Below, in pieces: positions 1 to 64,000 of a stretch of 64,000 bases of DNA. The notes below the pieces were generated by a model that saw nothing but the letters and a program-made list of their open reading frames with translations, did no database searches and had not been told where the DNA came from. The position numbers and the translations under genes are program-made. This stretch comes from Chloracidobacterium validum (lineage in GTDB: Bacteria > Acidobacteriota > Blastocatellia > Chloracidobacteriales > Chloracidobacteriaceae), in NCBI RefSeq assembly GCF_018304825.1, contig NZ_CP072648.1:2525501-2589500 (forward strand), read 5' to 3'. The first letter of the stretch is position 1. Every line of letters starts with the position of its first letter.

Positions 1-1
1 T

Positions 2-964
2 GGACTGATCGTGACGGAGTTCATCAGCGTCGAGGGACTAACGCGCGGCAACCTCAAGACGCACAAGATGATGAAGTTTACCCCCGATGAGCGCCCCCTC
101 TCGATTCAGTTCTTCGGCGTTGATCCCAAGCGGATGGCCGATGCGGCGGAAGTCGCTCAGGAAGCCGGAGCCGACTTGGTGGATGTCAACTGTGGTTGCC
201 CGGCCAAAAAAGTCGTCGGACGCGGGGCCGGCTCGTCGCTGCTGCGCGACCTTCCCCACCTTGCCGTGATTCTGCGCGAGATGCGGCGGCGCATTTCCAT
301 TCCACTGACCATCAAAATTCGGACGGGTTGGGATGACAACTCCATCGTTGCGGTTGACGTTGGGAAGCTGGCTGAGGATTGCGGCGTCGAAGCGATTGCC
401 ATTCACGGACGGACGCGCGTTCAGGGTTACAGCGGCCAGGCCAACTGGGACATCATTGCTCAGGTCAAGCAAGCTGTCTCGATTCCAGTGATCGGCTGCG
501 GTGATGTCCGGCAACCGGCGGATGCCATCCGCCGGTTTCGGGAAACGGGCGTGGACGGCGTGATGATCGGTCGTGGTGCCATGGCCAATCCGTGGATTTT
601 TCGCCAGACGGCAGAAGCCATGCAGGGCGTGCGGCCCTACCGGCCGACGCTCTATGCCAAACGCGATGTCTTGCTTGAATACTTTGATTTGATGCTCGGC
701 GAGTGTCCAACCGAAACCGCCGCCATGGGGAAGGTCAAGCAGCTTTGCGCGCAGTTTACGAAGGGGTTGCCGGGCGGGGCCATCTTCCGCACTCAGGTAT
801 TTCACTCACAAGCTCGCCTGGAACTCACCGACCGCATCACCGACTATTTCACGCGAATGGGCGAGCGCGAGGCGGCCGGCGAGTTGCTTCCCGAACCAGA
901 AGAAGCTTTGGCGGAGGAAGTTTTGCCAGACGACGCCTGCCACCGCGCCCAGGCTTGCGCGTGA
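2..964 (+). CDS. dus: tRNA-dihydrouridine synthase (5' end outside window)
   Basis: FMN enzyme that reduces uridine to dihydrouridine in tRNA D-loops, in the cytosol. The open frame runs in from the window edge. The GTG at position 11 is an internal Val in family terms, because the usual N-terminal (beta/alpha) segment that begins the barrel is missing, so roughly 30-40 residues lie upstream. Visible motifs are NCGCP (catalytic Cys about 65 codons in), the strand with IRTGWDD, the IHGRTRVQGYSG segment and the GVMIGRGAMANPW phosphate-binding loop of FMN, followed by the helical C-terminal domain. The pattern is closest to DusB, but the subfamily is not certain. The next gene is convergent and ends about 50 bp further on. 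Confidence 0.9.
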   Translation, partial: GLIVTEFISVEGLTRGNLKTHKMMKFTPDERPLSIQFFGVDPKRMADAAEVAQEAGADLVDVNCGCPAKKVVGRGAGSSLLRDLPHLAVILREMRRRISIPLTIKIRTGWDDNSIVAVDVGKLAEDCGVEAIAIHGRTRVQGYSGQANWDIIAQVKQAVSIPVIGCGDVRQPADAIRRFRETGVDGVMIGRGAMANPWIFRQTAEAMQGVRPYRPTLYAKRDVLLEYFDLMLGECPTETAAMGKVKQLCAQFTKGLPGGAIFRTQVFHSQARLELTDRITDYFTRMGEREAAGELLPEPEEALAEEVLPDDACHRAQACA

Positions 965-1017
965 GACGCGCCGGACAAGCGGAGCGCATCAATCACCGGG
1001 CGTCGCGGAGACCGGCT

Positions 1018-1842
1018 CTAGCGGTCAAAGGCGACAATGAGATTCGGGGCTTCGGCTGCCAGGATGCGTTTGACCAGCGACAACTTATGATCCTGCCATC
1101 GCTGCTGGAAAACCTTGATGGCTGGGGCATCCGGCGTGGCATAGGCCGGATCAAACAACGGATTGCTGCCACCAAAAACCAGCCCATCCCCGGCCCGTCG
1201 GACGTAGCCGCCGCCAACGGTAAAGAACTCGACAATCAGTTCATCGGCTTTTTCGCCCAATTGACTTTCAATGAGTTGCCGCAAGCGCCCCAGCGCCGGC
1301 GTGGTATCCGCGACCTGACTCGGCAGCACAACCAGAAAGAGGTGGTCAGCCAGAATGACGATGAGAAAACGCAGGGTCGCTTCGCCAGGGCGAGCCGCAG
1401 CTAACTGAAGCAAGGCTTGCCGGTCATCATCAGGCAGGGATGGAAAATTCTCCATGGCCTTGTCCACGTCGAGTCGGAACATCTCCGTCCCGTCGAGGTG
1501 CTTTTCCACCTGCTCGCGCTTCATGAACTGGACGGTGTTGCCTTCCGCGCCGTAGCTTTGCGACAGGTCGAAGACGATATTGTGCAAGTTTGGCAACACG
1601 CCAGGAAAACTTAGCAACAAGTCACGCTGCCGAATGTTGGGAATCGCTTGCTCAAAGACCGCGCGCAGCGTCATGGTTTCCCGCAGGAAGGCCCGCAGGT
1701 CACCACGCCGTAACAGCGTGCCAACCTTGAGAAATGACATCGGGTCGTCAAGGCGCTTGCCCAGGAAGTCCACGTAAAAGCGGTTGAACAGCTCGATGTC
1801 GGCTTCAGTGAGCGGCGAGTCATTCGCTTGACGGTGTTCCAT
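1018..1842 (-). CDS. Conserved-looking hypothetical protein, 274 aa
   Basis: I do not recognise a family. The protein is soluble with no signal peptide or membrane segment. Its N-terminal 130 residues look helical and acidic/basic mixed, and a hydrophobic strand-rich centre (ATLRFLIVILADHLFLVV, about residues 155-175) precedes a C-terminal part with a Gly-rich GGGYVRRAG stretch. The ATG sits just inside a long open frame with ordinary codon use for this window, which argues that it is a real gene. It is convergent with the dihydrouridine synthase and divergent from the TPR gene, so it is probably transcribed alone. No function is inferred. Confidence 0.6.
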   Translation of the reverse strand: MEHRQANDSPLTEADIELFNRFYVDFLGKRLDDPMSFLKVGTLLRRGDLRAFLRETMTLRAVFEQAIPNIRQRDLLLSFPGVLPNLHNIVFDLSQSYGAEGNTVQFMKREQVEKHLDGTEMFRLDVDKAMENFPSLPDDDRQALLQLAAARPGEATLRFLIVILADHLFLVVLPSQVADTTPALGRLRQLIESQLGEKADELIVEFFTVGGGYVRRAGDGLVFGGSNPLFDPAYATPDAPAIKVFQQRWQDHKLSLVKRILAAEAPNLIVAFDR

Positions 1843-1989
1843 GGTGCGGCTGAAGGTATTGGCTCAAGAAAGGTTTGCTAATGCAAGTCAGGCGACTGAG
1901 CGAACTTGGATGGGGGAATGCAACGACACGGCTAAACCAGCGTGAAATATGGCCCTAATGGTAATCTTCCACGTTGGAGGTGTCCATAC

Positions 1990-3057
1990 GTGATGTGGTT
2001 TGTCCAGCACAAACGCAAAGCAACTTGTCGGAGCTGGTGGTACGCACGGTGGTGGTCTTCACGGCTCTGGGCGCACCTAGGCCTCCTTGGTCTTGGCTGT
2101 CTGCTCTCGGTCGGCGCGATCTCAGCGCAGGAAGGCGCGCGTCGCTTCATGGAAGACGAGGAAGCCCAGGCGCGTCTTCAGCGCGGGATCTCGCTCTATC
2201 AGCAAGAACAGTATGCCACGGCGCTCGAAACACTTGAACCTGTGGCCGTTCATTACCCGGAACAGGCCGTCGCTTATCGCATGATCGGGCTTTGCCGCTT
2301 GCAAATGAAGCAGTATGCCGCCGCCGCCGCCGCCTTGCGCAAGGCCAGTGAACTGACGCGCGCCCAGGAAAACCGCGAGGATGCGGTGGCGCGCCTGGCG
2401 CTCGGCAAGGCGCTTTTTTTGGCCGGGGACAGCCGCGGGGCCATTCCTGAATTGGAATTTGCGGCAGCGCGCCCTGAAGCGGACACCGCCACACTAACCC
2501 TGCTGGGTTACGCCCACTATCGGCAGGGCGACGAAGCCGCCGCGCGAAAGGTGCTGGTGCAGTCGGTTGCGCGGGATGACCGCCAGCCGGAAGCCTGGCG
2601 ACTTCTGGCAGAACTCGATGTCGCCCGCCTAACAGCCAATCCAGATGACCCGGCCGCGGCCAAACAAGCGGCGGCAAGCATCGAGAAAGTCAATCGAACC
2701 GAGCCAAGCTTGGCGGCCGGCCTGCGGGGGCGACTCCTGGTCGCCCAGCGGCAGTTTGCCAAGGCCATTCCTGAACTCGACCGCGCGCTTGCCACGCAGC
2801 CTGACCAAGCGGCGTTGGTTTTTGCCTTAGGACTTGCCCTGTCGCGCGAAAAGCAGCTCGACCGCGCGGCGGTCCTGTTGACCAAAGCCACCGAGCTACT
2901 CCCAGACGAAGCCGGTGTCTGGCGTGAGCTAGGCTATGTTCACGAGCGCGCCGGACGTCGGGAAGCCGCCATCGCGGCGTATGAAAAAGCGGCGGCGCTG
3001 ACTCAAGGACACGACGATTTCATCACCCGCGCCCTCGAAAGGCTCAAAAGTTCATAG
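1990..3057 (+). CDS. Exported TPR-repeat protein
   Basis: Probable periplasmic or envelope scaffold built of tetratricopeptide repeats. After a basic, Trp-rich N-terminus there is a hydrophobic segment (HLGLLGLGCLLSVGAISAQ), which I read as a signal peptide cleaved after AQ. From about residue 35 to the end the protein is a run of TPR helices with the usual small/aromatic positions (for example AVAYRMIGLCRLQMKQYAAA, AVWRELGYVHERAGRREAAI). The start was chosen at GTG 1990 (ATG 1993 follows directly) because a GGAGG lies at 1976-1980. An upstream in-frame ATG at 1942 has no such site. The partner and substrate are unknown. Confidence 0.75.
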   Translation: MMWFVQHKRKATCRSWWYARWWSSRLWAHLGLLGLGCLLSVGAISAQEGARRFMEDEEAQARLQRGISLYQQEQYATALETLEPVAVHYPEQAVAYRMIGLCRLQMKQYAAAAAALRKASELTRAQENREDAVARLALGKALFLAGDSRGAIPELEFAAARPEADTATLTLLGYAHYRQGDEAAARKVLVQSVARDDRQPEAWRLLAELDVARLTANPDDPAAAKQAAASIEKVNRTEPSLAAGLRGRLLVAQRQFAKAIPELDRALATQPDQAALVFALGLALSREKQLDRAAVLLTKATELLPDEAGVWRELGYVHERAGRREAAIAAYEKAAALTQGHDDFITRALERLKSS

Positions 3058-3062
3058 CCTGA

Positions 3063-3689
3063 TTACTCGTCAGGGTTGCCGAGTGAGCCATTCCAAAGCT
3101 GACGCAGGGCTTCAAGGGCGTCAGCCCGGACGAGTTCGTTATCATCTTTGACAACCGCGCGGCGGAGTGGACGAATTGCCTTCTGGTGCTTGATTTTTCC
3201 TAGCGACCGGGCGGCGCCGGCGCGCACGAGGTAATCTTTATCTTCTGAAAGCAACGGGATGAGGGCATCCACCGCCCGGATATCGTCCAGTTCACCTAGC
3301 GCCACCGCGGCCGCGTAGCGGACCCAGTGATGCGGATCCCCCAGCATGGGCAAGAGCATTTCAAGGTCTGGCTTGTGGCGGAGTTGCCCCAACGCAAGCG
3401 TTACCGAACTCCGCACCAGCGGATCGGGGTGCTGCAAGTCGGGCAGCAACGCCTGGGTCGTCGTCTCATCACCAAGTTCACCAATTGCGTCAGCCGTGGC
3501 AACCCGCACCCACCAATCTGGATCATGCAGCAAAGGTAACAACGCCGGTAAAGCCGACGCCGCTTTGCGCAAGCGCAGCGCTTCCACAGACTGTAAGCGA
3601 GTCTGAGCGGATGCATCTGCCAACTGGCTGATGAGAACATCTAGCGGTGCGTCGAATGGAAAAACAGAGTCGCTTGGCATACGTGGCAA
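3063..3689 (-). CDS. HEAT-repeat (PBS lyase-like) protein
   Basis: A 208-residue all-helical repeat protein. At least five HEAT/PBS-lyase repeats are readable, each with the pattern 'DPxxxVRxxAAxALGxLxD' (for example around HPDPLVRSSVTLALGQL and DPHHWVRYAAAVALGELDD). Such repeats serve as protein-binding scaffolds. In phototrophs related proteins include phycobilin lyases, but this organism lacks phycobilisomes, so the family name should not be taken as function. It is convergent with the TPR gene and ends only about 5 bp from it. There is no signal peptide. Confidence 0.8.
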   Translation of the reverse strand: MPRMPSDSVFPFDAPLDVLISQLADASAQTRLQSVEALRLRKAASALPALLPLLHDPDWWVRVATADAIGELGDETTTQALLPDLQHPDPLVRSSVTLALGQLRHKPDLEMLLPMLGDPHHWVRYAAAVALGELDDIRAVDALIPLLSEDKDYLVRAGAARSLGKIKHQKAIRPLRRAVVKDDNELVRADALEALRQLWNGSLGNPDE

Positions 3690-3784
3690 AAAGGCAAGAT
3701 GGCGTCGTCCAACACTACAACGAACTGCAACCTGTGTGCGGTGTGTTGACGCTCAGAGAAGGCAAAACCTACACTGCTTGTTAC

Positions 3785-3826
3785 CTTGGAAACAAGGTCT
3801 TGGAAACAAGGTCTTGGAAACAAGGT
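3785..3826. repeat. Three perfect tandem copies of a 14-bp unit
   Basis: The unit cttggaaacaaggt is repeated three times without mismatch at 3785-3798, 3799-3812 and 3813-3826. It lies in the divergent intergenic region between the HEAT-repeat gene and the PEGA gene. Similar 14-16 bp tandem duplications occur elsewhere in this window. Confidence 0.95.
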
Positions 3827-3889
3827 TTGGTTGACCGGCCGTATGGGCTTAGGTTACGTGCTTAGGTTAGCTGAGTTCAAGTGAAAGCC

Positions 3890-5263
3890 ATGACAACAAC
3901 CCACTGGACCCAGACTCGTCTCCAATCAGCCTTCACCAAGCGGGGCAAGCTCAGTCGACTGGCGACCGGCCTGACGGTTTTTTTGCTTGTCGTGGTCCTC
4001 GTGGGAACCGGGATACTGCTTTATATCCGGCATCCGGCCACGATGGGTAAGCTCGATGTCGTGACGACGCCGCCCGGCGCGGAGGTTTGGCTCGATGGAC
4101 GCCGCATCGGAACCGCCCCCTGCACCATTGAACGGGTTGGGCTTGGGTTGCACACGCTGCGGGCAGTCCACGAGGGTTTCATCCTGGCCGAACGTGAGGT
4201 CTTGGTCGAGGAAAAGGACACGGCGGCGGCGGTCAGCTTTGTCTTGCAACCCGTCAAGGCCGACCTCCAGCCGTCCCCGGCGCGGGACGGTGCGCCAACT
4301 GAGCGTATTGCCGAGTTTATGCAGCAGGCAGCAGAAGCGTTTCGGCGTGGCGACCTCGTGACGCCAGCCAATGACAATGCGCTGTATTACTCGGATGCCG
4401 TACTGCTTATTCAACCCGACAACGAGCCAGCCCGCGCGCTTCGGGCGCGCATCCGAGATACACTTGCCCGCCAGGCCGAACTCGCTGCCGGCCGTGGCGA
4501 CCTGGCAGCGGCGCAGGCGGCTTATGCGACGCTTCTGTCGCGCTTTCCAAGTGATGAACAAAGCAAGTCCGGCATCAATCGCATCGCCGACCTGATTGAA
4601 GCCAACCGTGGGCGGGCGACTCGATTTTTGGCCCTGGCCGAAGCTGCGCTGGCCAACGGACACTACCTTGACCCACCCCAGGCCAACGCTTATTTCTATC
4701 TTTCCCAAGTGCTCGCCCATGACCGCGGACAGTCCCAAGCGCAAAGGCTCCGGGCCGAAGTGCGGCACGCTGCCCAGTCCACGGCCGAGCGCTATGTTGC
4801 TCAGGGGGATTTGGCGCGCGCTACGGCTGAATACCGCCGCCTCGCCCGGCTCTTCCCCGAAGATCGCGCCCTCTACAACCGGCTGCGCCAGCTTGAACGC
4901 CAGCAAGCCCCCAAGGATAACCAAACCGTTTCCGCCGTCTCACTCCCGGCAGCCCGTCAACTGACTGGTCGTCAGTCATCCCAAGTATCCCAAGCCGGGA
5001 CGTTACGCTTCTCAGCCACAGGACTCGTTTTTGCTGCGCCAAGTGGTATGGAGAGTCTTTCCATTGCCACCGAAGACATTGCCAGACTTCAAGCGAGTCG
5101 CACGCAACTGACCGTGACGCTCACGGACGGGCGGGTGTATCGGTTTACTGGAACTGAACTTGAGCGCGGAGCGGCGGTCTGGCGCAACCTACGCAACCTT
5201 TCCACCTCTCCGCACCCACTGCCAGGGGAACACCTTGAAAGCCCACGCAACCCATACGAATGA
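3890..5263 (+). CDS. Membrane-anchored PEGA-domain protein
   Basis: Single-pass membrane protein of about 457 residues. A basic N-terminus precedes one transmembrane segment (about residues 25-45). The PEGA fold follows (about 52-120; the GAEVWLDGRRIGTAPC motif is diagnostic), then helical TPR-like repeats (about 140-330), and a C-terminal beta domain of about 65 residues that resembles a PH-like fold. PEGA proteins are usually envelope proteins, often tied to kinase signalling or surface structures. The ATG at 3890 is preferred over the GTG at 3881; either is possible. The stop overlaps the next start by 4 bp (ATGA), so the pair is translationally coupled. Confidence 0.75.
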   Translation: MTTTHWTQTRLQSAFTKRGKLSRLATGLTVFLLVVVLVGTGILLYIRHPATMGKLDVVTTPPGAEVWLDGRRIGTAPCTIERVGLGLHTLRAVHEGFILAEREVLVEEKDTAAAVSFVLQPVKADLQPSPARDGAPTERIAEFMQQAAEAFRRGDLVTPANDNALYYSDAVLLIQPDNEPARALRARIRDTLARQAELAAGRGDLAAAQAAYATLLSRFPSDEQSKSGINRIADLIEANRGRATRFLALAEAALANGHYLDPPQANAYFYLSQVLAHDRGQSQAQRLRAEVRHAAQSTAERYVAQGDLARATAEYRRLARLFPEDRALYNRLRQLERQQAPKDNQTVSAVSLPAARQLTGRQSSQVSQAGTLRFSATGLVFAAPSGMESLSIATEDIARLQASRTQLTVTLTDGRVYRFTGTELERGAAVWRNLRNLSTSPHPLPGEHLESPRNPYE

Positions 5264-6339
5264 ACCACGCTCCACTCCCACGCCCGACTGACAAACTCAC
5301 TGCTTTCCTCAGTGATCACTTTTCACCCGAACCCATTTCACTTGAGCCGCTTCTGGGCGATGCCTCAACCCGAATGTACTTCCGTATTCGCCAGGCAGAG
5401 GCAACCTACATTGCTGCGGTTTATGCCGAGCCGTTTGACGCCAAAGCCTGGGCTTACGTGGATGTCACGAACCTTTTTCAAGAAGCTGGCATTCCGGTTC
5501 CACAGGTTCTGGCCGTTGACGAGCGATGCGGCGTCGTTCTTCAGCAAGACATTGGTGACTGTCGTCTCCAGGATGCGCTCCTGACCGAGCCGGAACTCAC
5601 GCGCCAGGTGGATTATGACATCGCTTTGCGCTTGATCGTGGACATCCAGAAAACCACGCCCATCGCTCGGGCCAAGGATTCTATCGCGTGGCAGCAAGCC
5701 TTTGACGATGAAAAGCTGTTTTGGGAAATGAGCTACTTTTTCCGCAACTATGTCGAACGGTATCGGCAGTTGCCCCTCTCGGCAGAGCTGGAAGCGCTGA
5801 CGCTCGGCGAACTTTTTGCCCTGACCTATCGGCTGGCGCGGGTGCCGCGGGTGGTCTGTCACCGCGATTACCACGCGCGCAACCTCATGCGTCACGCGGG
5901 ACGACTCTGGGTCATTGACCACCAGGACGCCCGCTTGGGACCAGCGACCTATGATCTGGCCTCGCTCCTGGGCGATCCATACGCGGCGCTTGAGGACGAC
6001 GTCCAAGCGGCATTCAAAGAGCGCTTCTGGGAACTGCACAGCGCCGCTTTTGGCAACCAGTACTACGCTTCGCAAAAACAGTTTGAGCATGAATATCAGC
6101 TCATGCTGGTACAGCGCCTGCTCAAAGCGGTTGGAACCTATGCCTATCAGTTCGCCGTGCGGAGCAACCCAGTTTACCTGGGTTATATCCCAATCGCGCT
6201 ACGCACCACGGCCAAAGCCCTGGAGCGCATCGCCGACCTGCCACTGACGACGCGGCTCGTCCAGTTGGCGCTTGAGTGCGAAGCCAAGGTGGCCGAGCCG
6301 GCCTCGGTCGAGCTACCCACACCCGCTCTGGAGCTTTAG
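5260..6339 (+). CDS. Aminoglycoside-phosphotransferase-fold sugar kinase, AmgK-like
   Basis: Cytosolic kinase of the APH fold, 359 residues. The catalytic loop HRDYHARN (H201, D203, N208) and the metal-binding D220 in WVIDHQDAR are intact, as is the N-lobe loop LLGDASTRMYFR. The arrangement matches AmgK, which phosphorylates N-acetylmuramate/N-acetylglucosamine at C1 in cell-wall recycling. The usual partner nucleotidyltransferase MurU is not adjacent, so the substrate is uncertain. The start overlaps the stop of the PEGA gene by 4 bp, suggesting one operon with an envelope role. Confidence 0.75.
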   Translation: MNHAPLPRPTDKLTAFLSDHFSPEPISLEPLLGDASTRMYFRIRQAEATYIAAVYAEPFDAKAWAYVDVTNLFQEAGIPVPQVLAVDERCGVVLQQDIGDCRLQDALLTEPELTRQVDYDIALRLIVDIQKTTPIARAKDSIAWQQAFDDEKLFWEMSYFFRNYVERYRQLPLSAELEALTLGELFALTYRLARVPRVVCHRDYHARNLMRHAGRLWVIDHQDARLGPATYDLASLLGDPYAALEDDVQAAFKERFWELHSAAFGNQYYASQKQFEHEYQLMLVQRLLKAVGTYAYQFAVRSNPVYLGYIPIALRTTAKALERIADLPLTTRLVQLALECEAKVAEPASVELPTPALEL

Positions 6340-6399
6340 AGCGCCCAGTTGTTCAAGGATTGACTGTCCTTGCGTCAGGCGAGTGAAAGCTTGGCAAAC

Positions 6400-6425
6400 G
6401 GGGCTGGGGAGTATCCCCCAGCCCC
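6400..6425. terminator. GC-rich stem-loop between convergent genes
   Basis: A 10-bp perfect stem (6400-6409 pairs with 6416-6425; arm GGGGCTGGGG) has a 6-nt loop. It lies between the end of the AmgK-like gene and the end of the photosynthesis cluster. There is no U-run on either side, so it could be a bidirectional terminator or an mRNA 3'-end stabiliser. Confidence 0.55.
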
Positions 6426-6462
6426 GGCAGGTTCTCGCCCAAGCTTCAGTCAAGAAGGAGTT

Positions 6463-7032
6463 TCAGCGGCGAACTGTCTCGTCGGGTGTTGGAGTCGGTT
6501 CAGCCGGCACGGTTCCACGCGGTATGCCAGCCGTAATGGGAGCCGCATCGGTTTTCTGCTTCTCGAAGCGGCGAATGTACTCAACCAGATAGTTGATTTG
6601 CTGCAACGTCAACTTGTCTTTGTAAGCTGGCATGACCTTGCCCTTGCCGTTGACGATAGACGTTACCATGCCCGGCGACGAATTGTTGCGCTGCCAACCG
6701 GCATCTTGAAAATTGGTCGCATTGATGGCTTTGTTACCGCCTCCATTGGCCTGATGGCAGCCGGCACAAGCGGCGTAGTTGCGCGTCTGTAGCTCCGCCA
6801 GCATCATTTTGTAATGCGCAACTTCATCCGCCGGCGTGTCTTCGGGCAGCCCATCCGTCGAGCCTTCGTAGAGCACTTGCGCTTCGCGGAGGAAGTTTGG
6901 CGCGGCGCGCGAAGAAGCAATTGGCGACGCTCCCAAGCGTGGCTCACTGGCATTGCGCGCTCCAACAAAGCATCCCGTGGCCAACATAGCCACCAAACCC
7001 AACGTGGCGACTTTGTTTATCTTGTCCATCAT
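6463..7032 (-). CDS. Lipoprotein mono-haem cytochrome c, last gene of the photosynthesis cluster
   Basis: Periplasmic electron carrier anchored by a lipid. A type II signal peptide ends in LATGC (lipidated Cys21). One haem site CAGCH (C89, C92, H93) and a probable distal ligand Met134 (VMPAY) define a class I cytochrome c domain of about 60 residues. The C-terminus is short and polar. It is clearly paralogous to the cytochrome gene just upstream: both share the CFVG(A/S)R start of the mature protein and the 'F(Q/T)D.GWQ.NNS' and 'NGKG...MPAY' segments. Its position beside the reaction-centre genes suggests a donor to the oxidised special pair. That is an inference. Confidence 0.85.
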   Translation of the reverse strand: MMDKINKVATLGLVAMLATGCFVGARNASEPRLGASPIASSRAAPNFLREAQVLYEGSTDGLPEDTPADEVAHYKMMLAELQTRNYAACAGCHQANGGGNKAINATNFQDAGWQRNNSSPGMVTSIVNGKGKVMPAYKDKLTLQQINYLVEYIRRFEKQKTDAAPITAGIPRGTVPAEPTPTPDETVRR

Positions 7033-7130
7033 AACTTACTCCTCGATTCGGCCTCCGGGGCGTGACTCATATGCCACAGCTTCTTGTCCGAAGACAATTT
7101 TCCCAAGCGCCTTGATAGCGGGTTTCGGGG

Positions 7131-7787
7131 TTACTTGTTCTGGCGTTCAGCCACCATGCGCTCAACGTCGCTCAGGGTTGGCAAGCCATTACATTCCCTG
7201 CCCTTGAAAGCGCGCAGATACGTCACCAAGTAGCGGATCTGCTTTGGACTCAGTTGGTTGTAATAGGCCGGCATCGCGCCGCCACCATTGCCAATCCCCT
7301 TGCCATTGTAAATCGAGGAATAAATGCCACCATCCGAGTTGTTTTCTTGCCAGCCGGGATCGGTGAAGTTGGTTGAGCGTGGTACGTTCCCGCAGCCATT
7401 ATGACCATGGCAACCCACACAGTTGTTTTGAAAGAGCGCGCGTCCTTCACGATAAATCTCGATTGGATCGCGGTACATTTCGGCTTCATTCAGCTCAACC
7501 CGCGCCGGTGATCCCAGGGGATCATTACCGGCAACATCCTGTTCATTGACCTGCTGCAAGTTCAGTGGCGTCACGCGGTCACGCAACGCTGCCGCGTCGC
7601 GGGCGCTAGGGGTGTTCTGTGCAATGCTTTCACGCGCGATTTCTTCCGCCGTCTTTGAAGTTTGATTTTGCAGGGGCATGGCTGCTTTGGGATAGCGGGT
7701 TTCATTTGGGTCACGGGAGCCGACGAAACAACCGCCGACCAGGAGCGCCAGCGCGCAGCCCAGCACTAAAGTCTTCACGTTTTTCAT
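7131..7787 (-). CDS. Lipoprotein mono-haem cytochrome c, paralogue
   Basis: Membrane-anchored periplasmic cytochrome c of 218 residues. The lipobox is VGGC (Cys20), the haem motif CVGCH lies at 123-127, and Met172 (AMPAY) is the likely sixth ligand. The 80-residue linker between lipid anchor and haem domain is longer than in the downstream paralogue. The start ATG at 7787 was chosen over the upstream frame extension because it gives a proper signal peptide and has AGAGG just before it. It is transcribed with the ArsA-like gene, about 50 bp downstream of it. An electron-carrier role next to the type-I reaction centre is inferred from context. Confidence 0.85.
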   Translation of the reverse strand: MKNVKTLVLGCALALLVGGCFVGSRDPNETRYPKAAMPLQNQTSKTAEEIARESIAQNTPSARDAAALRDRVTPLNLQQVNEQDVAGNDPLGSPARVELNEAEMYRDPIEIYREGRALFQNNCVGCHGHNGCGNVPRSTNFTDPGWQENNSDGGIYSSIYNGKGIGNGGGAMPAYYNQLSPKQIRYLVTYLRAFKGRECNGLPTLSDVERMVAERQNK

Positions 7788-7807
7788 GCTCTTACCTCTC
7801 AGGGAGG

Positions 7808-7823
7808 GGCTGTCGGGACAGCC
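7808..7823 (-). other. Inverted repeat between arsA-like and cytochrome genes
   Basis: Perfect 7-bp arms GGCTGTC/GACAGCC separated by 2 nt. It can form a short hairpin in the intercistronic mRNA, and no U-run follows. It is one of a series of stem-loops separating genes of the photosynthesis cluster. Confidence 0.5.
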
Positions 7824-7836
7824 TGGCTCCACACAA

Positions 7837-9099
7837 TCAAGCACTGGCTGGGGAACGTCGCAGCCGTGTCAAACGGGGTGGTTCCGGCTCACGCGCGCGC
7901 TCGCGGAACGTCACGGTCAGAAGTTCGCCCGCCGCCGTGTAGCCAACCATGTCGGCATTTGACAAAATGCGTGGCAGCGAGACGCTTCGGGCAATCCGCC
8001 CAATGCACATGTAGAGGTCCATGCCAACGCGCTGGACTTCGATGTGTTCGTTCTCGGCAAGGAAGGGAATGCGCACGACAAACCGCCGAATATCCGGCGC
8101 ATCGGCGGTTTGCCGCTCCTCCACCCACATATTTTTCTTGCTATAGAGGACGCTTCCGATATCGGTTGCCCCAAAGGCCTTGGCGCCGACCTCACGGAGG
8201 GCCTCAACCCCCAGCGGTTCGCAAGGCTCAAGAAAGAGTTTGAAAATCGGAAGTGGCGCAAAAGCCGATTCGATGTCCTCCAGGTAGCGTCCGTGGAGCT
8301 TTGACCAGTAATCAAAGTAGCTACCGAGTTCAGCTCCGTGCAGCGCATCGCCAACCGGATAAATCTTGTTGACGACCACCGCATCAATCGTCAGCCCATA
8401 AATGTGGGTGAACGTGTAAGCTCGCTTGCTTTCGAGAATCGAAAGCTTTTCAGGGTTGATCACCAGACGTAGCGTGACCTGTTCTCCAGTGAGAAAGGCA
8501 CTCACCTGATTCATCGAATCCAGAAGTTGATTGACCTCGTTGAAAAACTCGGGGTCGGGACCCGATGACGAACCAAAGGGCTTCATCATCGAGGACATGC
8601 CTTGGTAAACGCGAAAGAGTTTCTTGCCGGTGCTCCCACCCACGATGAGTTCTGGGTACGCGAGCAGGCGCAGGGTGTTGCCGGTCGGCGACGTATCGAG
8701 AATGACCACGTCCCAGTTTCCGGAAAGCGCTTCCCGATGCAGCCGCACCAGCGAGAAGATTTCATCCAGGCCGGGCTGCGTTGAAAGCTCCGACGCCACG
8801 GAAGAGCGAATGCCCCGTTTTTCGTAGCTTTCAGACACAAACTTCTCGAAGTTACCCATATTGCGCTTGGCTTCGTAAAGCGTGTCTATTTCCAAACCAA
8901 ACAGATTATCGGCAATCCGCGTCGGCTCGGTCCGCGAGAGAGAGACCTGGAACACGTCCCCCAGCGAATGGGCTGGGTCACTTGAAATGACCAGGACTTT
9001 TTTTCCGCCCGCCGCCAAGGTCACGGCGGTCGCCGCCGAAACCGTTGTTTTGCCTGTCCCGCCTTTGCCGGAATAAATGATGACTCGTGTGCTCGTCAT
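7837..9099 (-). CDS. arsA: ArsA/Get3-type ATPase with C-terminal HSP20-like domain
   Basis: P-loop ATPase of 420 residues. The deviant Walker A GKGGTGKT (residues 11-18), the SSDPAHSLGD switch segment and the DTSPTGNTLRLL loop identify the ArsA/GET3 family. Only one ATPase half is present, unlike the tandem bacterial arsenite pump subunit. The last 80 residues (about 325-405, IPFLAENEHIEVQRVGMDLY onward) resemble the small heat-shock-like beta domain seen on ArsA homologues of cyanobacteria and green bacteria. No arsenite-resistance genes are nearby. Lying between fmoA and the cytochromes in one transcription unit, it is better viewed as a candidate targeting or assembly factor for membrane or photosynthetic proteins (inference). 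Confidence 0.85.
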   Translation of the reverse strand: MTSTRVIIYSGKGGTGKTTVSAATAVTLAAGGKKVLVISSDPAHSLGDVFQVSLSRTEPTRIADNLFGLEIDTLYEAKRNMGNFEKFVSESYEKRGIRSSVASELSTQPGLDEIFSLVRLHREALSGNWDVVILDTSPTGNTLRLLAYPELIVGGSTGKKLFRVYQGMSSMMKPFGSSSGPDPEFFNEVNQLLDSMNQVSAFLTGEQVTLRLVINPEKLSILESKRAYTFTHIYGLTIDAVVVNKIYPVGDALHGAELGSYFDYWSKLHGRYLEDIESAFAPLPIFKLFLEPCEPLGVEALREVGAKAFGATDIGSVLYSKKNMWVEERQTADAPDIRRFVVRIPFLAENEHIEVQRVGMDLYMCIGRIARSVSLPRILSNADMVGYTAAGELLTVTFRERAREPEPPRLTRLRRSPASA

Positions 9100-9109
9100 G
9101 ATGGCCCCG

Positions 9110-9138
9110 GCCAGTGTGCGCTATCGCCACACACTGGC
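9110..9138 (-). other. Stem-loop between fmoA and arsA-like gene
   Basis: A 9-bp perfect stem (9110-9118, arm GCCAGTGTG, with 9130-9138) has an 11-nt loop. It lies in the 137-bp gap just upstream of the ArsA start. Without a U-run it is more likely an mRNA 3'-end barrier protecting fmoA than a complete terminator. Confidence 0.55.
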
Positions 9139-9236
9139 ATCGAATTTTGAACGCTTTCGTCAACGCAATCCCACCGCCGCTTGGCGACAGTTGCGAGTTA
9201 GGTGCGGGCAAGCCAACTCACCATCTGAACCCCTCA

Positions 9237-10334
9237 CTACCCAAAGAAAATATCGAATGGTGAATAACTGCCTTTGCAAATGCCTTCGGCCCAGGCCTTG
9301 TAACGCCCGCCCGTGAAAATCCGGACGTTTTCAGCGGCGCGATCCCACTCGAAGCTGTTCGCAGTTTCGACGAACTTCCTCCCTTTCGGAATCGAAACCT
9401 TGAAGCGGATGCCAAGGTCGGCCGGCTCGGAGTTGACAGCGATGCCGTGATGCGCCAGTGGAACCAGGGGGTGATTCAGGATTTTTCGCTTGCCGCCCTC
9501 AATGGGCACCGTAAAGCCCGGTAACTCGACAAACAGCTTGACTTCGACACCCTGGACGCTGGCATTGAAGTTACCCTGGAGCCGTGCCACGCGCCCCCCC
9601 TGATTGACAGGCTTCCCAAGACCATCAATCGGGAACAGTTCGAGCCACCGGCTGATGGAGTCCACGATCCCCGTGCCGCCACCGGCGAACCGGAAGTCAA
9701 TGCGGGATTTTTCACCGCCTTCCACTTCCGAGAAGTAATACACATCTATGTTGTCAAGGCTTTGACCGGTTTGTTCCAGGGCGTTCCACAATGGCCCAAT
9801 CAACCACACATCCTTGATGTAATCGCCAAAGTTGGGTGAGTTGCGAAAGGCATCTTGCATTTCGAGCCAGGTATCGATGACCTCCTCGCTATCCAGCGGG
9901 ACTCGAATGGACAGGTCATGAAACAGGTTGCCACACAAGAGGCGCTGCTTGCGCGCGATGACGTTGTCGTCAATGGCCTTTGAGCGCCAATAACGCAGAC
10001 AATCCACTACACCCTCAAACTCAAAACGGTGCGAAAACTTTCCAACCGTAATCTTGCCATCGCCGGCCGCAACGCGGCGCGTCGGCGACTCGTTGGCAAT
10101 GTCGGACTCGCCTTCAACCCGGCCCAAAATGCCATCCACGATGGACTGCCCGAAGAAGGTGAGCCGGACCACGTCGTCTTCGATCTTTTTGGCTTCGAGC
10201 TTGAGTTCACCGTCAATCGGCAAAAGCGGGGAAGCAGACGGTACGTTCGAGATACGGGCTTCCGCGCGGAGCGTTCCCCAACCAGTGTCTTCGAGGTCAA
10301 GGTCATAGTTTGAGGTAGTGAGTTTGCTTGCCAT
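9237..10334 (-). CDS. fmoA: Fenna-Matthews-Olson bacteriochlorophyll a antenna protein
   Basis: Water-soluble trimeric antenna that passes excitation from the chlorosome baseplate to the reaction centre. The 365-residue length matches FMO proteins of green sulfur bacteria, and the hallmark start (DYDLDLEDTGWGTLRAEARI-like), the Ser/Gly-rich beta-sheet pattern and the His residues that can ligate BChl a (for example in FSHRFEFEG, NLFHDLSIR and LNHPLVPLAHHG) are visible. The start ATG at 10334 is preceded by GGAGA at good spacing, and a longer frame upstream has no such site. Outside Chlorobiota, FMO is known essentially only in Chloracidobacterium. It lies between pscB and the ArsA-like gene and is flanked by stem-loops, fitting high, separately tuned expression. 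Confidence 0.97.
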   Translation of the reverse strand: MASKLTTSNYDLDLEDTGWGTLRAEARISNVPSASPLLPIDGELKLEAKKIEDDVVRLTFFGQSIVDGILGRVEGESDIANESPTRRVAAGDGKITVGKFSHRFEFEGVVDCLRYWRSKAIDDNVIARKQRLLCGNLFHDLSIRVPLDSEEVIDTWLEMQDAFRNSPNFGDYIKDVWLIGPLWNALEQTGQSLDNIDVYYFSEVEGGEKSRIDFRFAGGGTGIVDSISRWLELFPIDGLGKPVNQGGRVARLQGNFNASVQGVEVKLFVELPGFTVPIEGGKRKILNHPLVPLAHHGIAVNSEPADLGIRFKVSIPKGRKFVETANSFEWDRAAENVRIFTGGRYKAWAEGICKGSYSPFDIFFG

Positions 10335-10489
10335 AACGGCTGTCTCCTGCAAGATAAGGAAAGTGACGGTTTGGGGTTCCCAAACGAGCCAGCCTGAACC
10401 CACGAAGTTCCGGGACGAAGCGCTGGCTAGAGTGCAGGGGACGCAGGGAGCGGAAGGCTTTTCTTTGACGGAGTTTCCTTCCGTCCGCG

Positions 10490-10515
10490 CCGCAGTAGTC
10501 CGAAAACTACTGCGG
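10490..10515 (-). other. Strong stem-loop between pscB and fmoA
   Basis: A 10-bp perfect stem (10490-10499, arm CCGCAGTAGT, with 10506-10515) has a 6-nt loop in the 245-bp gap upstream of fmoA. A smaller 6-bp hairpin (10467-10472 with 10480-10485) follows it in the direction of transcription. No U-run is present. It could be a processing or stability element that uncouples fmoA mRNA from pscAB. Confidence 0.6.
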
Positions 10516-10579
10516 CTTACTCCGGGGTTAAAACCTGTGTGAAAACATTATGGGGAGGTCCTCACACCATTAGTATACT

Positions 10580-11119
10580 TCAAAGCAGTGACCCAATTCG
10601 GGACAATTCGTTGCGCTCACGCCAGTATGGTTGATCAACCATCTCGATGTGCATGTAGTCTTCCATATACTGCGTGCGTGAAACACCGCCTTCCGTAAAA
10701 ACAACGGCATCGGTCGGACACGTTCCCGCGACAAAGCACAACGAGCAACTAATGCAACGCACCTGGTCAATCCAGTACGTCTCACCGCCATCCAGAACGG
10801 CTTCCACATCGCGTGGCAAAATGGCGTTGACCTTGGGCGGACACTCATCCGTACAAAAGCCACAGCCAATGCACAGTTCTTCGATAATGGTATAAATCTT
10901 CTTCTCACGCTTCTTTTTGGGTGCTGCCGCTTTCGGGCGAGAGAGCCGATTTGGCGGACCGGGGATGGGAGGGAGCGCAGCCTTAGCTGGAGCTTTGGCC
11001 GGTGCTTTGGCGGCCGCTTTGGCAGCGGCTTTCGCCGGAGCTTTGGCTGCTGCGCCACTTGTTGCTTCAGTTGTTTCTTTGGCCGCGTTCTCTTCGGCTG
11101 CCGCTTTCTCTTCTGCCAT
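10580..11119 (-). CDS. pscB: Reaction-centre iron-sulfur subunit PscB (FA/FB protein)
   Basis: Carries the terminal [4Fe-4S] clusters FA and FB that take electrons from FX on the PscA homodimer to ferredoxin. The 179-residue protein has an Ala/Lys/Pro-rich N-terminal extension (residues 1-75), as in green sulfur bacterial PscB, then two cluster motifs: CIGCGFCTDECP (Cys 83, 86, 89, 93) and CISCSLCFVAGTCP (Cys 122, 125, 128, 134). The second has five residues before the last Cys instead of the usual three. The start ATG at 11119 opens with the MAEEKAAAEE run; a longer frame exists upstream without a better ribosome site. It follows pscA in the same direction with a 183-bp gap that contains a stem-loop. 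Confidence 0.93.
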   Translation of the reverse strand: MAEEKAAAEENAAKETTEATSGAAAKAPAKAAAKAAAKAPAKAPAKAALPPIPGPPNRLSRPKAAAPKKKREKKIYTIIEELCIGCGFCTDECPPKVNAILPRDVEAVLDGGETYWIDQVRCISCSLCFVAGTCPTDAVVFTEGGVSRTQYMEDYMHIEMVDQPYWRERNELSRIGSLL

Positions 11120-11261
11120 GGTGACTTTGCCTTTCACACCAAAAGATTCACACCACAAGATGACGGATACTTTTTCAAGGCCCGTGTTGAAAAATGTCCA
11201 CAACCGTCACCTACGGCAATGTGAACTTTGTTACAGGATTCGGCACGAAGCCGGGAAAGCA

Positions 11262-11293
11262 CCGGTGGAGACGGGAGCGCCGTCATCCACCGG
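11262..11293 (-). other. Long bulged stem-loop just after pscA
   Basis: An 8-bp outer stem (11262-11269 with 11286-11293, arm CCGGTGGA) continues through a 1-nt bulge into a 5-bp inner stem (11270-11274 with 11280-11284) and a 5-nt loop. It sits about 10 bp past the pscA stop. No U-run follows, so a stability or processing role is more likely than full termination. Confidence 0.6.
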
Positions 11294-11302
11294 ATTGGTT
11301 GG

Positions 11303-13900
11303 CTAGCGATTCTGGAAGAACCCATCGGCAAAGTAGAGAAACACCAACACGAAGGTGCCGGTGTAGAAGAACACCGTTCCCCACAACTTCGCCGTCGCCA
11401 GATTTGAAACCGGGAAGCGCACTTCCTGAAGGGTTTTGATCCCTAACCGCTTGCCCATCAAGCGCACCCAGCGGCTCTGAATGTCACCGCCTTCGGCCCG
11501 TGAGCCACGATCCTTGAACCAGAGCGCAAAACTCACAAACCAGATGAGATGTCCGAGCAAGAGCATGGCCGTCAAGTGGTTGTCAGTCCAAATCCAGGTG
11601 GTTTCATTCCACATGTACAGGAACACCCCGCCCGTGTGGCTAATGTTGTGGGTCAGGTAGTAGGCCTCGTTGCCGCGCGCCATCATAGTCGCAATCCAGC
11701 CACCATCCAGATACCAGGCGATGGCTGAGAGTGGCTTGATGGAAAACAAGATACAGAACCATAACTGATCCTGAATCGAGACGCCGCACGTCCCGCCTTT
11801 GACCGGCCCAATGCACGGGAAATCCGGCGATTGCTTACGCCATTCAAAGTCCCGATACCACGGGCTTTGATAGTTGTGGAAGGCAATCCGTAGGAGTGGG
11901 ATGAAGCCAAACAGCCAGCCGCCAATCATCAACCAGAAGAAGATCGCGTCGTTGATTTCGCCATCCCGATGCTGATCGCGCAGGTTTGAGTAAAGCACAG
12001 CCGGCGTGCTGGCGAGGCGCTCATTCCACTCCAGCATGGCTGCGTGAGCTTTTTCGAGGTCTGGCCGGAATTTATCGAGGGCTTCTTGAGCTTTCTTCTT
12101 GTCGTCGTCCGTCTTGGCGTCATCCAGCTGGTTGAGCAAGCTCACGGCCTTGAGGTGCGCCGCAAGGTAGGTTTCGTCAGCCTTGCGGGAGGCTTCAAAG
12201 GTTTTTTGGTTCTGGAGGTACCAGATCCCCTTGTCCACCCAGAACAGCGGGTTGACTTTGCGCAGAAAATGCGTCCAGCTTCCCCACTGCACGGCATACA
12301 GCTTCGACTGGCCCCACTCTGGCTTGTAGTTGATTTCTTCAATGGTCGTGAAGCTGTAGGTCGGCGACGAACCAATGCCCAATTCTTCGTTCAGGATGCG
12401 GTCGCCGACTTGCAAGTTACGCGCCTTGACCAGCTTGGCCGTGCCGTCGGGGTTCGTGACCCAGTCACCACCGGCCGTTGGATCCCACGCATTCTTTGGA
12501 CGAAACACCCGATAGCCGACATTACCAGCCTCACCGTCCATCTGAATCGCGCGGTAGGAGCGGAACTGGTAAATACCGAAGTTGAGGTCAAGCTCTGAAC
12601 CGGTATTCCAGCAGATCATCCCATAGCCAAACACGACCGTCACGAAGCTGACAAACATGGTCGTGCCGACAATCTTGGTCTGCAAGTCGGGATTCTGGAA
12701 CCAGGTGATGAACTTCGAGCGGGCTTGTTTATACGCTCCGGAGATATTGAGCCCATGCAGATATTGACCACCGTGAAAGACCCCGGCTGCCACATAGATC
12801 AAGCCAACCTGGACGTGGTTGAACGTAATCATGTTGTGAATCATCCGACCGGGATTGACGATTTTCTTCCCGTAGATGATTACGTTCATGTCGTTGAGCA
12901 TCAGATATGACGGATGGTTGCGCAGCGCCAGGAAACCGACGATGGCCAGGGCAAAGCTGACATAACCAATCGCCGTCAGGTGAACATGAAACACCGCCTT
13001 GGTGTCTTCGAGGTGGGTGATGTTGACGCTGCGCGGCGGCCGATACCACCAGTAAGCGCCGAGCGCCACAAAGAGCACCCCCCACACGAAACACATCGTC
13101 GTTTCACCATTGATGGTGTTCATTGGGTGCATGACCTGCTGCAAGTACGGGTCATACCAGCCATATGGAAACTGCGCTTGCTCAATTGGCAGCATCCCAT
13201 TGGGGGTCATCACCTGGGCCGGTTGGAGTGGGACTGGCGGTTTGTCGAGAACAAACCACAACACCGCGCCCCAGATGAAGAACAGCAGCCCAATGTAAAT
13301 CGTGTGCGGACTGAGCGCGTCAGCGTAGGTGCGCCGCAGGATGCGCCACGGTGTATTGGCAAAGCTGCCCCATGGCAACCCAACCTTGTACCACGGCCCT
13401 TCCGGCGTGAACCACTTGATCTGGCACAGGCCCTTCAGGCCCGGCACGTACGGCAACAGCCAGAAAATTTCGCCAATCGTTGCGCCGCCGCGCGCGCCAT
13501 AGTAGTGCGCGGCGCCCGCATAAATGAGCCACAAACCCAGCCCGATGTGAAACGACCCCCAACCAAACAACCGAAAATCGGTCATGGTGAGGGGATATTG
13601 ACCAAAAAAGGGCAGGTGTTTGGTGCTGAACTCACCGATCAGCGGCAGCCACACCCGCTGAATTTGTTCGGTGTCATACGGATCGTAAATCCCCAGTGAA
13701 ATGAGACGTGGACGCAGTGTGATATTCACATAACCATCGTTCCACATCGTCATACTGGCGAAAAAATATGTCCCGATGAGGCATGCCAGCCCACCAATCA
13801 ACATCATGTGCGCGCCGAAAATGCGTTCCGGCGGCATGGGTAGTTCCAGTTTTTGGTACCACCGCTTCACCCCGTTCGCGTACGACGAAAAGCTAGCCAT
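11303..13900 (-). CDS. pscA: Homodimeric type-I photosynthetic reaction-centre core protein PscA
   Basis: Membrane core that binds the special pair, antenna BChl/Chl and cluster FX. The 865-residue protein has about eleven hydrophobic segments. The FX loop is intact: PCIGPVKGGTCGVSIQDQ, with Cys near 696 and 705, each monomer giving two Cys to one shared [4Fe-4S]. A large extramembrane loop (about residues 435-650), including a charged helical stretch near 560-630, makes it longer than the roughly 730-residue PscA of green sulfur bacteria. The ATG at 13900 follows GGGAG at good spacing. It is the first gene of the photosynthesis cluster. Only one core gene is seen, consistent with a homodimer. 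Confidence 0.97.
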   Translation of the reverse strand: MASFSSYANGVKRWYQKLELPMPPERIFGAHMMLIGGLACLIGTYFFASMTMWNDGYVNITLRPRLISLGIYDPYDTEQIQRVWLPLIGEFSTKHLPFFGQYPLTMTDFRLFGWGSFHIGLGLWLIYAGAAHYYGARGGATIGEIFWLLPYVPGLKGLCQIKWFTPEGPWYKVGLPWGSFANTPWRILRRTYADALSPHTIYIGLLFFIWGAVLWFVLDKPPVPLQPAQVMTPNGMLPIEQAQFPYGWYDPYLQQVMHPMNTINGETTMCFVWGVLFVALGAYWWYRPPRSVNITHLEDTKAVFHVHLTAIGYVSFALAIVGFLALRNHPSYLMLNDMNVIIYGKKIVNPGRMIHNMITFNHVQVGLIYVAAGVFHGGQYLHGLNISGAYKQARSKFITWFQNPDLQTKIVGTTMFVSFVTVVFGYGMICWNTGSELDLNFGIYQFRSYRAIQMDGEAGNVGYRVFRPKNAWDPTAGGDWVTNPDGTAKLVKARNLQVGDRILNEELGIGSSPTYSFTTIEEINYKPEWGQSKLYAVQWGSWTHFLRKVNPLFWVDKGIWYLQNQKTFEASRKADETYLAAHLKAVSLLNQLDDAKTDDDKKKAQEALDKFRPDLEKAHAAMLEWNERLASTPAVLYSNLRDQHRDGEINDAIFFWLMIGGWLFGFIPLLRIAFHNYQSPWYRDFEWRKQSPDFPCIGPVKGGTCGVSIQDQLWFCILFSIKPLSAIAWYLDGGWIATMMARGNEAYYLTHNISHTGGVFLYMWNETTWIWTDNHLTAMLLLGHLIWFVSFALWFKDRGSRAEGGDIQSRWVRLMGKRLGIKTLQEVRFPVSNLATAKLWGTVFFYTGTFVLVFLYFADGFFQNR

Positions 13901-14292
13901 AAGCAACTCCCTCGACAGAGGACTCTTTCACCAGCCGCACCAAAACCCTGGGCGGCATCGTCAGTAACCTGACTCACGGGGACGTTGAAGCGGGGACGGA
14001 AGGAAAGGGAAGGGCGCGAATCGCGCCAACCAGGGACTTGTGCCGTCGCCTAACTCAGCCAAGACTCAGTATCGAGGAATCCGTGCGGGGTATGCCAACA
14101 GCGACGGACCGACGCGCATGTCCCGTGATGTTTTCAACCTACTTTGGGGTAAAACCAAGGTCAAACATTACTTCAACGTCATGCTTTGGTCGGTGGGAGC
14201 CTTTGCCCCGTCCAGTTGGTTGGGCTGAGTGCCCGTGGTACAGTCCATCCCCAGAAGTTCCACCGTTAGAAAAGCGAGGGCTGAGTTTAACG
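13901..14292. promoter_or_regulatory. Divergent control region pscA / pdxT with a 15-bp dyad
   Basis: A 392-bp gap with no convincing gene. It holds the upstream region of the photosynthesis cluster (leftward) and of pdxT (rightward). A perfect dyad GGCGCGA-A-TCGCGCC lies at 14013-14027, about 113 bp before the pscA start, and is a candidate operator. A small inverted repeat GTCAG/CTGAC (13960-13964, 13969-13973) falls in the probable 5' leader. I could not identify clear -35/-10 boxes. Confidence 0.5.
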
Positions 14293-14898
14293 ATGACAAA
14301 TGGCCGGCGGCGCGTCGGGATACTGAGTTTTCAAGGCGACTTCGCGGCCCATGCCAGGGCGCTTCGGCGCGCCGGTGCAGAACCAAGCTTTGTCCGCCGG
14401 ATTGACGACCTGGCGCATCTAGATGGACTCATTCTCCCTGGCGGGGAGAGCACCACCATGCTGCGCTTCCTTCAGGCAGAGCCGTGGTTTGACGCTTTGC
14501 GGGAGTTTGCCGCATCCGAACGCCCACTGTTTGGAACCTGCGCTGGGGCGATCCTGCTTGCCCAGTCCGTTATCCATCCCGCCCAGACATCGCTTGGTCT
14601 CTTGGACATGACGATACGGCGCAACGGTTACGGACGGCAACTCGACAGCTTTACAGACACCGCCTGCATCACGGCGCTGGGCGAAGCGCCGCTCGAGCTG
14701 GTGTTTATTCGCGCTCCCATCATTGAATCGGTCGGGACTGAAGTCGAAGTGCTGGCTGAATGCGGTGGTTATCCGGTATGGGTTCGCCAAGGACGTGTCT
14801 TTGCGGCGACGTTTCATCCTGAAATGACCGATGATGCGCGTGTCCACCAGTTTGTCTTCGGGTCGGGGTTTGGCCGCGACGTGAACCGTTCGGCTTGA
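14293..14898 (+). CDS. pdxT: Pyridoxal 5'-phosphate synthase glutaminase subunit PdxT
   Basis: Class I glutaminase that releases ammonia from glutamine for the PdxS synthase in vitamin B6 biosynthesis. At 201 residues the size is normal. Motifs are VGILSFQGDFAAH at the N-terminus, the oxyanion strand LPGGEST, the nucleophile Cys83 in GTCAGAILLA, and the FHPEM motif giving the catalytic His and Glu. The start at 14293 matches the family N-terminus; an in-frame extension to 14038 reads through the intergenic region and is not credible. PdxS is not adjacent. The upstream ribosome site is weak. Confidence 0.92.
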   Translation: MTNGRRRVGILSFQGDFAAHARALRRAGAEPSFVRRIDDLAHLDGLILPGGESTTMLRFLQAEPWFDALREFAASERPLFGTCAGAILLAQSVIHPAQTSLGLLDMTIRRNGYGRQLDSFTDTACITALGEAPLELVFIRAPIIESVGTEVEVLAECGGYPVWVRQGRVFAATFHPEMTDDARVHQFVFGSGFGRDVNRSA

Positions 14899-14905
14899 GC
14901 CGAAA

Positions 14906-14937
14906 CGTCAGCCTGAAAAGCCGTCAGCCTGAAAAGC
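14906..14937. repeat. Two perfect tandem copies of a 16-bp unit
   Basis: The unit cgtcagcctgaaaagc occurs at 14906-14921 and 14922-14937, starting 8 bp after the pdxT stop codon. Confidence 0.95.
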
Positions 14938-14939
14938 CA

Positions 14940-14966
14940 AAGGGCGCACGAAATCGCGCGCCCCTT
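14940..14966 (+). terminator. Imperfect stem-loop after pdxT
   Basis: The arm AAGGGCGC (14940-14947) pairs with GCGCCCCTT (14958-14966) with one bulged C and a 10-nt loop. It lies between pdxT and the convergent tRNA gene and has no U-run. Confidence 0.35.
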
Positions 14967-14971
14967 GAAGA

Positions 14972-15054
<83 letters not shown>

Positions 15055-15089
15055 ATAGTCAGGTTCGTGCCGGCCGATTTGGCCAGCTT

Positions 15090-15587
15090 TCATTTCTCCT
15101 TTGAGTCTGTCTTTTTCGCACCTGCCGGCTGGTCTGGGTTGGCCGGAGTAGGGCGAGCGGCTCCTTTTCCCTGGTCACCTTTTTCCTTATCAACCGGCAG
15201 GTTCTCGTTCTGACCTTCGTTGACCTTGTCGGCGCCGGATGCTCCGCTACCTTCAGCGCCAGCATCCTTTTTGTTTTCGTCCGGTTTCTTATCTTCCTTG
15301 GGCGCGTCTTCTTTTGGTGGTGGCGTGTCTTTGATACCCGAAGCCGCCGAGCGTGGCGCAAGGATGCCAGGCACCGAGAACAGAAACGCAACGGCCATAA
15401 AGAGGCCAGCTAAAATAAATGTTGCTCGCTCAAGGGGTTTTTGCGCGCCACGCGGGCCAAAAGCCGTCTGACTGCCGCCCCCGAAAAGCGCAATATCGCC
15501 CTTGCCCGGCTGAAGCAAAACAACCCCAATGAGCAATAGGCAAATAACCACGAAAAGCGCATAAAGCGCATAAGCATACCAAGGCAT
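15090..15587 (-). CDS. secG: Preprotein translocase subunit SecG with long charged tail
   Basis: Small membrane subunit of the SecYEG export channel. Two transmembrane helices (about residues 5-25 and 55-75) flank the conserved cytosolic loop with [21 protein letters not shown]. After residue 80 the protein carries an unusual tail of about 85 residues rich in Lys, Asp, Glu, Pro and Gly, whereas typical SecG stops near 75-110 residues. The tail is probably disordered. The gene follows tpiA in the same direction across a 90-bp gap, a common tpiA-secG arrangement. Confidence 0.9.
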
Positions 15588-15677
15588 CTAGGAAGCTCTA
15601 CCCCACGACAATGTCATTTCCATCAACCGACAATCCACTCACAGGGAACATCTGCACCGTTCGGTGTCTTGGCCAAG

Positions 15678-16469
15678 TTAGACGCCTTGGGATGCGGGTG
15701 ATGTCGCCAGCGCCCCACGAACGAGGTTAGCAAAACCAGAGGGTGACAAACTTGCCCCACCAACCAGTGCGCCATCCACGTCTGACAGCGCTGTAAACTC
15801 TGCAATGTTGTCTGCCGTCACACTTCCGCCGTAGAGAATTCGGAGCGTGTCGGCCGAAGCGCCAAACGTTGCCTCCCAAATGGCGCGTATATGCCGGTGC
15901 ATTTGCTGGGCGATATCGGGCGTTGCGGCTTGTCCCGTGCCAATCGCCCACACCGGTTCGTAAGCGATCACTATACGGTGAACGTCAGCGTCTGTCAATG
16001 TATCGGTTATTGCCCGTAACTGGCGGGCGATGACCTCCAACGCCGCACCGGACTCACGCTCGGCCAGCGTCTCGCCCAGGCACACGATTGGGAGAAGTTG
16101 AGCATCGAGCGCCCGGCGCGTCTTCATAGCAACCACCGCATCCGTCTCGCCATAGTAGCGCCGCCGCTCAGAGTGGCCGACAATGACACCCTGGCATCCG
16201 ACCTCTTTGAGCATAGCGGCTGACACTTCGCCGGTAAAAGCGCCTGACGGGCCTTCCGCGGCGACATTTTGAGCGAAAACTTGTAGGGTCGTTCCGTGCG
16301 CTGCCGCCACTGCGCTCGAAAGCGCCGTGAAGGGCGGCGCAATGGCCATATCGCACCCGCTGGACGATGACGGCAGATGCGATGCGAACTCAGCGACGTA
16401 GCCCACCGTCTCAGCGACGGTTTTGTGCATTTTCCAGTTCCCGACAATGAACGGCCTACGACTTGACAT
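15678..16469 (-). CDS. tpiA: Triosephosphate isomerase
   Basis: Glycolytic/Calvin-type enzyme interconverting dihydroxyacetone phosphate and glyceraldehyde 3-phosphate, cytosolic. The active-site residues are all visible: NWKMH (Asn11, Lys13), the catalytic His in VGHSERR, and the catalytic Glu in IAYEPVWAIGTGQ with the flexible loop 6. The phosphate-binding LYGGSV and GALVGGASL segments close the barrel. The length of 263 is slightly longer than average because of a short C-terminal extension. ATG 16469 is preceded by a G-rich ribosome site; the longer upstream frame lacks support. It precedes secG. Confidence 0.95.
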   Translation of the reverse strand: MSSRRPFIVGNWKMHKTVAETVGYVAEFASHLPSSSSGCDMAIAPPFTALSSAVAAAHGTTLQVFAQNVAAEGPSGAFTGEVSAAMLKEVGCQGVIVGHSERRRYYGETDAVVAMKTRRALDAQLLPIVCLGETLAERESGAALEVIARQLRAITDTLTDADVHRIVIAYEPVWAIGTGQAATPDIAQQMHRHIRAIWEATFGASADTLRILYGGSVTADNIAEFTALSDVDGALVGGASLSPSGFANLVRGALATSPASQGV

Positions 16470-16785
16470 ACGCCCCCACACAAGCAGATGGACAATTGAT
16501 TTCGGCAAGCCCAACCGCGATGCTGACGTGGGCGACAGCCGACGGCAAAGCAACCACGGCTCGATGGCAACAGTCCACCAGGGCCGTGTTTATGCCTAGC
16601 AACTTTTACCTAGTCTCAAGCGTACAAGCTTTGCCTTCCAGGTGAAAGCTTGTGTTTTAGGTCAACCTCCTGGCAGTGCCGATCGTCTGCATCATTGATA
16701 GTTGCGCCGAAGCGCTTCGCAAGGGTCGGCGCGCAAGGCTTTGAACCAGCAAGTTGTTGTAACAAATCAACGGAGGACCCCGACC
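16470..16785. other. 316-bp divergent intergenic region tpiA / small membrane protein
   Basis: No gene is seen. It contains the upstream region of tpiA (leftward) and a 9-bp stem-loop at 16624-16653 followed by GTTTT on the plus strand, listed separately. Short open frames here have no ribosome sites or family features. Confidence 0.6.
16624..16658 (+). terminator. Stem-loop followed by a T-run, upstream of the PLDc_N-like gene
   Basis: The 9-bp stem ACAAGCTTT/AAAGCTTGT (16624-16632 with 16645-16653) has a 12-nt loop and is followed by GTTTTA. It looks like an intrinsic terminator on the plus strand, yet no recognised plus-strand gene ends here. It may terminate a small RNA or attenuate transcription into the 16786 gene. 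Confidence 0.4.
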
Positions 16786-16971
16786 ATGCTGCGTTACATG
16801 TTCTGGCTGATCACCACGACGCTGTGGATTATTGCCCTGGCTGATGCGATTCGGGGTGGTGGAACGCTCGGACGAAAACTTGTCTCAGTGGCGCTTATCA
16901 TCGCTTTTCCGGTTATTGGCCCGTTACTCTACCTATTTGCTTTACGGGACTGGGCCCATGCCCGCGGCTGA
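16786..16971 (+). CDS. Small two-helix membrane protein, PLDc_N-like
   Basis: A 61-residue protein with two hydrophobic helices (about residues 4-20 and 33-55) separated by a short basic turn. The ending FPVIGPLLYLFALRD fits the PLDc_N (phospholipase D-nuclease N-terminal) domain, which also occurs as a stand-alone membrane protein. The ATG at 16786 is well placed behind CGGAGGA (16771-16777). Its role is unknown. Confidence 0.7.
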   Translation: MLRYMFWLITTTLWIIALADAIRGGGTLGRKLVSVALIIAFPVIGPLLYLFALRDWAHARG

Positions 16972-17002
16972 GATGTGGCGAACAATCGGCACGGCGTCGT
17001 TG

Positions 17003-17030
17003 CGCACGCATGAGTTCGCACGCATGAGTT
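17003..17030. repeat. Two perfect tandem copies of a 14-bp unit
   Basis: The unit cgcacgcatgagtt lies at 17003-17016 and 17017-17030, about 30 bp after the stop of the small membrane protein gene. Confidence 0.95.
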
Positions 17031-17102
17031 GACTAAGGGTGTGGTTGGCCAGGGTTGAGCCTCGCTCGTTATGGCTGGCTGAGCTTGGGGCAGGAAAGCT
17101 GC

Positions 17103-17130
17103 TTGCCCAAGGCATGGTTTTGGCTATAAT
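17103..17130 (+). promoter_or_regulatory. Sigma70-type promoter for the FHA/kinase cassette
   Basis: TTGCCC (17103-17108), a 16-bp spacer, and a perfect TATAAT (17125-17130). It lies 57 bp upstream of the zinc-ribbon/FHA start codon and is the best -10 match in this stretch. Confidence 0.55.
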
Positions 17131-17187
17131 CGGCTACTGCTTTGGCTCCTCGACCATCATACGCAGTTCAAGGTGAGGTCACGTGCG

Positions 17188-18042
17188 ATGATACGTTGCC
17201 CGCAGTGCGGTACCGACAATCTCGATGGATCAGAGTACTGCGACGAGTGTGGTTATCAACTGCTTCCGGCTCATGGCCACCCGGCGGCTGGGCCGCCACG
17301 TGCCACACCGCCGGTCAGTTTCCCGCCACGCGACAATGCTTCTTACGGGGTAGCTCCAGCAGTAGGTAACCAAGGCGGTGGGCAAAGCCCAGTGATAGCT
17401 GCCCACAGCACGGCCAGGCCAGAAATGTTCCCTCCGCCCCCGCCGAATATGCCATCCATCCCCATGACTCCCTCACCGCGCTTGGAGCCGCCTCCGATGG
17501 CTCCAGTGGGTGACGTTTTTGCCGTCACGCCACCCACGCCAGCCCCCGTTGTGACACCACCCGTTGCGCCAACCCCATTCGTACCCCCGGCACCGCCAGC
17601 CGCCATGCCGCCACCCATGCCAAGCGTTCCCGCGATGAATGTCGCTGACAAAGCGCCGCAAGGACCGTCGCCAGTCCCTTCGGCTAAACCACCGGTGTCG
17701 TCCTCGGTAGTGCGCGCCAAGCTTGTCATTCAACGCGGAGGCACGGTTGGAAAAGAGTTCCTGCTGACCGAAACCGAGTCAAACATTGGGCGGTGGGATG
17801 CCGACGGGGGTATTTTTCCAGATGTTGACCTCGATCAAGATGACCCAGAGGCAAAAGTCTCCCGCCGTCATGCGCGCATCGTTTGCCAAGAGGGGCAGTA
17901 TGTTCTCGAAGACCTTGGCAGCACCAATGGCACGTTCGTCAACCGCGGTCGCCGTTTGCTTCCGGGCAACCGTCATCCGCTCAATGATGGTGACGAAATC
18001 ATTGTCGGCAAAACATTTCTGAAGTTTCTTTATATTCGCTGA
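17188..18042 (+). CDS. Zinc-ribbon / Pro-rich / FHA-domain signalling protein
   Basis: Cytosolic phosphothreonine-reader of about 284 residues. The N-terminus is a zinc ribbon (Cys4, Cys7, Cys18, Cys21; CPQC...CDEC). A Pro-rich linker (about 40-165) follows, then a C-terminal FHA domain (about 175-280) with the conserved NIGRWD, VSRRHARI and LGSTNGTFVN segments that bind pThr. ATG 17188 follows AGGTGAGG. It heads a three-gene cassette with a Ser/Thr kinase and a PP2C phosphatase that each carry a homologous FHA domain, so it is likely an adaptor or substrate of that kinase. Confidence 0.85.
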   Translation: MIRCPQCGTDNLDGSEYCDECGYQLLPAHGHPAAGPPRATPPVSFPPRDNASYGVAPAVGNQGGGQSPVIAAHSTARPEMFPPPPPNMPSIPMTPSPRLEPPPMAPVGDVFAVTPPTPAPVVTPPVAPTPFVPPAPPAAMPPPMPSVPAMNVADKAPQGPSPVPSAKPPVSSSVVRAKLVIQRGGTVGKEFLLTETESNIGRWDADGGIFPDVDLDQDDPEAKVSRRHARIVCQEGQYVLEDLGSTNGTFVNRGRRLLPGNRHPLNDGDEIIVGKTFLKFLYIR

Positions 18043-18090
18043 AGCGCACGTTGTGCTTGGTCAGGCGCGGGTTGGCTCCCCTAACGCGCG

Positions 18091-18120
18091 CCAGTATTGC
18101 TAAATCCAGCATTGCCAAAT
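18091..18120. repeat. Two near-identical tandem 15-bp units before the kinase start
   Basis: ccagtattgctaaat (18091-18105) is followed by ccagcattgccaaat (18106-18120), with two mismatches, both t-to-c. The array abuts the kinase start codon at 18122, where it takes the place of a ribosome-binding site. Confidence 0.85.
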
Positions 18121-18121
18121 C

Positions 18122-19453
18122 ATGGTGAATCAAAAACAACTCGCGCCAGAGACGCTGCTCGAAGGACGCTATCGCATTGTCAAGCGGATTGGTGGCGGCG
18201 GCATGGGCAGTGTGTATTTAGCCTATGATCAGAAATTTGGTCCAGCGAACGACAAGACCCGCCGCGCCGTCAAGGAAATGTTTGACGTTTTTACCGACCC
18301 CGCTCAACGGCAGAAGGCCATTGAAGACTTTCAGCGCGAAGGTCAACTGCTGGCTAGCCTCGAACACCCATCCATCCCGACGGTCTATGATTACTTTGTC
18401 AACGACGGTAAGTATTACCTCGTGATGAAGTACGTTCCTGGCGGCGACTTGGCTAAAAAGCTCAAAGAAAGTCCGACCGGCTACATTGATGAAAGAACGG
18501 TGACGGAATGGGCGATTCAAACCTGCGATGTGTTGGACTACATCCACAACCAGAATCCACCCGTCATTTACCGCGACCTCAAACCTGCCAACCTCATGTT
18601 GGATGACAGCCGGACGCCACCGCGGGTCATGCTGATTGATTTTGGGATTGCCCGCTTCGTCTCACCGACGCAAAAGGGCGTGACGGCAATCGGGACGATG
18701 GGGTACGCGCCACCAGAACTCTTTTCGGGTCAAGTCGAGCCACGGTCGGACCTCTATTCGCTCGGGGCCACGATGTTTCACTTGCTGACCGGGTCTGACC
18801 CACAAGACAATCCATTGCTCATCTTCGACTTTGACCGCTATCCGCGCCCGCGCGACATCAACCCCAAACTGAGCAAAGGCATTGAAACCATCGTCATCAA
18901 GGCTGTTGCGCACAAACCCCATGATCGCCCAGCTTCGGCGGCTGAAATGAAGCGCATGCTGGAAGAACACCTCCGGCGGCTTGACAGCCCACCGATGCCC
19001 AACCTCGACCTAGCCTTTTGTATCGCCTGTGGTGGGAGCATTGCACCGGATGACGCTTTCTGTCCGCACTGTGGCGCCGCTCAACCCAGTGCCGGTGGAC
19101 GGAGCGGCGCGACTGGGCGGACCATAGCTCGCTTGCAGGTCATTGATGCGCACGGCAAGACCACGGCAGCCTACGAGCTTGTCAAGGAAAGCCTGCTGCT
19201 GGGGCGGACAGACCCACACACGGGGAACTTTCCCGAAATTGACCTGACGCCACACGACTTTGAGACCAAGGTCTCACGTCGCCATGCACGATTATTTCAG
19301 GAAGGCGGCCGCTTCTTCATTGAGGATCTGTCAAGCGTCAACGGAACATTTCTCAATGGGAGTACCCGGCTGATACCGAAGACGCCGCACCCACTGCAAG
19401 ACGGCGACGAGCTTAAACTCGGTGAAACGCGCGTTCGCTTCACGGCTCGCTGA
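18122..19453 (+). CDS. Ser/Thr protein kinase with zinc ribbon and C-terminal FHA domain
   Basis: Hanks-type kinase, soluble, 443 residues. Kinase domain about 17-285: Gly loop GGGGMGSVY, ATP Lys51 (AVKEMF), catalytic loop YRDLKPANL (Asp153), DFGIAR, and activation segment with GTMGYAPPE. A zinc ribbon follows (CIACGG...CPHCG, about 297-318), then a linker and an FHA domain (about 340-440, with SRRHARL and SSVNGTFLN). There is no transmembrane segment, unlike many bacterial PknB kinases. The FHA is close in sequence to that of the upstream protein. It lies 80 bp after that gene and 54 bp before the phosphatase, so the three are probably one operon. Confidence 0.92.
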   Translation: MVNQKQLAPETLLEGRYRIVKRIGGGGMGSVYLAYDQKFGPANDKTRRAVKEMFDVFTDPAQRQKAIEDFQREGQLLASLEHPSIPTVYDYFVNDGKYYLVMKYVPGGDLAKKLKESPTGYIDERTVTEWAIQTCDVLDYIHNQNPPVIYRDLKPANLMLDDSRTPPRVMLIDFGIARFVSPTQKGVTAIGTMGYAPPELFSGQVEPRSDLYSLGATMFHLLTGSDPQDNPLLIFDFDRYPRPRDINPKLSKGIETIVIKAVAHKPHDRPASAAEMKRMLEEHLRRLDSPPMPNLDLAFCIACGGSIAPDDAFCPHCGAAQPSAGGRSGATGRTIARLQVIDAHGKTTAAYELVKESLLLGRTDPHTGNFPEIDLTPHDFETKVSRRHARLFQEGGRFFIEDLSSVNGTFLNGSTRLIPKTPHPLQDGDELKLGETRVRFTAR

Positions 19454-19507
19454 CGAATCCAGCGCGGCTTCACGGCAGCGCAGAGAGCACAATCCTGGCT
19501 AGGCTTC

Positions 19508-21232
19508 ATGATTTCACGCCACTTACCCCCGGCGATCCAGGTTCGCCCGCCATCGGGGGCTTCGTTTGAAGTCTTGCTGAAAGGCTTCCGGCTTACCATC
19601 GGTCGGTCGTCACGAAACGATGTCTGCTTGAACGACCCTTTCGTTTCGCGGCTGCACGCTGAGATTCGGCGGGATGGTGAGTGCTTTGTGCTTCATGACA
19701 GTGGCAGTGCCAACGGCACCTATCACAATGGGCGGCGGATTGAGTCCAGTACCGCGCTTCAGCTCGGCGACATCATTCGGGTTGGTGAAACGGAGCTTCA
19801 CGTCGCCGATGTGACGACTTATGCATCTGGCTCGCACATCTCATCGCCCGCATTTCGCTTTACGGAAGCCGGTCCGACCGCCCCAACGGAAATTCTTACG
19901 TCCCGGCATACGCTGCCCCGACGACCGGCAAGCGGATCAACCCCACGCCTGAACCAAGCGGAAACAGCGACCCTCACGCCCCAATCGCCAACGGCGCAGC
20001 TTGCCCGCCGCTCTCGTGATTGGCTGGGGTTGTTTAGCTCGGTTGTGGAAACCCTGCTGGTTGACCAATCGCTGGAGGAGACCCTCGACACCATTCTTGG
20101 CCTCACCTTTGAGGCGCTGGCCGCCGAGCGAGCCTATCTGCTGCTACGAGACACCCACGGGGCACTCCAGCCACAAGCGCACCGCGCTACCCAGTCGGCG
20201 GCCAACTGGGAAGTCACGCTACCGTGGTCAATCTACGAGTGCGTCATGCGAAACGGAGACCCCATACTGGTTCTGAATGCCCAGGCAGATGACCGTATGA
20301 GCGGCGAGACCTCGGCCGTTTCACTCATTGCCGCGCCGCTCATCGGGGGCGGAGCAGTGCTCGGCATGCTTTACTTGGATAGCCCGTTTGCGGTCGGCTG
20401 CTTCGACGAAGACGATCTCAACCTGCTGATGACAATTGCCCGCGTGGCCGCCATCAAGGTCGAGAACGCCAACTTGCTGGAGGCGCGCCTCGAGACCCGC
20501 CGCTTTGAAGAAGAACTCAAGGTCGCCAGTGAAATTCAACTGAGCTTGCACCCCGCCCGCCCGCCTCACCTGCCAGGCTACGACATCACCGGCTTGAGTT
20601 TTCCCTGCCGTGAAATCGGAGGGGACTACTATGACTTCATTCCGCGTGGCAATGGGAAGCTGCTCATTGCCGTTGGCGACGCTGCCGGCAAGGGCATGGG
20701 CGCGGCACTGATGATGTCCAGCGTCCATGCAGCGCTACGCGCTCAAGCCCAAACCGAACGCTCCCTGACCGACATCGTTGCCGCGGTGAACGACTATGTG
20801 GTTGAAAACTCGCCAGACAACAAGTTCCTCACCCTGTTTTGTGCCGAGCTTGATCCGGCGACGGGCGCGTTTTGCTACACGAGCGCCGGCCACGACCCGG
20901 CGCTACTGGTGCGGGCGGATGGAACCTACACCGAGCTGCCGGCCCAGAGCATTCCGGTCGGGATTGCATTGGGGTCCGCGCCGGGTGTCATCCAGGGATG
21001 CCTCGCGCCGGGCGACGTCCTCGTGATTTACACCGACGGCTTGACCGAGAGTGCAAGCGAACAAGGTGAAATCTTTGGCCTCACGCGACTTGCGCAAACC
21101 GTTGTCAAACACCGGGACTTGAACACCTCACGCCTGCGCGACCGCGTGGATGAAGCGGTAAGTCGGTTTGTCGGCCGCGCCCCAGCCACCGATGACATGA
21201 CCCTGGTGCTGGTTCGCCGCCTGCCGCGCTAA
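19508..21232 (+). CDS. FHA-GAF-PP2C (SpoIIE-type) phosphatase
   Basis: Three-domain signalling phosphatase of 574 residues. FHA domain about 10-105 (TIGRSSRNDVCL, VSRLHAEI, SANGTYHN). A GAF sensor domain, about 175-325, may bind a small ligand or chromophore. The C-terminal SpoIIE/RsbU-like PP2C domain, about 335-572, carries the metal-binding acids in GGDYYDFI, VGDAAGKGMGAAL and YTDGLTES, plus SAGHDPALL. Such proteins remove phosphate from Ser/Thr, often on anti-sigma-factor antagonists. Its place after the kinase suggests that the two act as opposing enzymes on FHA-binding targets. Confidence 0.92.
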   Translation: MISRHLPPAIQVRPPSGASFEVLLKGFRLTIGRSSRNDVCLNDPFVSRLHAEIRRDGECFVLHDSGSANGTYHNGRRIESSTALQLGDIIRVGETELHVADVTTYASGSHISSPAFRFTEAGPTAPTEILTSRHTLPRRPASGSTPRLNQAETATLTPQSPTAQLARRSRDWLGLFSSVVETLLVDQSLEETLDTILGLTFEALAAERAYLLLRDTHGALQPQAHRATQSAANWEVTLPWSIYECVMRNGDPILVLNAQADDRMSGETSAVSLIAAPLIGGGAVLGMLYLDSPFAVGCFDEDDLNLLMTIARVAAIKVENANLLEARLETRRFEEELKVASEIQLSLHPARPPHLPGYDITGLSFPCREIGGDYYDFIPRGNGKLLIAVGDAAGKGMGAALMMSSVHAALRAQAQTERSLTDIVAAVNDYVVENSPDNKFLTLFCAELDPATGAFCYTSAGHDPALLVRADGTYTELPAQSIPVGIALGSAPGVIQGCLAPGDVLVIYTDGLTESASEQGEIFGLTRLAQTVVKHRDLNTSRLRDRVDEAVSRFVGRAPATDDMTLVLVRRLPR

Positions 21233-21290
21233 CCACGACTGCGCTAGGTGGGAGGTCTGCGGGCAACCGCGCTACCATCCGGCAACGCGC

Positions 21291-21656
21291 TCAGCGCCGG
21301 AACATCCGGCGCACGACTTGCTGTAAATCTTCCAGTTCAAATGGTTTGACCAGAAAAGCCACCCGGTCGGGCGGGAACAGGCGGCGAACATGCGCCGTAA
21401 TGTCCGTGCCAGACATAATGATGATACGCACTTCTGGGCGCTGGGCCAGCACGTCCTTGGCAAGCTGCAAGCCGTTGAGACCAGGCATTCGCACGTCGGT
21501 CAGGATGCCTTGCAAAGCCGGGAGGGCCAGCGCCTTGCGCCGCGCTTCCTGCCCATTTTGGGCTAGGACGATTTCATACTCCGGCTCCAGCAGCTCGGCA
21601 TACAGCTCGCATAGCAGCTCTTCATCATCGGCAATCAAAACAATTGGCTTTGGCAC
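21291..21656 (-). CDS. Stand-alone response-regulator receiver (CheY-like)
   Basis: A 121-residue receiver domain with no output domain. The acidic pair (Asp10, Asp11), the phospho-acceptor Asp54 (LTDVRMPG), the Ser/Thr switch (MSGTD) and Lys103 (VKPF) are all present. It probably relays phosphate in a His-kinase pathway; no His kinase is in this window. It ends convergent with the FHA phosphatase gene and lies 32 bp downstream of the RecU-like gene in the same direction. Confidence 0.9.
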   Translation of the reverse strand: MPKPIVLIADDEELLCELYAELLEPEYEIVLAQNGQEARRKALALPALQGILTDVRMPGLNGLQLAKDVLAQRPEVRIIIMSGTDITAHVRRLFPPDRVAFLVKPFELEDLQQVVRRMFRR

Positions 21657-21688
21657 TGGTTTCTTGGCAAATGGTCTGGGTTCTTGGT

Positions 21689-22414
21689 TTAGCCACAGTT
21701 CCCGGCAAAGGTTGGCCGCCGTGGTTTGGGGTCCGCTTTTATCTGGTTGACAAAGCCTTGATAGGTTGCACCGTGACGGGCTTCCTGACGCTCGATTGCC
21801 GTCAGATAGTCATAAATGACCAATCCCCGCCCGGCTGAAACGCGCTCCAACTGCTCGGCGCAAAACTGATAGGGAATGCTTTTGCGGCGGCGTGCCGCGC
21901 GAAAAAGTGTCACGACCTGAATAGGCACAAAAAAAACTGATTGATGCGCAGCAAATTCAACCAGAAATCCCGCCGCGGCACCACAGGCTGCCATCCGCTC
22001 AAGAAATGTCACCTGATGCGGATGTAGATTGTCGAAGTCAAGCGCGTTGCGCTTGGTTGTCTTGGCATCGTAAAAAATCGCCCGTCCTCCGGGAGCCATG
22101 ACCCCGCCGTAGTCCGGCTCGCCCCGTGACTCGGGCACAAAGGCACGGGGGTCACCCGCCTGACCGGCGACCAGACTGGCTTGCAGCGCCGCAGCGGTCA
22201 TCGTTGCCCCCGTTTTGAGTGGCGCAAGCGATGGCGTAAGCGGAATGACCAATCCCCGCCGGCGGATATTCGTGGGCACAACATATTTCCCCGGAATGGC
22301 TTTGCGTGTAATGCACGCACGTCCGAGCTTTTCATACGCTTCGTTGGTGTGATTGATCGCTTCCTGAAACCCGCTCCCCCGCTCGGCGCCACGTTGTTGT
22401 CGTCCGCGCGTCAT
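21689..22414 (-). CDS. RecU-like Holliday-junction resolvase
   Basis: Nuclease of the RecU (penicillin-binding protein-related factor A) fold, 241 residues. I recognise the N-terminal helix motif G..FQEAIN.TNEAYEKLGRA, the segment SRGEPDYGGVMAPGGRAIFYDAK-type active site (catalytic Asp in PDYGG; Asp-Ala-Lys in place of the usual Glu-Ala-Lys), and HPHQVTFLERMAACGAAAGFLVEF. RecU is the main resolvase of Firmicutes; in other phyla RuvC does this job. An insertion of about 40 residues follows the N-terminal motif compared with RecU. The start lies 9 bp after the metallophosphoesterase stop. It could instead act in DNA repair or restriction, so the function is tentative. Confidence 0.7.
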   Translation of the reverse strand: MTRGRQQRGAERGSGFQEAINHTNEAYEKLGRACITRKAIPGKYVVPTNIRRRGLVIPLTPSLAPLKTGATMTAAALQASLVAGQAGDPRAFVPESRGEPDYGGVMAPGGRAIFYDAKTTKRNALDFDNLHPHQVTFLERMAACGAAAGFLVEFAAHQSVFFVPIQVVTLFRAARRRKSIPYQFCAEQLERVSAGRGLVIYDYLTAIERQEARHGATYQGFVNQIKADPKPRRPTFAGNCG

Positions 22415-22423
22415 GGTTCGGTT

Positions 22424-23311
22424 CTAAGTTCGCAATTCCTGCGTGCCGGGGCGAACCAGGCGCAGGAGGGAAATTTCTGGCGGGCATTGGTAGCGAATCG
22501 GCAAAAAAATCGTCCCAAGCCCGCGGTTGACATAAATCTGGGTTTCCTTCATCTGCGCCAAGCCACGGGTATATTGTTTCCCGTGCCGGTTGTAGGAAAT
22601 CGGCGAACCAATCACCGGAAGCTTGACTTGCCCACCATGGGTGTGTCCTGACAGCACGAGGTCACACTCAGCGAGCGAGGCTTCCTTGATGATGTCCGGG
22701 TTATGCGACAACAGAATCCGCACGTCCCGCCGCCGTGTTCCCTTGAGCGCGGCCACGAGATCGTGGTTGCGCGTCGTCGTATCGCCAAGTCCACACAGGT
22801 AAATAAACCGGCCGCCGATATAGAGCGGAAGGTTGGTGTTGTTGAGGACGGGAATTCCCTGCTTCTCAAAGGCTCGCGTCACCACCGCCGCGCCAACCCA
22901 GACATCGTGGTTGCCCAAAACGGCAAAGACCCCGAAGCGCGCGCGCAAGCGTCCCAAACACTCCGCGCATGGCTCAACATAGCGCGTCGTGTGCGTCACA
23001 TAATCGCCCGTCAACACGATGACATCCGGGTGTAGCGCATTGGTTTCAGCAACCGCTTCCTCGAGATGCTCAAGCGAAAGATACGGGCTATGGTGGATAT
23101 CCGAGAGCTGCGCAATGGTAAATCCGTGAAAGTCGTCCGGCAGGTCGTCAATGACGATGTCTTGGCGGTCAATCTGAAAGCGATAGGTCTCTCCAACTTC
23201 GAGGTTCGCCCGCTCGATGAAGTCGGCTGTAAGCTCAATCAGCGCGTCGCGCTGTCTAAGACTTCGCGGGTGCTTCGCGCTGGTGCGGTTGAGAATTCGG
23301 GCTAAAGGCAT
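22424..23311 (-). CDS. Metallophosphoesterase (YkuE/YaeI-type)
   Basis: Calcineurin-fold two-metal hydrolase of 295 residues. All five signature blocks are present: SDIHHSPY, VLTGDYVTH, LGNHDVWVG, LLSHNPD and LSGHTHGGQ. Members of this group hydrolyse phosphoesters such as UDP-diacylglucosamine (LpxG-like) or act on cell-envelope lipids, but the substrate cannot be read from sequence. There is no clear signal peptide; the N-terminus is basic. ATG 23311 is preferred over an upstream TTG extension. It lies between the photolyase-domain-like and RecU-like genes, all minus strand. Confidence 0.85.
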   Translation of the reverse strand: MPLARILNRTSAKHPRSLRQRDALIELTADFIERANLEVGETYRFQIDRQDIVIDDLPDDFHGFTIAQLSDIHHSPYLSLEHLEEAVAETNALHPDVIVLTGDYVTHTTRYVEPCAECLGRLRARFGVFAVLGNHDVWVGAAVVTRAFEKQGIPVLNNTNLPLYIGGRFIYLCGLGDTTTRNHDLVAALKGTRRRDVRILLSHNPDIIKEASLAECDLVLSGHTHGGQVKLPVIGSPISYNRHGKQYTRGLAQMKETQIYVNRGLGTIFLPIRYQCPPEISLLRLVRPGTQELRT

Positions 23312-23365
23312 GGTTACTCGTAGGCGGAAGCAGATACACAATGCGATGATCCACCCTGGCGCGGG

Positions 23366-23824
23366 TCAATCACGGAAAGCAGCTCGTTCGATTCTTTTCC
23401 AAAATGCCATGAAACGTTTGGGCGCTGGGCCACTATACGGCACGAGCTTGGGCTTTGGAAACTGCCGCACCGTCAGCCCGTGCTGCTCAAACTGGCGGAC
23501 GAATTGCCGGTAGCGCGGCGCATAGGTTTCCGTTACGGCGAGCTGGGTTGCTCCGCAGGCCCGGCAAACATCCAGAACTTCATCCACCACCCGCCCCCGG
23601 CGCAGTTCCTTGACTGGATTGGGAATCTGCTCGTAAAGGTCCACAAGGCACTCGTACATGAAGAACAACCGCTTGAAGGTCAGGCGGTAGTGTCCGGTCA
23701 GCAGTGGTTCATCAAACACAAACACAACCGGCGCATCGGGATAAGCCTGCAATGCCGCGTCATGAGGCGAGAGCGAATCGCCATGCAGCCAAACACAGGT
23801 GATGGAAGCAACGGTTGGTGCCAT
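23366..23824 (-). CDS. Stand-alone photolyase N-terminal-domain-like protein
   Basis: A 152-residue alpha/beta protein. The opening CVWLHGDSLSPHDAAL, the strand VVFVFDEPLL and the helix LTFKRLFFMYECLVDL match the N-terminal (antenna-binding) domain of DNA photolyases/cryptochromes, and the FAD-binding catalytic domain is absent. Similar short proteins occur in cyanobacteria. It may bind a chromophore or nucleotide. It is not expected to repair DNA alone. It begins a minus-strand run with the metallophosphoesterase and RecU-like genes. Confidence 0.55.
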   Translation of the reverse strand: MAPTVASITCVWLHGDSLSPHDAALQAYPDAPVVFVFDEPLLTGHYRLTFKRLFFMYECLVDLYEQIPNPVKELRRGRVVDEVLDVCRACGATQLAVTETYAPRYRQFVRQFEQHGLTVRQFPKPKLVPYSGPAPKRFMAFWKRIERAAFRD

Positions 23825-23979
23825 ACGGTCTCGCGCAAAAATTTGTTCTTGCCATTGGTTTGTGTTTAGCGAGTTTAGCCCGGTAACGCAACAAAGAAGT
23901 CAGACTAACAAGTATTTTTTTCTAGGGAAGCAAGGTATTTGTCTTGCGCTGACCCAGCTCGACAAACGCCTAGGCGCAA

Positions 23980-25158
23980 TCAGTCCTGGGCTAAAATCCA
24001 ACCGCCGCCCAGGACTCGCTCGCCATCATAGAAAACAACCGCCTGGCCGGGCGTCATGGCCTTCTGGGGCGTATCAAAAACAACCCGCGCCGTACCATCT
24101 GGTTGTGGATAGACCACCGCTGGCGCTTCCTCATGGCGGTAACGAATGCGTGCCGCGCAGCGCAGCGGCGCCGTTGGGGACGTGACCGCGATCCAGTTCA
24201 GGCGGCCAGCCACTAGCGACTTGCCCGGCAAATCCTCCTCTGACCCAACGATGACCCGGCCGCTGACCGCGTCAATCCCGACCACGTAAAGTGGGCGCCC
24301 ATCGCCGGTGTGAACGCCAAGGCCACGCCGCTGGCCAATCGTGTAGCGGTGCGTCCCGGCATGCCGGCCTAACACGCGCCCATCCGTAGTCACGATGTCA
24401 CCCGGCTGCGGTAAGTTTCGGCGTAATCCGAGCTGCACCAGCGCCGGCGCGACCGGTGACTGGGGGACGCCTTCCACGCTACCGCCAGCATCCGCCAGAT
24501 AGCGTTCGATGAAACGCGCATAGTTGCCATCAGGAATGAAGCAAATTTCCTGGCTTTCAGCTTTTTCAGCCGTTGGCAGCCCATGGCGCCGGGCAATCTC
24601 GCGGGTTTCAGCTTTTGACAGCTCACCCAATGGAAAAAGCGCGCAGGCAAGTTGGTCCTGGGTCAGCTCAAAGAGAAAGTAGGATTGATCCTTGCGCAGG
24701 TCGCGCCCCTTGAGCAGTTCCCACCGTCCGGTGGTGGGGTTGAACTGCACCCGCGCATAGTGTCCGGTGGCAACTTTCGTCGCCCCGACATCCCGCGCCA
24801 GCGCCACCAGGGTATCAAACTTCATCCGACTGTTGCAGGCGACACAGGGGCTAGGCGTATTGCCGTTCAGATAGCTCACCACAAACGGCCGGACGACGCG
24901 GGACTCAAAATCCTCCTCAAAGTTGAGCACATAAAATGGAATTCCCAGTAAGTCAGCTACGGCCCGCGCATCGTAAAGGTCATCAAGCGAACAGCAGCGC
25001 GAGGGTAAGGGGTTGCCATCCGCGTCCACGTTGATGCGGCGCTGGTTCCAGAGCTGCATGGAAAGACCGATGAGGTCGTAGCCTTGCTCCTTGAGCAGCG
25101 CCGCGACAGTCGAGCTATCCACGCCGCCCGACATAGCGACGGCAATGCGTTCGGTCAT
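23980..25158 (-). CDS. mnmA: tRNA-specific 2-thiouridylase MnmA
   Basis: Cytosolic enzyme that adds sulfur to U34 of Lys, Glu and Gln tRNAs. About 392 residues. The PP-loop SGGVDSS binds ATP, and the two catalytic Cys are in [12 protein letters not shown] and EICFIPDG. The C-terminal beta-barrel ([18 protein letters not shown] onward) is present. ATG 25158 has AAAGG five bases before it and fits the family start; a GTG at 25191 would add 11 residues. A matching minus-strand promoter lies about 70 bp upstream. Confidence 0.94.
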
Positions 25159-25224
25159 GAGCCTTTGATCTTCCTTTCCTGTGTTCGCCACCGTTTACCC
25201 AGTGGCGATTCAACCAGACTCGTG

Positions 25225-25252
25225 ATTATAGCGCCCGCGCAACCCCGACCAA
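25225..25252 (-). promoter_or_regulatory. Sigma70-type promoter for mnmA
   Basis: On the minus strand TTGGTC (25252-25247), a 16-bp spacer and a perfect TATAAT (25230-25225) lead toward mnmA. Transcription would start near 25218. Confidence 0.5.
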
Positions 25253-25395
25253 GGCAACTTGGTGGCGGCGGCGCGCCAGACCGGAAACCCTGGGTAGCCA
25301 TTCTGGTGGAAGTGCGCTAGCCTACGCCCTTTTTTTGAACGCTTGACCCTTGTTGCACTCGTGGTTCAGACGCCCAACGCTAAGAGGTACTGCCC

Positions 25396-27207
25396 GTGGA
25401 AAGTCGTACGGATATTCGCAACCTTGCCATCATTGCCCACGTTGACCATGGCAAAACCACGCTTGTGGACGCCCTCCTGCGCCAGTCTGGAACCTTCCGC
25501 ACCAATGAAAAGGTTGCAGATCGTGTCATGGACAACCTCGACCTCGAACGCGAGCGGGGCATCACGATCATGGCCAAAAACACGGCGGTGCGTTATGGTG
25601 ATGTCAAAATCAACATCGTGGACACACCGGGCCACGCTGACTTCGGCGGCGAGGTGCAGCGCATTCTGAAAATGGTGGACGGTGTCGTTTTGCTGGTGGA
25701 TGCTTCCGAAGGGCCGCTCCCGCAGACGCGCTATGTGCTGTCCAAAGCCCTTGAACTCAATCTCAAAGCCATTGTCGTCATCAACAAGATTGATCGTCCC
25801 GATGCGCGCATTCAGGAGGTTGTCAACGAGGTCTATGACCTGTTCATTGACCTGGACGCCAACGAAGAACAAATCGAGTTTCCGATTGTCTATACGATTG
25901 GGCGGGACGGCATCGCCAAGCGCCGGCCTGAAGACGAAGCCTCTGATTTGCGCGTACTTTTTGAGCAAATCATTGAAACCATCCCGGCGCCAATTGACCG
26001 GCGACACGAGACACTCCAGGTTTTGGTCACGAACATTGGTTACGATGAATATGTTGGCCGCCTAGGGATTGGGCGCGTCGTGGCGGGCGAACTGACCATC
26101 GGACAGCCGGTGAGCCTGTGCAAGCGGGATGGCTCGGTTGAAAAACACCGCATCACCCAGCTTTACACTTTTGAAGGCCTCAAGCGTGTTCCCTGTGAAC
26201 GTGCGGCTTCCGGCGACATCATCACCGTTGCCGGAATTCCCGACATCAACATTGGCGAAACCATTTCTGACGCCGAACAGCCCAAGGCGCTCCCGCTCAT
26301 CCAGATTGACGAACCAACCATCTCGATGGTGTTTGGCGTCAACACCTCGCCCTTTGCTGGACGCGAGGGCAAGTACGTGACCTCGCGCCAAATTCGTGAG
26401 CGGCTGGACAAAGAGCTGCTGGGGAACGTCTCCATCCGGGTCGAGGACACCGACTCACCAGAAGCCTTCAAGGTGACTGGCCGGGGTGAACTCCAACTAT
26501 CCATCCTTATCGAGCAAATGCGCCGTGAAGGGTATGAAGTACAGGTGTCGAAGCCAGAAGTGGTTACGCGCCAGGAAGACGGCATCCTCAAGGAACCAAT
26601 CGAACTGGCGGTGGTGGACTGTCCAGACACGTTTGTTGGCGTCATTACCGAAGCCATGGGTCGGCGCCGCGGCGTCATGACGAAAATGATCAATCACGGC
26701 ACGGGCCGCGTGCGCATGGAGTTTGAAATTCCATCCCGTGGCCTGATTGGCTTTCGGTCGGAGTTTCTCACCGACACCAAGGGCACCGGGCTGCTCAACA
26801 CCATGTTTCTCCGGTGGGACAAGTGGCTCGGGCCGATTGCCTCACGACTCAACGGCGTGTTGGTCTCTGATCGCGCCGGCGAAGCAACGGCCTATGCTCT
26901 CTATAACCTGCAAGAGCGCGGCGAAATGTTTGTGAAGCCGGGGACGGCTGTGTACGAAGGGATGATTGTCGGCGAGAACTCCCGTGAAAATGACCTCGAT
27001 GTGAACGTTGTGCGCGAGAAAAAGCTGACCAACATGCGCGCCTCAACCGCCGATGAAGGCATCCGGCTCGTTCCGGCGCGTGAGCTTTCGCTTGAACAGG
27101 CGCTGGAGTTCATCGCTGATGATGAGCTGGTTGAAGTCACGCCAACGGCAATTCGTCTGCGCAAACGAGTCCTGGCGGCCAACCTGCGCCCGAAGCGCAA
27201 AGAATAA
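25396..27207 (+). CDS. typA: Ribosome-associated GTPase TypA/BipA
   Basis: Translational GTPase of the EF-G superfamily that binds the ribosome and helps assembly and stress growth. 603 residues, the normal length. G1 is AHVDHGKTT, followed by [19 protein letters not shown] and NKIDRPDAR. Domain II is [14 protein letters not shown], and the EF-G-like domain V and the BipA-specific C-terminal domain (about 480-600, with [19 protein letters not shown]) are present. The start is GTG 25396 behind AGAGG. It is divergent from mnmA; the ABC ATPase gene follows 69 bp later. Confidence 0.96.
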
Positions 27208-27276
27208 TCCCGCCGAGAGCATAGTCCGCGTAGTTTCACCTCACACGACACGACGCACTGCTGGAGACGCAGCCTG

Positions 27277-27966
27277 TTGCCTGTGCTTGTTGTCAACCAA
27301 CTGACCTATCGGTATCCGGGGACGACGCCTGGGCAACCGCCGCTGGTGGTCTTTGAACGCTTGTGCTGGTCGGTGGACGCCGGCACGTCAACCGCCATCG
27401 TTGGCGCGTCGGGGGTTGGAAAATCCACGTTGCTGCACGTTCTGGGCGGACTCGACGCCCCAACGTCCGGCGAAGTGCGCGTCATGGGCGCGTCGCTGTG
27501 GGCAATGTCGGCAACGGCGCGCGCGCGGTTTCGCAACCAGACCATCGGCTTCGTGTTTCAGTTCCACCATTTGCTGCCAGAGTTCACGGCGCTCGAAAAC
27601 GTTGCGCTGCCGATGCGGATGGCGGGGGTTTCAGCGGCCGAAAGTCATCGGCGCGCGGAGGCGTTGCTTGAGCGGGTTGGGCTGGGCAACCGCCGGCATC
27701 ACCTGCCAACCGAGCTTTCCGGTGGCGAAAGTCAGCGGGTGGCGCTGGCGCGGGCACTGGCGAACACGCCCCCGCTGCTTCTGGCCGACGAGCCAACGGG
27801 CAATCTCGATGAGCGCACGGCGGCTGAAGTTCTCAAGTTGTTGCATGAGCTTCAGCAGGATCACCACATGACGCTGGTGATCGTCACCCATGACACCAAC
27901 TTGGCGGCCACCTGCCAGCAGGTGTGGCGACTCGAACATGGTCAACTCACGCGCACCGGGCCTTGA
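27277..27966 (+). CDS. ABC transporter ATP-binding protein, LolD/MacB type
   Basis: ATPase subunit of 229 residues. Walker A GASGVGKST, Q-loop, signature LSGGESQRVALARAL, Walker B LLLADEPTGNLDE and the switch His in VTHD are all intact. The [20 protein letters not shown] segment is typical of the LolD/FtsE/MacB group that works with FtsX-type permeases in lipoprotein release or export. No permease gene is adjacent. The start is TTG 27277, with GGAG about 10 bases upstream; GTG at 27283 is an alternative. Confidence 0.85.
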   Translation: MPVLVVNQLTYRYPGTTPGQPPLVVFERLCWSVDAGTSTAIVGASGVGKSTLLHVLGGLDAPTSGEVRVMGASLWAMSATARARFRNQTIGFVFQFHHLLPEFTALENVALPMRMAGVSAAESHRRAEALLERVGLGNRRHHLPTELSGGESQRVALARALANTPPLLLADEPTGNLDERTAAEVLKLLHELQQDHHMTLVIVTHDTNLAATCQQVWRLEHGQLTRTGP

Positions 27967-28071
27967 GATCGGCAGGTAGCCAGGCAGCACAACCAGCCTG
28001 CCACCCAAGCATCGGTTGCCAAGCTCAAAACAAACGATTAGCGTCACGAACGTAGGTGGAGGAAACGGCTC

Positions 28072-28623
28072 ATGCGCGTGATCGCCGGCTTGCATCGGGG
28101 CAAGCGCCTGCGCAGCAACGATGGGTTGCACGTACGTCCGACTTCAGATCGCCTGCGCGAAACGCTTTTCAACATTCTGTCGCCGTACATCAGCGCCACA
28201 ACGTTTCTCGATCTATGTGCCGGTTCGGGCGCGGTTGGCATTGAAGCCCTGAGCCGTGGCGCGCAGCAGGTGACATTTGTCGAGAATTCACGCCGTGCAC
28301 TGATGGCGCTCGTGGACAACCTGGCCCGCTGTGGCATCGGCGAAGAAGCTGAACTGGTGCAGCGCGATGCCGTCAGCGCAGTCAAGCAGTTCATCCAAGC
28401 GGAGCGGCGGTTTGACTTCATTTTTTGCGACCCACCCTATGCCTCACCGATTTACGCGCCATTGCTCGACCTGTTGGGTGCGCATCCATTGCTCAACGCG
28501 GATGGGTGGCTCGTCGTCGAGCACCACGCCAAGCGCCCCCTGGCCGAAACGATTGGGCGGCTGCGCCGCTTTCGGGCCGTCCAGCAGGGTGAATCCACAC
28601 TAAGTTTCTTCGGAAGCCTGTGA
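28072..28623 (+). CDS. rsmD: 16S rRNA (guanine966-N2)-methyltransferase RsmD
   Basis: SAM-dependent methyltransferase acting on assembled small-subunit rRNA, 183 residues as usual. The N-terminal GLHRGKRL, the RPTSDRLRETLFNIL segment, the SAM site FLDLCAGSGAVGIEALSRGA and the catalytic FCDPPYASPIY are visible. It is preceded by GGAGG at about 28057. Its last 24 bp overlap the end of the convergent CNNM/CorC gene. Confidence 0.93.
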   Translation: MRVIAGLHRGKRLRSNDGLHVRPTSDRLRETLFNILSPYISATTFLDLCAGSGAVGIEALSRGAQQVTFVENSRRALMALVDNLARCGIGEEAELVQRDAVSAVKQFIQAERRFDFIFCDPPYASPIYAPLLDLLGAHPLLNADGWLVVEHHAKRPLAETIGRLRRFRAVQQGESTLSFFGSL

Positions 28624-29883
28624 GTCCGTCACGGGTTTGCGAAGCCGGACGCGACGAATCGCACGCCCATCACTCTCCAGAACCTCAACTTCAAGTCCGC
28701 GCACAATAAAGTGCTCCCCGGTGGAAGGGACACGCTCCAGTTCGGAAACAATGAACCCGTTGACGGTCTGAAAGTCATCGCCGGATAGCTCCCGTTCGGT
28801 CACGAGTTCAACCTTGCGAATCTCGGTGCTCCCACGCACCAGCCATGCGCCGTCCGTTTCGAGCAACACTTCCTCGACCTCTGAAGACTGGTCCTCGTCT
28901 TCAATCTCACCGACGATTTCTTCGAGGATGTCCTCGATGGTCACGAGTCCGGCAACATCACCATATTCATCAATCACCAGAGCGATTTGCATGGCCGATT
29001 TGCGCATATCTTCCAACAAATCACCGATACTTTTGCTTTCAGGAACAAAATAAGCCGGGCGCACGATCTCACGAACGGGTACGTGTTCGCGCCCATTGAG
29101 AAGACAGTCCAGCACATCACGAATAAAGACAATCCCTACAATGTCATCCGAGTCCTGCTCAAAAACTGGCAGCCGCGAGTGACGTTCGCGCGTCATGGTT
29201 TCGCTGGCTTCACGCACACTGGAGGAGGCGCGCACCGAAATGATGTCCGGCCGTTGCGTCATGATGTCACGAACGGCCGTGTCACTAAACTCAATGACTG
29301 ACTGGATGAGTTCGCCTTCTTCTTCTTCGATGATGCCGGCTTCCTCGCCAACGTCAATCAGGGCCTGGATGCCCTCGCCTTCCGATGGCGGGGTTGAATC
29401 GGGGGTGATGCTGCGTTCTGACTCGGCCCGAAAGCTCATGATGAGTTGGCGCATGGGCCGCACGATGGGCTGGACGGCATTGAAATACAGCCGAAACCAG
29501 GGCAGGAAGCGAAGCAGATAGGCCTCGGGCTGATTCTGGACAATGATGCGCGGCAGAATTTGGCGGGCCGGAATAACCAGAAAAAGTGCGATGCCAACGG
29601 CGGCCAGCAGTGCCCAAGGCGATGCAAAGCGGTGCGCCAGCATGACCGCCAGGGTTGTCACAACCAGCGTGCCCGACTGTAAGCCAAGCGACAGGCTCAA
29701 CCAGAAGTCTAATCGGTGACTCAACAGATGGCGGAGAAACCGGCGCTGCGGGGACTCATCAGGTAGTTCAGCCGCCAGCGACCGCAGCGTGACTTCGGAA
29801 ATCGAGCCATGAGCACTTTCCACGATAGCTAGAAAGAACAGGCCGCCAATCGTTAGCAGCGCGAAGGCTAGCTCATATTCCAT
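28600..29883 (-). CDS. CNNM/CorC-family membrane protein with CBS domains
   Basis: Polytopic protein of 427 residues related to MpfA/CorC/hemolysin-C proteins, which are linked to Mg(2+) or Co(2+) efflux. The N-terminal CNNM membrane domain (about 1-150) has three to four helices. Two CBS domains (about 200-320, with DIMTQRPDIISVRASSSVRE and ALVIDEYGDVAGLVTIEDIL) bind adenosine nucleotides, and a CorC_HlyC domain (about 335-415) ends the protein. ATG 29883 matches the family start. It lies 43 bp downstream of ybeY in the same direction, a classic ybeY-corC pairing. Confidence 0.9.
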   Translation of the reverse strand: MEYELAFALLTIGGLFFLAIVESAHGSISEVTLRSLAAELPDESPQRRFLRHLLSHRLDFWLSLSLGLQSGTLVVTTLAVMLAHRFASPWALLAAVGIALFLVIPARQILPRIIVQNQPEAYLLRFLPWFRLYFNAVQPIVRPMRQLIMSFRAESERSITPDSTPPSEGEGIQALIDVGEEAGIIEEEEGELIQSVIEFSDTAVRDIMTQRPDIISVRASSSVREASETMTRERHSRLPVFEQDSDDIVGIVFIRDVLDCLLNGREHVPVREIVRPAYFVPESKSIGDLLEDMRKSAMQIALVIDEYGDVAGLVTIEDILEEIVGEIEDEDQSSEVEEVLLETDGAWLVRGSTEIRKVELVTERELSGDDFQTVNGFIVSELERVPSTGEHFIVRGLEVEVLESDGRAIRRVRLRKPVTDSQASEET

Positions 29884-29925
29884 AATGTGACGTGCGCTGC
29901 TTGCGCGAAGCGGAGGCAAACCAGC

Positions 29926-30450
29926 TTACCTGGCATCGGCTGACACCAGGGCAGTCCGCAGAAATCGCTGCCGAAGCTGACGCTCCAGGCGCGTCATTTG
30001 CCCTGCGTCAGTTTCGTGATCATACCCACATAGATGGACAACGCCGTGGATAACGAGTCTTTGGATTTCTTCGGCGAATGTCAAGGCATGGCGTTCGGCA
30101 TAGCGGCGGGCCGTTGGCGTGGCAATCACCACCTCACCCAGCAGGGGACGGTCGTCGCCGTACGTAGTCGGTGGCTGGCTGAAAAACCAGGCTTCGCGCT
30201 GGGCAGGTGTGGACTCGTAAGGCGAGAGGAGCGGTAAGTGAACAAAAGATAAAACATCGGTCGGGGCGTTGATGCCTCGGTAGGCCTGATTGAGCCGCCG
30301 CATTGGCTCATCGCTGATGAAGACAACGTTGGCATCCAAGGCCGATGCCAGCCGCGCGCCCAACACGGCTTCCAGCGTAGCCGACGCCAGCGCCGCGACG
30401 GCAGCGCGGTCGAGTCGCTCACGGCGTTGGCGATTGATGACGAAAATCAC
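29926..30450 (-). CDS. ybeY: Endoribonuclease YbeY
   Basis: Zn-dependent single-strand RNase for 16S rRNA 3' maturation and ribosome quality control. The metal motif HGVVHLCGYDH (three His) and the segment DVLSFVHLPL are diagnostic, as is the upstream LNQAYRGINAPTD. The 174-residue length is normal. It is followed by the CNNM/CorC gene. Confidence 0.93.
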   Translation of the reverse strand: MIFVINRQRRERLDRAAVAALASATLEAVLGARLASALDANVVFISDEPMRRLNQAYRGINAPTDVLSFVHLPLLSPYESTPAQREAWFFSQPPTTYGDDRPLLGEVVIATPTARRYAERHALTFAEEIQRLVIHGVVHLCGYDHETDAGQMTRLERQLRQRFLRTALVSADAR

Positions 30451-30549
30451 AGGGGTTGGCAGTTTGACTAGGGTTGGGATTAGCTGGGACGAGCGTCATC
30501 TTCAAATCGGTGTGCACGTGGCCTCCGCCCCGCCCTTGGCGACGAAAGT

Positions 30550-31515
30550 TTAGCGGCTACGGCGGTGCTGTGCAAAGAAGGTCCAAATGACCTCGGTCGC
30601 CTGGATGTCCATACATTGCTTGCCGACCAAACGGGGCGCTTTGGGTGTTGCCCCACCGGGAATTTGATGTCCACCGCCGAGGATGGCATACAGCACGACC
30701 TCCGGCGCGGCCGCGCGTTCCGTCCAGCGACGCACCTCGACTTGGCACTGGTCACTTGGCACACGGTCGGGCAATCGCTCAACTGTCGGCTGGGTGGGAA
30801 GCCGCGCGGCCGCCCGCCAGAAATCAACCGTTTCCTGAGTTGAAAGGACGGTGCCATAGGCGCGGCCGAGAACCCGTACGTCACCGCCCTGCCAGGGAAC
30901 CATGGGGTCATCAGTGCCATTCATGATAAGAACAGGCAGCGCCCGCACTGGCGTCCGGTTGCGTAGGTTAGTAGGCAAATTGGCAATCCCAGCCGCAATC
31001 GCTGCCAAGCGATCACCAAGCTCAATCCCCAAACGGTAGGTCATCATGCCGCCATTTGAAAAACCGGTCACGTACACCCGGTCGGGGTCGGCCTGGCCCG
31101 TTTTTACCAAGTGTTCTATCAGGGTCCGAATGAAGCCGACATCATCCACATCCGTATTGTCCTGTGCGCGCCGAAAGGTTTTTCCGCGCCCATCGTTCCA
31201 CTGGCCATTCACACCAGCCGGATAGACCGTCAGAAACCCTTCACGGTTTCCAAGCCGGGCAAAGCCAAAACGACGCTCCATTTCTTCAGCGCTTGCACCA
31301 CCACCCCCGTGGAGTGCGATGACCACCGGCCATGGAGGTGCAGCCGCACACTCCGGCACATGCAGGTGGTAGGTGCGCTTTATCCCGCCGTGGTGGAGCG
31401 TATGCGGCCGGCCCGTGGGAAGAGACTCACGCCGGGCCTGGGTGACGCTTACCCAGACACCAACCAAACCGAATAACCCGAGCCACAGTGCCAGAAGGTG
31501 AAGCCGTGCCCGCAT
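30550..31515 (-). CDS. Secreted polyhydroxybutyrate-depolymerase/feruloyl-esterase-like hydrolase
   Basis: Alpha/beta hydrolase of 321 residues of the LpqC / esterase-PHB family. A signal peptide or anchor (LHLLALWLGLFGLVGVWVS) begins it. The oxyanion segment VIALHGGGG, the nucleophile Ser in VTGFSNGGMM, the acid in MNGTDDPMVPW and the catalytic His in ILGGGHQIPGG are all in place. It could act on extracellular polyesters or aryl esters; the substrate is not evident. It is transcribed leftward, with ybeY following about 100 bp downstream. Confidence 0.82.
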   Translation of the reverse strand: MRARLHLLALWLGLFGLVGVWVSVTQARRESLPTGRPHTLHHGGIKRTYHLHVPECAAAPPWPVVIALHGGGGASAEEMERRFGFARLGNREGFLTVYPAGVNGQWNDGRGKTFRRAQDNTDVDDVGFIRTLIEHLVKTGQADPDRVYVTGFSNGGMMTYRLGIELGDRLAAIAAGIANLPTNLRNRTPVRALPVLIMNGTDDPMVPWQGGDVRVLGRAYGTVLSTQETVDFWRAAARLPTQPTVERLPDRVPSDQCQVEVRRWTERAAAPEVVLYAILGGGHQIPGGATPKAPRLVGKQCMDIQATEVIWTFFAQHRRSR

Positions 31516-31819
31516 AAGTCATGCCTCCGTAGGCGAGTGAGGTATCCAAGCTTTCAGCTTTTGAGACAACCAAAGCCCAGAAAGTCGGCTTTTCCACCCC
31601 ACCGCTCCAGTGTGACTATTCGCGGTGGTTGTCTTGCGACTGACGATTTAGGATACGGCGTGGGCGAGCGCCATACGATATGGGGTGGTGTCGTACGGCC
31701 TTTCTAGGAAAAAGCCTGTCCTGAACCTGAAAAACCGGTAAAAGCGTCACCGGCGAAAGTGTGGCACGGAAGTTGTTCTCTAACCAGGCAACATCCTTGG
31801 TCGTGGAGGAACAAACATC
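31516..31819. other. 304-bp divergent intergenic region
   Basis: No gene is visible. It separates the esterase (leftward) from the Arg/Gly-rich secreted protein (rightward). A weak dyad TTTC-tag-GAAA lies at 31701-31711, and a strong GGAGG (31806-31810) serves the gene at 31820. I see no convincing -35/-10 pair. Confidence 0.5.
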
Positions 31820-32299
31820 ATGATGACCACCCTGAGAAGCCGAAGCCTCGCCCTGGGCACTGTGTTTTTGGGCTTGCTGTTGTTGGTTGGCGCGCCGATG
31901 TCCGCCGCCGCCCAGAACTGGGACCCCTGGGGCGTGAATGACCCCCGTTTCAATCGGCGTCCGCCATCCGAGCAGTGGGTTCGTGAGCGCGGACGTGACA
32001 TTGGTTTCCAGATTGGCTTTGAGGACGGGCGCAACGATCGCCGGCGCGGTTTTCGCTCCAACTTCCGCAACGCTACCTATGAAAACGCCATGCAGGGCTT
32101 CCAGCGCGAGTGGCGGCACGATGGCAACTATCGGCGCGGTTTCCGGGATGGCTACCGGGCCGGTTACGAGCAAGGGTATAACGACTTCCGCGGCGGGCGC
32201 GGGCGCGGACGTGGACGCGGCAACGACTGCGGGCCAGACTGGCGCGGCAACCGTGACTGGGGCTGGCAGCAGGGGCGCGGCAACGGGCGATTCGACTGA
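31820..32299 (+). CDS. Small exported Arg/Gly-rich protein
   Basis: A 159-residue exported protein. A clear signal peptide (about residues 8-31, ending MSAAAQ) precedes a strongly basic body. The body repeats a pattern GF..GFEDGR.DRRRGFR (about 58-75) and GFRDGYRAGYEQGYNDFRGG (about 102-125), then an RGRGRG tract and a Trp/Gly-rich end. Such G-Y/F-x-x-G-Y repeats occur in surface and nucleic-acid-binding proteins, but I do not recognise the family. ATG 31820 has GGAGG nine bases upstream. A strong stem-loop follows the gene. Confidence 0.75.
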   Translation: MMTTLRSRSLALGTVFLGLLLLVGAPMSAAAQNWDPWGVNDPRFNRRPPSEQWVRERGRDIGFQIGFEDGRNDRRRGFRSNFRNATYENAMQGFQREWRHDGNYRRGFRDGYRAGYEQGYNDFRGGRGRGRGRGNDCGPDWRGNRDWGWQQGRGNGRFD

Positions 32300-32322
32300 T
32301 GGCTTGACGTATCCATAGCCAG

Positions 32323-32363
32323 GCGCGGCAGGAGCGAGCGAGGATGGCTCACGACTGCCGCGC
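32323..32363 (+). terminator. Stem-loop after the Arg/Gly-rich gene
   Basis: A 9-bp stem GCGCGGCAG/CTGCCGCGC (32323-32331 with 32355-32363) encloses an inner GAGC/GCTC pair. It lies 24 bp after the stop and is followed only by a weak T-rich stretch. Confidence 0.5.
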
Positions 32364-32453
32364 TACTTCTAGGGACGCACCGGGCAACCCGGCAACCACC
32401 ACCACGCCTGTTGCCCACGCTTTGAACTCAAAACTCAGCACTTCAAACTCGAT

Positions 32454-33809
32454 TTATCCTACCAAACAGTCCCGAAAGCTGGTTTCGAGGGCTTTCCGAT
32501 CAAGATGCCGCCCAATGAAGACGAGGGCGTTGCGGCGTGGCTCTGTCCCCCAGGGACGATCTGGCCGGCCGTCAAACATCATGTGCACCCCCTGAAAAAC
32601 AAACCGGCGCGGATCACCAGCAATGCTCAGGATGCCTTTCATGCGGAAAATGTCTGGCCCCTTCGTCTGAAGCAGCTCGCCAAGCCAGGCATTGAGCTTT
32701 TTGGGATCGAGGTCGCCGGGAGTGGTAATGCCCACCGAAGAAACTTCATCGTCGTGCTCATGGTCGGGCTTGTACTCACGGGTCGCCACGGGAGCAACGT
32801 CCACGCCGTCGCGCCGGAACGTGGCCGCAAACTCATCTGGATGATGCTGGGTAAACAGGGCATAGCGTCCGGCTTGCTCAATCGGAACGATGACCGTGGT
32901 TGGCCCTTCCACTTCCAGGCACAGCCGCTGCAATCGCGTTCCCGGTGCCAGGATGCCCCCGTGGGTTATGAGGTCTGGCTCGTCTGAAAAGGCGATGATG
33001 GCCTGGTCAGCAAGCCGCGCTAAGGCATCTTCCTCACCCTCGGGGACGGGGAGAAGCACGACATCCAGGGTTGGGTCAGGTCCGGGCTGCAAGCTGAACG
33101 CATAGGTCCCGGTCGCCAGGTCATACACCCCACCGTATTCAAACGGATACTCTGGCTCAAGAAACTGCGGGTCCACGGCCAGCGCCCGATTGAGATCAAA
33201 CGCGCCAATGTCGAGCAAGCTTTCAACCGGCGCGTTGGAATCTCGCGTACGTAAAATCTTGGCGGTGGCATTCATGGCACGGACACGCTGTTCGAGGCGG
33301 TCAAGTGTTTCGGCATCCACCAAATCCGTTTTGTTGAGCAGGATGACATCGGCAAAGGCAATTTGTTCCTTGACTTCGTTGGTGTCGAAGTGTTCCCACA
33401 CGTGCTTGGCGTCCACCAGGGTCACGATGCCATCGAGGCGGGTCTTGCTCCGCACTTCGTCATCCACAAAGAACGTCTGGGCGACGGGGCCGGGGTCGGC
33501 CATTCCCGTTGTTTCCACCAGGATGTAATCAAACTTGTCCTTGCGCTTCATCAAGTTGCCCAGAATGCGGATCAGATCGCCGCGCACCGTGCAGCAGATG
33601 CAGCCGTTGTTCATCTCGAAAATTTCTTCTTCGGCGTCAATCACCAGTTCATTGTCCACGCCGACTTCGCCAAACTCGTTTTCGATGACCGCAATGCGTT
33701 TACCATGCTGCTCGGTGAGCAAGCGATTGAGAAGCGTGGTTTTGCCGGCGCCCAGAAAGCCGGTCAACACCGTGACCGGCACTTGCTGCGTGGTTGCCGC
33801 TAAGGACAT
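32454..33809 (-). CDS. CobW/ZNG1-family metallochaperone GTPase
   Basis: G3E GTPase of 451 residues. Walker A GFLGAGKTT, the metal-binding CICC in MNNGCICCTVRGDL, the switch segment VETTGMADPGPV and the NKTDLVD guanine motif are intact. A charged His/Asp/Glu stretch (DHEHDDE) and the CobW C-terminal domain follow. These proteins deliver Zn or Co to client enzymes, often under zinc starvation. It is longer than the roughly 320-400 of many relatives, owing to the middle region. It is divergent from an ABC ATPase/permease pair with a His-rich loop, so a zinc role is favoured (inference). Confidence 0.88.
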   Translation of the reverse strand: MSLAATTQQVPVTVLTGFLGAGKTTLLNRLLTEQHGKRIAVIENEFGEVGVDNELVIDAEEEIFEMNNGCICCTVRGDLIRILGNLMKRKDKFDYILVETTGMADPGPVAQTFFVDDEVRSKTRLDGIVTLVDAKHVWEHFDTNEVKEQIAFADVILLNKTDLVDAETLDRLEQRVRAMNATAKILRTRDSNAPVESLLDIGAFDLNRALAVDPQFLEPEYPFEYGGVYDLATGTYAFSLQPGPDPTLDVVLLPVPEGEEDALARLADQAIIAFSDEPDLITHGGILAPGTRLQRLCLEVEGPTTVIVPIEQAGRYALFTQHHPDEFAATFRRDGVDVAPVATREYKPDHEHDDEVSSVGITTPGDLDPKKLNAWLGELLQTKGPDIFRMKGILSIAGDPRRFVFQGVHMMFDGRPDRPWGTEPRRNALVFIGRHLDRKALETSFRDCLVG

Positions 33810-33909
33810 GACTACCCACCTCGTATGGTCAAAAAGTTGAAACTTTGGAACAGTCGGCTTTTGCTGCCGTCCTCATGTCGAGTAGAGTTCGTTGCGGCCT
33901 GACTGTAGT

Positions 33910-33923
33910 TAGGAATAATCCTA
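33910..33923. promoter_or_regulatory. AT-rich dyad between the divergent CobW and ABC genes
   Basis: TAGGA-ATAA-TCCTA forms 5-bp inverted arms (33910-33914, 33919-33923) in the 168-bp divergent region. Its AT-rich centre and position suit a metalloregulator operator, but it is not a clear match to a known Zur box that I can state. Confidence 0.4.
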
Positions 33924-33977
33924 GCCGCAACCATCAGCGGCGGGGGCCAGCCGCTCTCCGAGTCAACGACACACACC

Positions 33978-34643
33978 ATGCTTGACATACGCAATCTCCG
34001 TTTAGCTTACTCAAGTCCAGATGGCGAGCCGCCGACACCGGTGATTGACACGCCGGACTGGAGCGTGGCTGCCGGCGCGCAAGTTGCGCTCGTTGGGGCG
34101 AGCGGTTCGGGCAAGACGACGCTGCTCAACCTCATTGCGGGCATTGTCCTGCCTGACAGCGGTGAAGTCCGACTCGACAATACAGACATCACACGCTTGA
34201 ACGAAGCGCACCGCGACCGCTTTCGCGCTGACAACATTGGCTACATCTTCCAGAGCGTGCATTTGCTGCCGGCGTTTACGGCGCTTGAAAACGTCGCGTT
34301 AGGCATGAAGTTTGCTGCCAATCGGGCCGGGACCGCCCATGCGCTCGACCTGCTGGAAAAGGTCGGGTTGCGGGAGCGCGCCCGCTACTTTCCGCGCCAG
34401 CTTTCGGCCGGACAGCAGCAGCGGGTCGGCATTGCGCGCGCGTTGGCCAATCGTCCGAAGCTGGTGCTGGCCGACGAACCCACCAGCGCCCTTGACAGTC
34501 GCAACCGCGACGCCGTGCTCGACCTCATGCAGCGGCTTTGCACCGACATCGGCGCGGCGCTGATCGTCGTGACTCACGATGAGGCCGTCGCGCGCCGCTT
34601 CCCAACAACGCTGCACTTGTCTGACATCAACCGCGTCAACTAA
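33978..34643 (+). CDS. ABC transporter ATP-binding protein of a probable metal system
   Basis: ATPase of 221 residues in the FtsE/LolD/MacB group. Walker [10 protein letters not shown], signature [15 protein letters not shown], Walker [13 protein letters not shown] and VTHDE are complete. The permease follows 49 bp later (across a 14-bp tandem repeat), so they form one transporter. The divergent CobW gene suggests a shared metal theme. Similar ATPase/permease pairs sit in zinc-regulated operons of some proteobacteria; I recall this from general knowledge and have not checked it here. Confidence 0.85.
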
Positions 34644-34647
34644 GCGC

Positions 34648-34675
34648 ATCAACCAAGCACAATCAACCAAGCACA
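34648..34675. repeat. Two perfect tandem copies of a 14-bp unit
   Basis: The unit atcaaccaagcaca occurs at 34648-34661 and 34662-34675, between the ABC ATPase stop and the permease start. Confidence 0.95.
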
Positions 34676-34692
34676 TCCCGGATGAGGCTGGC

Positions 34693-36132
34693 ATGCAAAC
34701 CCTGACGGTCATCTATCGCAACTTGCGGCAACGCTGGCTCTCGACCTGTTTGACAGCGATTTCCATTGCCTTGGGCGTTGCACTGGTCACGGCGATTACG
34801 TCCATGCGGCAACAGGCGCAGGCCAATTTCGACAACGTGGCGGCGTCATACGAGCTGGTCGTCGGCGCGAAAGGCTCGCCCTTGCAGCTTGTTTTGAACA
34901 CGGTCTTTCACCTCGACGTGCCGGTGGGCAACCTGCCTTACGACTATTACCGCAAGCTCAAGGCAGATGACCGGGTGGCCTATGCCATCCCCTTGGCGCT
35001 GGGCGACAACTACCGGGGTTTTCGTTTGGTTGGCACGGAGCGGGAGTACTTCGAGCTTGTCAAGCTCAAGGACGGGCAGCCGGTTTCCATTGCCGAGGGG
35101 CGAGCGTTTACCGCGGATTATGAAGCCGTCATCGGGAGTGTCGTGGCGCGGGAAGCCAAGCTGGCCCTGGGGCAGACGTTTGTGGCGCGGCACGGCGTCG
35201 AAGACACCGTGGCCGCTGAAGAGCATGAGGACGCGCCCTTTACCGTCGTGGGCGTGTTGCGTGAAACCGGCACGCCGCTTGACCGGGTGATTTTCATTTC
35301 GTTGGGCAGCGTGGATGAAATCCATCGTGATAGCAGTCCGGCTCAGAACAACCAGAACTTACTCGACCAGCTCAACGCGCTCCCGGCGGAATCCGACACT
35401 ACAGCGTCGCCACCTGAAGCTGAAGACAAACATCACCACCACCATCACCATCACAAGAAGCCGTCCACGGCTCCGGCAACAACCACTGCGCCCACGCCGA
35501 GCGCACCGCCAATGGGCGACAAACCGGCGCCAACCGCATCCGCGACGACCATTGATGAAGTCACGTCCATCATTGTGAAGCTTCGGTCGCCGGGCTACCT
35601 GTTTCTCATGCAACGGGAAATCAACAAGGGCAAGGACGCTCAGGCGGCGTTACCCGGCGTCGAAGTGCAGAAACTCTTTGCCATCGTCGGGACGGTTGAC
35701 CGCGCACTGCTGTTGATGTCAGTGCTGGTCGTCGTTGTGGCATCGGTTTCGGTGCTGGTGGCAATTTACAACTCGCTGGCTGAACGCCGACGGGAGGTGG
35801 CGGTGCTGCGCGCGCTGGGCGCGCATCGGCGCACCATTTTTGGCTGGCTGGTCTGGGAAGCTGCCATAACGGCGGCGCTTGGTGGATTGGCGGGCGTCGT
35901 TGGCGGACACTTGCTGCTGGCGGCCGCTGGAAGCAGCTTGAAGTTCCTCAGTGGGCTACCGCTTGCGCCTTGGACCTGGACACGCCTTGAAGTTGGGCCG
36001 GCCTGGCTGACAGCTTACGTGCCATTTGAAGTTGCCGTCGTGGCCGGGACGCTGGCCCTTGGAGCGGTGATGGGGCTTTTGCCGGCCGCCTTGGCCTACC
36101 GCACGAATGTTGCCCGCCATCTCAGTGATTGA
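34693..36132 (+). CDS. FtsX/MacB-type ABC permease with an eight-His loop
   Basis: Permease of about 479 residues with four transmembrane helices: one near the N-terminus (about 15-35) and three near the C-terminus. Between them lies a large periplasmic MacB-like domain (GAKGSPLQLVLNTVFHLDVP is typical). A linker at about 250-290 holds eight consecutive His flanked by Lys, followed by a Pro/Thr/Ala stretch. The C-terminal FtsX domain has SLAERRREVAVLRALGA. ATG 34693 (MQTLTVIYRN) follows GATGAGG, and the longer frame overlaps the ATPase gene. The His tract and neighbouring CobW protein point to Zn or another transition metal, which is inferred. Confidence 0.85.
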   Translation: MQTLTVIYRNLRQRWLSTCLTAISIALGVALVTAITSMRQQAQANFDNVAASYELVVGAKGSPLQLVLNTVFHLDVPVGNLPYDYYRKLKADDRVAYAIPLALGDNYRGFRLVGTEREYFELVKLKDGQPVSIAEGRAFTADYEAVIGSVVAREAKLALGQTFVARHGVEDTVAAEEHEDAPFTVVGVLRETGTPLDRVIFISLGSVDEIHRDSSPAQNNQNLLDQLNALPAESDTTASPPEAEDKHHHHHHHHKKPSTAPATTTAPTPSAPPMGDKPAPTASATTIDEVTSIIVKLRSPGYLFLMQREINKGKDAQAALPGVEVQKLFAIVGTVDRALLLMSVLVVVVASVSVLVAIYNSLAERRREVAVLRALGAHRRTIFGWLVWEAAITAALGGLAGVVGGHLLLAAAGSSLKFLSGLPLAPWTWTRLEVGPAWLTAYVPFEVAVVAGTLALGAVMGLLPAALAYRTNVARHLSD

Positions 36133-36296
36133 GCTGCTCCACGGTGGATGACAGGGCGCTTCCGGGCCCTGTTCAATCAGCCAGACGCGCTTGCTAAACC
36201 GGCGTCTCGCCTCCCTTGCCACCAGCCGCACGTCTCCGGCACACTGCGCACCGGGGCGTTCACGCTCTGGTTGTTGCCGGTTGGGAGAACTTTGCT

Positions 36297-37274
36297 ATGT
36301 CCGCACCCGTTGTCCTGGCGCCACCCCGCCGCTTGACCCTTGAAGAGTTTCTTGCCTACGGTGAGCCTGACCGCCGCTATGAGCTTGTCCGAGGTATCCC
36401 GGTTGAGATGCCCGCCCCCTCCAAACGCCACCAGGCCATCGTCACGGCGCTGTTGACCCGCTTCAACTGGGTGATTGCCGAGCGCGACCTGCCCTACACC
36501 GCGACCGTGCTTGGGGTACAGACAGAAACCGATACGGTGCGCATTCCCGACATCGTGGTATGCCACAAAGCGGTGGGCGATCCGCGGACGCCGGAAGCGG
36601 CGGATGGGGTGGTGCGGCTGGCGTTGGCGGCGGCGGTGCTGGTGGTGGAGGTGACGAGTACGAACTGGCGGGATGATTACGAGGCGAAGCGGACGGAGTA
36701 TGGGCGGCGTGGGATTGGGGAGTACGTGATCGTGGACACGCGGCAGGATCGGGTGGTGGTGTGTCGGCGGCCGGTTGTAGGGGAGGGGAGGTATGCGGAG
36801 GTACTGACCTACGGCAGTGGGGAGGTAATGAGTCTGGAGGCGCTTGGTGGCGTGGCGATTGCGGTGGATGGAGTGCTGGGTGGGGAGACGGCGGATGAGG
36901 TGGCCCGGGCGGAGGTGGAGCGGCTGGCAGCGGAGCGGTCGGCGCGGCTCGATGCCGAAGCCCGCGCCGCAGCCGAACACCAGGCCAAGCTTGATGCCGA
37001 AACCCGGGCCGCAGCCGAACGCCAAGCCAAGCTTGACGCCGAAGCCCGGATACAAGCCGCTGAAGCTCGGGCTGAGACTGAACGCCAAGCCAAGCTTGAT
37101 GCCGAAGCCCGTGCCGAGGCCGAACGCCAAGCCAGAGCGGTTGAGCGTCAGGCGCGGCTCGATGCTGAAGCTCGGGCTGAGACTGAACGCCAAGCCCGCG
37201 CCCAGCTCGAAGCCGAACTCGCTCGCCTGCGCGCTCAACGTTTGGGTTCCTCAGACCTACCGCCTGAGTCCTGA
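36297..37274 (+). CDS. Uma2-family nuclease-like protein with C-terminal repeat coiled coil
   Basis: 325 residues. The N-terminal 190 residues are a Uma2/DUF820 domain of the PD-(D/E)XK fold: MTLEEFL-type start ([21 protein letters not shown]), RIPDIVV (Asp), [20 protein letters not shown] (Glu and Lys) and YVIVD. From about residue 215 to 315 it is a long basic/acidic heptad-like coiled coil made of 14-residue repeats (LDAEARAxAERQAK). Uma2 proteins are abundant in phototrophs and of unclear function. The DNA of the middle part is strongly G-skewed relative to its neighbours. ATG 36297 follows GGGAG. Confidence 0.8.
36945..37210 (+). repeat. In-frame 42-bp coding repeats in the Uma2 gene
   Basis: About six imperfect copies of a 42-bp unit encode LDAEARAxAERQAK-type heptads, with one copy interrupted by a 7-residue insertion. 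The repeats also make a long open frame on the opposite strand. Confidence 0.8.
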
Positions 37275-37354
37275 TGGCTCATCATGGCGCAGGGCCTTCC
37301 GAAGCATCTTGTCCCGCCAAGCTGCTCTCAGCTTGAGCACCCAGACGATGCCCA

Positions 37355-38962
37355 TCAGCGAACGGATCGCACAACCGGCGACGTGGCCCTGAGCGCCGGT
37401 CCAACCACCTGACCGGTCGGCGCAACCACCCCGGAAGGTGGGGCGGCAAGCGTCCAGCGGCCGGTGATGTCGCGCCAGGCATTGATGCCGGAAAGGGCGC
37501 AGGCCGGCGTTCCCTGTCCCGGAAAAACGGTGTCCCCAACCAGCCAAAAGTTGGGCAGTCCGACATCGCGCGAACCAATTCCAAACAAGTTGCTGTTCCA
37601 GCGGTTGGTACGCAGCCCGCCGACCATCCCGCGGGCGCGTCCGGTGTAGTGAGCAAAGGTGACTGGCGTTCCCGGCAGCAGGCATTCAATCCCATCGCGG
37701 ACGTTTGGAAACACGCGCTCAACAGCCGTGAGTAGGCGTTCGACCACGGCGGCCCGCCGGGCCGCATAAGCTTCCGGCGTGGCTTCCCACCACGCATCAA
37801 CTTCCGTGTGCGTCGAGACATTGAGGGTGCGCCGACCGGGTGGCGCGCTGGCTCGGTCATCGGCCTCACTGAGACTCAAGAAGGCACTGTTGCCATCCTC
37901 GAAGCTTGCACCGTACTGCAACAGGACTTGCTGATTGAGCGGCGCATCGTCGGGAATGACTTCAGATTTGACGCCCAAATAAAGCGTAAACGCTCCCCAT
38001 CCCGTGCCGGCCTTCTTGAGCGGTCGCGCCAACGAACGCGAAAGGTCTGCCGCCACCAGAGACGGCAGATTCCAGATTGGCAGATTGGCCACGACGCGCG
38101 GCGTCTGAAGTGTCAGACCGCGGTCGGTTTCAAGCGTATAGCCGCCGCCGGGCTGCGGTCGGATGCAGGTCACGCGCTGCCGCCGCTTGAACACGCCACC
38201 AAGCGCCTGGAATGCCTCAACGTGCGCTTTGATGAAGGTTTTCATGCCACCCCGCGCGCGCCGAATGCCGTGGCGGTAAATATCCAAACCGGCAGCGCCG
38301 TTGAGAAAGGGCGCGCGGGCGGCGGTTTCCTGCGCCGTAATCAACAACAACCCATCCAGGAACGCCCGCAACGGCCCATGGTCGGCAAGCCGATACCGAC
38401 GCAAGACGCCTTCAACGGTCGAAAATAAGTTTGGCAGGACTTGCACAAAACCCGGCGACACCAACCGTAAATTGGCAACCACATCCCGCCAGTGACGCAG
38501 CGGAAGCGCCGGAAGCTTTGCCGTTGCCGCCCACATCACGTCGGCCGTTTGGTCAATCAACGTCCAAAAGGCACGCAAGCGATCCGCTTCATCGGGTGTC
38601 CGGGCAAAGCGGGCGACCCGCTCTTCTGCCCAGCGTGTCTGGTCATAATCAATGTGAACTGTGCGGTCAGGCAGGTGAACGGCCACGCGCTCGACCAGCG
38701 TACTCTCTGGCAGCGCCACACCCAACCGCCTAAAAACTTGTGTGTGAAGGCCGTCGGGATCAAGGCCCATCAGGACGGTCGCGCCCGCATCGAAGGAGTA
38801 CCCCTTGTGGAAAAAATACCCAGCACAGCCACCGGCTTTGTCATGGGCTTCCAACAGGAGCGTTCGGTAGCCGTCATGCTGTAACAAAACTGCCGCCGTC
38901 AAGCCGGCAACGCCGGCACCCACCACCACGACATCAAACACTGATTCAGCCACGGGACGCAT
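37355..38962 (-). CDS. crtD: CrtI-superfamily carotenoid 3,4-desaturase, CrtD-like
   Basis: FAD-dependent carotenoid oxidoreductase of 535 residues. The dinucleotide-binding start VVVVGAGVAGLTAAVLL, EAHDKAGGCAGYFFHKGYSF and GATVLMGLDPDGLHTQVFRRLGV resemble cyanobacterial CrtD/myxol-type desaturases, and the C-terminal FAD motif GDTVFPGQGTPACALSG is present. It would introduce a 3,4 double bond in a monocyclic carotenoid. Chloracidobacterium is known to make deoxyflexixanthin-type pigments, which need that step. A CrtO/CruO-type ketolase or CrtH-type isomerase is the main alternative. Stand-alone between convergent Uma2 and upstream miaA (38 bp away). Confidence 0.7.
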   Translation of the reverse strand: MRPVAESVFDVVVVGAGVAGLTAAVLLQHDGYRTLLLEAHDKAGGCAGYFFHKGYSFDAGATVLMGLDPDGLHTQVFRRLGVALPESTLVERVAVHLPDRTVHIDYDQTRWAEERVARFARTPDEADRLRAFWTLIDQTADVMWAATAKLPALPLRHWRDVVANLRLVSPGFVQVLPNLFSTVEGVLRRYRLADHGPLRAFLDGLLLITAQETAARAPFLNGAAGLDIYRHGIRRARGGMKTFIKAHVEAFQALGGVFKRRQRVTCIRPQPGGGYTLETDRGLTLQTPRVVANLPIWNLPSLVAADLSRSLARPLKKAGTGWGAFTLYLGVKSEVIPDDAPLNQQVLLQYGASFEDGNSAFLSLSEADDRASAPPGRRTLNVSTHTEVDAWWEATPEAYAARRAAVVERLLTAVERVFPNVRDGIECLLPGTPVTFAHYTGRARGMVGGLRTNRWNSNLFGIGSRDVGLPNFWLVGDTVFPGQGTPACALSGINAWRDITGRWTLAAPPSGVVAPTGQVVGPALRATSPVVRSVR

Positions 38963-38999
38963 GACGCCATCATAGGCAGGTCACTATCCCGGCGGAAAG

Positions 39000-39968
39000 T
39001 CAGCTTGCCAGACAGGTTGCGCCGGCCAGCTCGACTTGCGCCTCCCGCAGAGCGGCAATGACCCGCGCCTGCACCTCCGGGTCGTGACCAAATCCGTCGA
39101 ACCACCAGGCATCCGGCTCGCGCCGCCACCAGGAAAGCTGCCGCTTGGCATAATGCCGGGTATCGGTCTTCATTTGCTCAACGGCCGATGCGTACGTTCG
39201 CTGGCCCCGCAGGTACTCAATGAAGCGTCGGTAACCGTGGGCTTGAAACGCTTCGGCATCCTGCGGCACCCCAGCGGCCAGCAGGGACTGAATTTCATCC
39301 AACAGGCCAGCGGCAAGCATGGCCTCGACCCGCGCATCAATCCGGGCATACAGCGCCGATCGCGGTGGAGACAACACGACAATGCGCATCCGCCTGACAA
39401 ATGACGGTGGTGGTGGTAGTGCGGCTTGGCGCTGAGAAAGTGGCGTTTTCGTTTGAAAGAAAAACTCCAGAGCACGCATGGTCCGCGACCAGTCGTTTGG
39501 CTGGAGCCGTGCCGCAGTCGCGGTGTCAAGCCGCTTCAACATGCGGTGCAGCCAAGGCGCGCCACGCCGATCACGGATAGCCCGCAAACGATCACGCAAA
39601 CGCAAATCCGTAGCAGCATCATCGGTAAAGATACGACCACGCAAGGCATTCAAATACAGCCCCGTCCCGCCGACGAACACAGCAGTTCGACCACGCGCTT
39701 CAATCGCGGCCAAGCAAGCGGCAGCTTCACGAGCATAGCGTCCGGCCGTGTAATGCTCCGTGGGCTCCACTACGTCAATTAAGTGATGCGGCGTTGTAGC
39801 GCGGATGGCGACCGGAACCTTGGCGGTGGCGACATCGAGGCCGCGATAGACCTGAATCGAATCAAGATTGATAATCTCGCCGTTCAGCGTCTGTGCAACG
39901 GCCAGCCCAAGGTCACTTTTACCGGAACAGGTCGGCCCGACAATCACCGGGATAACCAGCGGTTTCAT
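39000..39968 (-). CDS. miaA: tRNA dimethylallyltransferase MiaA
   Basis: Transfers dimethylallyl to N6 of A37 in tRNAs that read UNN codons, such as the tRNA-Ser(UGA) encoded nearby. 322 residues. P-loop GPTCSGKSDLG, the NLDSIQVYRGLDV catalytic segment, HHLIDVV and VGGTGLYL are all there. Its start overlaps the stop of the upstream small gene by 4 bp, so the two are translationally coupled. Confidence 0.95.
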   Translation of the reverse strand: MKPLVIPVIVGPTCSGKSDLGLAVAQTLNGEIINLDSIQVYRGLDVATAKVPVAIRATTPHHLIDVVEPTEHYTAGRYAREAAACLAAIEARGRTAVFVGGTGLYLNALRGRIFTDDAATDLRLRDRLRAIRDRRGAPWLHRMLKRLDTATAARLQPNDWSRTMRALEFFFQTKTPLSQRQAALPPPPSFVRRMRIVVLSPPRSALYARIDARVEAMLAAGLLDEIQSLLAAGVPQDAEAFQAHGYRRFIEYLRGQRTYASAVEQMKTDTRHYAKRQLSWWRREPDAWWFDGFGHDPEVQARVIAALREAQVELAGATCLAS

Positions 39969-40270
39969 CCCTGCCGACGACGAACGTCGCTCCGGCGCAC
40001 CTCTGAAATTTCATTATCAAAACTGCGCCGCCGACTTCCGCGCTGTTCGTCAAACTCACTTGCCCCGGTGGCGCGGCGAAGTAGCCGAATGGCACGGTCG
40101 CGGGTTTTCTTGATCTCCCGGCGACCGTCTTCCCACTCGATTTCAACCGCGCCATCTGGACCCGGTGTGACGATCCGGGCAATTTCGCCGTACTGCATGC
40201 CATGTCCCGCTGCAAAGGACACTTCATCGCCAACCCGGTACTCAAAACGATTGCGGTCATCCTGCGCCAT
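39965..40270 (-). CDS. Small basic/acidic protein coupled to miaA
   Basis: 101 residues. The N-terminal half (RFEYRVGDEVSFAAGHGMQYGEIARIVTPGPDG-region) looks like a small SH3/Tudor-type beta barrel, and the second half is a charged, Arg-rich helix and tail. It is not Hfq, which often neighbours miaA. ATG 40270 has AAGGAGA at good spacing; longer upstream frames lack this. Its 4-bp overlap with miaA suggests joint expression and perhaps an RNA role, which I infer only from context. Confidence 0.6.
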   Translation of the reverse strand: MAQDDRNRFEYRVGDEVSFAAGHGMQYGEIARIVTPGPDGAVEIEWEDGRREIKKTRDRAIRLLRRATGASEFDEQRGSRRRSFDNEISEVRRSDVRRRQG

Positions 40271-40400
40271 GGCGATCTGTCTCCTTCCCCTAAAGCTCTG
40301 AGTGCAACTAACTTCCGAGTGAAACTTACTGACGACAACCACCCCAGACTGAAGCCAAGGGTTCTGGTCGTGGATTGTAGCGCAGCCGTGTCGCGTACGC

Positions 40401-40429
40401 TTGTCGTCACAGGCAAGCCCAGCTATAGT
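40401..40429 (+). promoter_or_regulatory. Sigma70-type promoter for tRNA-Ser
   Basis: TTGTCG (40401-40406), a 17-bp spacer and TATAGT (40424-40429) lie 15 bp upstream of the tRNA 5' end. Confidence 0.65.
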
Positions 40430-40444
40430 TTTCCGGCTGCCTGC

Positions 40445-40530
<86 letters not shown>

Positions 40531-40557
40531 CCCTTTCCCAATGTGACCTACATCGCC

Positions 40558-40788
40558 ATGCGGCCGTCCCACGATTCAGAGCCTGAAGCGGCAGGTACGC
40601 CAGCCCAGATGTTGGCATCGGCTGGGTTGGCGTTGGGGTTGCCGCTCACGCTCATTGCGCCGTTCATGGTGGGGTACTGGCTTGACCGCCAGCTCCAGAC
40701 TTCGCCGCTGTGGTTCACGGTGCTTGGGCTATCTGGGCTGGTCAGCAGCGGTCGGCTTCTTTACCGCTTGTGGCGGCAGTTCCGGTGA
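40558..40788 (+). CDS. AtpZ/AtpI-like small membrane protein
   Basis: 76 residues with two transmembrane helices (about 18-40 and 48-66). The pattern GLALGLPLTLIAPFMVGYWLD..L.TSPLWFTVLGL matches the AtpZ/AtpI family that usually precedes ATP-synthase genes and aids c-ring assembly or Mg transport. No atp gene is nearby, so it is an isolated copy. ATG 40558 was chosen; GTG 40543 would add 5 residues. It starts 28 bp after the tRNA and may share its promoter. Confidence 0.7.
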   Translation: MRPSHDSEPEAAGTPAQMLASAGLALGLPLTLIAPFMVGYWLDRQLQTSPLWFTVLGLSGLVSSGRLLYRLWRQFR

Positions 40789-40826
40789 CAGCTAACAACG
40801 CTTGCCACCATTCCCTGGCCGCGACG

Positions 40827-42179
40827 CTATCCAAGCCACCGCCACACCAGCCACAATAGCAGGATAAGCCCAGCGACCCCACCGGCGGCCAGAGCAATAT
40901 CTAGTAAGCGATCCTGACGCGCAGCGCGGGCACGGGCTTCAGCGTATGGAATGCGCGTGAATGACACCATGGTGTAGAGCGGCAGAAAACGGTCGCCCAG
41001 CAGGCTTGAGAGTCCATACTCCAGTCGCCGCCGCAACAAAAACCAGGGTGAAGCGACCTTGGCCCGCATTTCAAGGTAGTTTTCATAAGCCAGTTCCGCT
41101 AGCGCATCCGTGTTGACTTTCCGCTGCTGCTGATAGTCAAGAAAGGCGGCCGCTGTGTCGCCGTTATGTCGCCGGAGACATTCATCCAAGACAACACAAT
41201 CTTCAAAGGAAGCATTCATGCCTTGACCGTAAAAGGGGACAACCGCATGCGCGGCATCCCCGAGCAGCACAACCCGTCCGGCGTGCTGCCAGGGAAAACA
41301 GCGAATGGTCACCATCGAGCCGGTCGGGTTGTACTTGAAGTCTTCGACCAGGGTCGGCATCAGCGGCACAACATCGGGAAAGTAGTGGTCGAAAAACCGG
41401 CGGATGGCATCATCGTCGGTCAGCCGGGCAAAGCTTTCCGGGCCCTCGTAAGCCAGAAATAGCGTGCAGGTAAAGGAACCATCCAGGTTAGGAAGGGCGA
41501 TGAGCATGAAGTCCTGACGCGGCCAGATGTGCAGATAGTTTTTCTCCAGAGCGTGTAATCCACCGGGGAGCGCCGGAATGGTGAGCTCCTTGTAGCCATG
41601 AGGGAGAAAGGTTTGTGCATAGTCGTAGCGTTCTGTCCGCTGAAGTGCCTGGCGCACGACTGAGAACGCCCCATCCGCGCCAATAACAGTTCGGGCGCTG
41701 GCCTGGCGAACGGTGCGCGTTGGCACGTCTTCAATGTCAAGCGTCAGTGAACTGAGCTGAAGCCCAACGCAACGTTTGGAGAAGTGAATTTCTAGGTTTG
41801 GCCAACGTTCTGCCGCATCGAGTAAGGCGCAGTTGAGTTGGTGACGCGAAATAGAAAATATCGTTTCGTCTGGTGTGCGCCCGTAAGGTTGAAAGGTGAG
41901 GTCGCCCTGCTGGCTGTGAATCAGGCGACCGCGCATCGGAATGGCTAGCGGACGAATAACTGGAGCCAACCCAATGGTTTCCAGCGCATGGAGTCCGCGG
42001 CGTGACAGCGCCAAGTTAATTGAGCGCCCACGCGGAACAGTGCTCGTCCGCATGTCTGGAAAGCGTTCATAGAGCATGACGCGGTTACCCTGTCGGGCCA
42101 GATAAAGGGCTGCTAAAGTACCGGACAGACCGGCCCCGCACACGGTGAAGCTTGGCGCAACCGTAAGCTCGTTAGACAT
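40827..42179 (-). CDS. kmo: Kynurenine 3-monooxygenase
   Basis: FAD/NADPH aromatic hydroxylase making 3-hydroxykynurenine in tryptophan degradation and de novo NAD synthesis. 450 residues. FAD motif GAGLSGTLAALYLARQG, the kmo signature PRGRSINLALSRRGLHALE, substrate-region PTGSMVTIRCFPW and the second FAD motif GDAAHAVVPFYGQGMNASFED are clear. A C-terminal hydrophobic helix (about residues 425-447) would anchor it to the membrane, as in eukaryotic enzymes. Other kynurenine-pathway genes are not in the window. Confidence 0.9.
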   Translation of the reverse strand: MSNELTVAPSFTVCGAGLSGTLAALYLARQGNRVMLYERFPDMRTSTVPRGRSINLALSRRGLHALETIGLAPVIRPLAIPMRGRLIHSQQGDLTFQPYGRTPDETIFSISRHQLNCALLDAAERWPNLEIHFSKRCVGLQLSSLTLDIEDVPTRTVRQASARTVIGADGAFSVVRQALQRTERYDYAQTFLPHGYKELTIPALPGGLHALEKNYLHIWPRQDFMLIALPNLDGSFTCTLFLAYEGPESFARLTDDDAIRRFFDHYFPDVVPLMPTLVEDFKYNPTGSMVTIRCFPWQHAGRVVLLGDAAHAVVPFYGQGMNASFEDCVVLDECLRRHNGDTAAAFLDYQQQRKVNTDALAELAYENYLEMRAKVASPWFLLRRRLEYGLSSLLGDRFLPLYTMVSFTRIPYAEARARAARQDRLLDIALAAGGVAGLILLLWLVWRWLG

Positions 42180-42327
42180 AGCGCAATTTTGCTTCCATAA
42201 AGGCGTTTGACAATCACAGTATAGTTTCCAACAATCTGCGCACGACGTCGCGCAACCTTGAGCGCCCCCATGCGGGTGGGAAAATCATTCAAGCAACCAT
42301 TCAAGTAGGGGAGTCCGACAAACCATA

Positions 42328-44355
42328 ATGAAGCAGTGTCCAGCCTGTGGGCGAGAGTATGAAGACAGTGTGACCTTTTGTCCCGTTGATGGCAAAGGAC
42401 TCATGCCTGTCCTCATCGATGGTAAGTACCGAATCGAAAAGAAAATTGGCGAAGGCGGCATGGGGCAAGTCTATCGCGCAATTCACATTGAGATCGGCTC
42501 GCCCTTTGCAGTCAAGGTGCTTCATGCCCAGTTCGGAGAAGATGAAAAAGCCGTTGAACGCTTTCGGCGCGAAGCCCAGGCAGCGGCCCAGATTCGCCAC
42601 CCAAACGCCGTGAGCGTAACCGACTTCGGGGTTACGAAAGACTCCAACTTGGTGTATTTCGTGATGGAGTATCTCGAAGGTCTGTCGCTCGGTGAGCGGT
42701 TGCGGGAAACGCACACGCTGCCAGGTGAAGACATTCACTTTATCTACTCTTGCGTTTGCCCGGCGCTCCATGCGGCCCATGTCAAGGGGATCGTCCACCG
42801 GGATGTCAAACCGGACAACATCTTTCTGTTACTCGATGAGCAGCAGTCCATCAGAGATGTCAAAGTGCTTGACTTTGGTATCGCCAAGCTCAAGCGCCAG
42901 GATAAAAACACCCTCACGGCTTCCGGCACCGTCATCGGGACGCCCGACTACATGTCACCCGAACAGTGCCAGGGCATCGAGCTAGATGCGCGTTCCGACA
43001 TCTATAGCTTGGGCGTTATTTTGTATGAGCTTTTTACCGGTCGTGTGCCGTTTCAAAATGACAACTCGATGGCGACCTTGATGGCGCACGTCTCACAAGC
43101 GCCAACGCCGCCAATTGAGATCAATCCATCCATCCCATCGGCGATCAACTACCTAATTCTTCGGGCGCTGGCCAAAAACCCGAATGATCGACCGGACACG
43201 GCGCTTCACCTTTTTGCCGAACTCGAACAAGCGCTCCACGAAGCCGGCGCATTGGGAACGGGGCAACTCACCAACCTGCTCAAAACCCAGCGTCGCGTCG
43301 GGCGGGCCAGTACGGCCGGGGAAGGCATCAAACCGACGGCTGGATTGAGTGATCCCGCGCCAACCAACCGGACGCTGGCGCTGACGAATGCGGATGCTTC
43401 GGCCGATCGCGTCACGCAGGAGCGCCAACGCTCAACCGGTTCCAGTCGCAAGCGCACGGATGAACCAGGGGGCCAGACAAAAACCTACGTTACGGTGGAT
43501 GGCCAGGCGACAGCCCCGAAGCGGTGGCTGCCGCTTGCGGCCGGACTCGCGGTGGCAGTCATCGGACTCATTGCCGGTGGCGGGTGGTACTTGTCCCAAC
43601 GCGGGACACCTGCAAGTACCACGACCACGACTGCCGACCCCAAACCGGTACCAACGCCCCAAGCCCCGCCCGGCATGGTGTACATCCCCGGCGGTAAGTT
43701 CATCATGGGCAACAATGCCAGCGCCGACGACTTCGAGAAACCCGAGCATGAACGACAGGTCGCGCCGTTCTTCCTGGATAAAACCGAAGTCACTAACGAG
43801 CAGTACGCCCAGTTCGTCCAGGAAACTGGACACCCGCCGCCGCTCAACTGGAAAGGGCAAAAAACCTTTCCGCCCGGAACGGCAAAGCTTCCGGTGGCAG
43901 AAGTCAGTTGGGACGATGCCCAGGCGTTTGCCAAATGGGCCGGCAAGCGGTTGCCGACGGAAGTGGAATGGGAATACGCCGCGCGTGGCGTGGATCGGCG
44001 GCTCTACCCGTGGGGCAATGAATTTGACCCGGCGAAGCTCAACGCCGGGCGCGACATTAGTCAAATCAAGGACCAACGCCGCCAAGTCGGCAGCTTCCCT
44101 GGCGAAAGCCCGTTTGGCTTGCTCGATATGGCCGGCAACGTCTCCGAGTGGACTGAAAGTGGCTATGACCTCTATCCAGGCAGCCAAGCGGTCGTCAAAC
44201 CTCAGTTTCAACCACTCAAAATTGTGCGTGGTGGCTGTTTTGCGGATGACGCCCGCAAAACGATGTCCACCCGCCGACTTATGAATGAGCGCACGTTCCG
44301 CGACCTCTCGACGGGCTTTCGGTGCGCCAAAGACGTGCCGCCGGCAACGCCCTGA
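42328..44355 (+). CDS. Zinc-ribbon Ser/Thr kinase fused to a periplasmic SUMF1-like domain
   Basis: Transmembrane receptor-like kinase of 675 residues. A zinc ribbon (CPACG...CPVDG, residues 4-21) leads into the kinase (about 34-290: GEGGMGQVY, VHRDVKPDNIFLL, DFGIAKL, GTPDYMSPEQ). A disordered linker and one transmembrane helix (about 398-421) follow. The C-terminal 235 residues form an FGE-sulfatase/SUMF1 fold (MVYIPGGKFIMGNN, TEVTNEQYAQF, EVSWDDAQAFAKWAGKRLPTE, GFRCAKD). The catalytic Cys pair of true formylglycine-generating enzymes is absent (Asp/Thr positions), so this domain more likely senses a ligand. It is divergent from kmo. Confidence 0.9.
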   Translation: MKQCPACGREYEDSVTFCPVDGKGLMPVLIDGKYRIEKKIGEGGMGQVYRAIHIEIGSPFAVKVLHAQFGEDEKAVERFRREAQAAAQIRHPNAVSVTDFGVTKDSNLVYFVMEYLEGLSLGERLRETHTLPGEDIHFIYSCVCPALHAAHVKGIVHRDVKPDNIFLLLDEQQSIRDVKVLDFGIAKLKRQDKNTLTASGTVIGTPDYMSPEQCQGIELDARSDIYSLGVILYELFTGRVPFQNDNSMATLMAHVSQAPTPPIEINPSIPSAINYLILRALAKNPNDRPDTALHLFAELEQALHEAGALGTGQLTNLLKTQRRVGRASTAGEGIKPTAGLSDPAPTNRTLALTNADASADRVTQERQRSTGSSRKRTDEPGGQTKTYVTVDGQATAPKRWLPLAAGLAVAVIGLIAGGGWYLSQRGTPASTTTTTADPKPVPTPQAPPGMVYIPGGKFIMGNNASADDFEKPEHERQVAPFFLDKTEVTNEQYAQFVQETGHPPPLNWKGQKTFPPGTAKLPVAEVSWDDAQAFAKWAGKRLPTEVEWEYAARGVDRRLYPWGNEFDPAKLNAGRDISQIKDQRRQVGSFPGESPFGLLDMAGNVSEWTESGYDLYPGSQAVVKPQFQPLKIVRGGCFADDARKTMSTRRLMNERTFRDLSTGFRCAKDVPPATP

Positions 44356-44436
44356 AGCCACCACTCCCGTGCTGTTTCGGAAACGCCCATTGGCCTCGGT
44401 TGCCAATGTTGCCACGCCGTTTCCCAGATTGCCCCC

Positions 44437-45213
44437 ATGCCGCGCTTGAAGCTGACGATTGAGTATGACGGCACGGCGTTTGCCGGCTGGCAAACCCAGG
44501 CCAACGCGCCGACCATTCAGTCGGCGCTGGCGGCGGCCTTTACGCCACTGCTCGGCCATCCGGCGCAACTGCATGCCGCCGGACGTACCGATGCCGGTGT
44601 CCATGCGTTGGGGCAGGTGGTTCACACCGATGTCGCACCGGTGCGCCCACCTGAAACTTGGCGCGCGGCCCTCAATGCCCACTTGCCCGACGACATTCGC
44701 GTACGCCAGGTCGAAGTCGTCGGCGCCGATTTTCACGCCCGCAAATCGGCGCGCGCCAAGCTGTACCACTACGCTTTCTGGCGCGGCCAAGTGGAAAGTC
44801 CGCGGTGGCGGCGCTACAGCCTGCTGGTTCCGATGCAACTCGATTGGGAAGCCATGCGCGAGGCGTCCGCGTATTTCGTTGGTCGCCATGACTTCGCGCC
44901 GTTTAGCGTGGCCGACCGTACCGTCCAAACCTCCATCCGCACCATCCATCGTGTCATGTGGTTTCCACCGCCGGCTGGCGCGGCAACCGACGACCACGAC
45001 CCGTTGCGCCCGGCGGAACTGGTCGCGGTGGCTTTCCATGGTGACGGTTTTCTGCGCTACCAAGTCCGCCGCATGGTGGGGACTCTGCTTGCCGTTGGGC
45101 AGCGGAAGGTGCCGCCGGAGGCGGTTCGCCAGATACTTTGTTTGACAAAGCAGTTTGCCGTCGGACCGACGGCGCCAGCCCAGGGCTTGACGCTCATGCG
45201 CGTAGATTACTAG
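44437..45213 (+). CDS. truA: tRNA pseudouridine(38-40) synthase TruA
   Basis: 258 residues. Catalytic Asp52 in AAGRTDAGVHALGQ, N-terminal KLTIEYDGTAFAGWQ, and C-terminal DGFLRYQVRRMVGTLL are family hallmarks. It modifies the anticodon stem of several tRNAs. It starts about 80 bp after the kinase-SUMF1 gene in the same direction. Confidence 0.95.
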   Translation: MPRLKLTIEYDGTAFAGWQTQANAPTIQSALAAAFTPLLGHPAQLHAAGRTDAGVHALGQVVHTDVAPVRPPETWRAALNAHLPDDIRVRQVEVVGADFHARKSARAKLYHYAFWRGQVESPRWRRYSLLVPMQLDWEAMREASAYFVGRHDFAPFSVADRTVQTSIRTIHRVMWFPPPAGAATDDHDPLRPAELVAVAFHGDGFLRYQVRRMVGTLLAVGQRKVPPEAVRQILCLTKQFAVGPTAPAQGLTLMRVDY

Positions 45214-45292
45214 TATGCGCCCGGTTCATAACACACCCGCACCGGCGCTCAAGCGCCGTGATTTTTGGCTAATTTGAGTCACTGAAGCTTGA

Positions 45293-46087
45293 ATGCACGA
45301 GTTTGAATCCCTTATCGAACGCGGCTCCCCGGACGATTTCCTTCTGCGCCAGCTCGACCCCAACCGCCTGCCCAGGCACATTGCCATCATTATGGACGGG
45401 AACGGACGGTGGGCCAATCGCCAGGGCAAGGCCCGCATTGCCGGCCATCCGGCCGGTGTCGAAGCCGTGCGCACCACCGTTGAAAACTGCGCGCGGCTCG
45501 GTATCCCAACCCTGACGCTGTATGCGTTCTCATCCGAAAACTGGCGGCGACCGCGCGTTGAAGTCACGATGCTCATGCGGCTTTTGCAACAGTGCCTCCA
45601 CCGTGAGGTTCCGCTGCTGAACCGTAACGGCGTTCGGCTCCGCTTCATCGGACGAACGGATGCGCTCTCGGCGGCGGTCCGCAAGGCGCTTGACTATGCG
45701 GTTGCAGCCACGGCCAGCAACCAGCGCATGACGCTCAATGTCGCGTTCAATTACGGCGGTCGCGCCGAGATTGTGGATGCCCTGCGCGCCGTAGCCCGTG
45801 AATTCATGGGGCTGGGGCGACCGCTTGACCTGATTACGGAAGAAGATGTCGCGCGCCACCTCTACACCGAGAGCGACCCCGACTTGCTCATTCGGACCAG
45901 TGGCGAAATGCGTTTGAGCAACTTCCTGCTCTGGCAAATGGCGTACACGGAAATCTTCGTGACCGACACCCTGTGGCCCGACTTCAACCGCACCCACTTG
46001 CTGGAAGCGTTAGTGGCCTACCAACGGCGGCAGCGGCGGTTTGGCGGCGTCGAAACGGTTGGCGTTCCGGTGTCGGCGCTGGCATAG
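45293..46087 (+). CDS. uppS: Undecaprenyl diphosphate synthase
   Basis: Cis-prenyltransferase making the C55 lipid carrier for peptidoglycan and surface glycans. 264 residues. The catalytic IAIIMDGNGRWANRQG (Asp35), LTLYAFSSENWRRP, and DLLIRTSGEMRLSNFLLWQMAYTE motifs are intact. A 20-residue N-terminal addition precedes the core. It begins 80 bp after truA and is followed almost directly by the TPR membrane protein. Confidence 0.95.
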   Translation: MHEFESLIERGSPDDFLLRQLDPNRLPRHIAIIMDGNGRWANRQGKARIAGHPAGVEAVRTTVENCARLGIPTLTLYAFSSENWRRPRVEVTMLMRLLQQCLHREVPLLNRNGVRLRFIGRTDALSAAVRKALDYAVAATASNQRMTLNVAFNYGGRAEIVDALRAVAREFMGLGRPLDLITEEDVARHLYTESDPDLLIRTSGEMRLSNFLLWQMAYTEIFVTDTLWPDFNRTHLLEALVAYQRRQRRFGGVETVGVPVSALA

Positions 46088-46094
46088 TGCGCAT

Positions 46095-47375
46095 GTGATT
46101 GACTCAAACGCCCGACGCCAACCAAGCTATCGCATCCATACCGAACAGGGACGCTATTATTTTGCCGCAGGAATTGCGCTGATGTTATCGAGTGTCGCGT
46201 TCCGGGTCGGCTATTCGTCGGCTGGCGTCGTCTTGCTGGTTGGGTTTCCGCTTGTATTGCTGGTGGGGCGCATCGAGGTGCTTGTCTTCGACGGCGCCAG
46301 CCTGCGTCGCCGTGGGCCCTACGCTTGGCTGCAAGCCAATCTGCTGGGGACGACGACGCAGCTTCCCGTTGCCCAGCTCGAAATCGTTATCACGGAAGTC
46401 ATTCATCTCCCGTTCAGCCTGACGCGCTACCGGTTTCGGACCATCTTGGCGGGCGCGGGCTTTGAAGCCGTTATTTTCTCAAACACCACCAATTACCAAT
46501 CGTTTGTCACCGAGCTGTTTGCGGTGCTGGACGAATCGAAACTTGATTTTCATTCGACCGCCTGGCGGCGCTATGGCGCACCATCACCGATAGCCAGCGT
46601 CGCCGAACTGCTGGACGACGCGCACATGGCGCAAGTCCCGTCGCCGCTCCTGCGCATCGCCGCGAATCACCTGACACTGATCGGACAACTCAAGCTGGCG
46701 CTGCGCTATTTTGGGCACGCCTACGGACGCGACCGTGGCAACCCGCATCTATTGTGTGAAATGGGCTACTTCTTCCGCCGCTTTGCCCTGTCGGAGCATC
46801 CCCGGTGGCAGCTCCGTGCGGCGGCCTGCTTGCGGCTGGCGGCGCGGCTGGCGCGACACGAACCGCGCTTACTGGAGCGCATTGGCGAAGCCTACTGCGA
46901 GCTGTTTGACTTCGTGCGAGCCGAACGCTGCTTTCGCCGGGCCATCGAAATTGACCGAACGCTGTTTCGAGCCTATACCGGCCTGGCCGAAATTGCCTTT
47001 CGGGATGGCCAACTCGCACGGGTCGCACACTACTACTACGCCGCCGCCCACGGCGTGGCAGACGCCGCCCTGCGCCGCCGGGCCCAGCGGGAAGCGCGCT
47101 ACTATGAGCGCCTGAGCCAAGACGACGACTACCTTGAAGCCGAGGTCCGCCGGATCACCTTCCTGCACCACGTTCGGCAAATGCGCACCGTCGCCGGATA
47201 CGTTTTTTTCCTGGCCTGGCTGGTCGTCGGCGTTGCCGGGCGGCTGTCACCCGACTTGCAGGACGGCGGACTGGCCATCATGGGGTCTTCCGGGCTGGCC
47301 TGGCTGGGCCTTTCGGCCGGACTTCGCTGGCGACGAAAGCGGGCTGACTTACCTGGAACCGTACCGTCGGACTAA
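46095..47375 (+). CDS. Membrane protein with TPR-like helices
   Basis: About 426 residues. Two transmembrane helices near the N-terminus (about 20-60) precede a cytosolic PH-like beta segment, then helical repeats (about 190-340, including the TPR-like RAERCFRRAIEIDRTLFRAY), then two more hydrophobic helices near the C-terminus (about 360-410). The start is uncertain: GTG 46095 avoids a 46-bp overlap with uppS that the ATG at 46041 would need. Its role is unknown. Confidence 0.65.
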   Translation: MIDSNARRQPSYRIHTEQGRYYFAAGIALMLSSVAFRVGYSSAGVVLLVGFPLVLLVGRIEVLVFDGASLRRRGPYAWLQANLLGTTTQLPVAQLEIVITEVIHLPFSLTRYRFRTILAGAGFEAVIFSNTTNYQSFVTELFAVLDESKLDFHSTAWRRYGAPSPIASVAELLDDAHMAQVPSPLLRIAANHLTLIGQLKLALRYFGHAYGRDRGNPHLLCEMGYFFRRFALSEHPRWQLRAAACLRLAARLARHEPRLLERIGEAYCELFDFVRAERCFRRAIEIDRTLFRAYTGLAEIAFRDGQLARVAHYYYAAAHGVADAALRRRAQREARYYERLSQDDDYLEAEVRRITFLHHVRQMRTVAGYVFFLAWLVVGVAGRLSPDLQDGGLAIMGSSGLAWLGLSAGLRWRRKRADLPGTVPSD

Positions 47376-47420
47376 CCCCGGTTGCCCCCCAACACTTCGG
47401 TTCTCAGCCCAACGGGGCGC

Positions 47421-48152
47421 TCAGGCGGTTAGAGCGGCGCGGGCATAGAAAGCTGTTACTTCCCTGGCCGCGCGCGTCTGGCCGGCTGCCAGTCGCGCCG
47501 CGAGCAACGGGATGGCAACCGGCGCAAGCCAGGGCGGACTGGCGCAGTGCGCCGCCATCCCAACGATGGTGTTGAGGGCTGATTCGTCAAGCAAGGTCAG
47601 GCCGTCGCCGGTGATGACACGCGGGCATTCATCTGGAGCTTGCGCAACCAGCGTCTTGAGCACGGACGCGACTTCACCCGTCAGCGCCTCCGTAACGGCC
47701 TGTGGAAAAGCGTTTGGCTGGGCAAGAAAACCTTGTCCGTGAACCTCCTGCCGGTGCGAAACATTCACAACGAGAACCACTGTCGGCGACTGGACGCTCA
47801 CGGCACTCGCCAGCGCTTCGAGCGTGGTCGCCGTTGCGATTGGCAGTCCGAGTGGCTGCGCGATGCCCTTGACCGCCGCCAACCCAACCCGGATGCCGGT
47901 GAAGCTCCCTGGACCAACCAGTGCGCCCACGGCAGATAGATCAGTTGGCTGAATTCCGACTCGCTCCAGAAGGTACGCAATATCCGCGACCGCCTGGTGC
48001 GCACTCGGCTTTTGACTGCGCGCGCCAAACTGCCCGCATAACGTATCGCCACAAACCAGCGCCAGGCTCAAACGGGGTGAGGCCGTATCTACCACAAGCC
48101 ACCACGTCGTGGGCGTCAGCGTGGTGGGAGAGGCTATCCCGTCCATCGCCAT
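47421..48152 (-). CDS. tsaB: tRNA N6-threonylcarbamoyladenosine protein TsaB
   Basis: Non-catalytic partner of TsaD in t6A37 synthesis. 243 residues. The ASKHA-fold start LVVDTASPRLSLALV, the His-containing AHQAVADIAYLLERVGI and the hallmark GPGSFTGIRVGLAAVKG are visible. TsaB homologues without catalytic activity keep these. The ATG at 48152 shares a base with the gcvPB stop (TGATG), so it is coupled to that gene. Confidence 0.9.
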   Translation of the reverse strand: MAMDGIASPTTLTPTTWWLVVDTASPRLSLALVCGDTLCGQFGARSQKPSAHQAVADIAYLLERVGIQPTDLSAVGALVGPGSFTGIRVGLAAVKGIAQPLGLPIATATTLEALASAVSVQSPTVVLVVNVSHRQEVHGQGFLAQPNAFPQAVTEALTGEVASVLKTLVAQAPDECPRVITGDGLTLLDESALNTIVGMAAHCASPPWLAPVAIPLLAARLAAGQTRAAREVTAFYARAALTA

Positions 48153-49681
48153 CACGCGCCGGCTGCCTTGACCGCTGGCGATGGTCGCCAGCGCAGCACT
48201 GGATGCCGGGCGGCAGTTGTCTCATCCAAACGCCCAAGGCGGGCTTGATGCGGGGCAGTCTTGACGACGTCCGGGCATTCCTCACACTCCCGCGCGATGG
48301 CGCGCATGGCTTCGATGAACAGGTCGAGTTCAGCGCGGCTTTCGCTTTCTGTCGGCTCGACCATAATCGCGCCGGGCGCGACCAGCGGAAATGACATCGT
48401 CGGTGGATGAAAGCCATAGTCAATCAGACGCTTGGCGATGTCGCCATTGCGAATGCCATAGGCTTGCTGCCGCCGGTCGTTGAAGACGACTTCGTGCAGC
48501 ACGGGTCCGTCAAACGGCACGTCATAGTCAGCTTGCAAGTGGTGCTTGACGTAGTTGGCATTGAGGACGGCCGTTTCGGTCGCGGCGCGGAGACCCTCGG
48601 CCCCAAGCGCCCGAATATAGGCCAGCGCGCGCACCATCATCCCAAAGTTGCCATAGTAGGCTTTGACACGCCCAACCGAATGCGGGCGGTCATGGTCGAA
48701 GACAACCGTCGTTTCATCCACGCGCCGCAACGTCGGGTAGGGCAAGTAAGGTTCCAGCTCGTGGCTGACGGCGACCGGACCACAGCCCGGCCCACCGCCA
48801 CCGTGTGGCGTCGAGAAGGTCTTGTGCAAGTTGAGGTGCATGACATCTACCCCCATGTCACCCGGACGCGCCACCCCAACGAGTGCGTTCATGTTCGCGC
48901 CATCCATATAGACAAAGCCGCCGCGTGCGTGGATCAGCTCGCAGGCTTTGGCGATGTCTTCCTCGAACAGCCCCAGCGTGTTGGGATTCGTAATCATCAG
49001 CCCGGCGACGTCGTCCGTCATCGCTTTGTCGAGGGCCGCCAAGTCAAGCAATCCGTTTTTCTTTGAAATCAGCGTGATGACTTTGTAGCCACACATGACG
49101 GCGCTGGCCGGGTTTGTTCCGTGCGCGGCGTCAGGGATCAGGACATACCGGCGGGCATTGCCACGCGCCGTCAATGCCGCGCGAATCATCATCATGCCGG
49201 TCAGCTCACCGTGCGCGCCGGCCGTCGGCTGAAGTGAAACGGCGGCCAATCCGGTGATTTCACACAGGGCTTCCTCGAGCTGCTTCATCAACAGCAAGTT
49301 GCCTCGCACCGCCGTTTCTGGCGCAAGCGGGTGCGATTGGGCAAAGCCCGGCAGCCGCGCCGCCCACTCATTGATCTTGGGGTTGTACTTCATCGTACAC
49401 GAGCCAAGCGGGAACATGCCGGTGTCCGTGCCGTAGTTCCACGTGGAAAGCCGCGTGTAATGCCGGACGACTTCAGGCTCGGTGAGTTCCGGCATGTCGG
49501 CGAGATCGTCCCGGCGTAGCAAATGGGAGGGAATCAGCCCGGTGGGATCAACTTCAGGGACGTCACTCGGTGGCAAGTGGTAGGCCCGGCCGCCTGGACG
49601 CGAATTTTCAAAGATCAGGTTTTCGTTCTGGCTAATGTGAGCACTGGCTTTTTTGATGCGAGGCGTGGTCGGAAGAGGCAT
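48152..49681 (-). CDS. gcvPB: Glycine dehydrogenase (decarboxylating) subunit 2
   Basis: PLP-dependent P-protein beta subunit of the glycine cleavage system. About 509 residues from ATG 49681. The PLP lysine lies in HLNLHKTFSTPHGGGGPG, and LIFENSRPGGRAYHLPPSDVP and PLGSCTMKYNPKINEW are family landmarks. A GTG at 49792 would add 37 residues not typical of the family. The partner gcvPA is not in the window. It is directly followed by tsaB. Confidence 0.93.
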   Translation of the reverse strand: MPLPTTPRIKKASAHISQNENLIFENSRPGGRAYHLPPSDVPEVDPTGLIPSHLLRRDDLADMPELTEPEVVRHYTRLSTWNYGTDTGMFPLGSCTMKYNPKINEWAARLPGFAQSHPLAPETAVRGNLLLMKQLEEALCEITGLAAVSLQPTAGAHGELTGMMMIRAALTARGNARRYVLIPDAAHGTNPASAVMCGYKVITLISKKNGLLDLAALDKAMTDDVAGLMITNPNTLGLFEEDIAKACELIHARGGFVYMDGANMNALVGVARPGDMGVDVMHLNLHKTFSTPHGGGGPGCGPVAVSHELEPYLPYPTLRRVDETTVVFDHDRPHSVGRVKAYYGNFGMMVRALAYIRALGAEGLRAATETAVLNANYVKHHLQADYDVPFDGPVLHEVVFNDRRQQAYGIRNGDIAKRLIDYGFHPPTMSFPLVAPGAIMVEPTESESRAELDLFIEAMRAIARECEECPDVVKTAPHQARLGRLDETTAARHPVLRWRPSPAVKAAGA

Positions 49682-49799
49682 TGGAAGTTTTGGCGAAGCC
49701 TTCAGATAGATGGTTTTCAGCGGGGCGGTACGGCCCGCAACGCTCGCATCGTATCCGAAGGCTTCGCCGCTTTTCCACTGAAGTTCCGGCACTTTGGCC

Positions 49800-51635
49800 C
49801 TAGTGGCCGTTGCTGGCCCGGCTCGCCTGCGCCGGCACTGGCTGTTCTATGCCAACCTGTCCCGATGAACCTGGCGCACGCGGAAACAAGCGAAAAACGC
49901 CTTCGACATCCCACCGATACTCGCCTGACTGCGCCGGCATGGTCGGCTCTGCCGGGCGCGGTGATGCATTCCGCGCCAACCCGGCAAATGTCTCAGCATC
50001 AAAGCGATACAGAATCGCGCCCGAAGCCGCGACGCCCTGCATCCCGGCCAAGTCGCGCTGCCAACCAGCATCGAGCGGACGCAGAAACAGCAGCACAACG
50101 TTGTAGCTCCCTGTCGGATAGCGCGCGACATCCGCTGCAATCGCCGCCAGCGATGGCGCGTAATAAACCCGTTTGCCGGAGAGTGCCAGCAGATGTGGTG
50201 GATCGGTAGGAATCTCAAAATCAGGTGAAAAAACAATATCGGCTTCGGTGACGGCCTGGCGCACAAAGGTTCCGAGCGGTTCGATGACCGGAGATGGCTC
50301 TGGGAAGAGCGTCCGAAAGCCAATGTGCGTCGGTATCACGTAGGCCAAGGCCAAAGCGAACAATCCGGCCGGAATACCCACCCGCCAGGCCGGACGAGCG
50401 GCCCACTGCGGCACAAGGCTTGTCAGCACGGTAAGCGGAAGCAAGACGAACGGCACCGTGGCAATCACCAGCGAAAACTTGAGGGCGCTGAAATCATGAA
50501 TCGCCGAGTGATTGCGTAGCGCGTAAACTTGAAGGAAGCACGGAATGGTGATGAGCGTAAGCGTCCAGAAAGCCAGCTTCACGCCCGGCGTGGGCGACGC
50601 CCCCTGCGCCGCCTGCCACCATAGCCACCCACCTAGCCCGAGGCTCCCAACCAACGCCAGGAACGCCAAACCCGTCCCGGCCGCGCCAAACTGCGCCGGG
50701 ATGTAGTCCCCCCAGAAGATTTGATTGAAACGCCCCGTGAAGTCCGCATTGACATCCGTTGCGCCAATCCGCTCCAGGAAACGCGCTTGCAAGCGGGGGA
50801 GCATACCCAAGGCGCAAAGCTGCACAAAGAACAAGAGCAATACCACCAAGCCACCCAGGCCAAAGCGGACACTCTGCCACAGCCACCGCCTGGGATTGAC
50901 CCAGGGCAGTGGCAGATCGCCAGTCGTCAGCCGTTTGACATAGGCAACCGCCGTCAGACACAGAAAAAGCCAGTCGCAGGCAACGCCCCAGGCCATCACC
51001 AGTGCCAGCCATCGGTCGCAACCGGCGCGCGCCGGTGGGAACGCATCCCGGAGGGCTTCAAGAAGCACGAACAACACAAACGGCAGCAGCACGGCCTGGT
51101 CGGCAAAGTACACGTTCTGATGCCAATACAGTGAACCTGGCAGCAGCAACTCCAGCACCAGCGGCACGGACGCCAACAGGGTCACGGTTACACGGTCAAG
51201 CCCCAGCCGGCGCAGCGCCAGAAAGCTTACCACTCCCAAGGTCAGCGCAATGAGAACGTGATTGATGAGATTCCATTCCATTACGCTGCGGACGGTCGGC
51301 TCTCCGTCGCGCAGGACGCCATAGAGATAGGCTGAGAGGACAAAGCCCGGTGGATACGACACGTACGGGTTGCGGCTCGTCAGCGTGGGAAACTCAACGG
51401 ACTTGGGTTCGTTGAGGAGCGCGAAATAGAGCGTCCAGGGGCCTTCAGTGTGCCAAGCGCGGGCAAACCGCAGGGTATTGGCTGTCAACCACTGATGATG
51501 CTCAAAGCTCAGCCGCCCAAACCAAGGGCGTCGCGCCTCCACCGTGTAGGCAAACACGCCCAGCGCCACGACCACCAAAACCAGCCCGGCGGCTATCGTT
51601 TTTGGGTGAAAGGGAAGCCGAGGCTTGCGCGACAT
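49800..51635 (-). CDS. Large polytopic membrane protein, possible GT-C glycosyltransferase
   Basis: 611 residues with about ten transmembrane helices spread from residue 12 to about 430 and a C-terminal soluble domain of about 170 residues. The layout (first loop with acidic and aromatic residues, then many helices, then periplasmic tail) resembles lipid-linked sugar transferases of the GT-C class such as the PMT/ArnT group. I do not see a diagnostic motif, so the assignment is weak. It ends just before gcvPB in the same direction. Confidence 0.55.
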   Translation of the reverse strand: MSRKPRLPFHPKTIAAGLVLVVVALGVFAYTVEARRPWFGRLSFEHHQWLTANTLRFARAWHTEGPWTLYFALLNEPKSVEFPTLTSRNPYVSYPPGFVLSAYLYGVLRDGEPTVRSVMEWNLINHVLIALTLGVVSFLALRRLGLDRVTVTLLASVPLVLELLLPGSLYWHQNVYFADQAVLLPFVLFVLLEALRDAFPPARAGCDRWLALVMAWGVACDWLFLCLTAVAYVKRLTTGDLPLPWVNPRRWLWQSVRFGLGGLVVLLLFFVQLCALGMLPRLQARFLERIGATDVNADFTGRFNQIFWGDYIPAQFGAAGTGLAFLALVGSLGLGGWLWWQAAQGASPTPGVKLAFWTLTLITIPCFLQVYALRNHSAIHDFSALKFSLVIATVPFVLLPLTVLTSLVPQWAARPAWRVGIPAGLFALALAYVIPTHIGFRTLFPEPSPVIEPLGTFVRQAVTEADIVFSPDFEIPTDPPHLLALSGKRVYYAPSLAAIAADVARYPTGSYNVVLLFLRPLDAGWQRDLAGMQGVAASGAILYRFDAETFAGLARNASPRPAEPTMPAQSGEYRWDVEGVFRLFPRAPGSSGQVGIEQPVPAQASRASNGH

Positions 51636-51752
51636 GATCTACGTGCTTGGCGCTGTCCGCGCCCTCCCTTGGATGTGCCGAGCGGGGCAGCTCACACTTT
51701 GGGAAGCGCTCGGCCAGCCGCTACCGACCGCTCCCAACCCGCCTCTCGATCA

Positions 51753-53939
51753 TCAAATGAACAGCGGGGCCATGACGAGCGTAATCGTCGCCAACAGCTT
51801 GATGAGCACGTGCAACGACGGTCCGGCCGTGTCCTTGAACGGATCGCCTACGGTATCTCCCACCACAGCGGCCTTGTGCGCATCGCTGCGCTTACCACCA
51901 TAAGCGCCGGTCTCGATGTACTTTTTGGCGTTATCCCACGCCCCACCACCGTTGTTGAGGAACAGGGCCATCAGGATGCCAACAATCGTGCCAACCAACA
52001 GTAAGCCGCCAACGACCTCTGCGCCGGTAGCGCTGGTCGAAGCCATGCCCTGCGAAATGTAGATTTGGCGAAACACGACGCCAACGATGATGGGCGTGAG
52101 CACCACGAGCGCGCCCGGTAGCACCATTTGCTTGAGCGCGCCACGGGTCACGATGTCCACACAGTGGCCATAGTCCGGCTTGCTCGTGCCTTTCATGATG
52201 CCCGGATTGCTCTTGAATTGCCGCCGGACTTCCGTGATGACATCCTGCGCCACCGCGCCGACGGCCTTGATCGCCAGCGAAGCAAACAGCATCACCAGCA
52301 TGGCGCCGATCATGGCTCCGATGAACACTTCCGGCTTGGCAATATCAATGCGTTCGAGCGTCGGCCCATAGGTGAACGGCCAGTAACTGCGCACTTCATC
52401 CAGATAGGCTGAAAACAACAAAAAGGCCGCCAATGCCGCCGAACCAACCGCGTACCCCTTCGTAAGCGCCTTGGTCGTATTGCCCACGGCATCGAGGCGG
52501 TCAGTTTTCTCGCGCACATCGTCTGGCTGGTCGGACATTTCAACGATGCCGCCCGCGTTGTCCGTAATCGGGCCGAACGTATCCATGGCCAGAATGTAGC
52601 CGGCCGTCCCTAGCATCCCCATCGTTGCGGCGGCTGTCCCAAAGAGTCCGGCTTTGGCAAAACCGGAGTTCATGCCGAGGTAGTAAGAAGTCAACACCGC
52701 GATTGCAATCACAATGACCGGAATGGCGGTGGATTCCAAGCCAACGGCAATGCCCATGATGACATTCGTGGCGGGGCCGGTCTTCGAGGCGTCAGCAATG
52801 GACTTCACCGGTCGGTAGCGATATTCCGTGTAGTACTGCGTGATGAAGACAAAGGCCAGCGATGTCAAAATGCCAACGACGCCACAGGCAAAGAAGCTCA
52901 GGTAGGCATTGGGCGCGGCGGTGCTTGACAGCAGCCACTTCGAGGCAATGAAAAAGCCGACCGTCGCCAGCACGCAGGTGACATAAAAGCCGCGATTGAG
53001 CGCTTTCATCGGATCGGACTTCTCATCCGTTCGCACCACCATAACACCCACCATCGAGGCAAGCAGCCCGAACGCGCCTACCACCAGCGGGTACAGCAGC
53101 ACGCCCAGTTGCTGGGATTTTTCAAAGGCAGTGGCATTGGCGGCAAACAGTGACGATGCCAAAATCAGCACGCCAATGTTTTCCGCCGCCATGGATTCAA
53201 ACAAGTCGGCGCCGCGCCCAGCGCAGTCACCGACGTTGTCGCCAACCAAGTCGGCAATCACGGCCGGGTTGCGGGGGTCGTCTTCGGGAATGCCGGCTTC
53301 GACCTTGCCGACCAAGTCAGCACCCACGTCGGCTGCCTTGGTGTAGATACCACCGCCCAACTGCGCAAACAGCGCCACAAAAGAGGCCCCAAAGCCGTAA
53401 CCCGCGATCAGCAATGGAATCTTTCCCATGTCGGTGATGTTGAGCAGGTTCACAACCGTAAAGAGTCCGGCAACGCCGAGCAGGGAAAGCGCAACCACCA
53501 GCAGTCCGGCGACCGCTCCACCCCGCAGCGCGGCTTGCAACGCCCCGTTCAGGCTGGTCCTGGCCGCCGAGGCCGTGCGGATGTTCGTCCGAATCGAAAT
53601 CCACATACCGATGTAACCCGACGCCACCGAGCAGGCTGCGCCCAACAAAAACGAAACCACGGTCACGAGCGCCAGCACCCGCGGGTCTTTCACCGGGTCG
53701 TTCATGCTGGGTGCGCGCACGAAGGCGTAGAGAATAAAGATCAGTGCCGCAAGCGCCACGGCCAAATAGGCAATGGTGACATTTTGACGCCGTAAGAAGG
53801 CTTCCGCGCCTTCCTTGATGGCGTCGGAGATGTTCCGCATGGCGTCGGTTCCGGTTTCAAGCGCCAGCACGTTCTTGGCGAGGAAGCCGGCAAAGCCAAG
53901 CGCGACAATGGTGAATCCAAAAATGACAGCGTATTCCAT
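51753..53939 (-). CDS. hppA: Membrane proton-pumping pyrophosphatase (K+-independent type)
   Basis: Couples PPi hydrolysis (or synthesis) to proton movement across the membrane, as in many phototrophs. 728 residues and about 16 transmembrane helices. The active-site DVGADLVGKVE, DNVGDCAGRGADLFES, and the C-terminal DTVGDPFKDTAGPSLHVLIK are intact. The segment GNTTKALTKG has Lys where K+-dependent enzymes have Ala, which marks the K+-independent class. ATG 53939 matches the family start; a longer frame to 54047 has no support. A minus-strand promoter lies just upstream. Confidence 0.95.
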   Translation of the reverse strand: MEYAVIFGFTIVALGFAGFLAKNVLALETGTDAMRNISDAIKEGAEAFLRRQNVTIAYLAVALAALIFILYAFVRAPSMNDPVKDPRVLALVTVVSFLLGAACSVASGYIGMWISIRTNIRTASAARTSLNGALQAALRGGAVAGLLVVALSLLGVAGLFTVVNLLNITDMGKIPLLIAGYGFGASFVALFAQLGGGIYTKAADVGADLVGKVEAGIPEDDPRNPAVIADLVGDNVGDCAGRGADLFESMAAENIGVLILASSLFAANATAFEKSQQLGVLLYPLVVGAFGLLASMVGVMVVRTDEKSDPMKALNRGFYVTCVLATVGFFIASKWLLSSTAAPNAYLSFFACGVVGILTSLAFVFITQYYTEYRYRPVKSIADASKTGPATNVIMGIAVGLESTAIPVIVIAIAVLTSYYLGMNSGFAKAGLFGTAAATMGMLGTAGYILAMDTFGPITDNAGGIVEMSDQPDDVREKTDRLDAVGNTTKALTKGYAVGSAALAAFLLFSAYLDEVRSYWPFTYGPTLERIDIAKPEVFIGAMIGAMLVMLFASLAIKAVGAVAQDVITEVRRQFKSNPGIMKGTSKPDYGHCVDIVTRGALKQMVLPGALVVLTPIIVGVVFRQIYISQGMASTSATGAEVVGGLLLVGTIVGILMALFLNNGGGAWDNAKKYIETGAYGGKRSDAHKAAVVGDTVGDPFKDTAGPSLHVLIKLLATITLVMAPLFI

Positions 53940-54021
53940 AAATGACCAAACCCGCAGCGTGGCGCGTACCACCCCCCTGCCAGGCTTTGTTCCTTTCAAT
54001 CCAGAGACGGTGAGCAAAAGG

Positions 54022-54040
54022 TAAACTTTATAACAGTTTA
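54022..54040. promoter_or_regulatory. Dyad overlapping the hppA -10 box
   Basis: TAAACT (54022-54027) and AGTTTA (54035-54040) form inverted 6-bp arms around a 7-bp centre that covers the predicted -10 hexamer. This suggests repressor binding, but no factor is identified. Confidence 0.4.
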
Positions 54041-54054
54041 TCGGCACGCTTCAA
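54027..54054 (-). promoter_or_regulatory. Sigma70-type promoter for hppA
   Basis: On the minus strand TTGAAG (54054-54049), a 16-bp spacer and TATAAA (54032-54027). This would give a leader of about 80 nt before the hppA ATG. Confidence 0.5.
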
Positions 54055-54101
54055 CCATCCGTGATGGCTTCAGCCAAGCGCGCGCTTTTTTCGAGGAGAA
54101 C

Positions 54102-54947
54102 TCACCGCGTGGACGTGTTCCGCGCAACGTCGGCGCTAAACCACGCAGCCGCAACCAACGTGAGCAGGTAGGGCAAGGCCAAAAACAGTTGGTAGGGGAT
54201 CGCTTCCAAACCCAGTGCTTGCAAACGGAATTGCAGGGCGCTGGCTGCGCCGAACACCAGTGAAGCCAGCAGGACGCCGCCGGGATGGCGTCGGCCGACG
54301 ATCACAATCGCCAGCGCAATGAAGCCGCGTCCGGCGGTCATACCTTCGACGAAGGTATTGGAGAGACCAAGCGCCAGATACCCACCGGCCAATCCGCAGA
54401 GGCCGCCGCTCACCAGCAATGCCACCCAACGCAGCCACACGACACTCAGCCCGACACTCATCGCTGCTGCCGGGTTTTCACCCGCCGCGCGCAGGCTTCG
54501 CCCGTAAGAGGTACGGAAAAGCCAATACCAAGCGCCAAGGCTGAGCGCGAGCGCCACCGGGGGCACACTCCAAATGGGTAGCGTTGAAACGATAAAAGCC
54601 GCATTGGAGTCGCCGACCAGCTCACGGCGCGCGACGGCGGTTGCGCCAAGGGCAAAGATGTTGAGCGCCGTGCCGACCAGCAGCGCATCATAGCGCCCAT
54701 TCACCGTTAGAGCCGCGAAAACGGCCGTCAGCGCGATGCCTCCCACGACCGCTGCCGACAAACCCAGCCAGGGGTTGGTTGTTGCGTAGCACAGGGCAAC
54801 GCCCGTGAACGCCGCCACGAGCATGACCCCCTCGATGCCAATGTTGACCACGCCAGCTCGCTCAGAAACAGCCTCTCCAAGGGCTGCCAACATCAGCGGC
54901 GTGGCAAGCGTCAAGGTGGTTATGGCAAACGCGGCGAGAACATCCAT
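54102..54947 (-). CDS. Orphan nucleoside/sugar-type ABC permease (YufQ-like)
   Basis: 281 residues with eight to nine transmembrane helices of the BPD_transp_2 family. The N-terminal LMLAALGEAVSERAGVVNIGIEGVMLV is the signature of nucleoside importers (YufQ/NupQ group). No ATP-binding subunit, partner permease or binding lipoprotein is in the window. Upstream on the same strand is the AAA/DUF4276 pair, ending 10 bp before it. It may be the remnant of a transporter operon or work with subunits encoded elsewhere. Confidence 0.85.
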   Translation of the reverse strand: MDVLAAFAITTLTLATPLMLAALGEAVSERAGVVNIGIEGVMLVAAFTGVALCYATTNPWLGLSAAVVGGIALTAVFAALTVNGRYDALLVGTALNIFALGATAVARRELVGDSNAAFIVSTLPIWSVPPVALALSLGAWYWLFRTSYGRSLRAAGENPAAAMSVGLSVVWLRWVALLVSGGLCGLAGGYLALGLSNTFVEGMTAGRGFIALAIVIVGRRHPGGVLLASLVFGAASALQFRLQALGLEAIPYQLFLALPYLLTLVAAAWFSADVARNTSTR

Positions 54948-54957
54948 GGGGTGACGG

Positions 54958-55629
54958 TTACGGCAGATGGCTGCCCAAGGCTTCCAATTTTTTCAGCCAC
55001 TTATCGAAATGTGGGCAAGCCGTCCGAATCGCCTCGATGCCGATTTTGTTCAAAATGAGGGGGCCGTCACTGGCTTCCTTGTAGTTCGCTACCAACCGAG
55101 CCAACTGGGCCTTGGGGTGCGTTTTCTTGCCATTGTTGATCAGTTCCGGTTCGCCCGCTCTGTCTACGATGGACTGGAGCTTGTTTGCCAGGCCGGGAGT
55201 TCCAAAATGCTGTGCTGTCACTTGCGGCGAGCTAAAGAGCCAGGCTTCAAACTCATGCAGCGCCAGAAAAGGAATGAAACGCCCGTGGTTCATCTTTTGC
55301 GCGAGGTGGTCTTCCAAGCAAGCCACCCTCGCGCGCACGCCGGCACTTTTTTTCATGGCTTGCAGTCCTGGAAAATCACTTGGAAGTCCATAGAAATCAA
55401 GCAACGTGGTTATCCACGCATTGGTATCTCCGGCCAGACGCTTGAGGTTGCCAAAAATTTGATTCCAACTCGATGCCCCACCTTGGAAACCACCACCTGC
55501 TGGCAAACGTTTCGTCCACAACACGACTGCCTCTGCATATACGTTTTGCCTGGCCAGGTACGGACCTAGCGTTCGCTTGACAAAAGTTTCTTCACTCTGG
55601 CCTTCGACCAGTATCAGCAACCGGATCAA
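54958..55629 (-). CDS. DUF4276 family protein, TOPRIM-like partner of the AAA ATPase
   Basis: About 223 residues. The start LLILVEGQSEETFVKRTL (acidic Glu9), the segment ITTLLDFYGLPSDFPG (Asp78) and LHEFEAWLFS match DUF4276, a TOPRIM-like domain often encoded beside AAA ATPases of the OLD type. It is probably a nuclease or nucleic-acid-binding subunit. The start TTG 55629 overlaps the ATPase stop (TTGA, 4 bp) and lies 6 bp after GGAGG, which is strong evidence for this choice and for coupling. Together they resemble a split OLD-family module. A defence role is inferred. Confidence 0.82.
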   Translation of the reverse strand: MIRLLILVEGQSEETFVKRTLGPYLARQNVYAEAVVLWTKRLPAGGGFQGGASSWNQIFGNLKRLAGDTNAWITTLLDFYGLPSDFPGLQAMKKSAGVRARVACLEDHLAQKMNHGRFIPFLALHEFEAWLFSSPQVTAQHFGTPGLANKLQSIVDRAGEPELINNGKKTHPKAQLARLVANYKEASDGPLILNKIGIEAIRTACPHFDKWLKKLEALGSHLP

Positions 55630-56696
55630 GGACGACCTCCAAGGATATTTTTTTCCCAAAGCTCACCCAGGCTGTACGTGGCCAGCCAATCTCGAAGCAC
55701 CTCTTCATCCAATCGCTTGAACGTTGTCTTTAGCCCGTCATGCTCAGCGACGATGATCTGATGTGGCGCGAAGTGATTGAGCAGCGTCACCGACTGCGTG
55801 GCAAGAATCACCTGCCCACGCTTTGAAGCCGCCTCCAACATTTCGGCCAGAACCCGAATGGCAAAGGGATGTAAGCCTAGTTCTGGCTCGTCAAGCAAAA
55901 TCAGGGCCGGGAGAGACGGCTGTAACAAGAGCGTTGCCAGGCACATGAAACGCAGCGTGCCGTCTGACAGGGCGTAAGCGTCAAAGTACGCATCCGAGCC
56001 TTTCTGACGCCATTCCAGCTTGATTTTCCGCTCATTCAGCTTAGATGGCGCCAGCACGAAACCTTCAAAGAAGGGAGCAACAAGCTGGACATGCTCCTCG
56101 ATGTGGCGAAATTCGTTTGGATGTTTTTCCTGCAACCAGTACAGATATGCAGGCAGATTCGCTCCATCAGAACGGAGAAACCGATTGTCCTCTACATCAG
56201 CCGCCTGTTTGACCGGAGAAGCATCAGATGTATCGTGGAAGTGATAGACGACCAAGTCCCGCGCGATAGGAAACACATACTTTGGGATTTTGTTTTTGTA
56301 ACCAATAGCTGCTTCCTCCAGTTGACTCTCCCTGTGGCCAACGGCAATTGGCTCCCGGTAGCTCCAAAAACCGCTGTATTCAACGCTCTCATGTTCAAAA
56401 ACCAGCGTGTCTTGCACGGCCATGAGCTTGAATCCGTAGGCGTTTCTAGCGAAGGTAAGGTCAAGGGAAAGCGCCGGGGTGACTTTGCGGCCGTGATGGA
56501 GAAAGCGGTCCGGCATGCTCGCCACGTACAACTGTAGGTTGTGCGAGAGCACACGCTCCAGAAGCTTGAAGACACCGATGAAGTTTGATTTGCCTGAACC
56601 GTTCGCGCCGATGACCACGTTGAGGTCACCAAGCGTTAGCTCGGCGCTGGCAATGGATTTGAAACCTGCAATGCTGATCTTACGCAGGGTACGCAC
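55626..56696 (-). CDS. AAA-family (OLD/RecF-like) ATPase
   Basis: 356 residues of the AAA_21/SMC-like type. The N-terminal KISIAGFKSIASAELTLGDL and Walker A GANGSGKS (30-37), the central helical insertion, the signature-like YALSDGTLRFMCLATLLL, Walker B LILLDEPELGLHP and the sensor region ILATQSVTLLNHF are clear. Such ATPases drive paired nucleases (OLD, Gabija-like). It is the first gene of the pair with DUF4276. Its upstream region (56697-57056) is a gene-poor gap holding the terminator of the ferredoxin-domain gene. Confidence 0.87.
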   Translation of the reverse strand: MRTLRKISIAGFKSIASAELTLGDLNVVIGANGSGKSNFIGVFKLLERVLSHNLQLYVASMPDRFLHHGRKVTPALSLDLTFARNAYGFKLMAVQDTLVFEHESVEYSGFWSYREPIAVGHRESQLEEAAIGYKNKIPKYVFPIARDLVVYHFHDTSDASPVKQAADVEDNRFLRSDGANLPAYLYWLQEKHPNEFRHIEEHVQLVAPFFEGFVLAPSKLNERKIKLEWRQKGSDAYFDAYALSDGTLRFMCLATLLLQPSLPALILLDEPELGLHPFAIRVLAEMLEAASKRGQVILATQSVTLLNHFAPHQIIVAEHDGLKTTFKRLDEEVLRDWLATYSLGELWEKNILGGRP

Positions 56697-57056
56697 GGGG
56701 TTCTGGCCATCCGCTCAACAACATAGCCAGCCATCGGTGGCGTTCATCGGTGGTGTTGGTCGTGGATCGACGCTTTCGACACCGGCCAGGGTTGGCTGCC
56801 ACGTATAGGCTAGGCGCTGCCGGAATTCAAACCGGCTTGGCCCAGAATGGGCTTGCCGTGGCTCGGAGTAAAGCGCCTTGCTATCCTGACGTAAAGACCG
56901 ATATCACAAGAAGACTGGCATCACAAAAAAAGCGGCATCAGAAGTGGATTCCGATGCCGCAAAGCCAGACTGGTAAAGCTCACCCGCCATCCATTCTAGC
57001 GATGCGCGTTACTGGCATGTTGCCAGTGGGTAAAAGTTTTTGCTTTCTGTCCCAAG
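56697..57056. other. 360-bp gap with terminator; no gene seen
   Basis: It contains an intrinsic terminator for the ferredoxin-domain gene (listed separately), a second small hairpin ACTGGC/GCCAGT (57011-57016, 57022-57027), and the region upstream of the AAA ATPase gene. Frames here are short and lack ribosome sites. Confidence 0.6.
56925..56960 (-). terminator. Intrinsic terminator of the ferredoxin-domain gene
   Basis: On the minus strand the stem GCGGCATC/GATGCCGC (8 bp, 13-nt loop; 56953-56960 with 56932-56939) is followed by seven T (56931-56925). This is the clearest Rho-independent terminator in the window. Confidence 0.88.
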
Positions 57057-57782
57057 CTAGGGCTGACGCTCGCCGGAGCGGGATGGCGGGGTTGGCGGTC
57101 GAGATTCACTTCCCGGACGCGGACGCGGCCTGACGTCCATCGCCACCGGGCGCGCTTCCGAAGCCTTGGGCGTGCCAGTCGCGGAAGCCGTAGCCGCTGG
57201 CGAACCGGCCGCCGGCGTGCCATCTCCGCCCATGCTCCGCGCCATGCCGGTTGCCACGGCTTCAAACGCCAGAATGCCGTTGGTTAGGCTGGCGTTGACG
57301 AACTGCGCCGTAAGGGTGGGTAACTCAGCCACGCCTTTCTGCTGGACGGTTTCAATGCCGTTGAGCAGAGCCGCATAGCCATGGCGGGCGTGGTTGAGGA
57401 AATCTTCTGATGCGGCCGCAACCATCCGCAACCAAAGCTGAAGCCCTTCACCAAGCGTCAACTTTTCAAACTGGGCAGCGATGTCGAACCGCTTCGCCGC
57501 CGGTAAGGTAAAGGTTAGGTCTTTCTGCACTTGGGCGCAGCAGGCCAGTCGCCGGCCGGCAGCCAGGTCTTCTGGGTCGAACCACCGGCGCTCCTTGGCG
57601 TCCGGGTCGGACAGTGCGGCCGCAGTCGTGGCGTCCACCCGAACTTCACAGGTCTGGCAGATCCCATGGCCGCCACAAAAGTGGAGCAGTGGTTGACCGG
57701 CTTGCTGTGCCGCGCTGAGCAGCGTCGCCCCAGGCGCGACTTCGACGGTCTGCCCGGATGGCTGGAAGGTCACGGTTGGCAT
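57057..57782 (-). CDS. 2Fe-2S ferredoxin-domain protein with hydrophobic C-terminal domain
   Basis: 241 residues. The N-terminal 95 residues are a plant/adrenodoxin-type [2Fe-2S] domain with Cys36, Cys42, Cys45 (CGGHGICQTC) and the fourth ligand Cys81 or Cys82. Residues about 100-190 are a helical, rather hydrophobic, small-residue-rich segment (LTLGEGLQLWLRMV...GILAFEAVATGMAR), and the last 45 residues are a Pro/Arg/Ser-rich tail. Length and layout recall the chlorosome envelope FeS proteins CsmI/J/X of green sulfur bacteria, but I cannot confirm homology. It has its own terminator and is divergent from valS. Confidence 0.75.
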   Translation of the reverse strand: MPTVTFQPSGQTVEVAPGATLLSAAQQAGQPLLHFCGGHGICQTCEVRVDATTAAALSDPDAKERRWFDPEDLAAGRRLACCAQVQKDLTFTLPAAKRFDIAAQFEKLTLGEGLQLWLRMVAAASEDFLNHARHGYAALLNGIETVQQKGVAELPTLTAQFVNASLTNGILAFEAVATGMARSMGGDGTPAAGSPAATASATGTPKASEARPVAMDVRPRPRPGSESRPPTPPSRSGERQP

Positions 57783-57991
57783 AGGCGCTTCTCACCAAAA
57801 ATCCAAAAATGATAACCAAGAGAAAGCCAGGGACGCGCGGGGCCTTCTCGACGCTTTCACAGCCTAGCCCAGCCGCTTTGCGTTTTGGAAGCCGTGAAAT
57901 CAAAAGCGCTTCCTGTTACAACATAGCGTCGTGCGCCCGACGGAAATGCGGGCGACGACTTGCCATTTCACACCCGATTGCCTCTGACACT

Positions 57992-60673
57992 ATGCCCTAC
58001 GACTTGCCGAAAGCCTACGACCCAACCCAGATCGAACAAAAGTGGTACCCTTTTTGGGAACAGGGTGGCTATTTTCAGCCCCAGGGCGACGGAAAGCCCT
58101 TTTGCATCGTCATTCCGCCGCCGAATGTTACCGGTTCGCTCCACATGGGCCATGCCCTCCAGCATGCCCTGATGGATGTCCTGACGCGCTGGCGCCGGAT
58201 GCAGGGCCGGCGCGCGCTGTGGCTTCCCGGCACCGACCACGCCGGCATTGCCACCCAGATGGTCGTCGAGAAAAAACTTGCCGCCGAGGGCATCAAACGC
58301 ACTGACCTGACCCGTGACGACTTCGAGGCTCGCGTTTGGGACTGGAAGGCCGAGTCCGGCGGCACCATCCAACGCCAAATGCGCTTGGAAGGCGTAAGCG
58401 TGGACTGGTCACGCGAACGCTTTACGCTGGATGAAGGATTGAGCCGCGCCGTTCGGGAGGTCTTCGTTCGCCTGTATGAAGAGGGCCGCATCTACCGTGG
58501 ATCCTACATGGTCAACTGGTCGCCCAAACTGCAAACTGCGGTATCTGACCTGGAAGTTGAAATGAAAGAGGTCAAGGGCAAGCTCTATCACCTTGCCTAC
58601 CCCGTTGTGGGCCGGGACGAAACCCTGGTGGTCGCTACCACGCGCCCGGAGACCATGCTCGGCGACACTGCGGTGGCCGTTCACCCGACGGACGAACGCT
58701 ACCGCCACCTCATCGGAGCGCGGGTTCGGCTGCCGCTGGTGGGGCGCGAAATCCCAATCGTCGCTGATGAATTTGTGGAAATCGGCTTTGGAACCGGCGC
58801 GGTCAAAGTCACCCCCGCCCACGATCCAAATGACTTCGAACTCGGCAAGCGCCATAACCTTGAACTCGTTGTCGTCATTGGCAAGGACGGCACAATGACC
58901 GAAGAAGCTGGGGCAGCGTTTGCCGGACTGGATCGGTTCAAAGCCCGCGAAAAGGTCGCGCAACAGCTCGAAGCCGCCGGCGCATTGGTCAAGATCGAGG
59001 ATTACACCCACAATGTCGGGCACTGCCAACGCTCCGGGGTTCCGATTGAGCCGCTGGTGTCGGAGCAATGGTTCTTGGACGTCAAGCCCCTCGCCGAAGT
59101 CGCCATTCAAGCCGTCCGCGACGGCCGCACACGGTTTATTCCCAGCTCATGGGAAAAGGTGTACTTCGACTGGATGGAAAACATCCGCCCGTGGTGCATC
59201 TCGCGGCAGTTGTGGTGGGGACACCGCATTCCAGCCTGGTACGCCGACGACGGACGGTTTGCCGTTGCCCGCTCTGAAGCTGAAGCGCGTCAAAAACTGG
59301 AGCTTCCAGATGACGCGCCCATGACGCAGGATGCCGATGTCCTCGACACTTGGTTTTCCTCTGCACTGTGGGCATTTTCGACCTTTGGCTGGACAGGCGA
59401 CCCAACCCGCGACGCCGCCAATCCCGACCTACAAACGTTCACGCCGACGGATGTGCTCGTCACCGGCTTTGACATCATCTTCTTCTGGGTAGCCCGGATG
59501 ATGATGATGAGCCTGCACTTTACCGGTGATGTTCCCTTTCGCACGGTGTTCGTCACTGGCTTGGTGCGCGATGCCCAGGGGCAAAAAATGTCAAAGACCA
59601 AAGGGAATGTCGTTGACCCACTCGAAGTCTTCGAGAAGTACGGCACCGACGCCGTGCGGTTTTCGCTCGTCTCGGCCGTCACCGGCGCCAATGACATCAA
59701 GCTTCAGGAAAGCAAGATGGAAGCGGCACGCAACTTTGCCAACAAGATTTGGAACGCCACGCGCTTTACCCTCGGCAATCTCGACGACCACCTGGAACAA
59801 CCCACTTGGCAAAGCACGCCAAGCCTGGCCGACCGATGGATCAAGTCGCGCTTGACGCGCGTTACCCAGGAAGTGACTGATGCGCTTGAAAGTTTTCGTT
59901 TTCATGACGCAACGCTGACGCTTTACAAGTTCTTCTGGAATGACTTCTGCGACTGGTACATCGAGTTGGTCAAGCCGGTGGTTTCCGCGCCGGAAGACAC
60001 GCCGGAGCGGTCAGCCACCCGCGGCCGACTGGCGGCTATCCTGGAGCAGGCGTTACGCCTCTTGCATCCGTTCATGCCGTTCATCACCGAGGAACTTTGG
60101 CAGCAAGTGAGTCGGCAGGCGTGGCCAGACGGTCAACGCCCGACCAGCCTGTGCATCGCGCCCTACCCTGAAGCGGACATAGCGAACCTTGACCCGGCAG
60201 CCGAGCGCGAGATGGAAGCGGTTATCAACCTGATTAGTCGAGTGCGGAATATCCGCGCCGAAATGAACCTCCCGCCGAGCGCCCAAGTCGAGCTTCATGT
60301 GGCTGCCCCGGCGCCACTGCGCGCCATCTTCACCGCCCAGCAGGGCGCGATTACGCGGCTGGCACGGGCCGCGGCCGTCATCGGACATGAAACCCTGCCC
60401 GACCTTGGCTTTTGCGCTCGCAGTGTCACGCCCGAAGGCGTCAACCTTGCCCTACCACTCGCCGACCTCGTGGATGCCAACACCGAGCGCGCGCGTCTGG
60501 AACGGGAAATCACCAAGCGCGAAAAGGAACTCAACCAGCTTTTAGAAACGATTCACCGGCCGGGTTTTGCCGAGCGCGCCGCCCCGGAAGTCGTGGCCGA
60601 AAAGCAGGAACAGCGGGGGGCACTGGAAACCCAACTGGCGGCACTGCGCGACACCCTGGCGACGTTTGGCTGA
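57992..60673 (+). CDS. valS: Valyl-tRNA synthetase
   Basis: Class I synthetase of 893 residues. The HIGH-type motif is [14 protein letters not shown] and the KMSKS motif is [11 protein letters not shown]. The editing domain ([17 protein letters not shown]), anticodon-binding domain and the C-terminal coiled-coil arm ([20 protein letters not shown] onward) are present. ATG 57992 ([19 protein letters not shown]) is the family start; an upstream ATG in frame at 57809 would add 61 unlikely residues. Confidence 0.96.
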
Positions 60674-60805
60674 TGCTGGCGGACAGCGACGCCGGGCGCG
60701 TCGGCAAGCGTACGTTGCAGCTCGCGCCCAAGGTGATAGTCTCCGGCGTTCTCAATCACCCAGCCCCCATACGTACACTTCTCTCTGAAGAGGCTTTTCT
60801 GAGAT

Positions 60806-62233
60806 ATGACAGCAACAGCATTGGCAACCACTACGGGCGGACGCCCACGGGTTATCATCTGCGGCGGTGGGCTGGCCGGACTTGCGGCGGCCAAAACGCT
60901 CGTGGATAACGGTCTGGAAGTCGAGTTACTGGAACAGCGCCCCATCCTGGGCGGGAAGGTGTCCGCGTGGAAAGATGCCGATGGCGACTGGATTGAAACC
61001 GGACTCCATGTGTTCTTTGGCGCCTATGTCGAGATTTATGAACTGATGAAAGAACTCGGCATCTACAACCGGATTTTGTGGAAAGAGCACAAGCTCACCT
61101 ACACGCTCGACCGGGGCGAGCGCTTCAGCTTCCGCACGACCAAGCTCCCCTCACCGCTGCACCTGCTGCCGGCGGTTTTTGAGAACCATTACTTCTCGTT
61201 GCCGGAGAAGCTCACGCTCGGCAAGTCGCTCTTCCCGATGGTTTTTGGTAACGATCAGTACATGGCCGAACAGGATCGTTACACGTACCAGGAGTGGCAT
61301 CGGCGGTGGGGCATCAACGAACGCATGCTCAAGAAAATGTTTCTTCCGATGACACTTTCACTAAAGTTCATGCCGCCGGAAGAAATCTCGGCCAAGGTCG
61401 TGCTGGACGTTGCCGGCACGTTCCTGCGCGAACCGCATGCCTCGCGCATGGGTTTTCTGAAAGGCTCGCCGCAGGAGCACCTCACCCAACCGCTGGCCGA
61501 TTACATCACGGCCAAGGGTGGCCGCATCCGTACCAACTGCAATGTCAAAACGCTCGTGCTCGATGAAAAGCGCCGGATTGCCGGGGTAGAACTCATCACG
61601 GGCGAGCGCATCGTCGGCGACTATTACCTGACGGCGCTGCCAATTCACAAACTCCAGCGCGTGATCCCGTCCGAACTCAAGGAAGACCCCTTCTTTGGCA
61701 ATCTTGACCAGTTTGAGGGCGTGCCGGTCGTGACCGTGCAGATGTGGTTTGACCGTCAGATTTCGTTTATTGACAACATTCTGTTTTGTCCTGATGGGAT
61801 CATTCCGGTGTACGCAGATTTCGGCAACACAACGCCGGATTACTTCCTCGATCAGAAGGCTGAAATGGCGCAGCGCCGTTCCCGAATGGAGTTTGTCGTC
61901 GCGCCGGCCCGCGACATCATCGGACAAAGCGATGAAGACATCATCGGGCGCGTCTGGGAAAACGTGAAATCCTGTTTCCCCAACACTGCGCCCAAAGCCA
62001 AGGTCACGAAAGCAACGGTGGTTCGCATTCCCCAGTCCGTGTTTGCCACCAAGCCGGGGATTGACCGCCTGCGCCCGACGCAGAAGACGCCGGTTCCCAA
62101 CTTCTTTCTGGCGGGTGGCTACACGCAGCAGCGGTTCTACGACAGCATGGAAGGCGCGGTGTCGAGTGGGCGGCGGGCGGCGGCGGCCATCCTGGAAGCC
62201 CACCGGGCTAGCGGCGCGCTTGCCGGCCGGTGA
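60806..62233 (+). CDS. crtP: Phytoene desaturase, plant/cyanobacterial (CrtP) type
   Basis: 475-residue FAD enzyme converting phytoene to zeta-carotene, peripheral to the membrane. The start VIICGGGLAGLAAAKTLVDNG and GGKVSAWKDADGDWIETGLH, HVFFGAYVEIYELMKELGI match plant PDS/CrtP. Zeta-carotene desaturase (CrtQ) has a different GGKV...MGLHVFFG pattern, so CrtP is favoured. The C-terminal FLAGGYTQQRFYDSMEGAVSSG is the second FAD motif. It lies 133 bp after valS and touches the next gene's GTG alternative start. Confidence 0.88.
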   Translation: MTATALATTTGGRPRVIICGGGLAGLAAAKTLVDNGLEVELLEQRPILGGKVSAWKDADGDWIETGLHVFFGAYVEIYELMKELGIYNRILWKEHKLTYTLDRGERFSFRTTKLPSPLHLLPAVFENHYFSLPEKLTLGKSLFPMVFGNDQYMAEQDRYTYQEWHRRWGINERMLKKMFLPMTLSLKFMPPEEISAKVVLDVAGTFLREPHASRMGFLKGSPQEHLTQPLADYITAKGGRIRTNCNVKTLVLDEKRRIAGVELITGERIVGDYYLTALPIHKLQRVIPSELKEDPFFGNLDQFEGVPVVTVQMWFDRQISFIDNILFCPDGIIPVYADFGNTTPDYFLDQKAEMAQRRSRMEFVVAPARDIIGQSDEDIIGRVWENVKSCFPNTAPKAKVTKATVVRIPQSVFATKPGIDRLRPTQKTPVPNFFLAGGYTQQRFYDSMEGAVSSGRRAAAAILEAHRASGALAGR

Positions 62234-62265
62234 GGGACGACCTCCCGTTTCTCAGGTCAGTTTTG

Positions 62266-63678
62266 ATGACAACGTCTTTTCCACGTTTCACATTCGTGCT
62301 GGTCTGGCTCTTGGCGGCGGCGCTGACGCTGACTCGCGGCCAGACCCGACCGACCGAAGCGGTTGACTTGCTCGTGCGGGGCGGCACGGTCGTCACCATG
62401 GACGCCCAGCGGCGCGTCATCCCGAACGGCTTTGTCGCCGTTCGCGGCAGCCAGATTGTCGCCGTAGGCGACACGGCCGATGCCGGACGCTACCGCGCCA
62501 AAACGGTCATCGAGGCCGGCGGCAAGGCCGTCCTGCCAGGTCTCATCAACGCCCACACGCACGTTCCCATGACACTGTTTCGGGGACTGGCCGATGACCT
62601 GCTGCTTCAGGAGTGGCTGACGAAGTTTATTTTCCCGGCCGAGGCCAAGAACGTCTCACGGGATATGGTCCGCGCCGGGACGCGCCTGGCCTGCCTGGAG
62701 CTGATCCGGGGCGGCACGACCTGCTTCGTGGATATGTACTATTTCGAGGGCGACATTGCCGAGGTCACGGAAGCTGCCGGACTCCGGGCCATCCTGGGGC
62801 AGACGATCATTGACTTTCCGGTTCCCGACGCCCTGACGCCTCAAATGGGGATTGCGCAGGCTGAGCGCTTCATCCAGAAATACCGGTCTGGCCACCCGCT
62901 CATCACACCGGCCGTTGCGCCGCATGCGCCCTACACCTGTGCCCCGGAAACGCTGGCCGCGTGCCGTAAGCTTGCTGACCAATACGGCGTGCCACTGGTC
63001 ATTCACCTTGCCGAAGCCGACACCGAAACCCAAACCATCCTGGAACGGTACGGGAAGCGTCCCGTGGCGCACGTCGAGCAGGTCGGCGTGTTTGGTCCGC
63101 GCACGATTGCCGCGCATGTCGTGCAAGTGCAGGCCAACGAGTACGCCATTCTGAAAAAGCACAACGTCGGGGTTGCTCACTGCCCGCAAAGCAACATGAA
63201 GCTGGCGGCAGGCGTCGCGCCCATTCCAGACCTGCTGGCGGCCGGGCTGGCCATCGGGCTTGGGACGGACGGCGCGGCGTCCAATAACGACCTCGATTTG
63301 TTTGAGGAAATGGATACGGCGGCCAAGCTCCACAAGGTGACACACCGCGATCCGACCCTCGTGCCGGCGCTCAAGGCGCTTGAAATGGCGACCATCGAAG
63401 GTGCGCGCGCCGTTCACCTGGCCGACCGGATCGGATCGCTGGAAGTCGGCAAGCTGGCGGATTTCATCGTGGTGGACATCTCCACGCCACGCCAGCTACC
63501 GAACTACAACCTCTACTCGACGCTGGTTTATGCGACCAAAAGCAGCGACGTGGAAACCGTTGTGGTGCATGGCAAGCTGCTGATGCGCGACCGGCGCATG
63601 CTCACCCTGGATGAAGCGTCCATCCGCCGTGAGACGGCGGCCTTCCGGGCGCGTATCCTTGAAAGCCTCAAGAAATAA
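62266..63678 (+). CDS. Exported amidohydrolase, MTA/SAH-deaminase-like
   Basis: Metal-dependent hydrolase of about 470 residues. After a signal-peptide-like segment (MTTSFPRFTFVLVWLLAAALT) comes the composite domain with PGLINAHTHVPM (metal His pair), PAVAPHAPYTC, VIHLAEADTETQ, HCPQSNMKLA and LGTDGAASNNDLDLF (metal Asp). This set matches the methylthioadenosine/S-adenosylhomocysteine deaminase group. An exported member is unusual since the substrates are cytosolic. GTG 62230 overlaps the crtP stop and is an alternative start. Confidence 0.82.
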   Translation: MTTSFPRFTFVLVWLLAAALTLTRGQTRPTEAVDLLVRGGTVVTMDAQRRVIPNGFVAVRGSQIVAVGDTADAGRYRAKTVIEAGGKAVLPGLINAHTHVPMTLFRGLADDLLLQEWLTKFIFPAEAKNVSRDMVRAGTRLACLELIRGGTTCFVDMYYFEGDIAEVTEAAGLRAILGQTIIDFPVPDALTPQMGIAQAERFIQKYRSGHPLITPAVAPHAPYTCAPETLAACRKLADQYGVPLVIHLAEADTETQTILERYGKRPVAHVEQVGVFGPRTIAAHVVQVQANEYAILKKHNVGVAHCPQSNMKLAAGVAPIPDLLAAGLAIGLGTDGAASNNDLDLFEEMDTAAKLHKVTHRDPTLVPALKALEMATIEGARAVHLADRIGSLEVGKLADFIVVDISTPRQLPNYNLYSTLVYATKSSDVETVVVHGKLLMRDRRMLTLDEASIRRETAAFRARILESLKK

Positions 63679-63706
63679 CACCTCCCACTGCCAGAAGGCA
63701 TCCTCC

Positions 63707-64000
63707 ATGCTGATTGAATCCAAAGTTCAGACCGACAGCGAAGATTTTCAGACCAACTACGCGGCGCTACTCGCGCAATGCGAACAACTGCGCGAGCGGC
63801 TCGAACTCGTCAAACAGGGCGGCGGCCCGGCCGCGCAGGAACGGTTCGTGTCCAAAGGCAAGCTGCTGCCCCGCGAACGCATCGAACAGTTGATTGATCC
63901 ACGCAGTGACTTTCTGGAGCTGTCCCCGCTAGCCGCTTGGGACATGTATGACAACGAAGCCCCATGTGCTTCGTTCATTGCCGGCATTGGCCGGGTTCAC
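63707..64000 (+). CDS. Acyl-CoA carboxylase carboxyltransferase subunit (3' end outside window)
   Basis: First 98 residues of a biotin-dependent carboxyltransferase beta subunit. The pattern RFVSKGKLLPRERIEQLIDP.SDFLELSPLAAWDMYD.EAPCASFIAGIGRVH matches the methylcrotonoyl/propionyl-CoA carboxylase beta family, closest to MccB. The gene follows the amidohydrolase by 28 bp and continues past the window. Confidence 0.8.
   Translation, partial: MLIESKVQTDSEDFQTNYAALLAQCEQLRERLELVKQGGGPAAQERFVSKGKLLPRERIEQLIDPRSDFLELSPLAAWDMYDNEAPCASFIAGIGRVH

Follow-up and report, generated by a model that had tools for sequence, protein, structure and literature searches.

A Get3d-like ATPase gene within the photosystem gene cluster of Chloracidobacterium validum

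Six collinear genes, all on the minus strand at positions 6463-13900 of the window (the whole 64,000-nucleotide stretch of DNA analysed here), form the photosystem cluster of Chloracidobacterium validum BV2-C, an identification that is practically beyond doubt. The new part is the fourth gene, which is predicted to encode a single-domain Get3 ATPase whose C-terminus is HSP20-like, the architecture of Get3d. Our full account, a photosystem cluster with a Get3d-like biogenesis ATPase that would be co-produced with FMO and both donor cytochromes, is held at a probability of roughly 0.6. The analysis establishes the gene identities, their order, sequence conservation, an ortholog group and its distribution over two phyla. 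The features are as follows, with intergenic gaps, in cluster order from pscA, of 183, 245, 137, 49 and 98 bp.

Region upstream of pscA, 13901..14206, minus strand: conserved among chloracidobacteria, likely leader/promoter
pscA, 11303..13900, minus strand: type I homodimeric reaction-centre core, 865 aa from the ATG at 13900
pscA-pscB intergenic region, 11120..11302, minus strand: holds a conserved block
pscB, 10580..11119, minus strand: 2x[4Fe-4S] FA/FB subunit, 179 aa
pscB-fmoA intergenic region, 10335..10579, minus strand: conserved blocks TGCGTCCCCTGC and GCAGGAGAC, ribosome-binding-site-like
fmoA, 9237..10334, minus strand: FMO bacteriochlorophyll a antenna protein, 365 aa
Get3/ArsA-family ATPase gene (get3), 7837..9099, minus strand: C-terminal HSP20-like (alpha-crystallin) domain, Get3d-like, 420 aa
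pscY, 7131..7787, minus strand: monoheme lipoprotein cytochrome c, 218 aa, donor next to P840 by homology
pscX, 6463..7032, minus strand: monoheme lipoprotein cytochrome c, 189 aa, donor to PscY by homology

The cluster itself is already known, because its cytochromes are the solved donor pair of C. thermophilum and a review places pscXY directly behind pscAB-fmo (PMC10968294); the presence of these photosynthesis genes at the genus level has also been published (PMC8245765). The preliminary description had assigned the six genes to a core, an FeS subunit, FMO, an ATPase and two cytochromes, and all were found, with identities matched by profile or phmmer searches. PscA matches 7vzr_A across 865 residues (2013 bits) and PF00223 at 29.1 bits (cut-off 23.3); its listed ORF opens with a TTG at 13906, and the MASFSS start of the solved chain corresponds to 13900. 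PscB, whose start was taken as the start codon closest to where the alignment begins, matches 7vzg_B (1.6e-47), the green sulfur bacterial PscB 6m32_B (2.4e-20) and Fer4 dicluster models, in keeping with two [4Fe-4S] sites. FmoA belongs to PF02327 (288 bits, cut-off 25) and matches the sequences of six solved FMO structures with E-values between 4.8e-76 and 1.2e-79; FMO was found in 3/396 Acidobacteriota genomes, all three from one genus. PscY (3.9e-137 to 7vzr_C) and PscX (1.3e-87 to 7vzg_c) are predicted to be lipid-anchored monoheme cytochromes, each translation having a lipobox (LVGGC and LATGC, respectively) and a single CxxCH haem motif (CVGCH and CAGCH).

The gene order is identical in 7/7 chloracidobacterial loci, the window counted among them and two being cut by contig ends (L013 stops within pscY and L015 starts within pscA), so the order is not due to chance. 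The proposed Chloracidobacterium origin was also borne out: PscA comes closest to chains and loci from chloracidobacteria, and trees place FmoA and the ATPase within the group formed by these bacteria. The kinase/FHA genes and crtP, once named as companions of the cluster, are outside the unit because they lie 4–7 kb and, for a crtP-like gene at 60806-62230, about 47 kb away.

The name arsA, initially attached to the fourth gene, is a misnomer. The ATPase scores 242.7 bits against PF02374 and 30.3 bits against PF17886 (cut-off 22.5) and lies over the cut-off of TIGR00345; against the arsenical-pump model TIGR04291 it reaches 97.4 bits, with a cut-off of 650. Its 420 aa contain one PF02374 stretch rather than the two fused halves of ArsA, and all 18 ortholog sequences (18/18) have the deviant Walker A, switch I and switch II patterns and no CxxC zinc motif. 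On these three grounds, the failed pump model, the single ATPase domain and the missing CxxC, we reject an arsenite pump. That the protein is nevertheless a true ArsA motor, in the cluster by chance and useful in arsenic-rich hot springs, is very improbable: its membership of the Get3/ArsA superfamily (PF02374), its best solved sequence match, an algal protein named ARSA1 (4.6e-43), and its hot-spring host would fit, whereas the ortholog is retained across Chlorobia and the cluster gaps, the only places examined for a pump gene, are too small for one in 7/7 loci.

By sequence, the ATPase scores 2.1e-38 with archaeal Get3, 1.2e-10 with Nostoc Get3d and 1.7e-7 with Arabidopsis Get3d. Confidence in its predicted structure is middling (pLDDT 72.1); in a fold search, NosGet3d 8egk aligned to model residues 4-398 with Z 19.1 and rmsd 6.9, and the closest folds were those of ArsA and of Get3 proteins that serve in tail-anchored protein targeting. 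A literature search for an ArsA/Get3 gene in a reaction-centre cluster, covering mostly open papers and not the founding papers of 2007 and 2012 on this organism, gave related statements only. Six ArsA homologs in a green sulfur bacterial genome have been interpreted in terms of arsenite export (PMC11269200), the ArsA of Chloroflexineae bears a signature insertion (PMC6180586), and GET3B has been linked to chloroplast biogenesis (PMC12040988).

The ATPase belongs to a well-delimited ortholog group. Seven chloracidobacterial and 11 Chlorobia sequences score 455–930 bits to the window ATPase, whereas the other 61 of the 79 kept Get3-like sequences score at most 238, and these 18 form one clade with 100/100 support in a Get3 tree built without cyanobacterial or plant rows. 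The ortholog was found in 93/98 Chlorobia genomes (four of the 93 as fragments) and, with at most five candidates per genome scored, in 3/297 Acidobacteriota and 0/258 Bacteroidota outside the Chlorobia set. The three Acidobacteriota are all Chloracidobacterium (762–769 bits; best among the other 294, 305.5), a pattern that amounts to a single evolutionary event; the best Bacteroidota match had an E-value of 4.5e-83, with near-full-length orthologs at 8.4e-233 or lower in the same search. Two of the five Chlorobia genomes in which no ortholog was found (G464 and G488) have a full FMO, while the opposite mismatch occurs in G461 (full ortholog, no FMO found), G416 (ortholog fragment, no FMO found) and G492 (full ortholog, FMO scrap only); these mismatched genomes are drafts and therefore likely incomplete. 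To our knowledge all Chlorobia are phototrophs, so the co-occurrence of ortholog and photosystem within Chlorobia is uninformative.

The ortholog group is 50–52% identical across phyla. In local alignments between the window and Chlorobium, Get3 is 52.5% identical, PscB 47.1%, PscA 43.6% and FmoA 41.9%. However, the C-terminal part of PscA alone is 50% identical across phyla, and between the window and L015 the ATPase is the least conserved of three proteins (FMO 93.4%, PscA 88.9%, ATPase 81.3%), so the ATPase is better conserved than the reaction centre only for whole proteins across phyla.

Most Chlorobia have the ortholog away from fmoA and the reaction-centre genes. When fmoA and get3 positions were compared by eye in 98 Chlorobia genomes, adjacency outside the chloracidobacteria was seen in one (1/98); in this genome, G490, the ortholog lies behind fmoA and shares its strand, a 97-aa ORF separates the two, and both genes group with Chlorobia in trees. 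None of the other five cluster proteins was found beside the ortholog in 11 Chlorobia loci (in L171 the survey picked an antisense ORF over the ATPase, which is thus itself absent from that row), and the annotated neighbours (L184 and two genes of L183) include the housekeeping genes aat, an enoyl-reductase-like gene, isocitrate dehydrogenase and uvrD. These dispersed loci would suit a group that passed horizontally between the phyla and has a general role (e.g. lipid, lipoprotein or stress handling) with no special tie to the reaction centre, as would the other two C. validum Get3 paralogs, both of which the tree likewise places with paralogs from Chlorobia, though one sits at the end of a very long branch. 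We consider such a general role unlikely: the position between fmoA and pscY is constant in 7/7 loci, G490 has its own fmoA-get3 arrangement, and searches of 258 further Bacteroidota and 294 further Acidobacteriota did not turn up the ortholog.

The proximity to fmoA, the gene of a soluble pigment protein, in chloracidobacteria and G490 could also be read differently. The ATPase might act as a hydrophobic carrier, gated by ATP, for the delivery of (bacterio)chlorophyll or another cofactor, or might help to put pigment into FMO and PscA, and the second Get3 paralog of C. validum adjoins chlorophyll synthase, while its Chlorobaculum relative adjoins csmC (one locus). We know of no Get3 protein that carries pigment, and the nearest folds are Get3 proteins of tail-anchored targeting and ArsA, which makes a pigment carrier an improbable reading even with the hydrophobic chamber described for Get3d structures (PMC10248533).

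We instead favour a biogenesis ATPase within a working photosystem. By published homology, FMO would hand chlorosome energy to the PscA homodimer, PscA would push electrons to the two PscB clusters, and lipid-anchored PscX and then PscY would re-reduce P840. The Get3d-like ATPase would be the dedicated cytoplasmic biogenesis factor of this photosystem, a dedicated role that we consider probable and that the other Get3 paralogs beside photosynthesis genes, at chlorophyll synthase and csmC, also favour. How it might act is more tentative, and a targeting or assembly chaperone falls slightly short of an even chance: an ATP-switched dimer would shield hydrophobic segments of reaction-centre subunits, with the small single-helix subunits PscU, PscV and PscW as candidate clients, and pass them to the membrane or to PscA/FMO assembly. 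Similarly tentative is the wider proposal of a photosystem-specific Get3 group, a reaction-centre/FMO biogenesis ATPase that would be as integral as FMO, common to Chlorobia and chloracidobacteria, and over whole proteins more strongly conserved between the two than PscA, PscB or FmoA.

Production of the ATPase would go along with that of FMO and the donor cytochromes, probably through a single fmoA-get3-pscY-pscX message. Such a shared message is suggested by the intergenic sequence, which is conserved before pscA (127 invariant columns, 6 rows, with L015 left out), pscB (46 columns, 7 rows) and fmoA (50 columns, 7 rows, and a separate alignment of 6 rows), whereas almost none is conserved before get3 (5 columns) and pscY (4 columns). 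The division described for C. thermophilum, with pscAB-fmo as one operon and pscX/Y as a dicistron apart from it (PMC10968294), would make the ATPase gene a unit by itself or one reached by read-through; the 14 invariant columns (6 rows) in the pscY-pscX gap accord with it, yet the near lack of conserved sequence before get3 or pscY, against the conserved regions before pscB and fmoA, makes it rather unlikely here. A sigma-70 consensus scan gave no site in 6200-14500 (0 promoter-like, 3.4 expected), a terminator scan gave nothing above chance (10 terminator-like, 10.2 expected), and an Rfam search of 6000-15000, taken to E 0.1, matched no family. Upstream of pscA lies a divergent plus-strand ORF with a listed start at 14038, and only some alignment rows show a candidate hairpin (GGAAGCC/GGCTTCC) before fmoA. 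A CGTCCCC motif common to the regions before pscA and fmoA was discarded as a regulon marker by count, since the window has two copies of GCGTCCCC where 4.4 would be expected.

Get3d is retained across many photosynthetic organisms, and its job has been described as unknown (PMC10248533). A Get3d-like gene fixed between antenna and donor genes points to a system in which to study it. The 11 Chlorobia genomes compared have several further Get3 paralogs in addition to the ortholog, and the window ATPase has a one-to-one counterpart in them; knowing which Get3 pairs with the reaction-centre cluster thus allows a cleaner choice of the Chlorobia paralog to study. If the photosystem-specific Get3 group is true, it would give a defined client set for the unexplained link between Get3d and photosynthesis.

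Among known photosystems, the closest is the type I reaction centre of C. thermophilum (7vzg/7vzr), of which PscA, PscB, PscX and PscY of the window are orthologs and the window proteins a species variant. There, PscX/PscY are Cabther_A2183/A2184 and PscB is A2187, and PscZ has a distant number (Cabther_A1475) (PMC9751088). Neither FMO nor the ATPase is among the subunits of the purified complex in the available text of that source (PMC9751088), which for the ATPase is not decisive because an assembly factor need not stay bound.

In green sulfur bacteria (Chlorobia), PscA, PscB and FmoA are homologous to those of the window (42–47% identical to one Chlorobium genome), and the donor cytochrome is PscC, different from PscX/PscY (PMC10968294). 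The preliminary description held that their gene order differs, which stands in part: no fmoA or Get3 gene was found in the available pscA flanks, on contigs of which a number are short, in 76/76 Chlorobiota loci, but pscA-pscB pairing, seen in 67/76, is common to both. The difference therefore lies in the added fmoA, ATPase and cytochromes. PscB was missed by phmmer in 9/76 loci, several at contig ends, and a Chlorobiota PscB query also found none in these nine. The view that FMO and homodimeric FeS-type reaction centres are otherwise green sulfur bacterial is outdated, given that both a type I reaction centre and a distant homolog of fmoA occur in a Chloroflexota phototroph (PMC10972752), and homodimeric type I centres in heliobacteria (PMC10968294).

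For the ATPase, ArsA of the arsenite pump shares the superfamily, but the window protein fails the pump model and is without the doubled domain. Get3d of plants, cyanobacteria and green bacteria has the same Get3 fold and C-terminal alpha-crystallin domain, and the green-bacterial Get3d likewise has a deviant Walker A, no CxxC and intact switch regions (PMC10248533). In contrast to Get3d at large, the window ATPase falls in a separate ortholog group, nearer by pairwise scores to archaeal than to Nostoc or Arabidopsis proteins, which among the genomes searched occurs only in Chlorobia and chloracidobacteria, and in the latter stands behind fmoA.

The photosystem cluster occupies one stretch of the window:

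6463-13900, minus strand: six genes, namely pscA, pscB, fmoA, a Get3/ArsA-type ATPase gene (get3), pscY and pscX

PscA was matched across 865 residues to the solved C. thermophilum chain, PscB and FmoA matched their solved counterparts, and PscY and PscX matched 7vzr_C (3.9e-137) and 7vzg_c (1.3e-87), respectively; one CxxCH and a lipobox cysteine can be read in the translation of each of these last two. The six minus-strand genes noted in the preliminary description are thereby confirmed. By homology, energy would pass from FMO to the PscA dimer, the terminal clusters would sit in PscB, and PscX and PscY would act in series as electron donors to P840 (available portions of PMC10968294 and PMC9751088). 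In its available text, the review places pscX and pscY directly downstream of a pscAB-fmo operon and lists Cabther_A2183/A2184 as the two cytochromes (PMC10968294), while Cabther_A2187 is given as PscB (available portion of PMC9751088). Locus number A2185 would fit the ATPase gene, which is not mentioned in the available portions of either source. The cluster and its products are already known, and the cluster is ordinary for the genus.

Gene order is identical in all seven chloracidobacterial loci compared: the window's own, those of two congeneric relatives (L163 and L164), and L012-L015, with L013 stopping within pscY and L015 starting within pscA. Of 396 Acidobacteriota genomes searched for FMO, three gave a match, and these belong to a single genus. 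Among 76 Chlorobiota pscA loci, with varying flank lengths and several short contigs, pscB lies beside pscA in 67, and neither fmoA nor a Get3 gene was seen near pscA in any. L015, whose record is titled Actinomycetota and is probably misbinned or mislabelled, carries a photosystem cluster of the chloracidobacterial type and gene order, with pscA cut at the contig end, and is the most divergent copy of the cluster seen.

Intergenic gaps across the seven loci range from 41 to 317 bp. Invariant columns number 127 before pscA (six rows, without L015), 46 before pscB, 50 before fmoA, 5 before get3 and 4 before pscY (seven rows each), and 14 before pscX (six rows, without L013), corresponding to about 42% of the 300 bases taken upstream of pscA in the window and to about 25, 20, 4, 8 and 14% of the window gaps of 183, 245, 137, 49 and 98 bases, respectively. 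Because the gaps before pscA, pscB and fmoA are conserved and those before get3 and pscY poorly so, the alignments suggest that get3 and pscY may lack promoters of their own and be transcribed as part of the fmoA message; for pscX this is less clear. Promoter and terminator consensus scans gave no excess over chance.

Other genes observed in the window are as follows:

18122-21229: Kinase-FHA gene, then an FHA-GAF-SpoIIE phosphatase-type gene
37358-38962: CrtD-like gene (302.1 bits, cut-off 549.7)
51756-54047: proton-pumping pyrophosphatase (PF03030, 863 bits)
57060-57782: 241-aa protein with a 2Fe-2S domain at its N-terminus, a layout also found in some chlorosome proteins
60806-62230: gene resembling plant-type phytoene desaturase (TIGR02731 at 432.9 bits, under the 569.4 cut-off)

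The fourth gene of the cluster encodes a single ArsA_ATPase domain with an HSP20-like domain at the C-terminus. It had been named arsA; the protein passes the general GET3/ArsA/TRC40 model (218.8 versus 135) but misses the arsenical-pump model by far (97.4 versus 650), and with one ATPase domain its identity as an arsenite pump was rejected. The earlier interpretation is partly supported.

The window's genome contains three full-length Get3/ArsA matches. Among 79 Get3-like sequences kept, the seven chloracidobacterial copies of the cluster's ATPase score 755-930 bits against the window protein and one copy per genome in 11 Chlorobia genomes scores 455-473 bits, while the remaining 61 reach at most 238 bits. 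These 18 orthologs form a single clade (support 100/100) with 50-52% identity across the two phyla in the alignment; all 18 carry the Walker A, switch I and switch II patterns, and none carries CxxC. In local alignments of the window with one Chlorobium genome, Get3 is 52.5% identical, PscB 47.1%, PscA 43.6% and FmoA 41.9%, with the C-terminal part of PscA alone at 50% across phyla. When the window is compared with L015, identity is lower for Get3 (81.3%) than for PscA (88.9%) and FmoA (93.4%).

Distribution was searched with a profile built from the 18 orthologs, under which near-full-length orthologs score 740-860 bits, against about 306 for the highest-scoring paralogs listed. In Chlorobia, the ortholog was found in 93 of 98 genomes (four being fragments at 420-484 bits) and FMO in 95 (94 above cut-off). 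The ortholog was not found in two genomes with full FMO (G464, G488), two with FMO scraps only (G459, G474) and one in which FMO was not found either (G484); conversely, FMO was not found in the genomes of G461, which has a full ortholog, and G416, which has an ortholog fragment, while G492 combines a full ortholog with an FMO scrap. These gaps are likely due to incomplete drafts. In Acidobacteriota, 3 of 297 genomes carry the ortholog, all Chloracidobacterium (762-769 bits), and none was found in the other 294, where the best of up to five candidates scored per genome reached 305.5 bits. Likewise, none of the 258 genomes outside the Chlorobia set, within a Bacteroidota draw of 345, has it (best E 4.5e-83, up to five candidates scored per genome). 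The Acidobacteriota pattern is one single event. Because all Chlorobia are, to our knowledge, phototrophs, presence there cannot tell photosynthesis from ancestry.

No other cluster protein was found beside the ortholog in the 11 Chlorobia loci, and its annotated neighbours in L183 and L184 include housekeeping genes, which argues against a tight tie. In one of the 98 Chlorobia genomes (G490), comparison of ortholog and FMO positions by eye revealed fmoA followed by the ortholog on the same strand, with a 97-aa ORF between. Both genes group with Chlorobia, so the pair is no recent loan from chloracidobacteria; as a sign of an fmoA-get3 tie, this single case is suggestive, not conclusive. We also observed a membrane-type 4Fe-4S (Fer4_5) protein directly behind the ortholog in Chlorobia loci L180-L183 and L205; two of these and one relative are located as follows:

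L183:3611-4219: Fer4_5 protein
L205:7565-8188: Fer4_5 protein
G000:C1:626094-626579: relative elsewhere in the window's genome, 49% identical

The other two Get3 paralogs of this genome are:

G000:C1:296488-297402 (L165:8219-9403): second Get3, adjoining (bacterio)chlorophyll synthase
G000:C1:1508060-1508923 (L166): third Get3, beside a cation-efflux-like gene

The chlorophyll synthase scores above its NCBIfam cut-off. The second Get3 groups with a Chlorobia set (support 98/94), one member of which, in Chlorobaculum (L093, the gene also at L167:7707-8921), adjoins csmC, encoding chlorosome envelope protein C. On the other side of the second Get3 lies a 416-aa protein with no Pfam match, the first residues of which resemble, by eye, those of a protein near csmC in L167. 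The third is very diverged (branch 4.06) and grouped with another Chlorobia set, a placement that is unsure.

We found no discussion of a Get3/ArsA gene within a reaction-centre cluster in the literature searched. The ortholog group of the fourth gene and its gene context are new here, and the gene is a worthwhile lead. Within the Get3 family, Get3d, which has a C-terminal alpha-crystallin (HSP20-like) domain, has been linked to photosynthesis, and photosystem subunits are proposed as clients of the chloroplast form; the available main text of that source contains neither Acidobacteri- nor Chloracidobacterium (PMC10248533). The top solved sequence matches of the ATPase are algal ARSA1 (4.6e-43) and archaeal Get3 (2.1e-38), whereas Get3d matches more weakly (Nostoc 1.2e-10, Arabidopsis 1.7e-7). 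The nearest fold to the predicted model (pLDDT 72.1, pTM 0.67) is archaeal Get3 3zq6 (Foldseek 1.7e-20; Z 24.4, rmsd 4.6, 274 aligned), and the Nostoc Get3d structures align to residues 4 to 397-398 of the model, C-terminal domain included, at rmsd 6.4-6.9.
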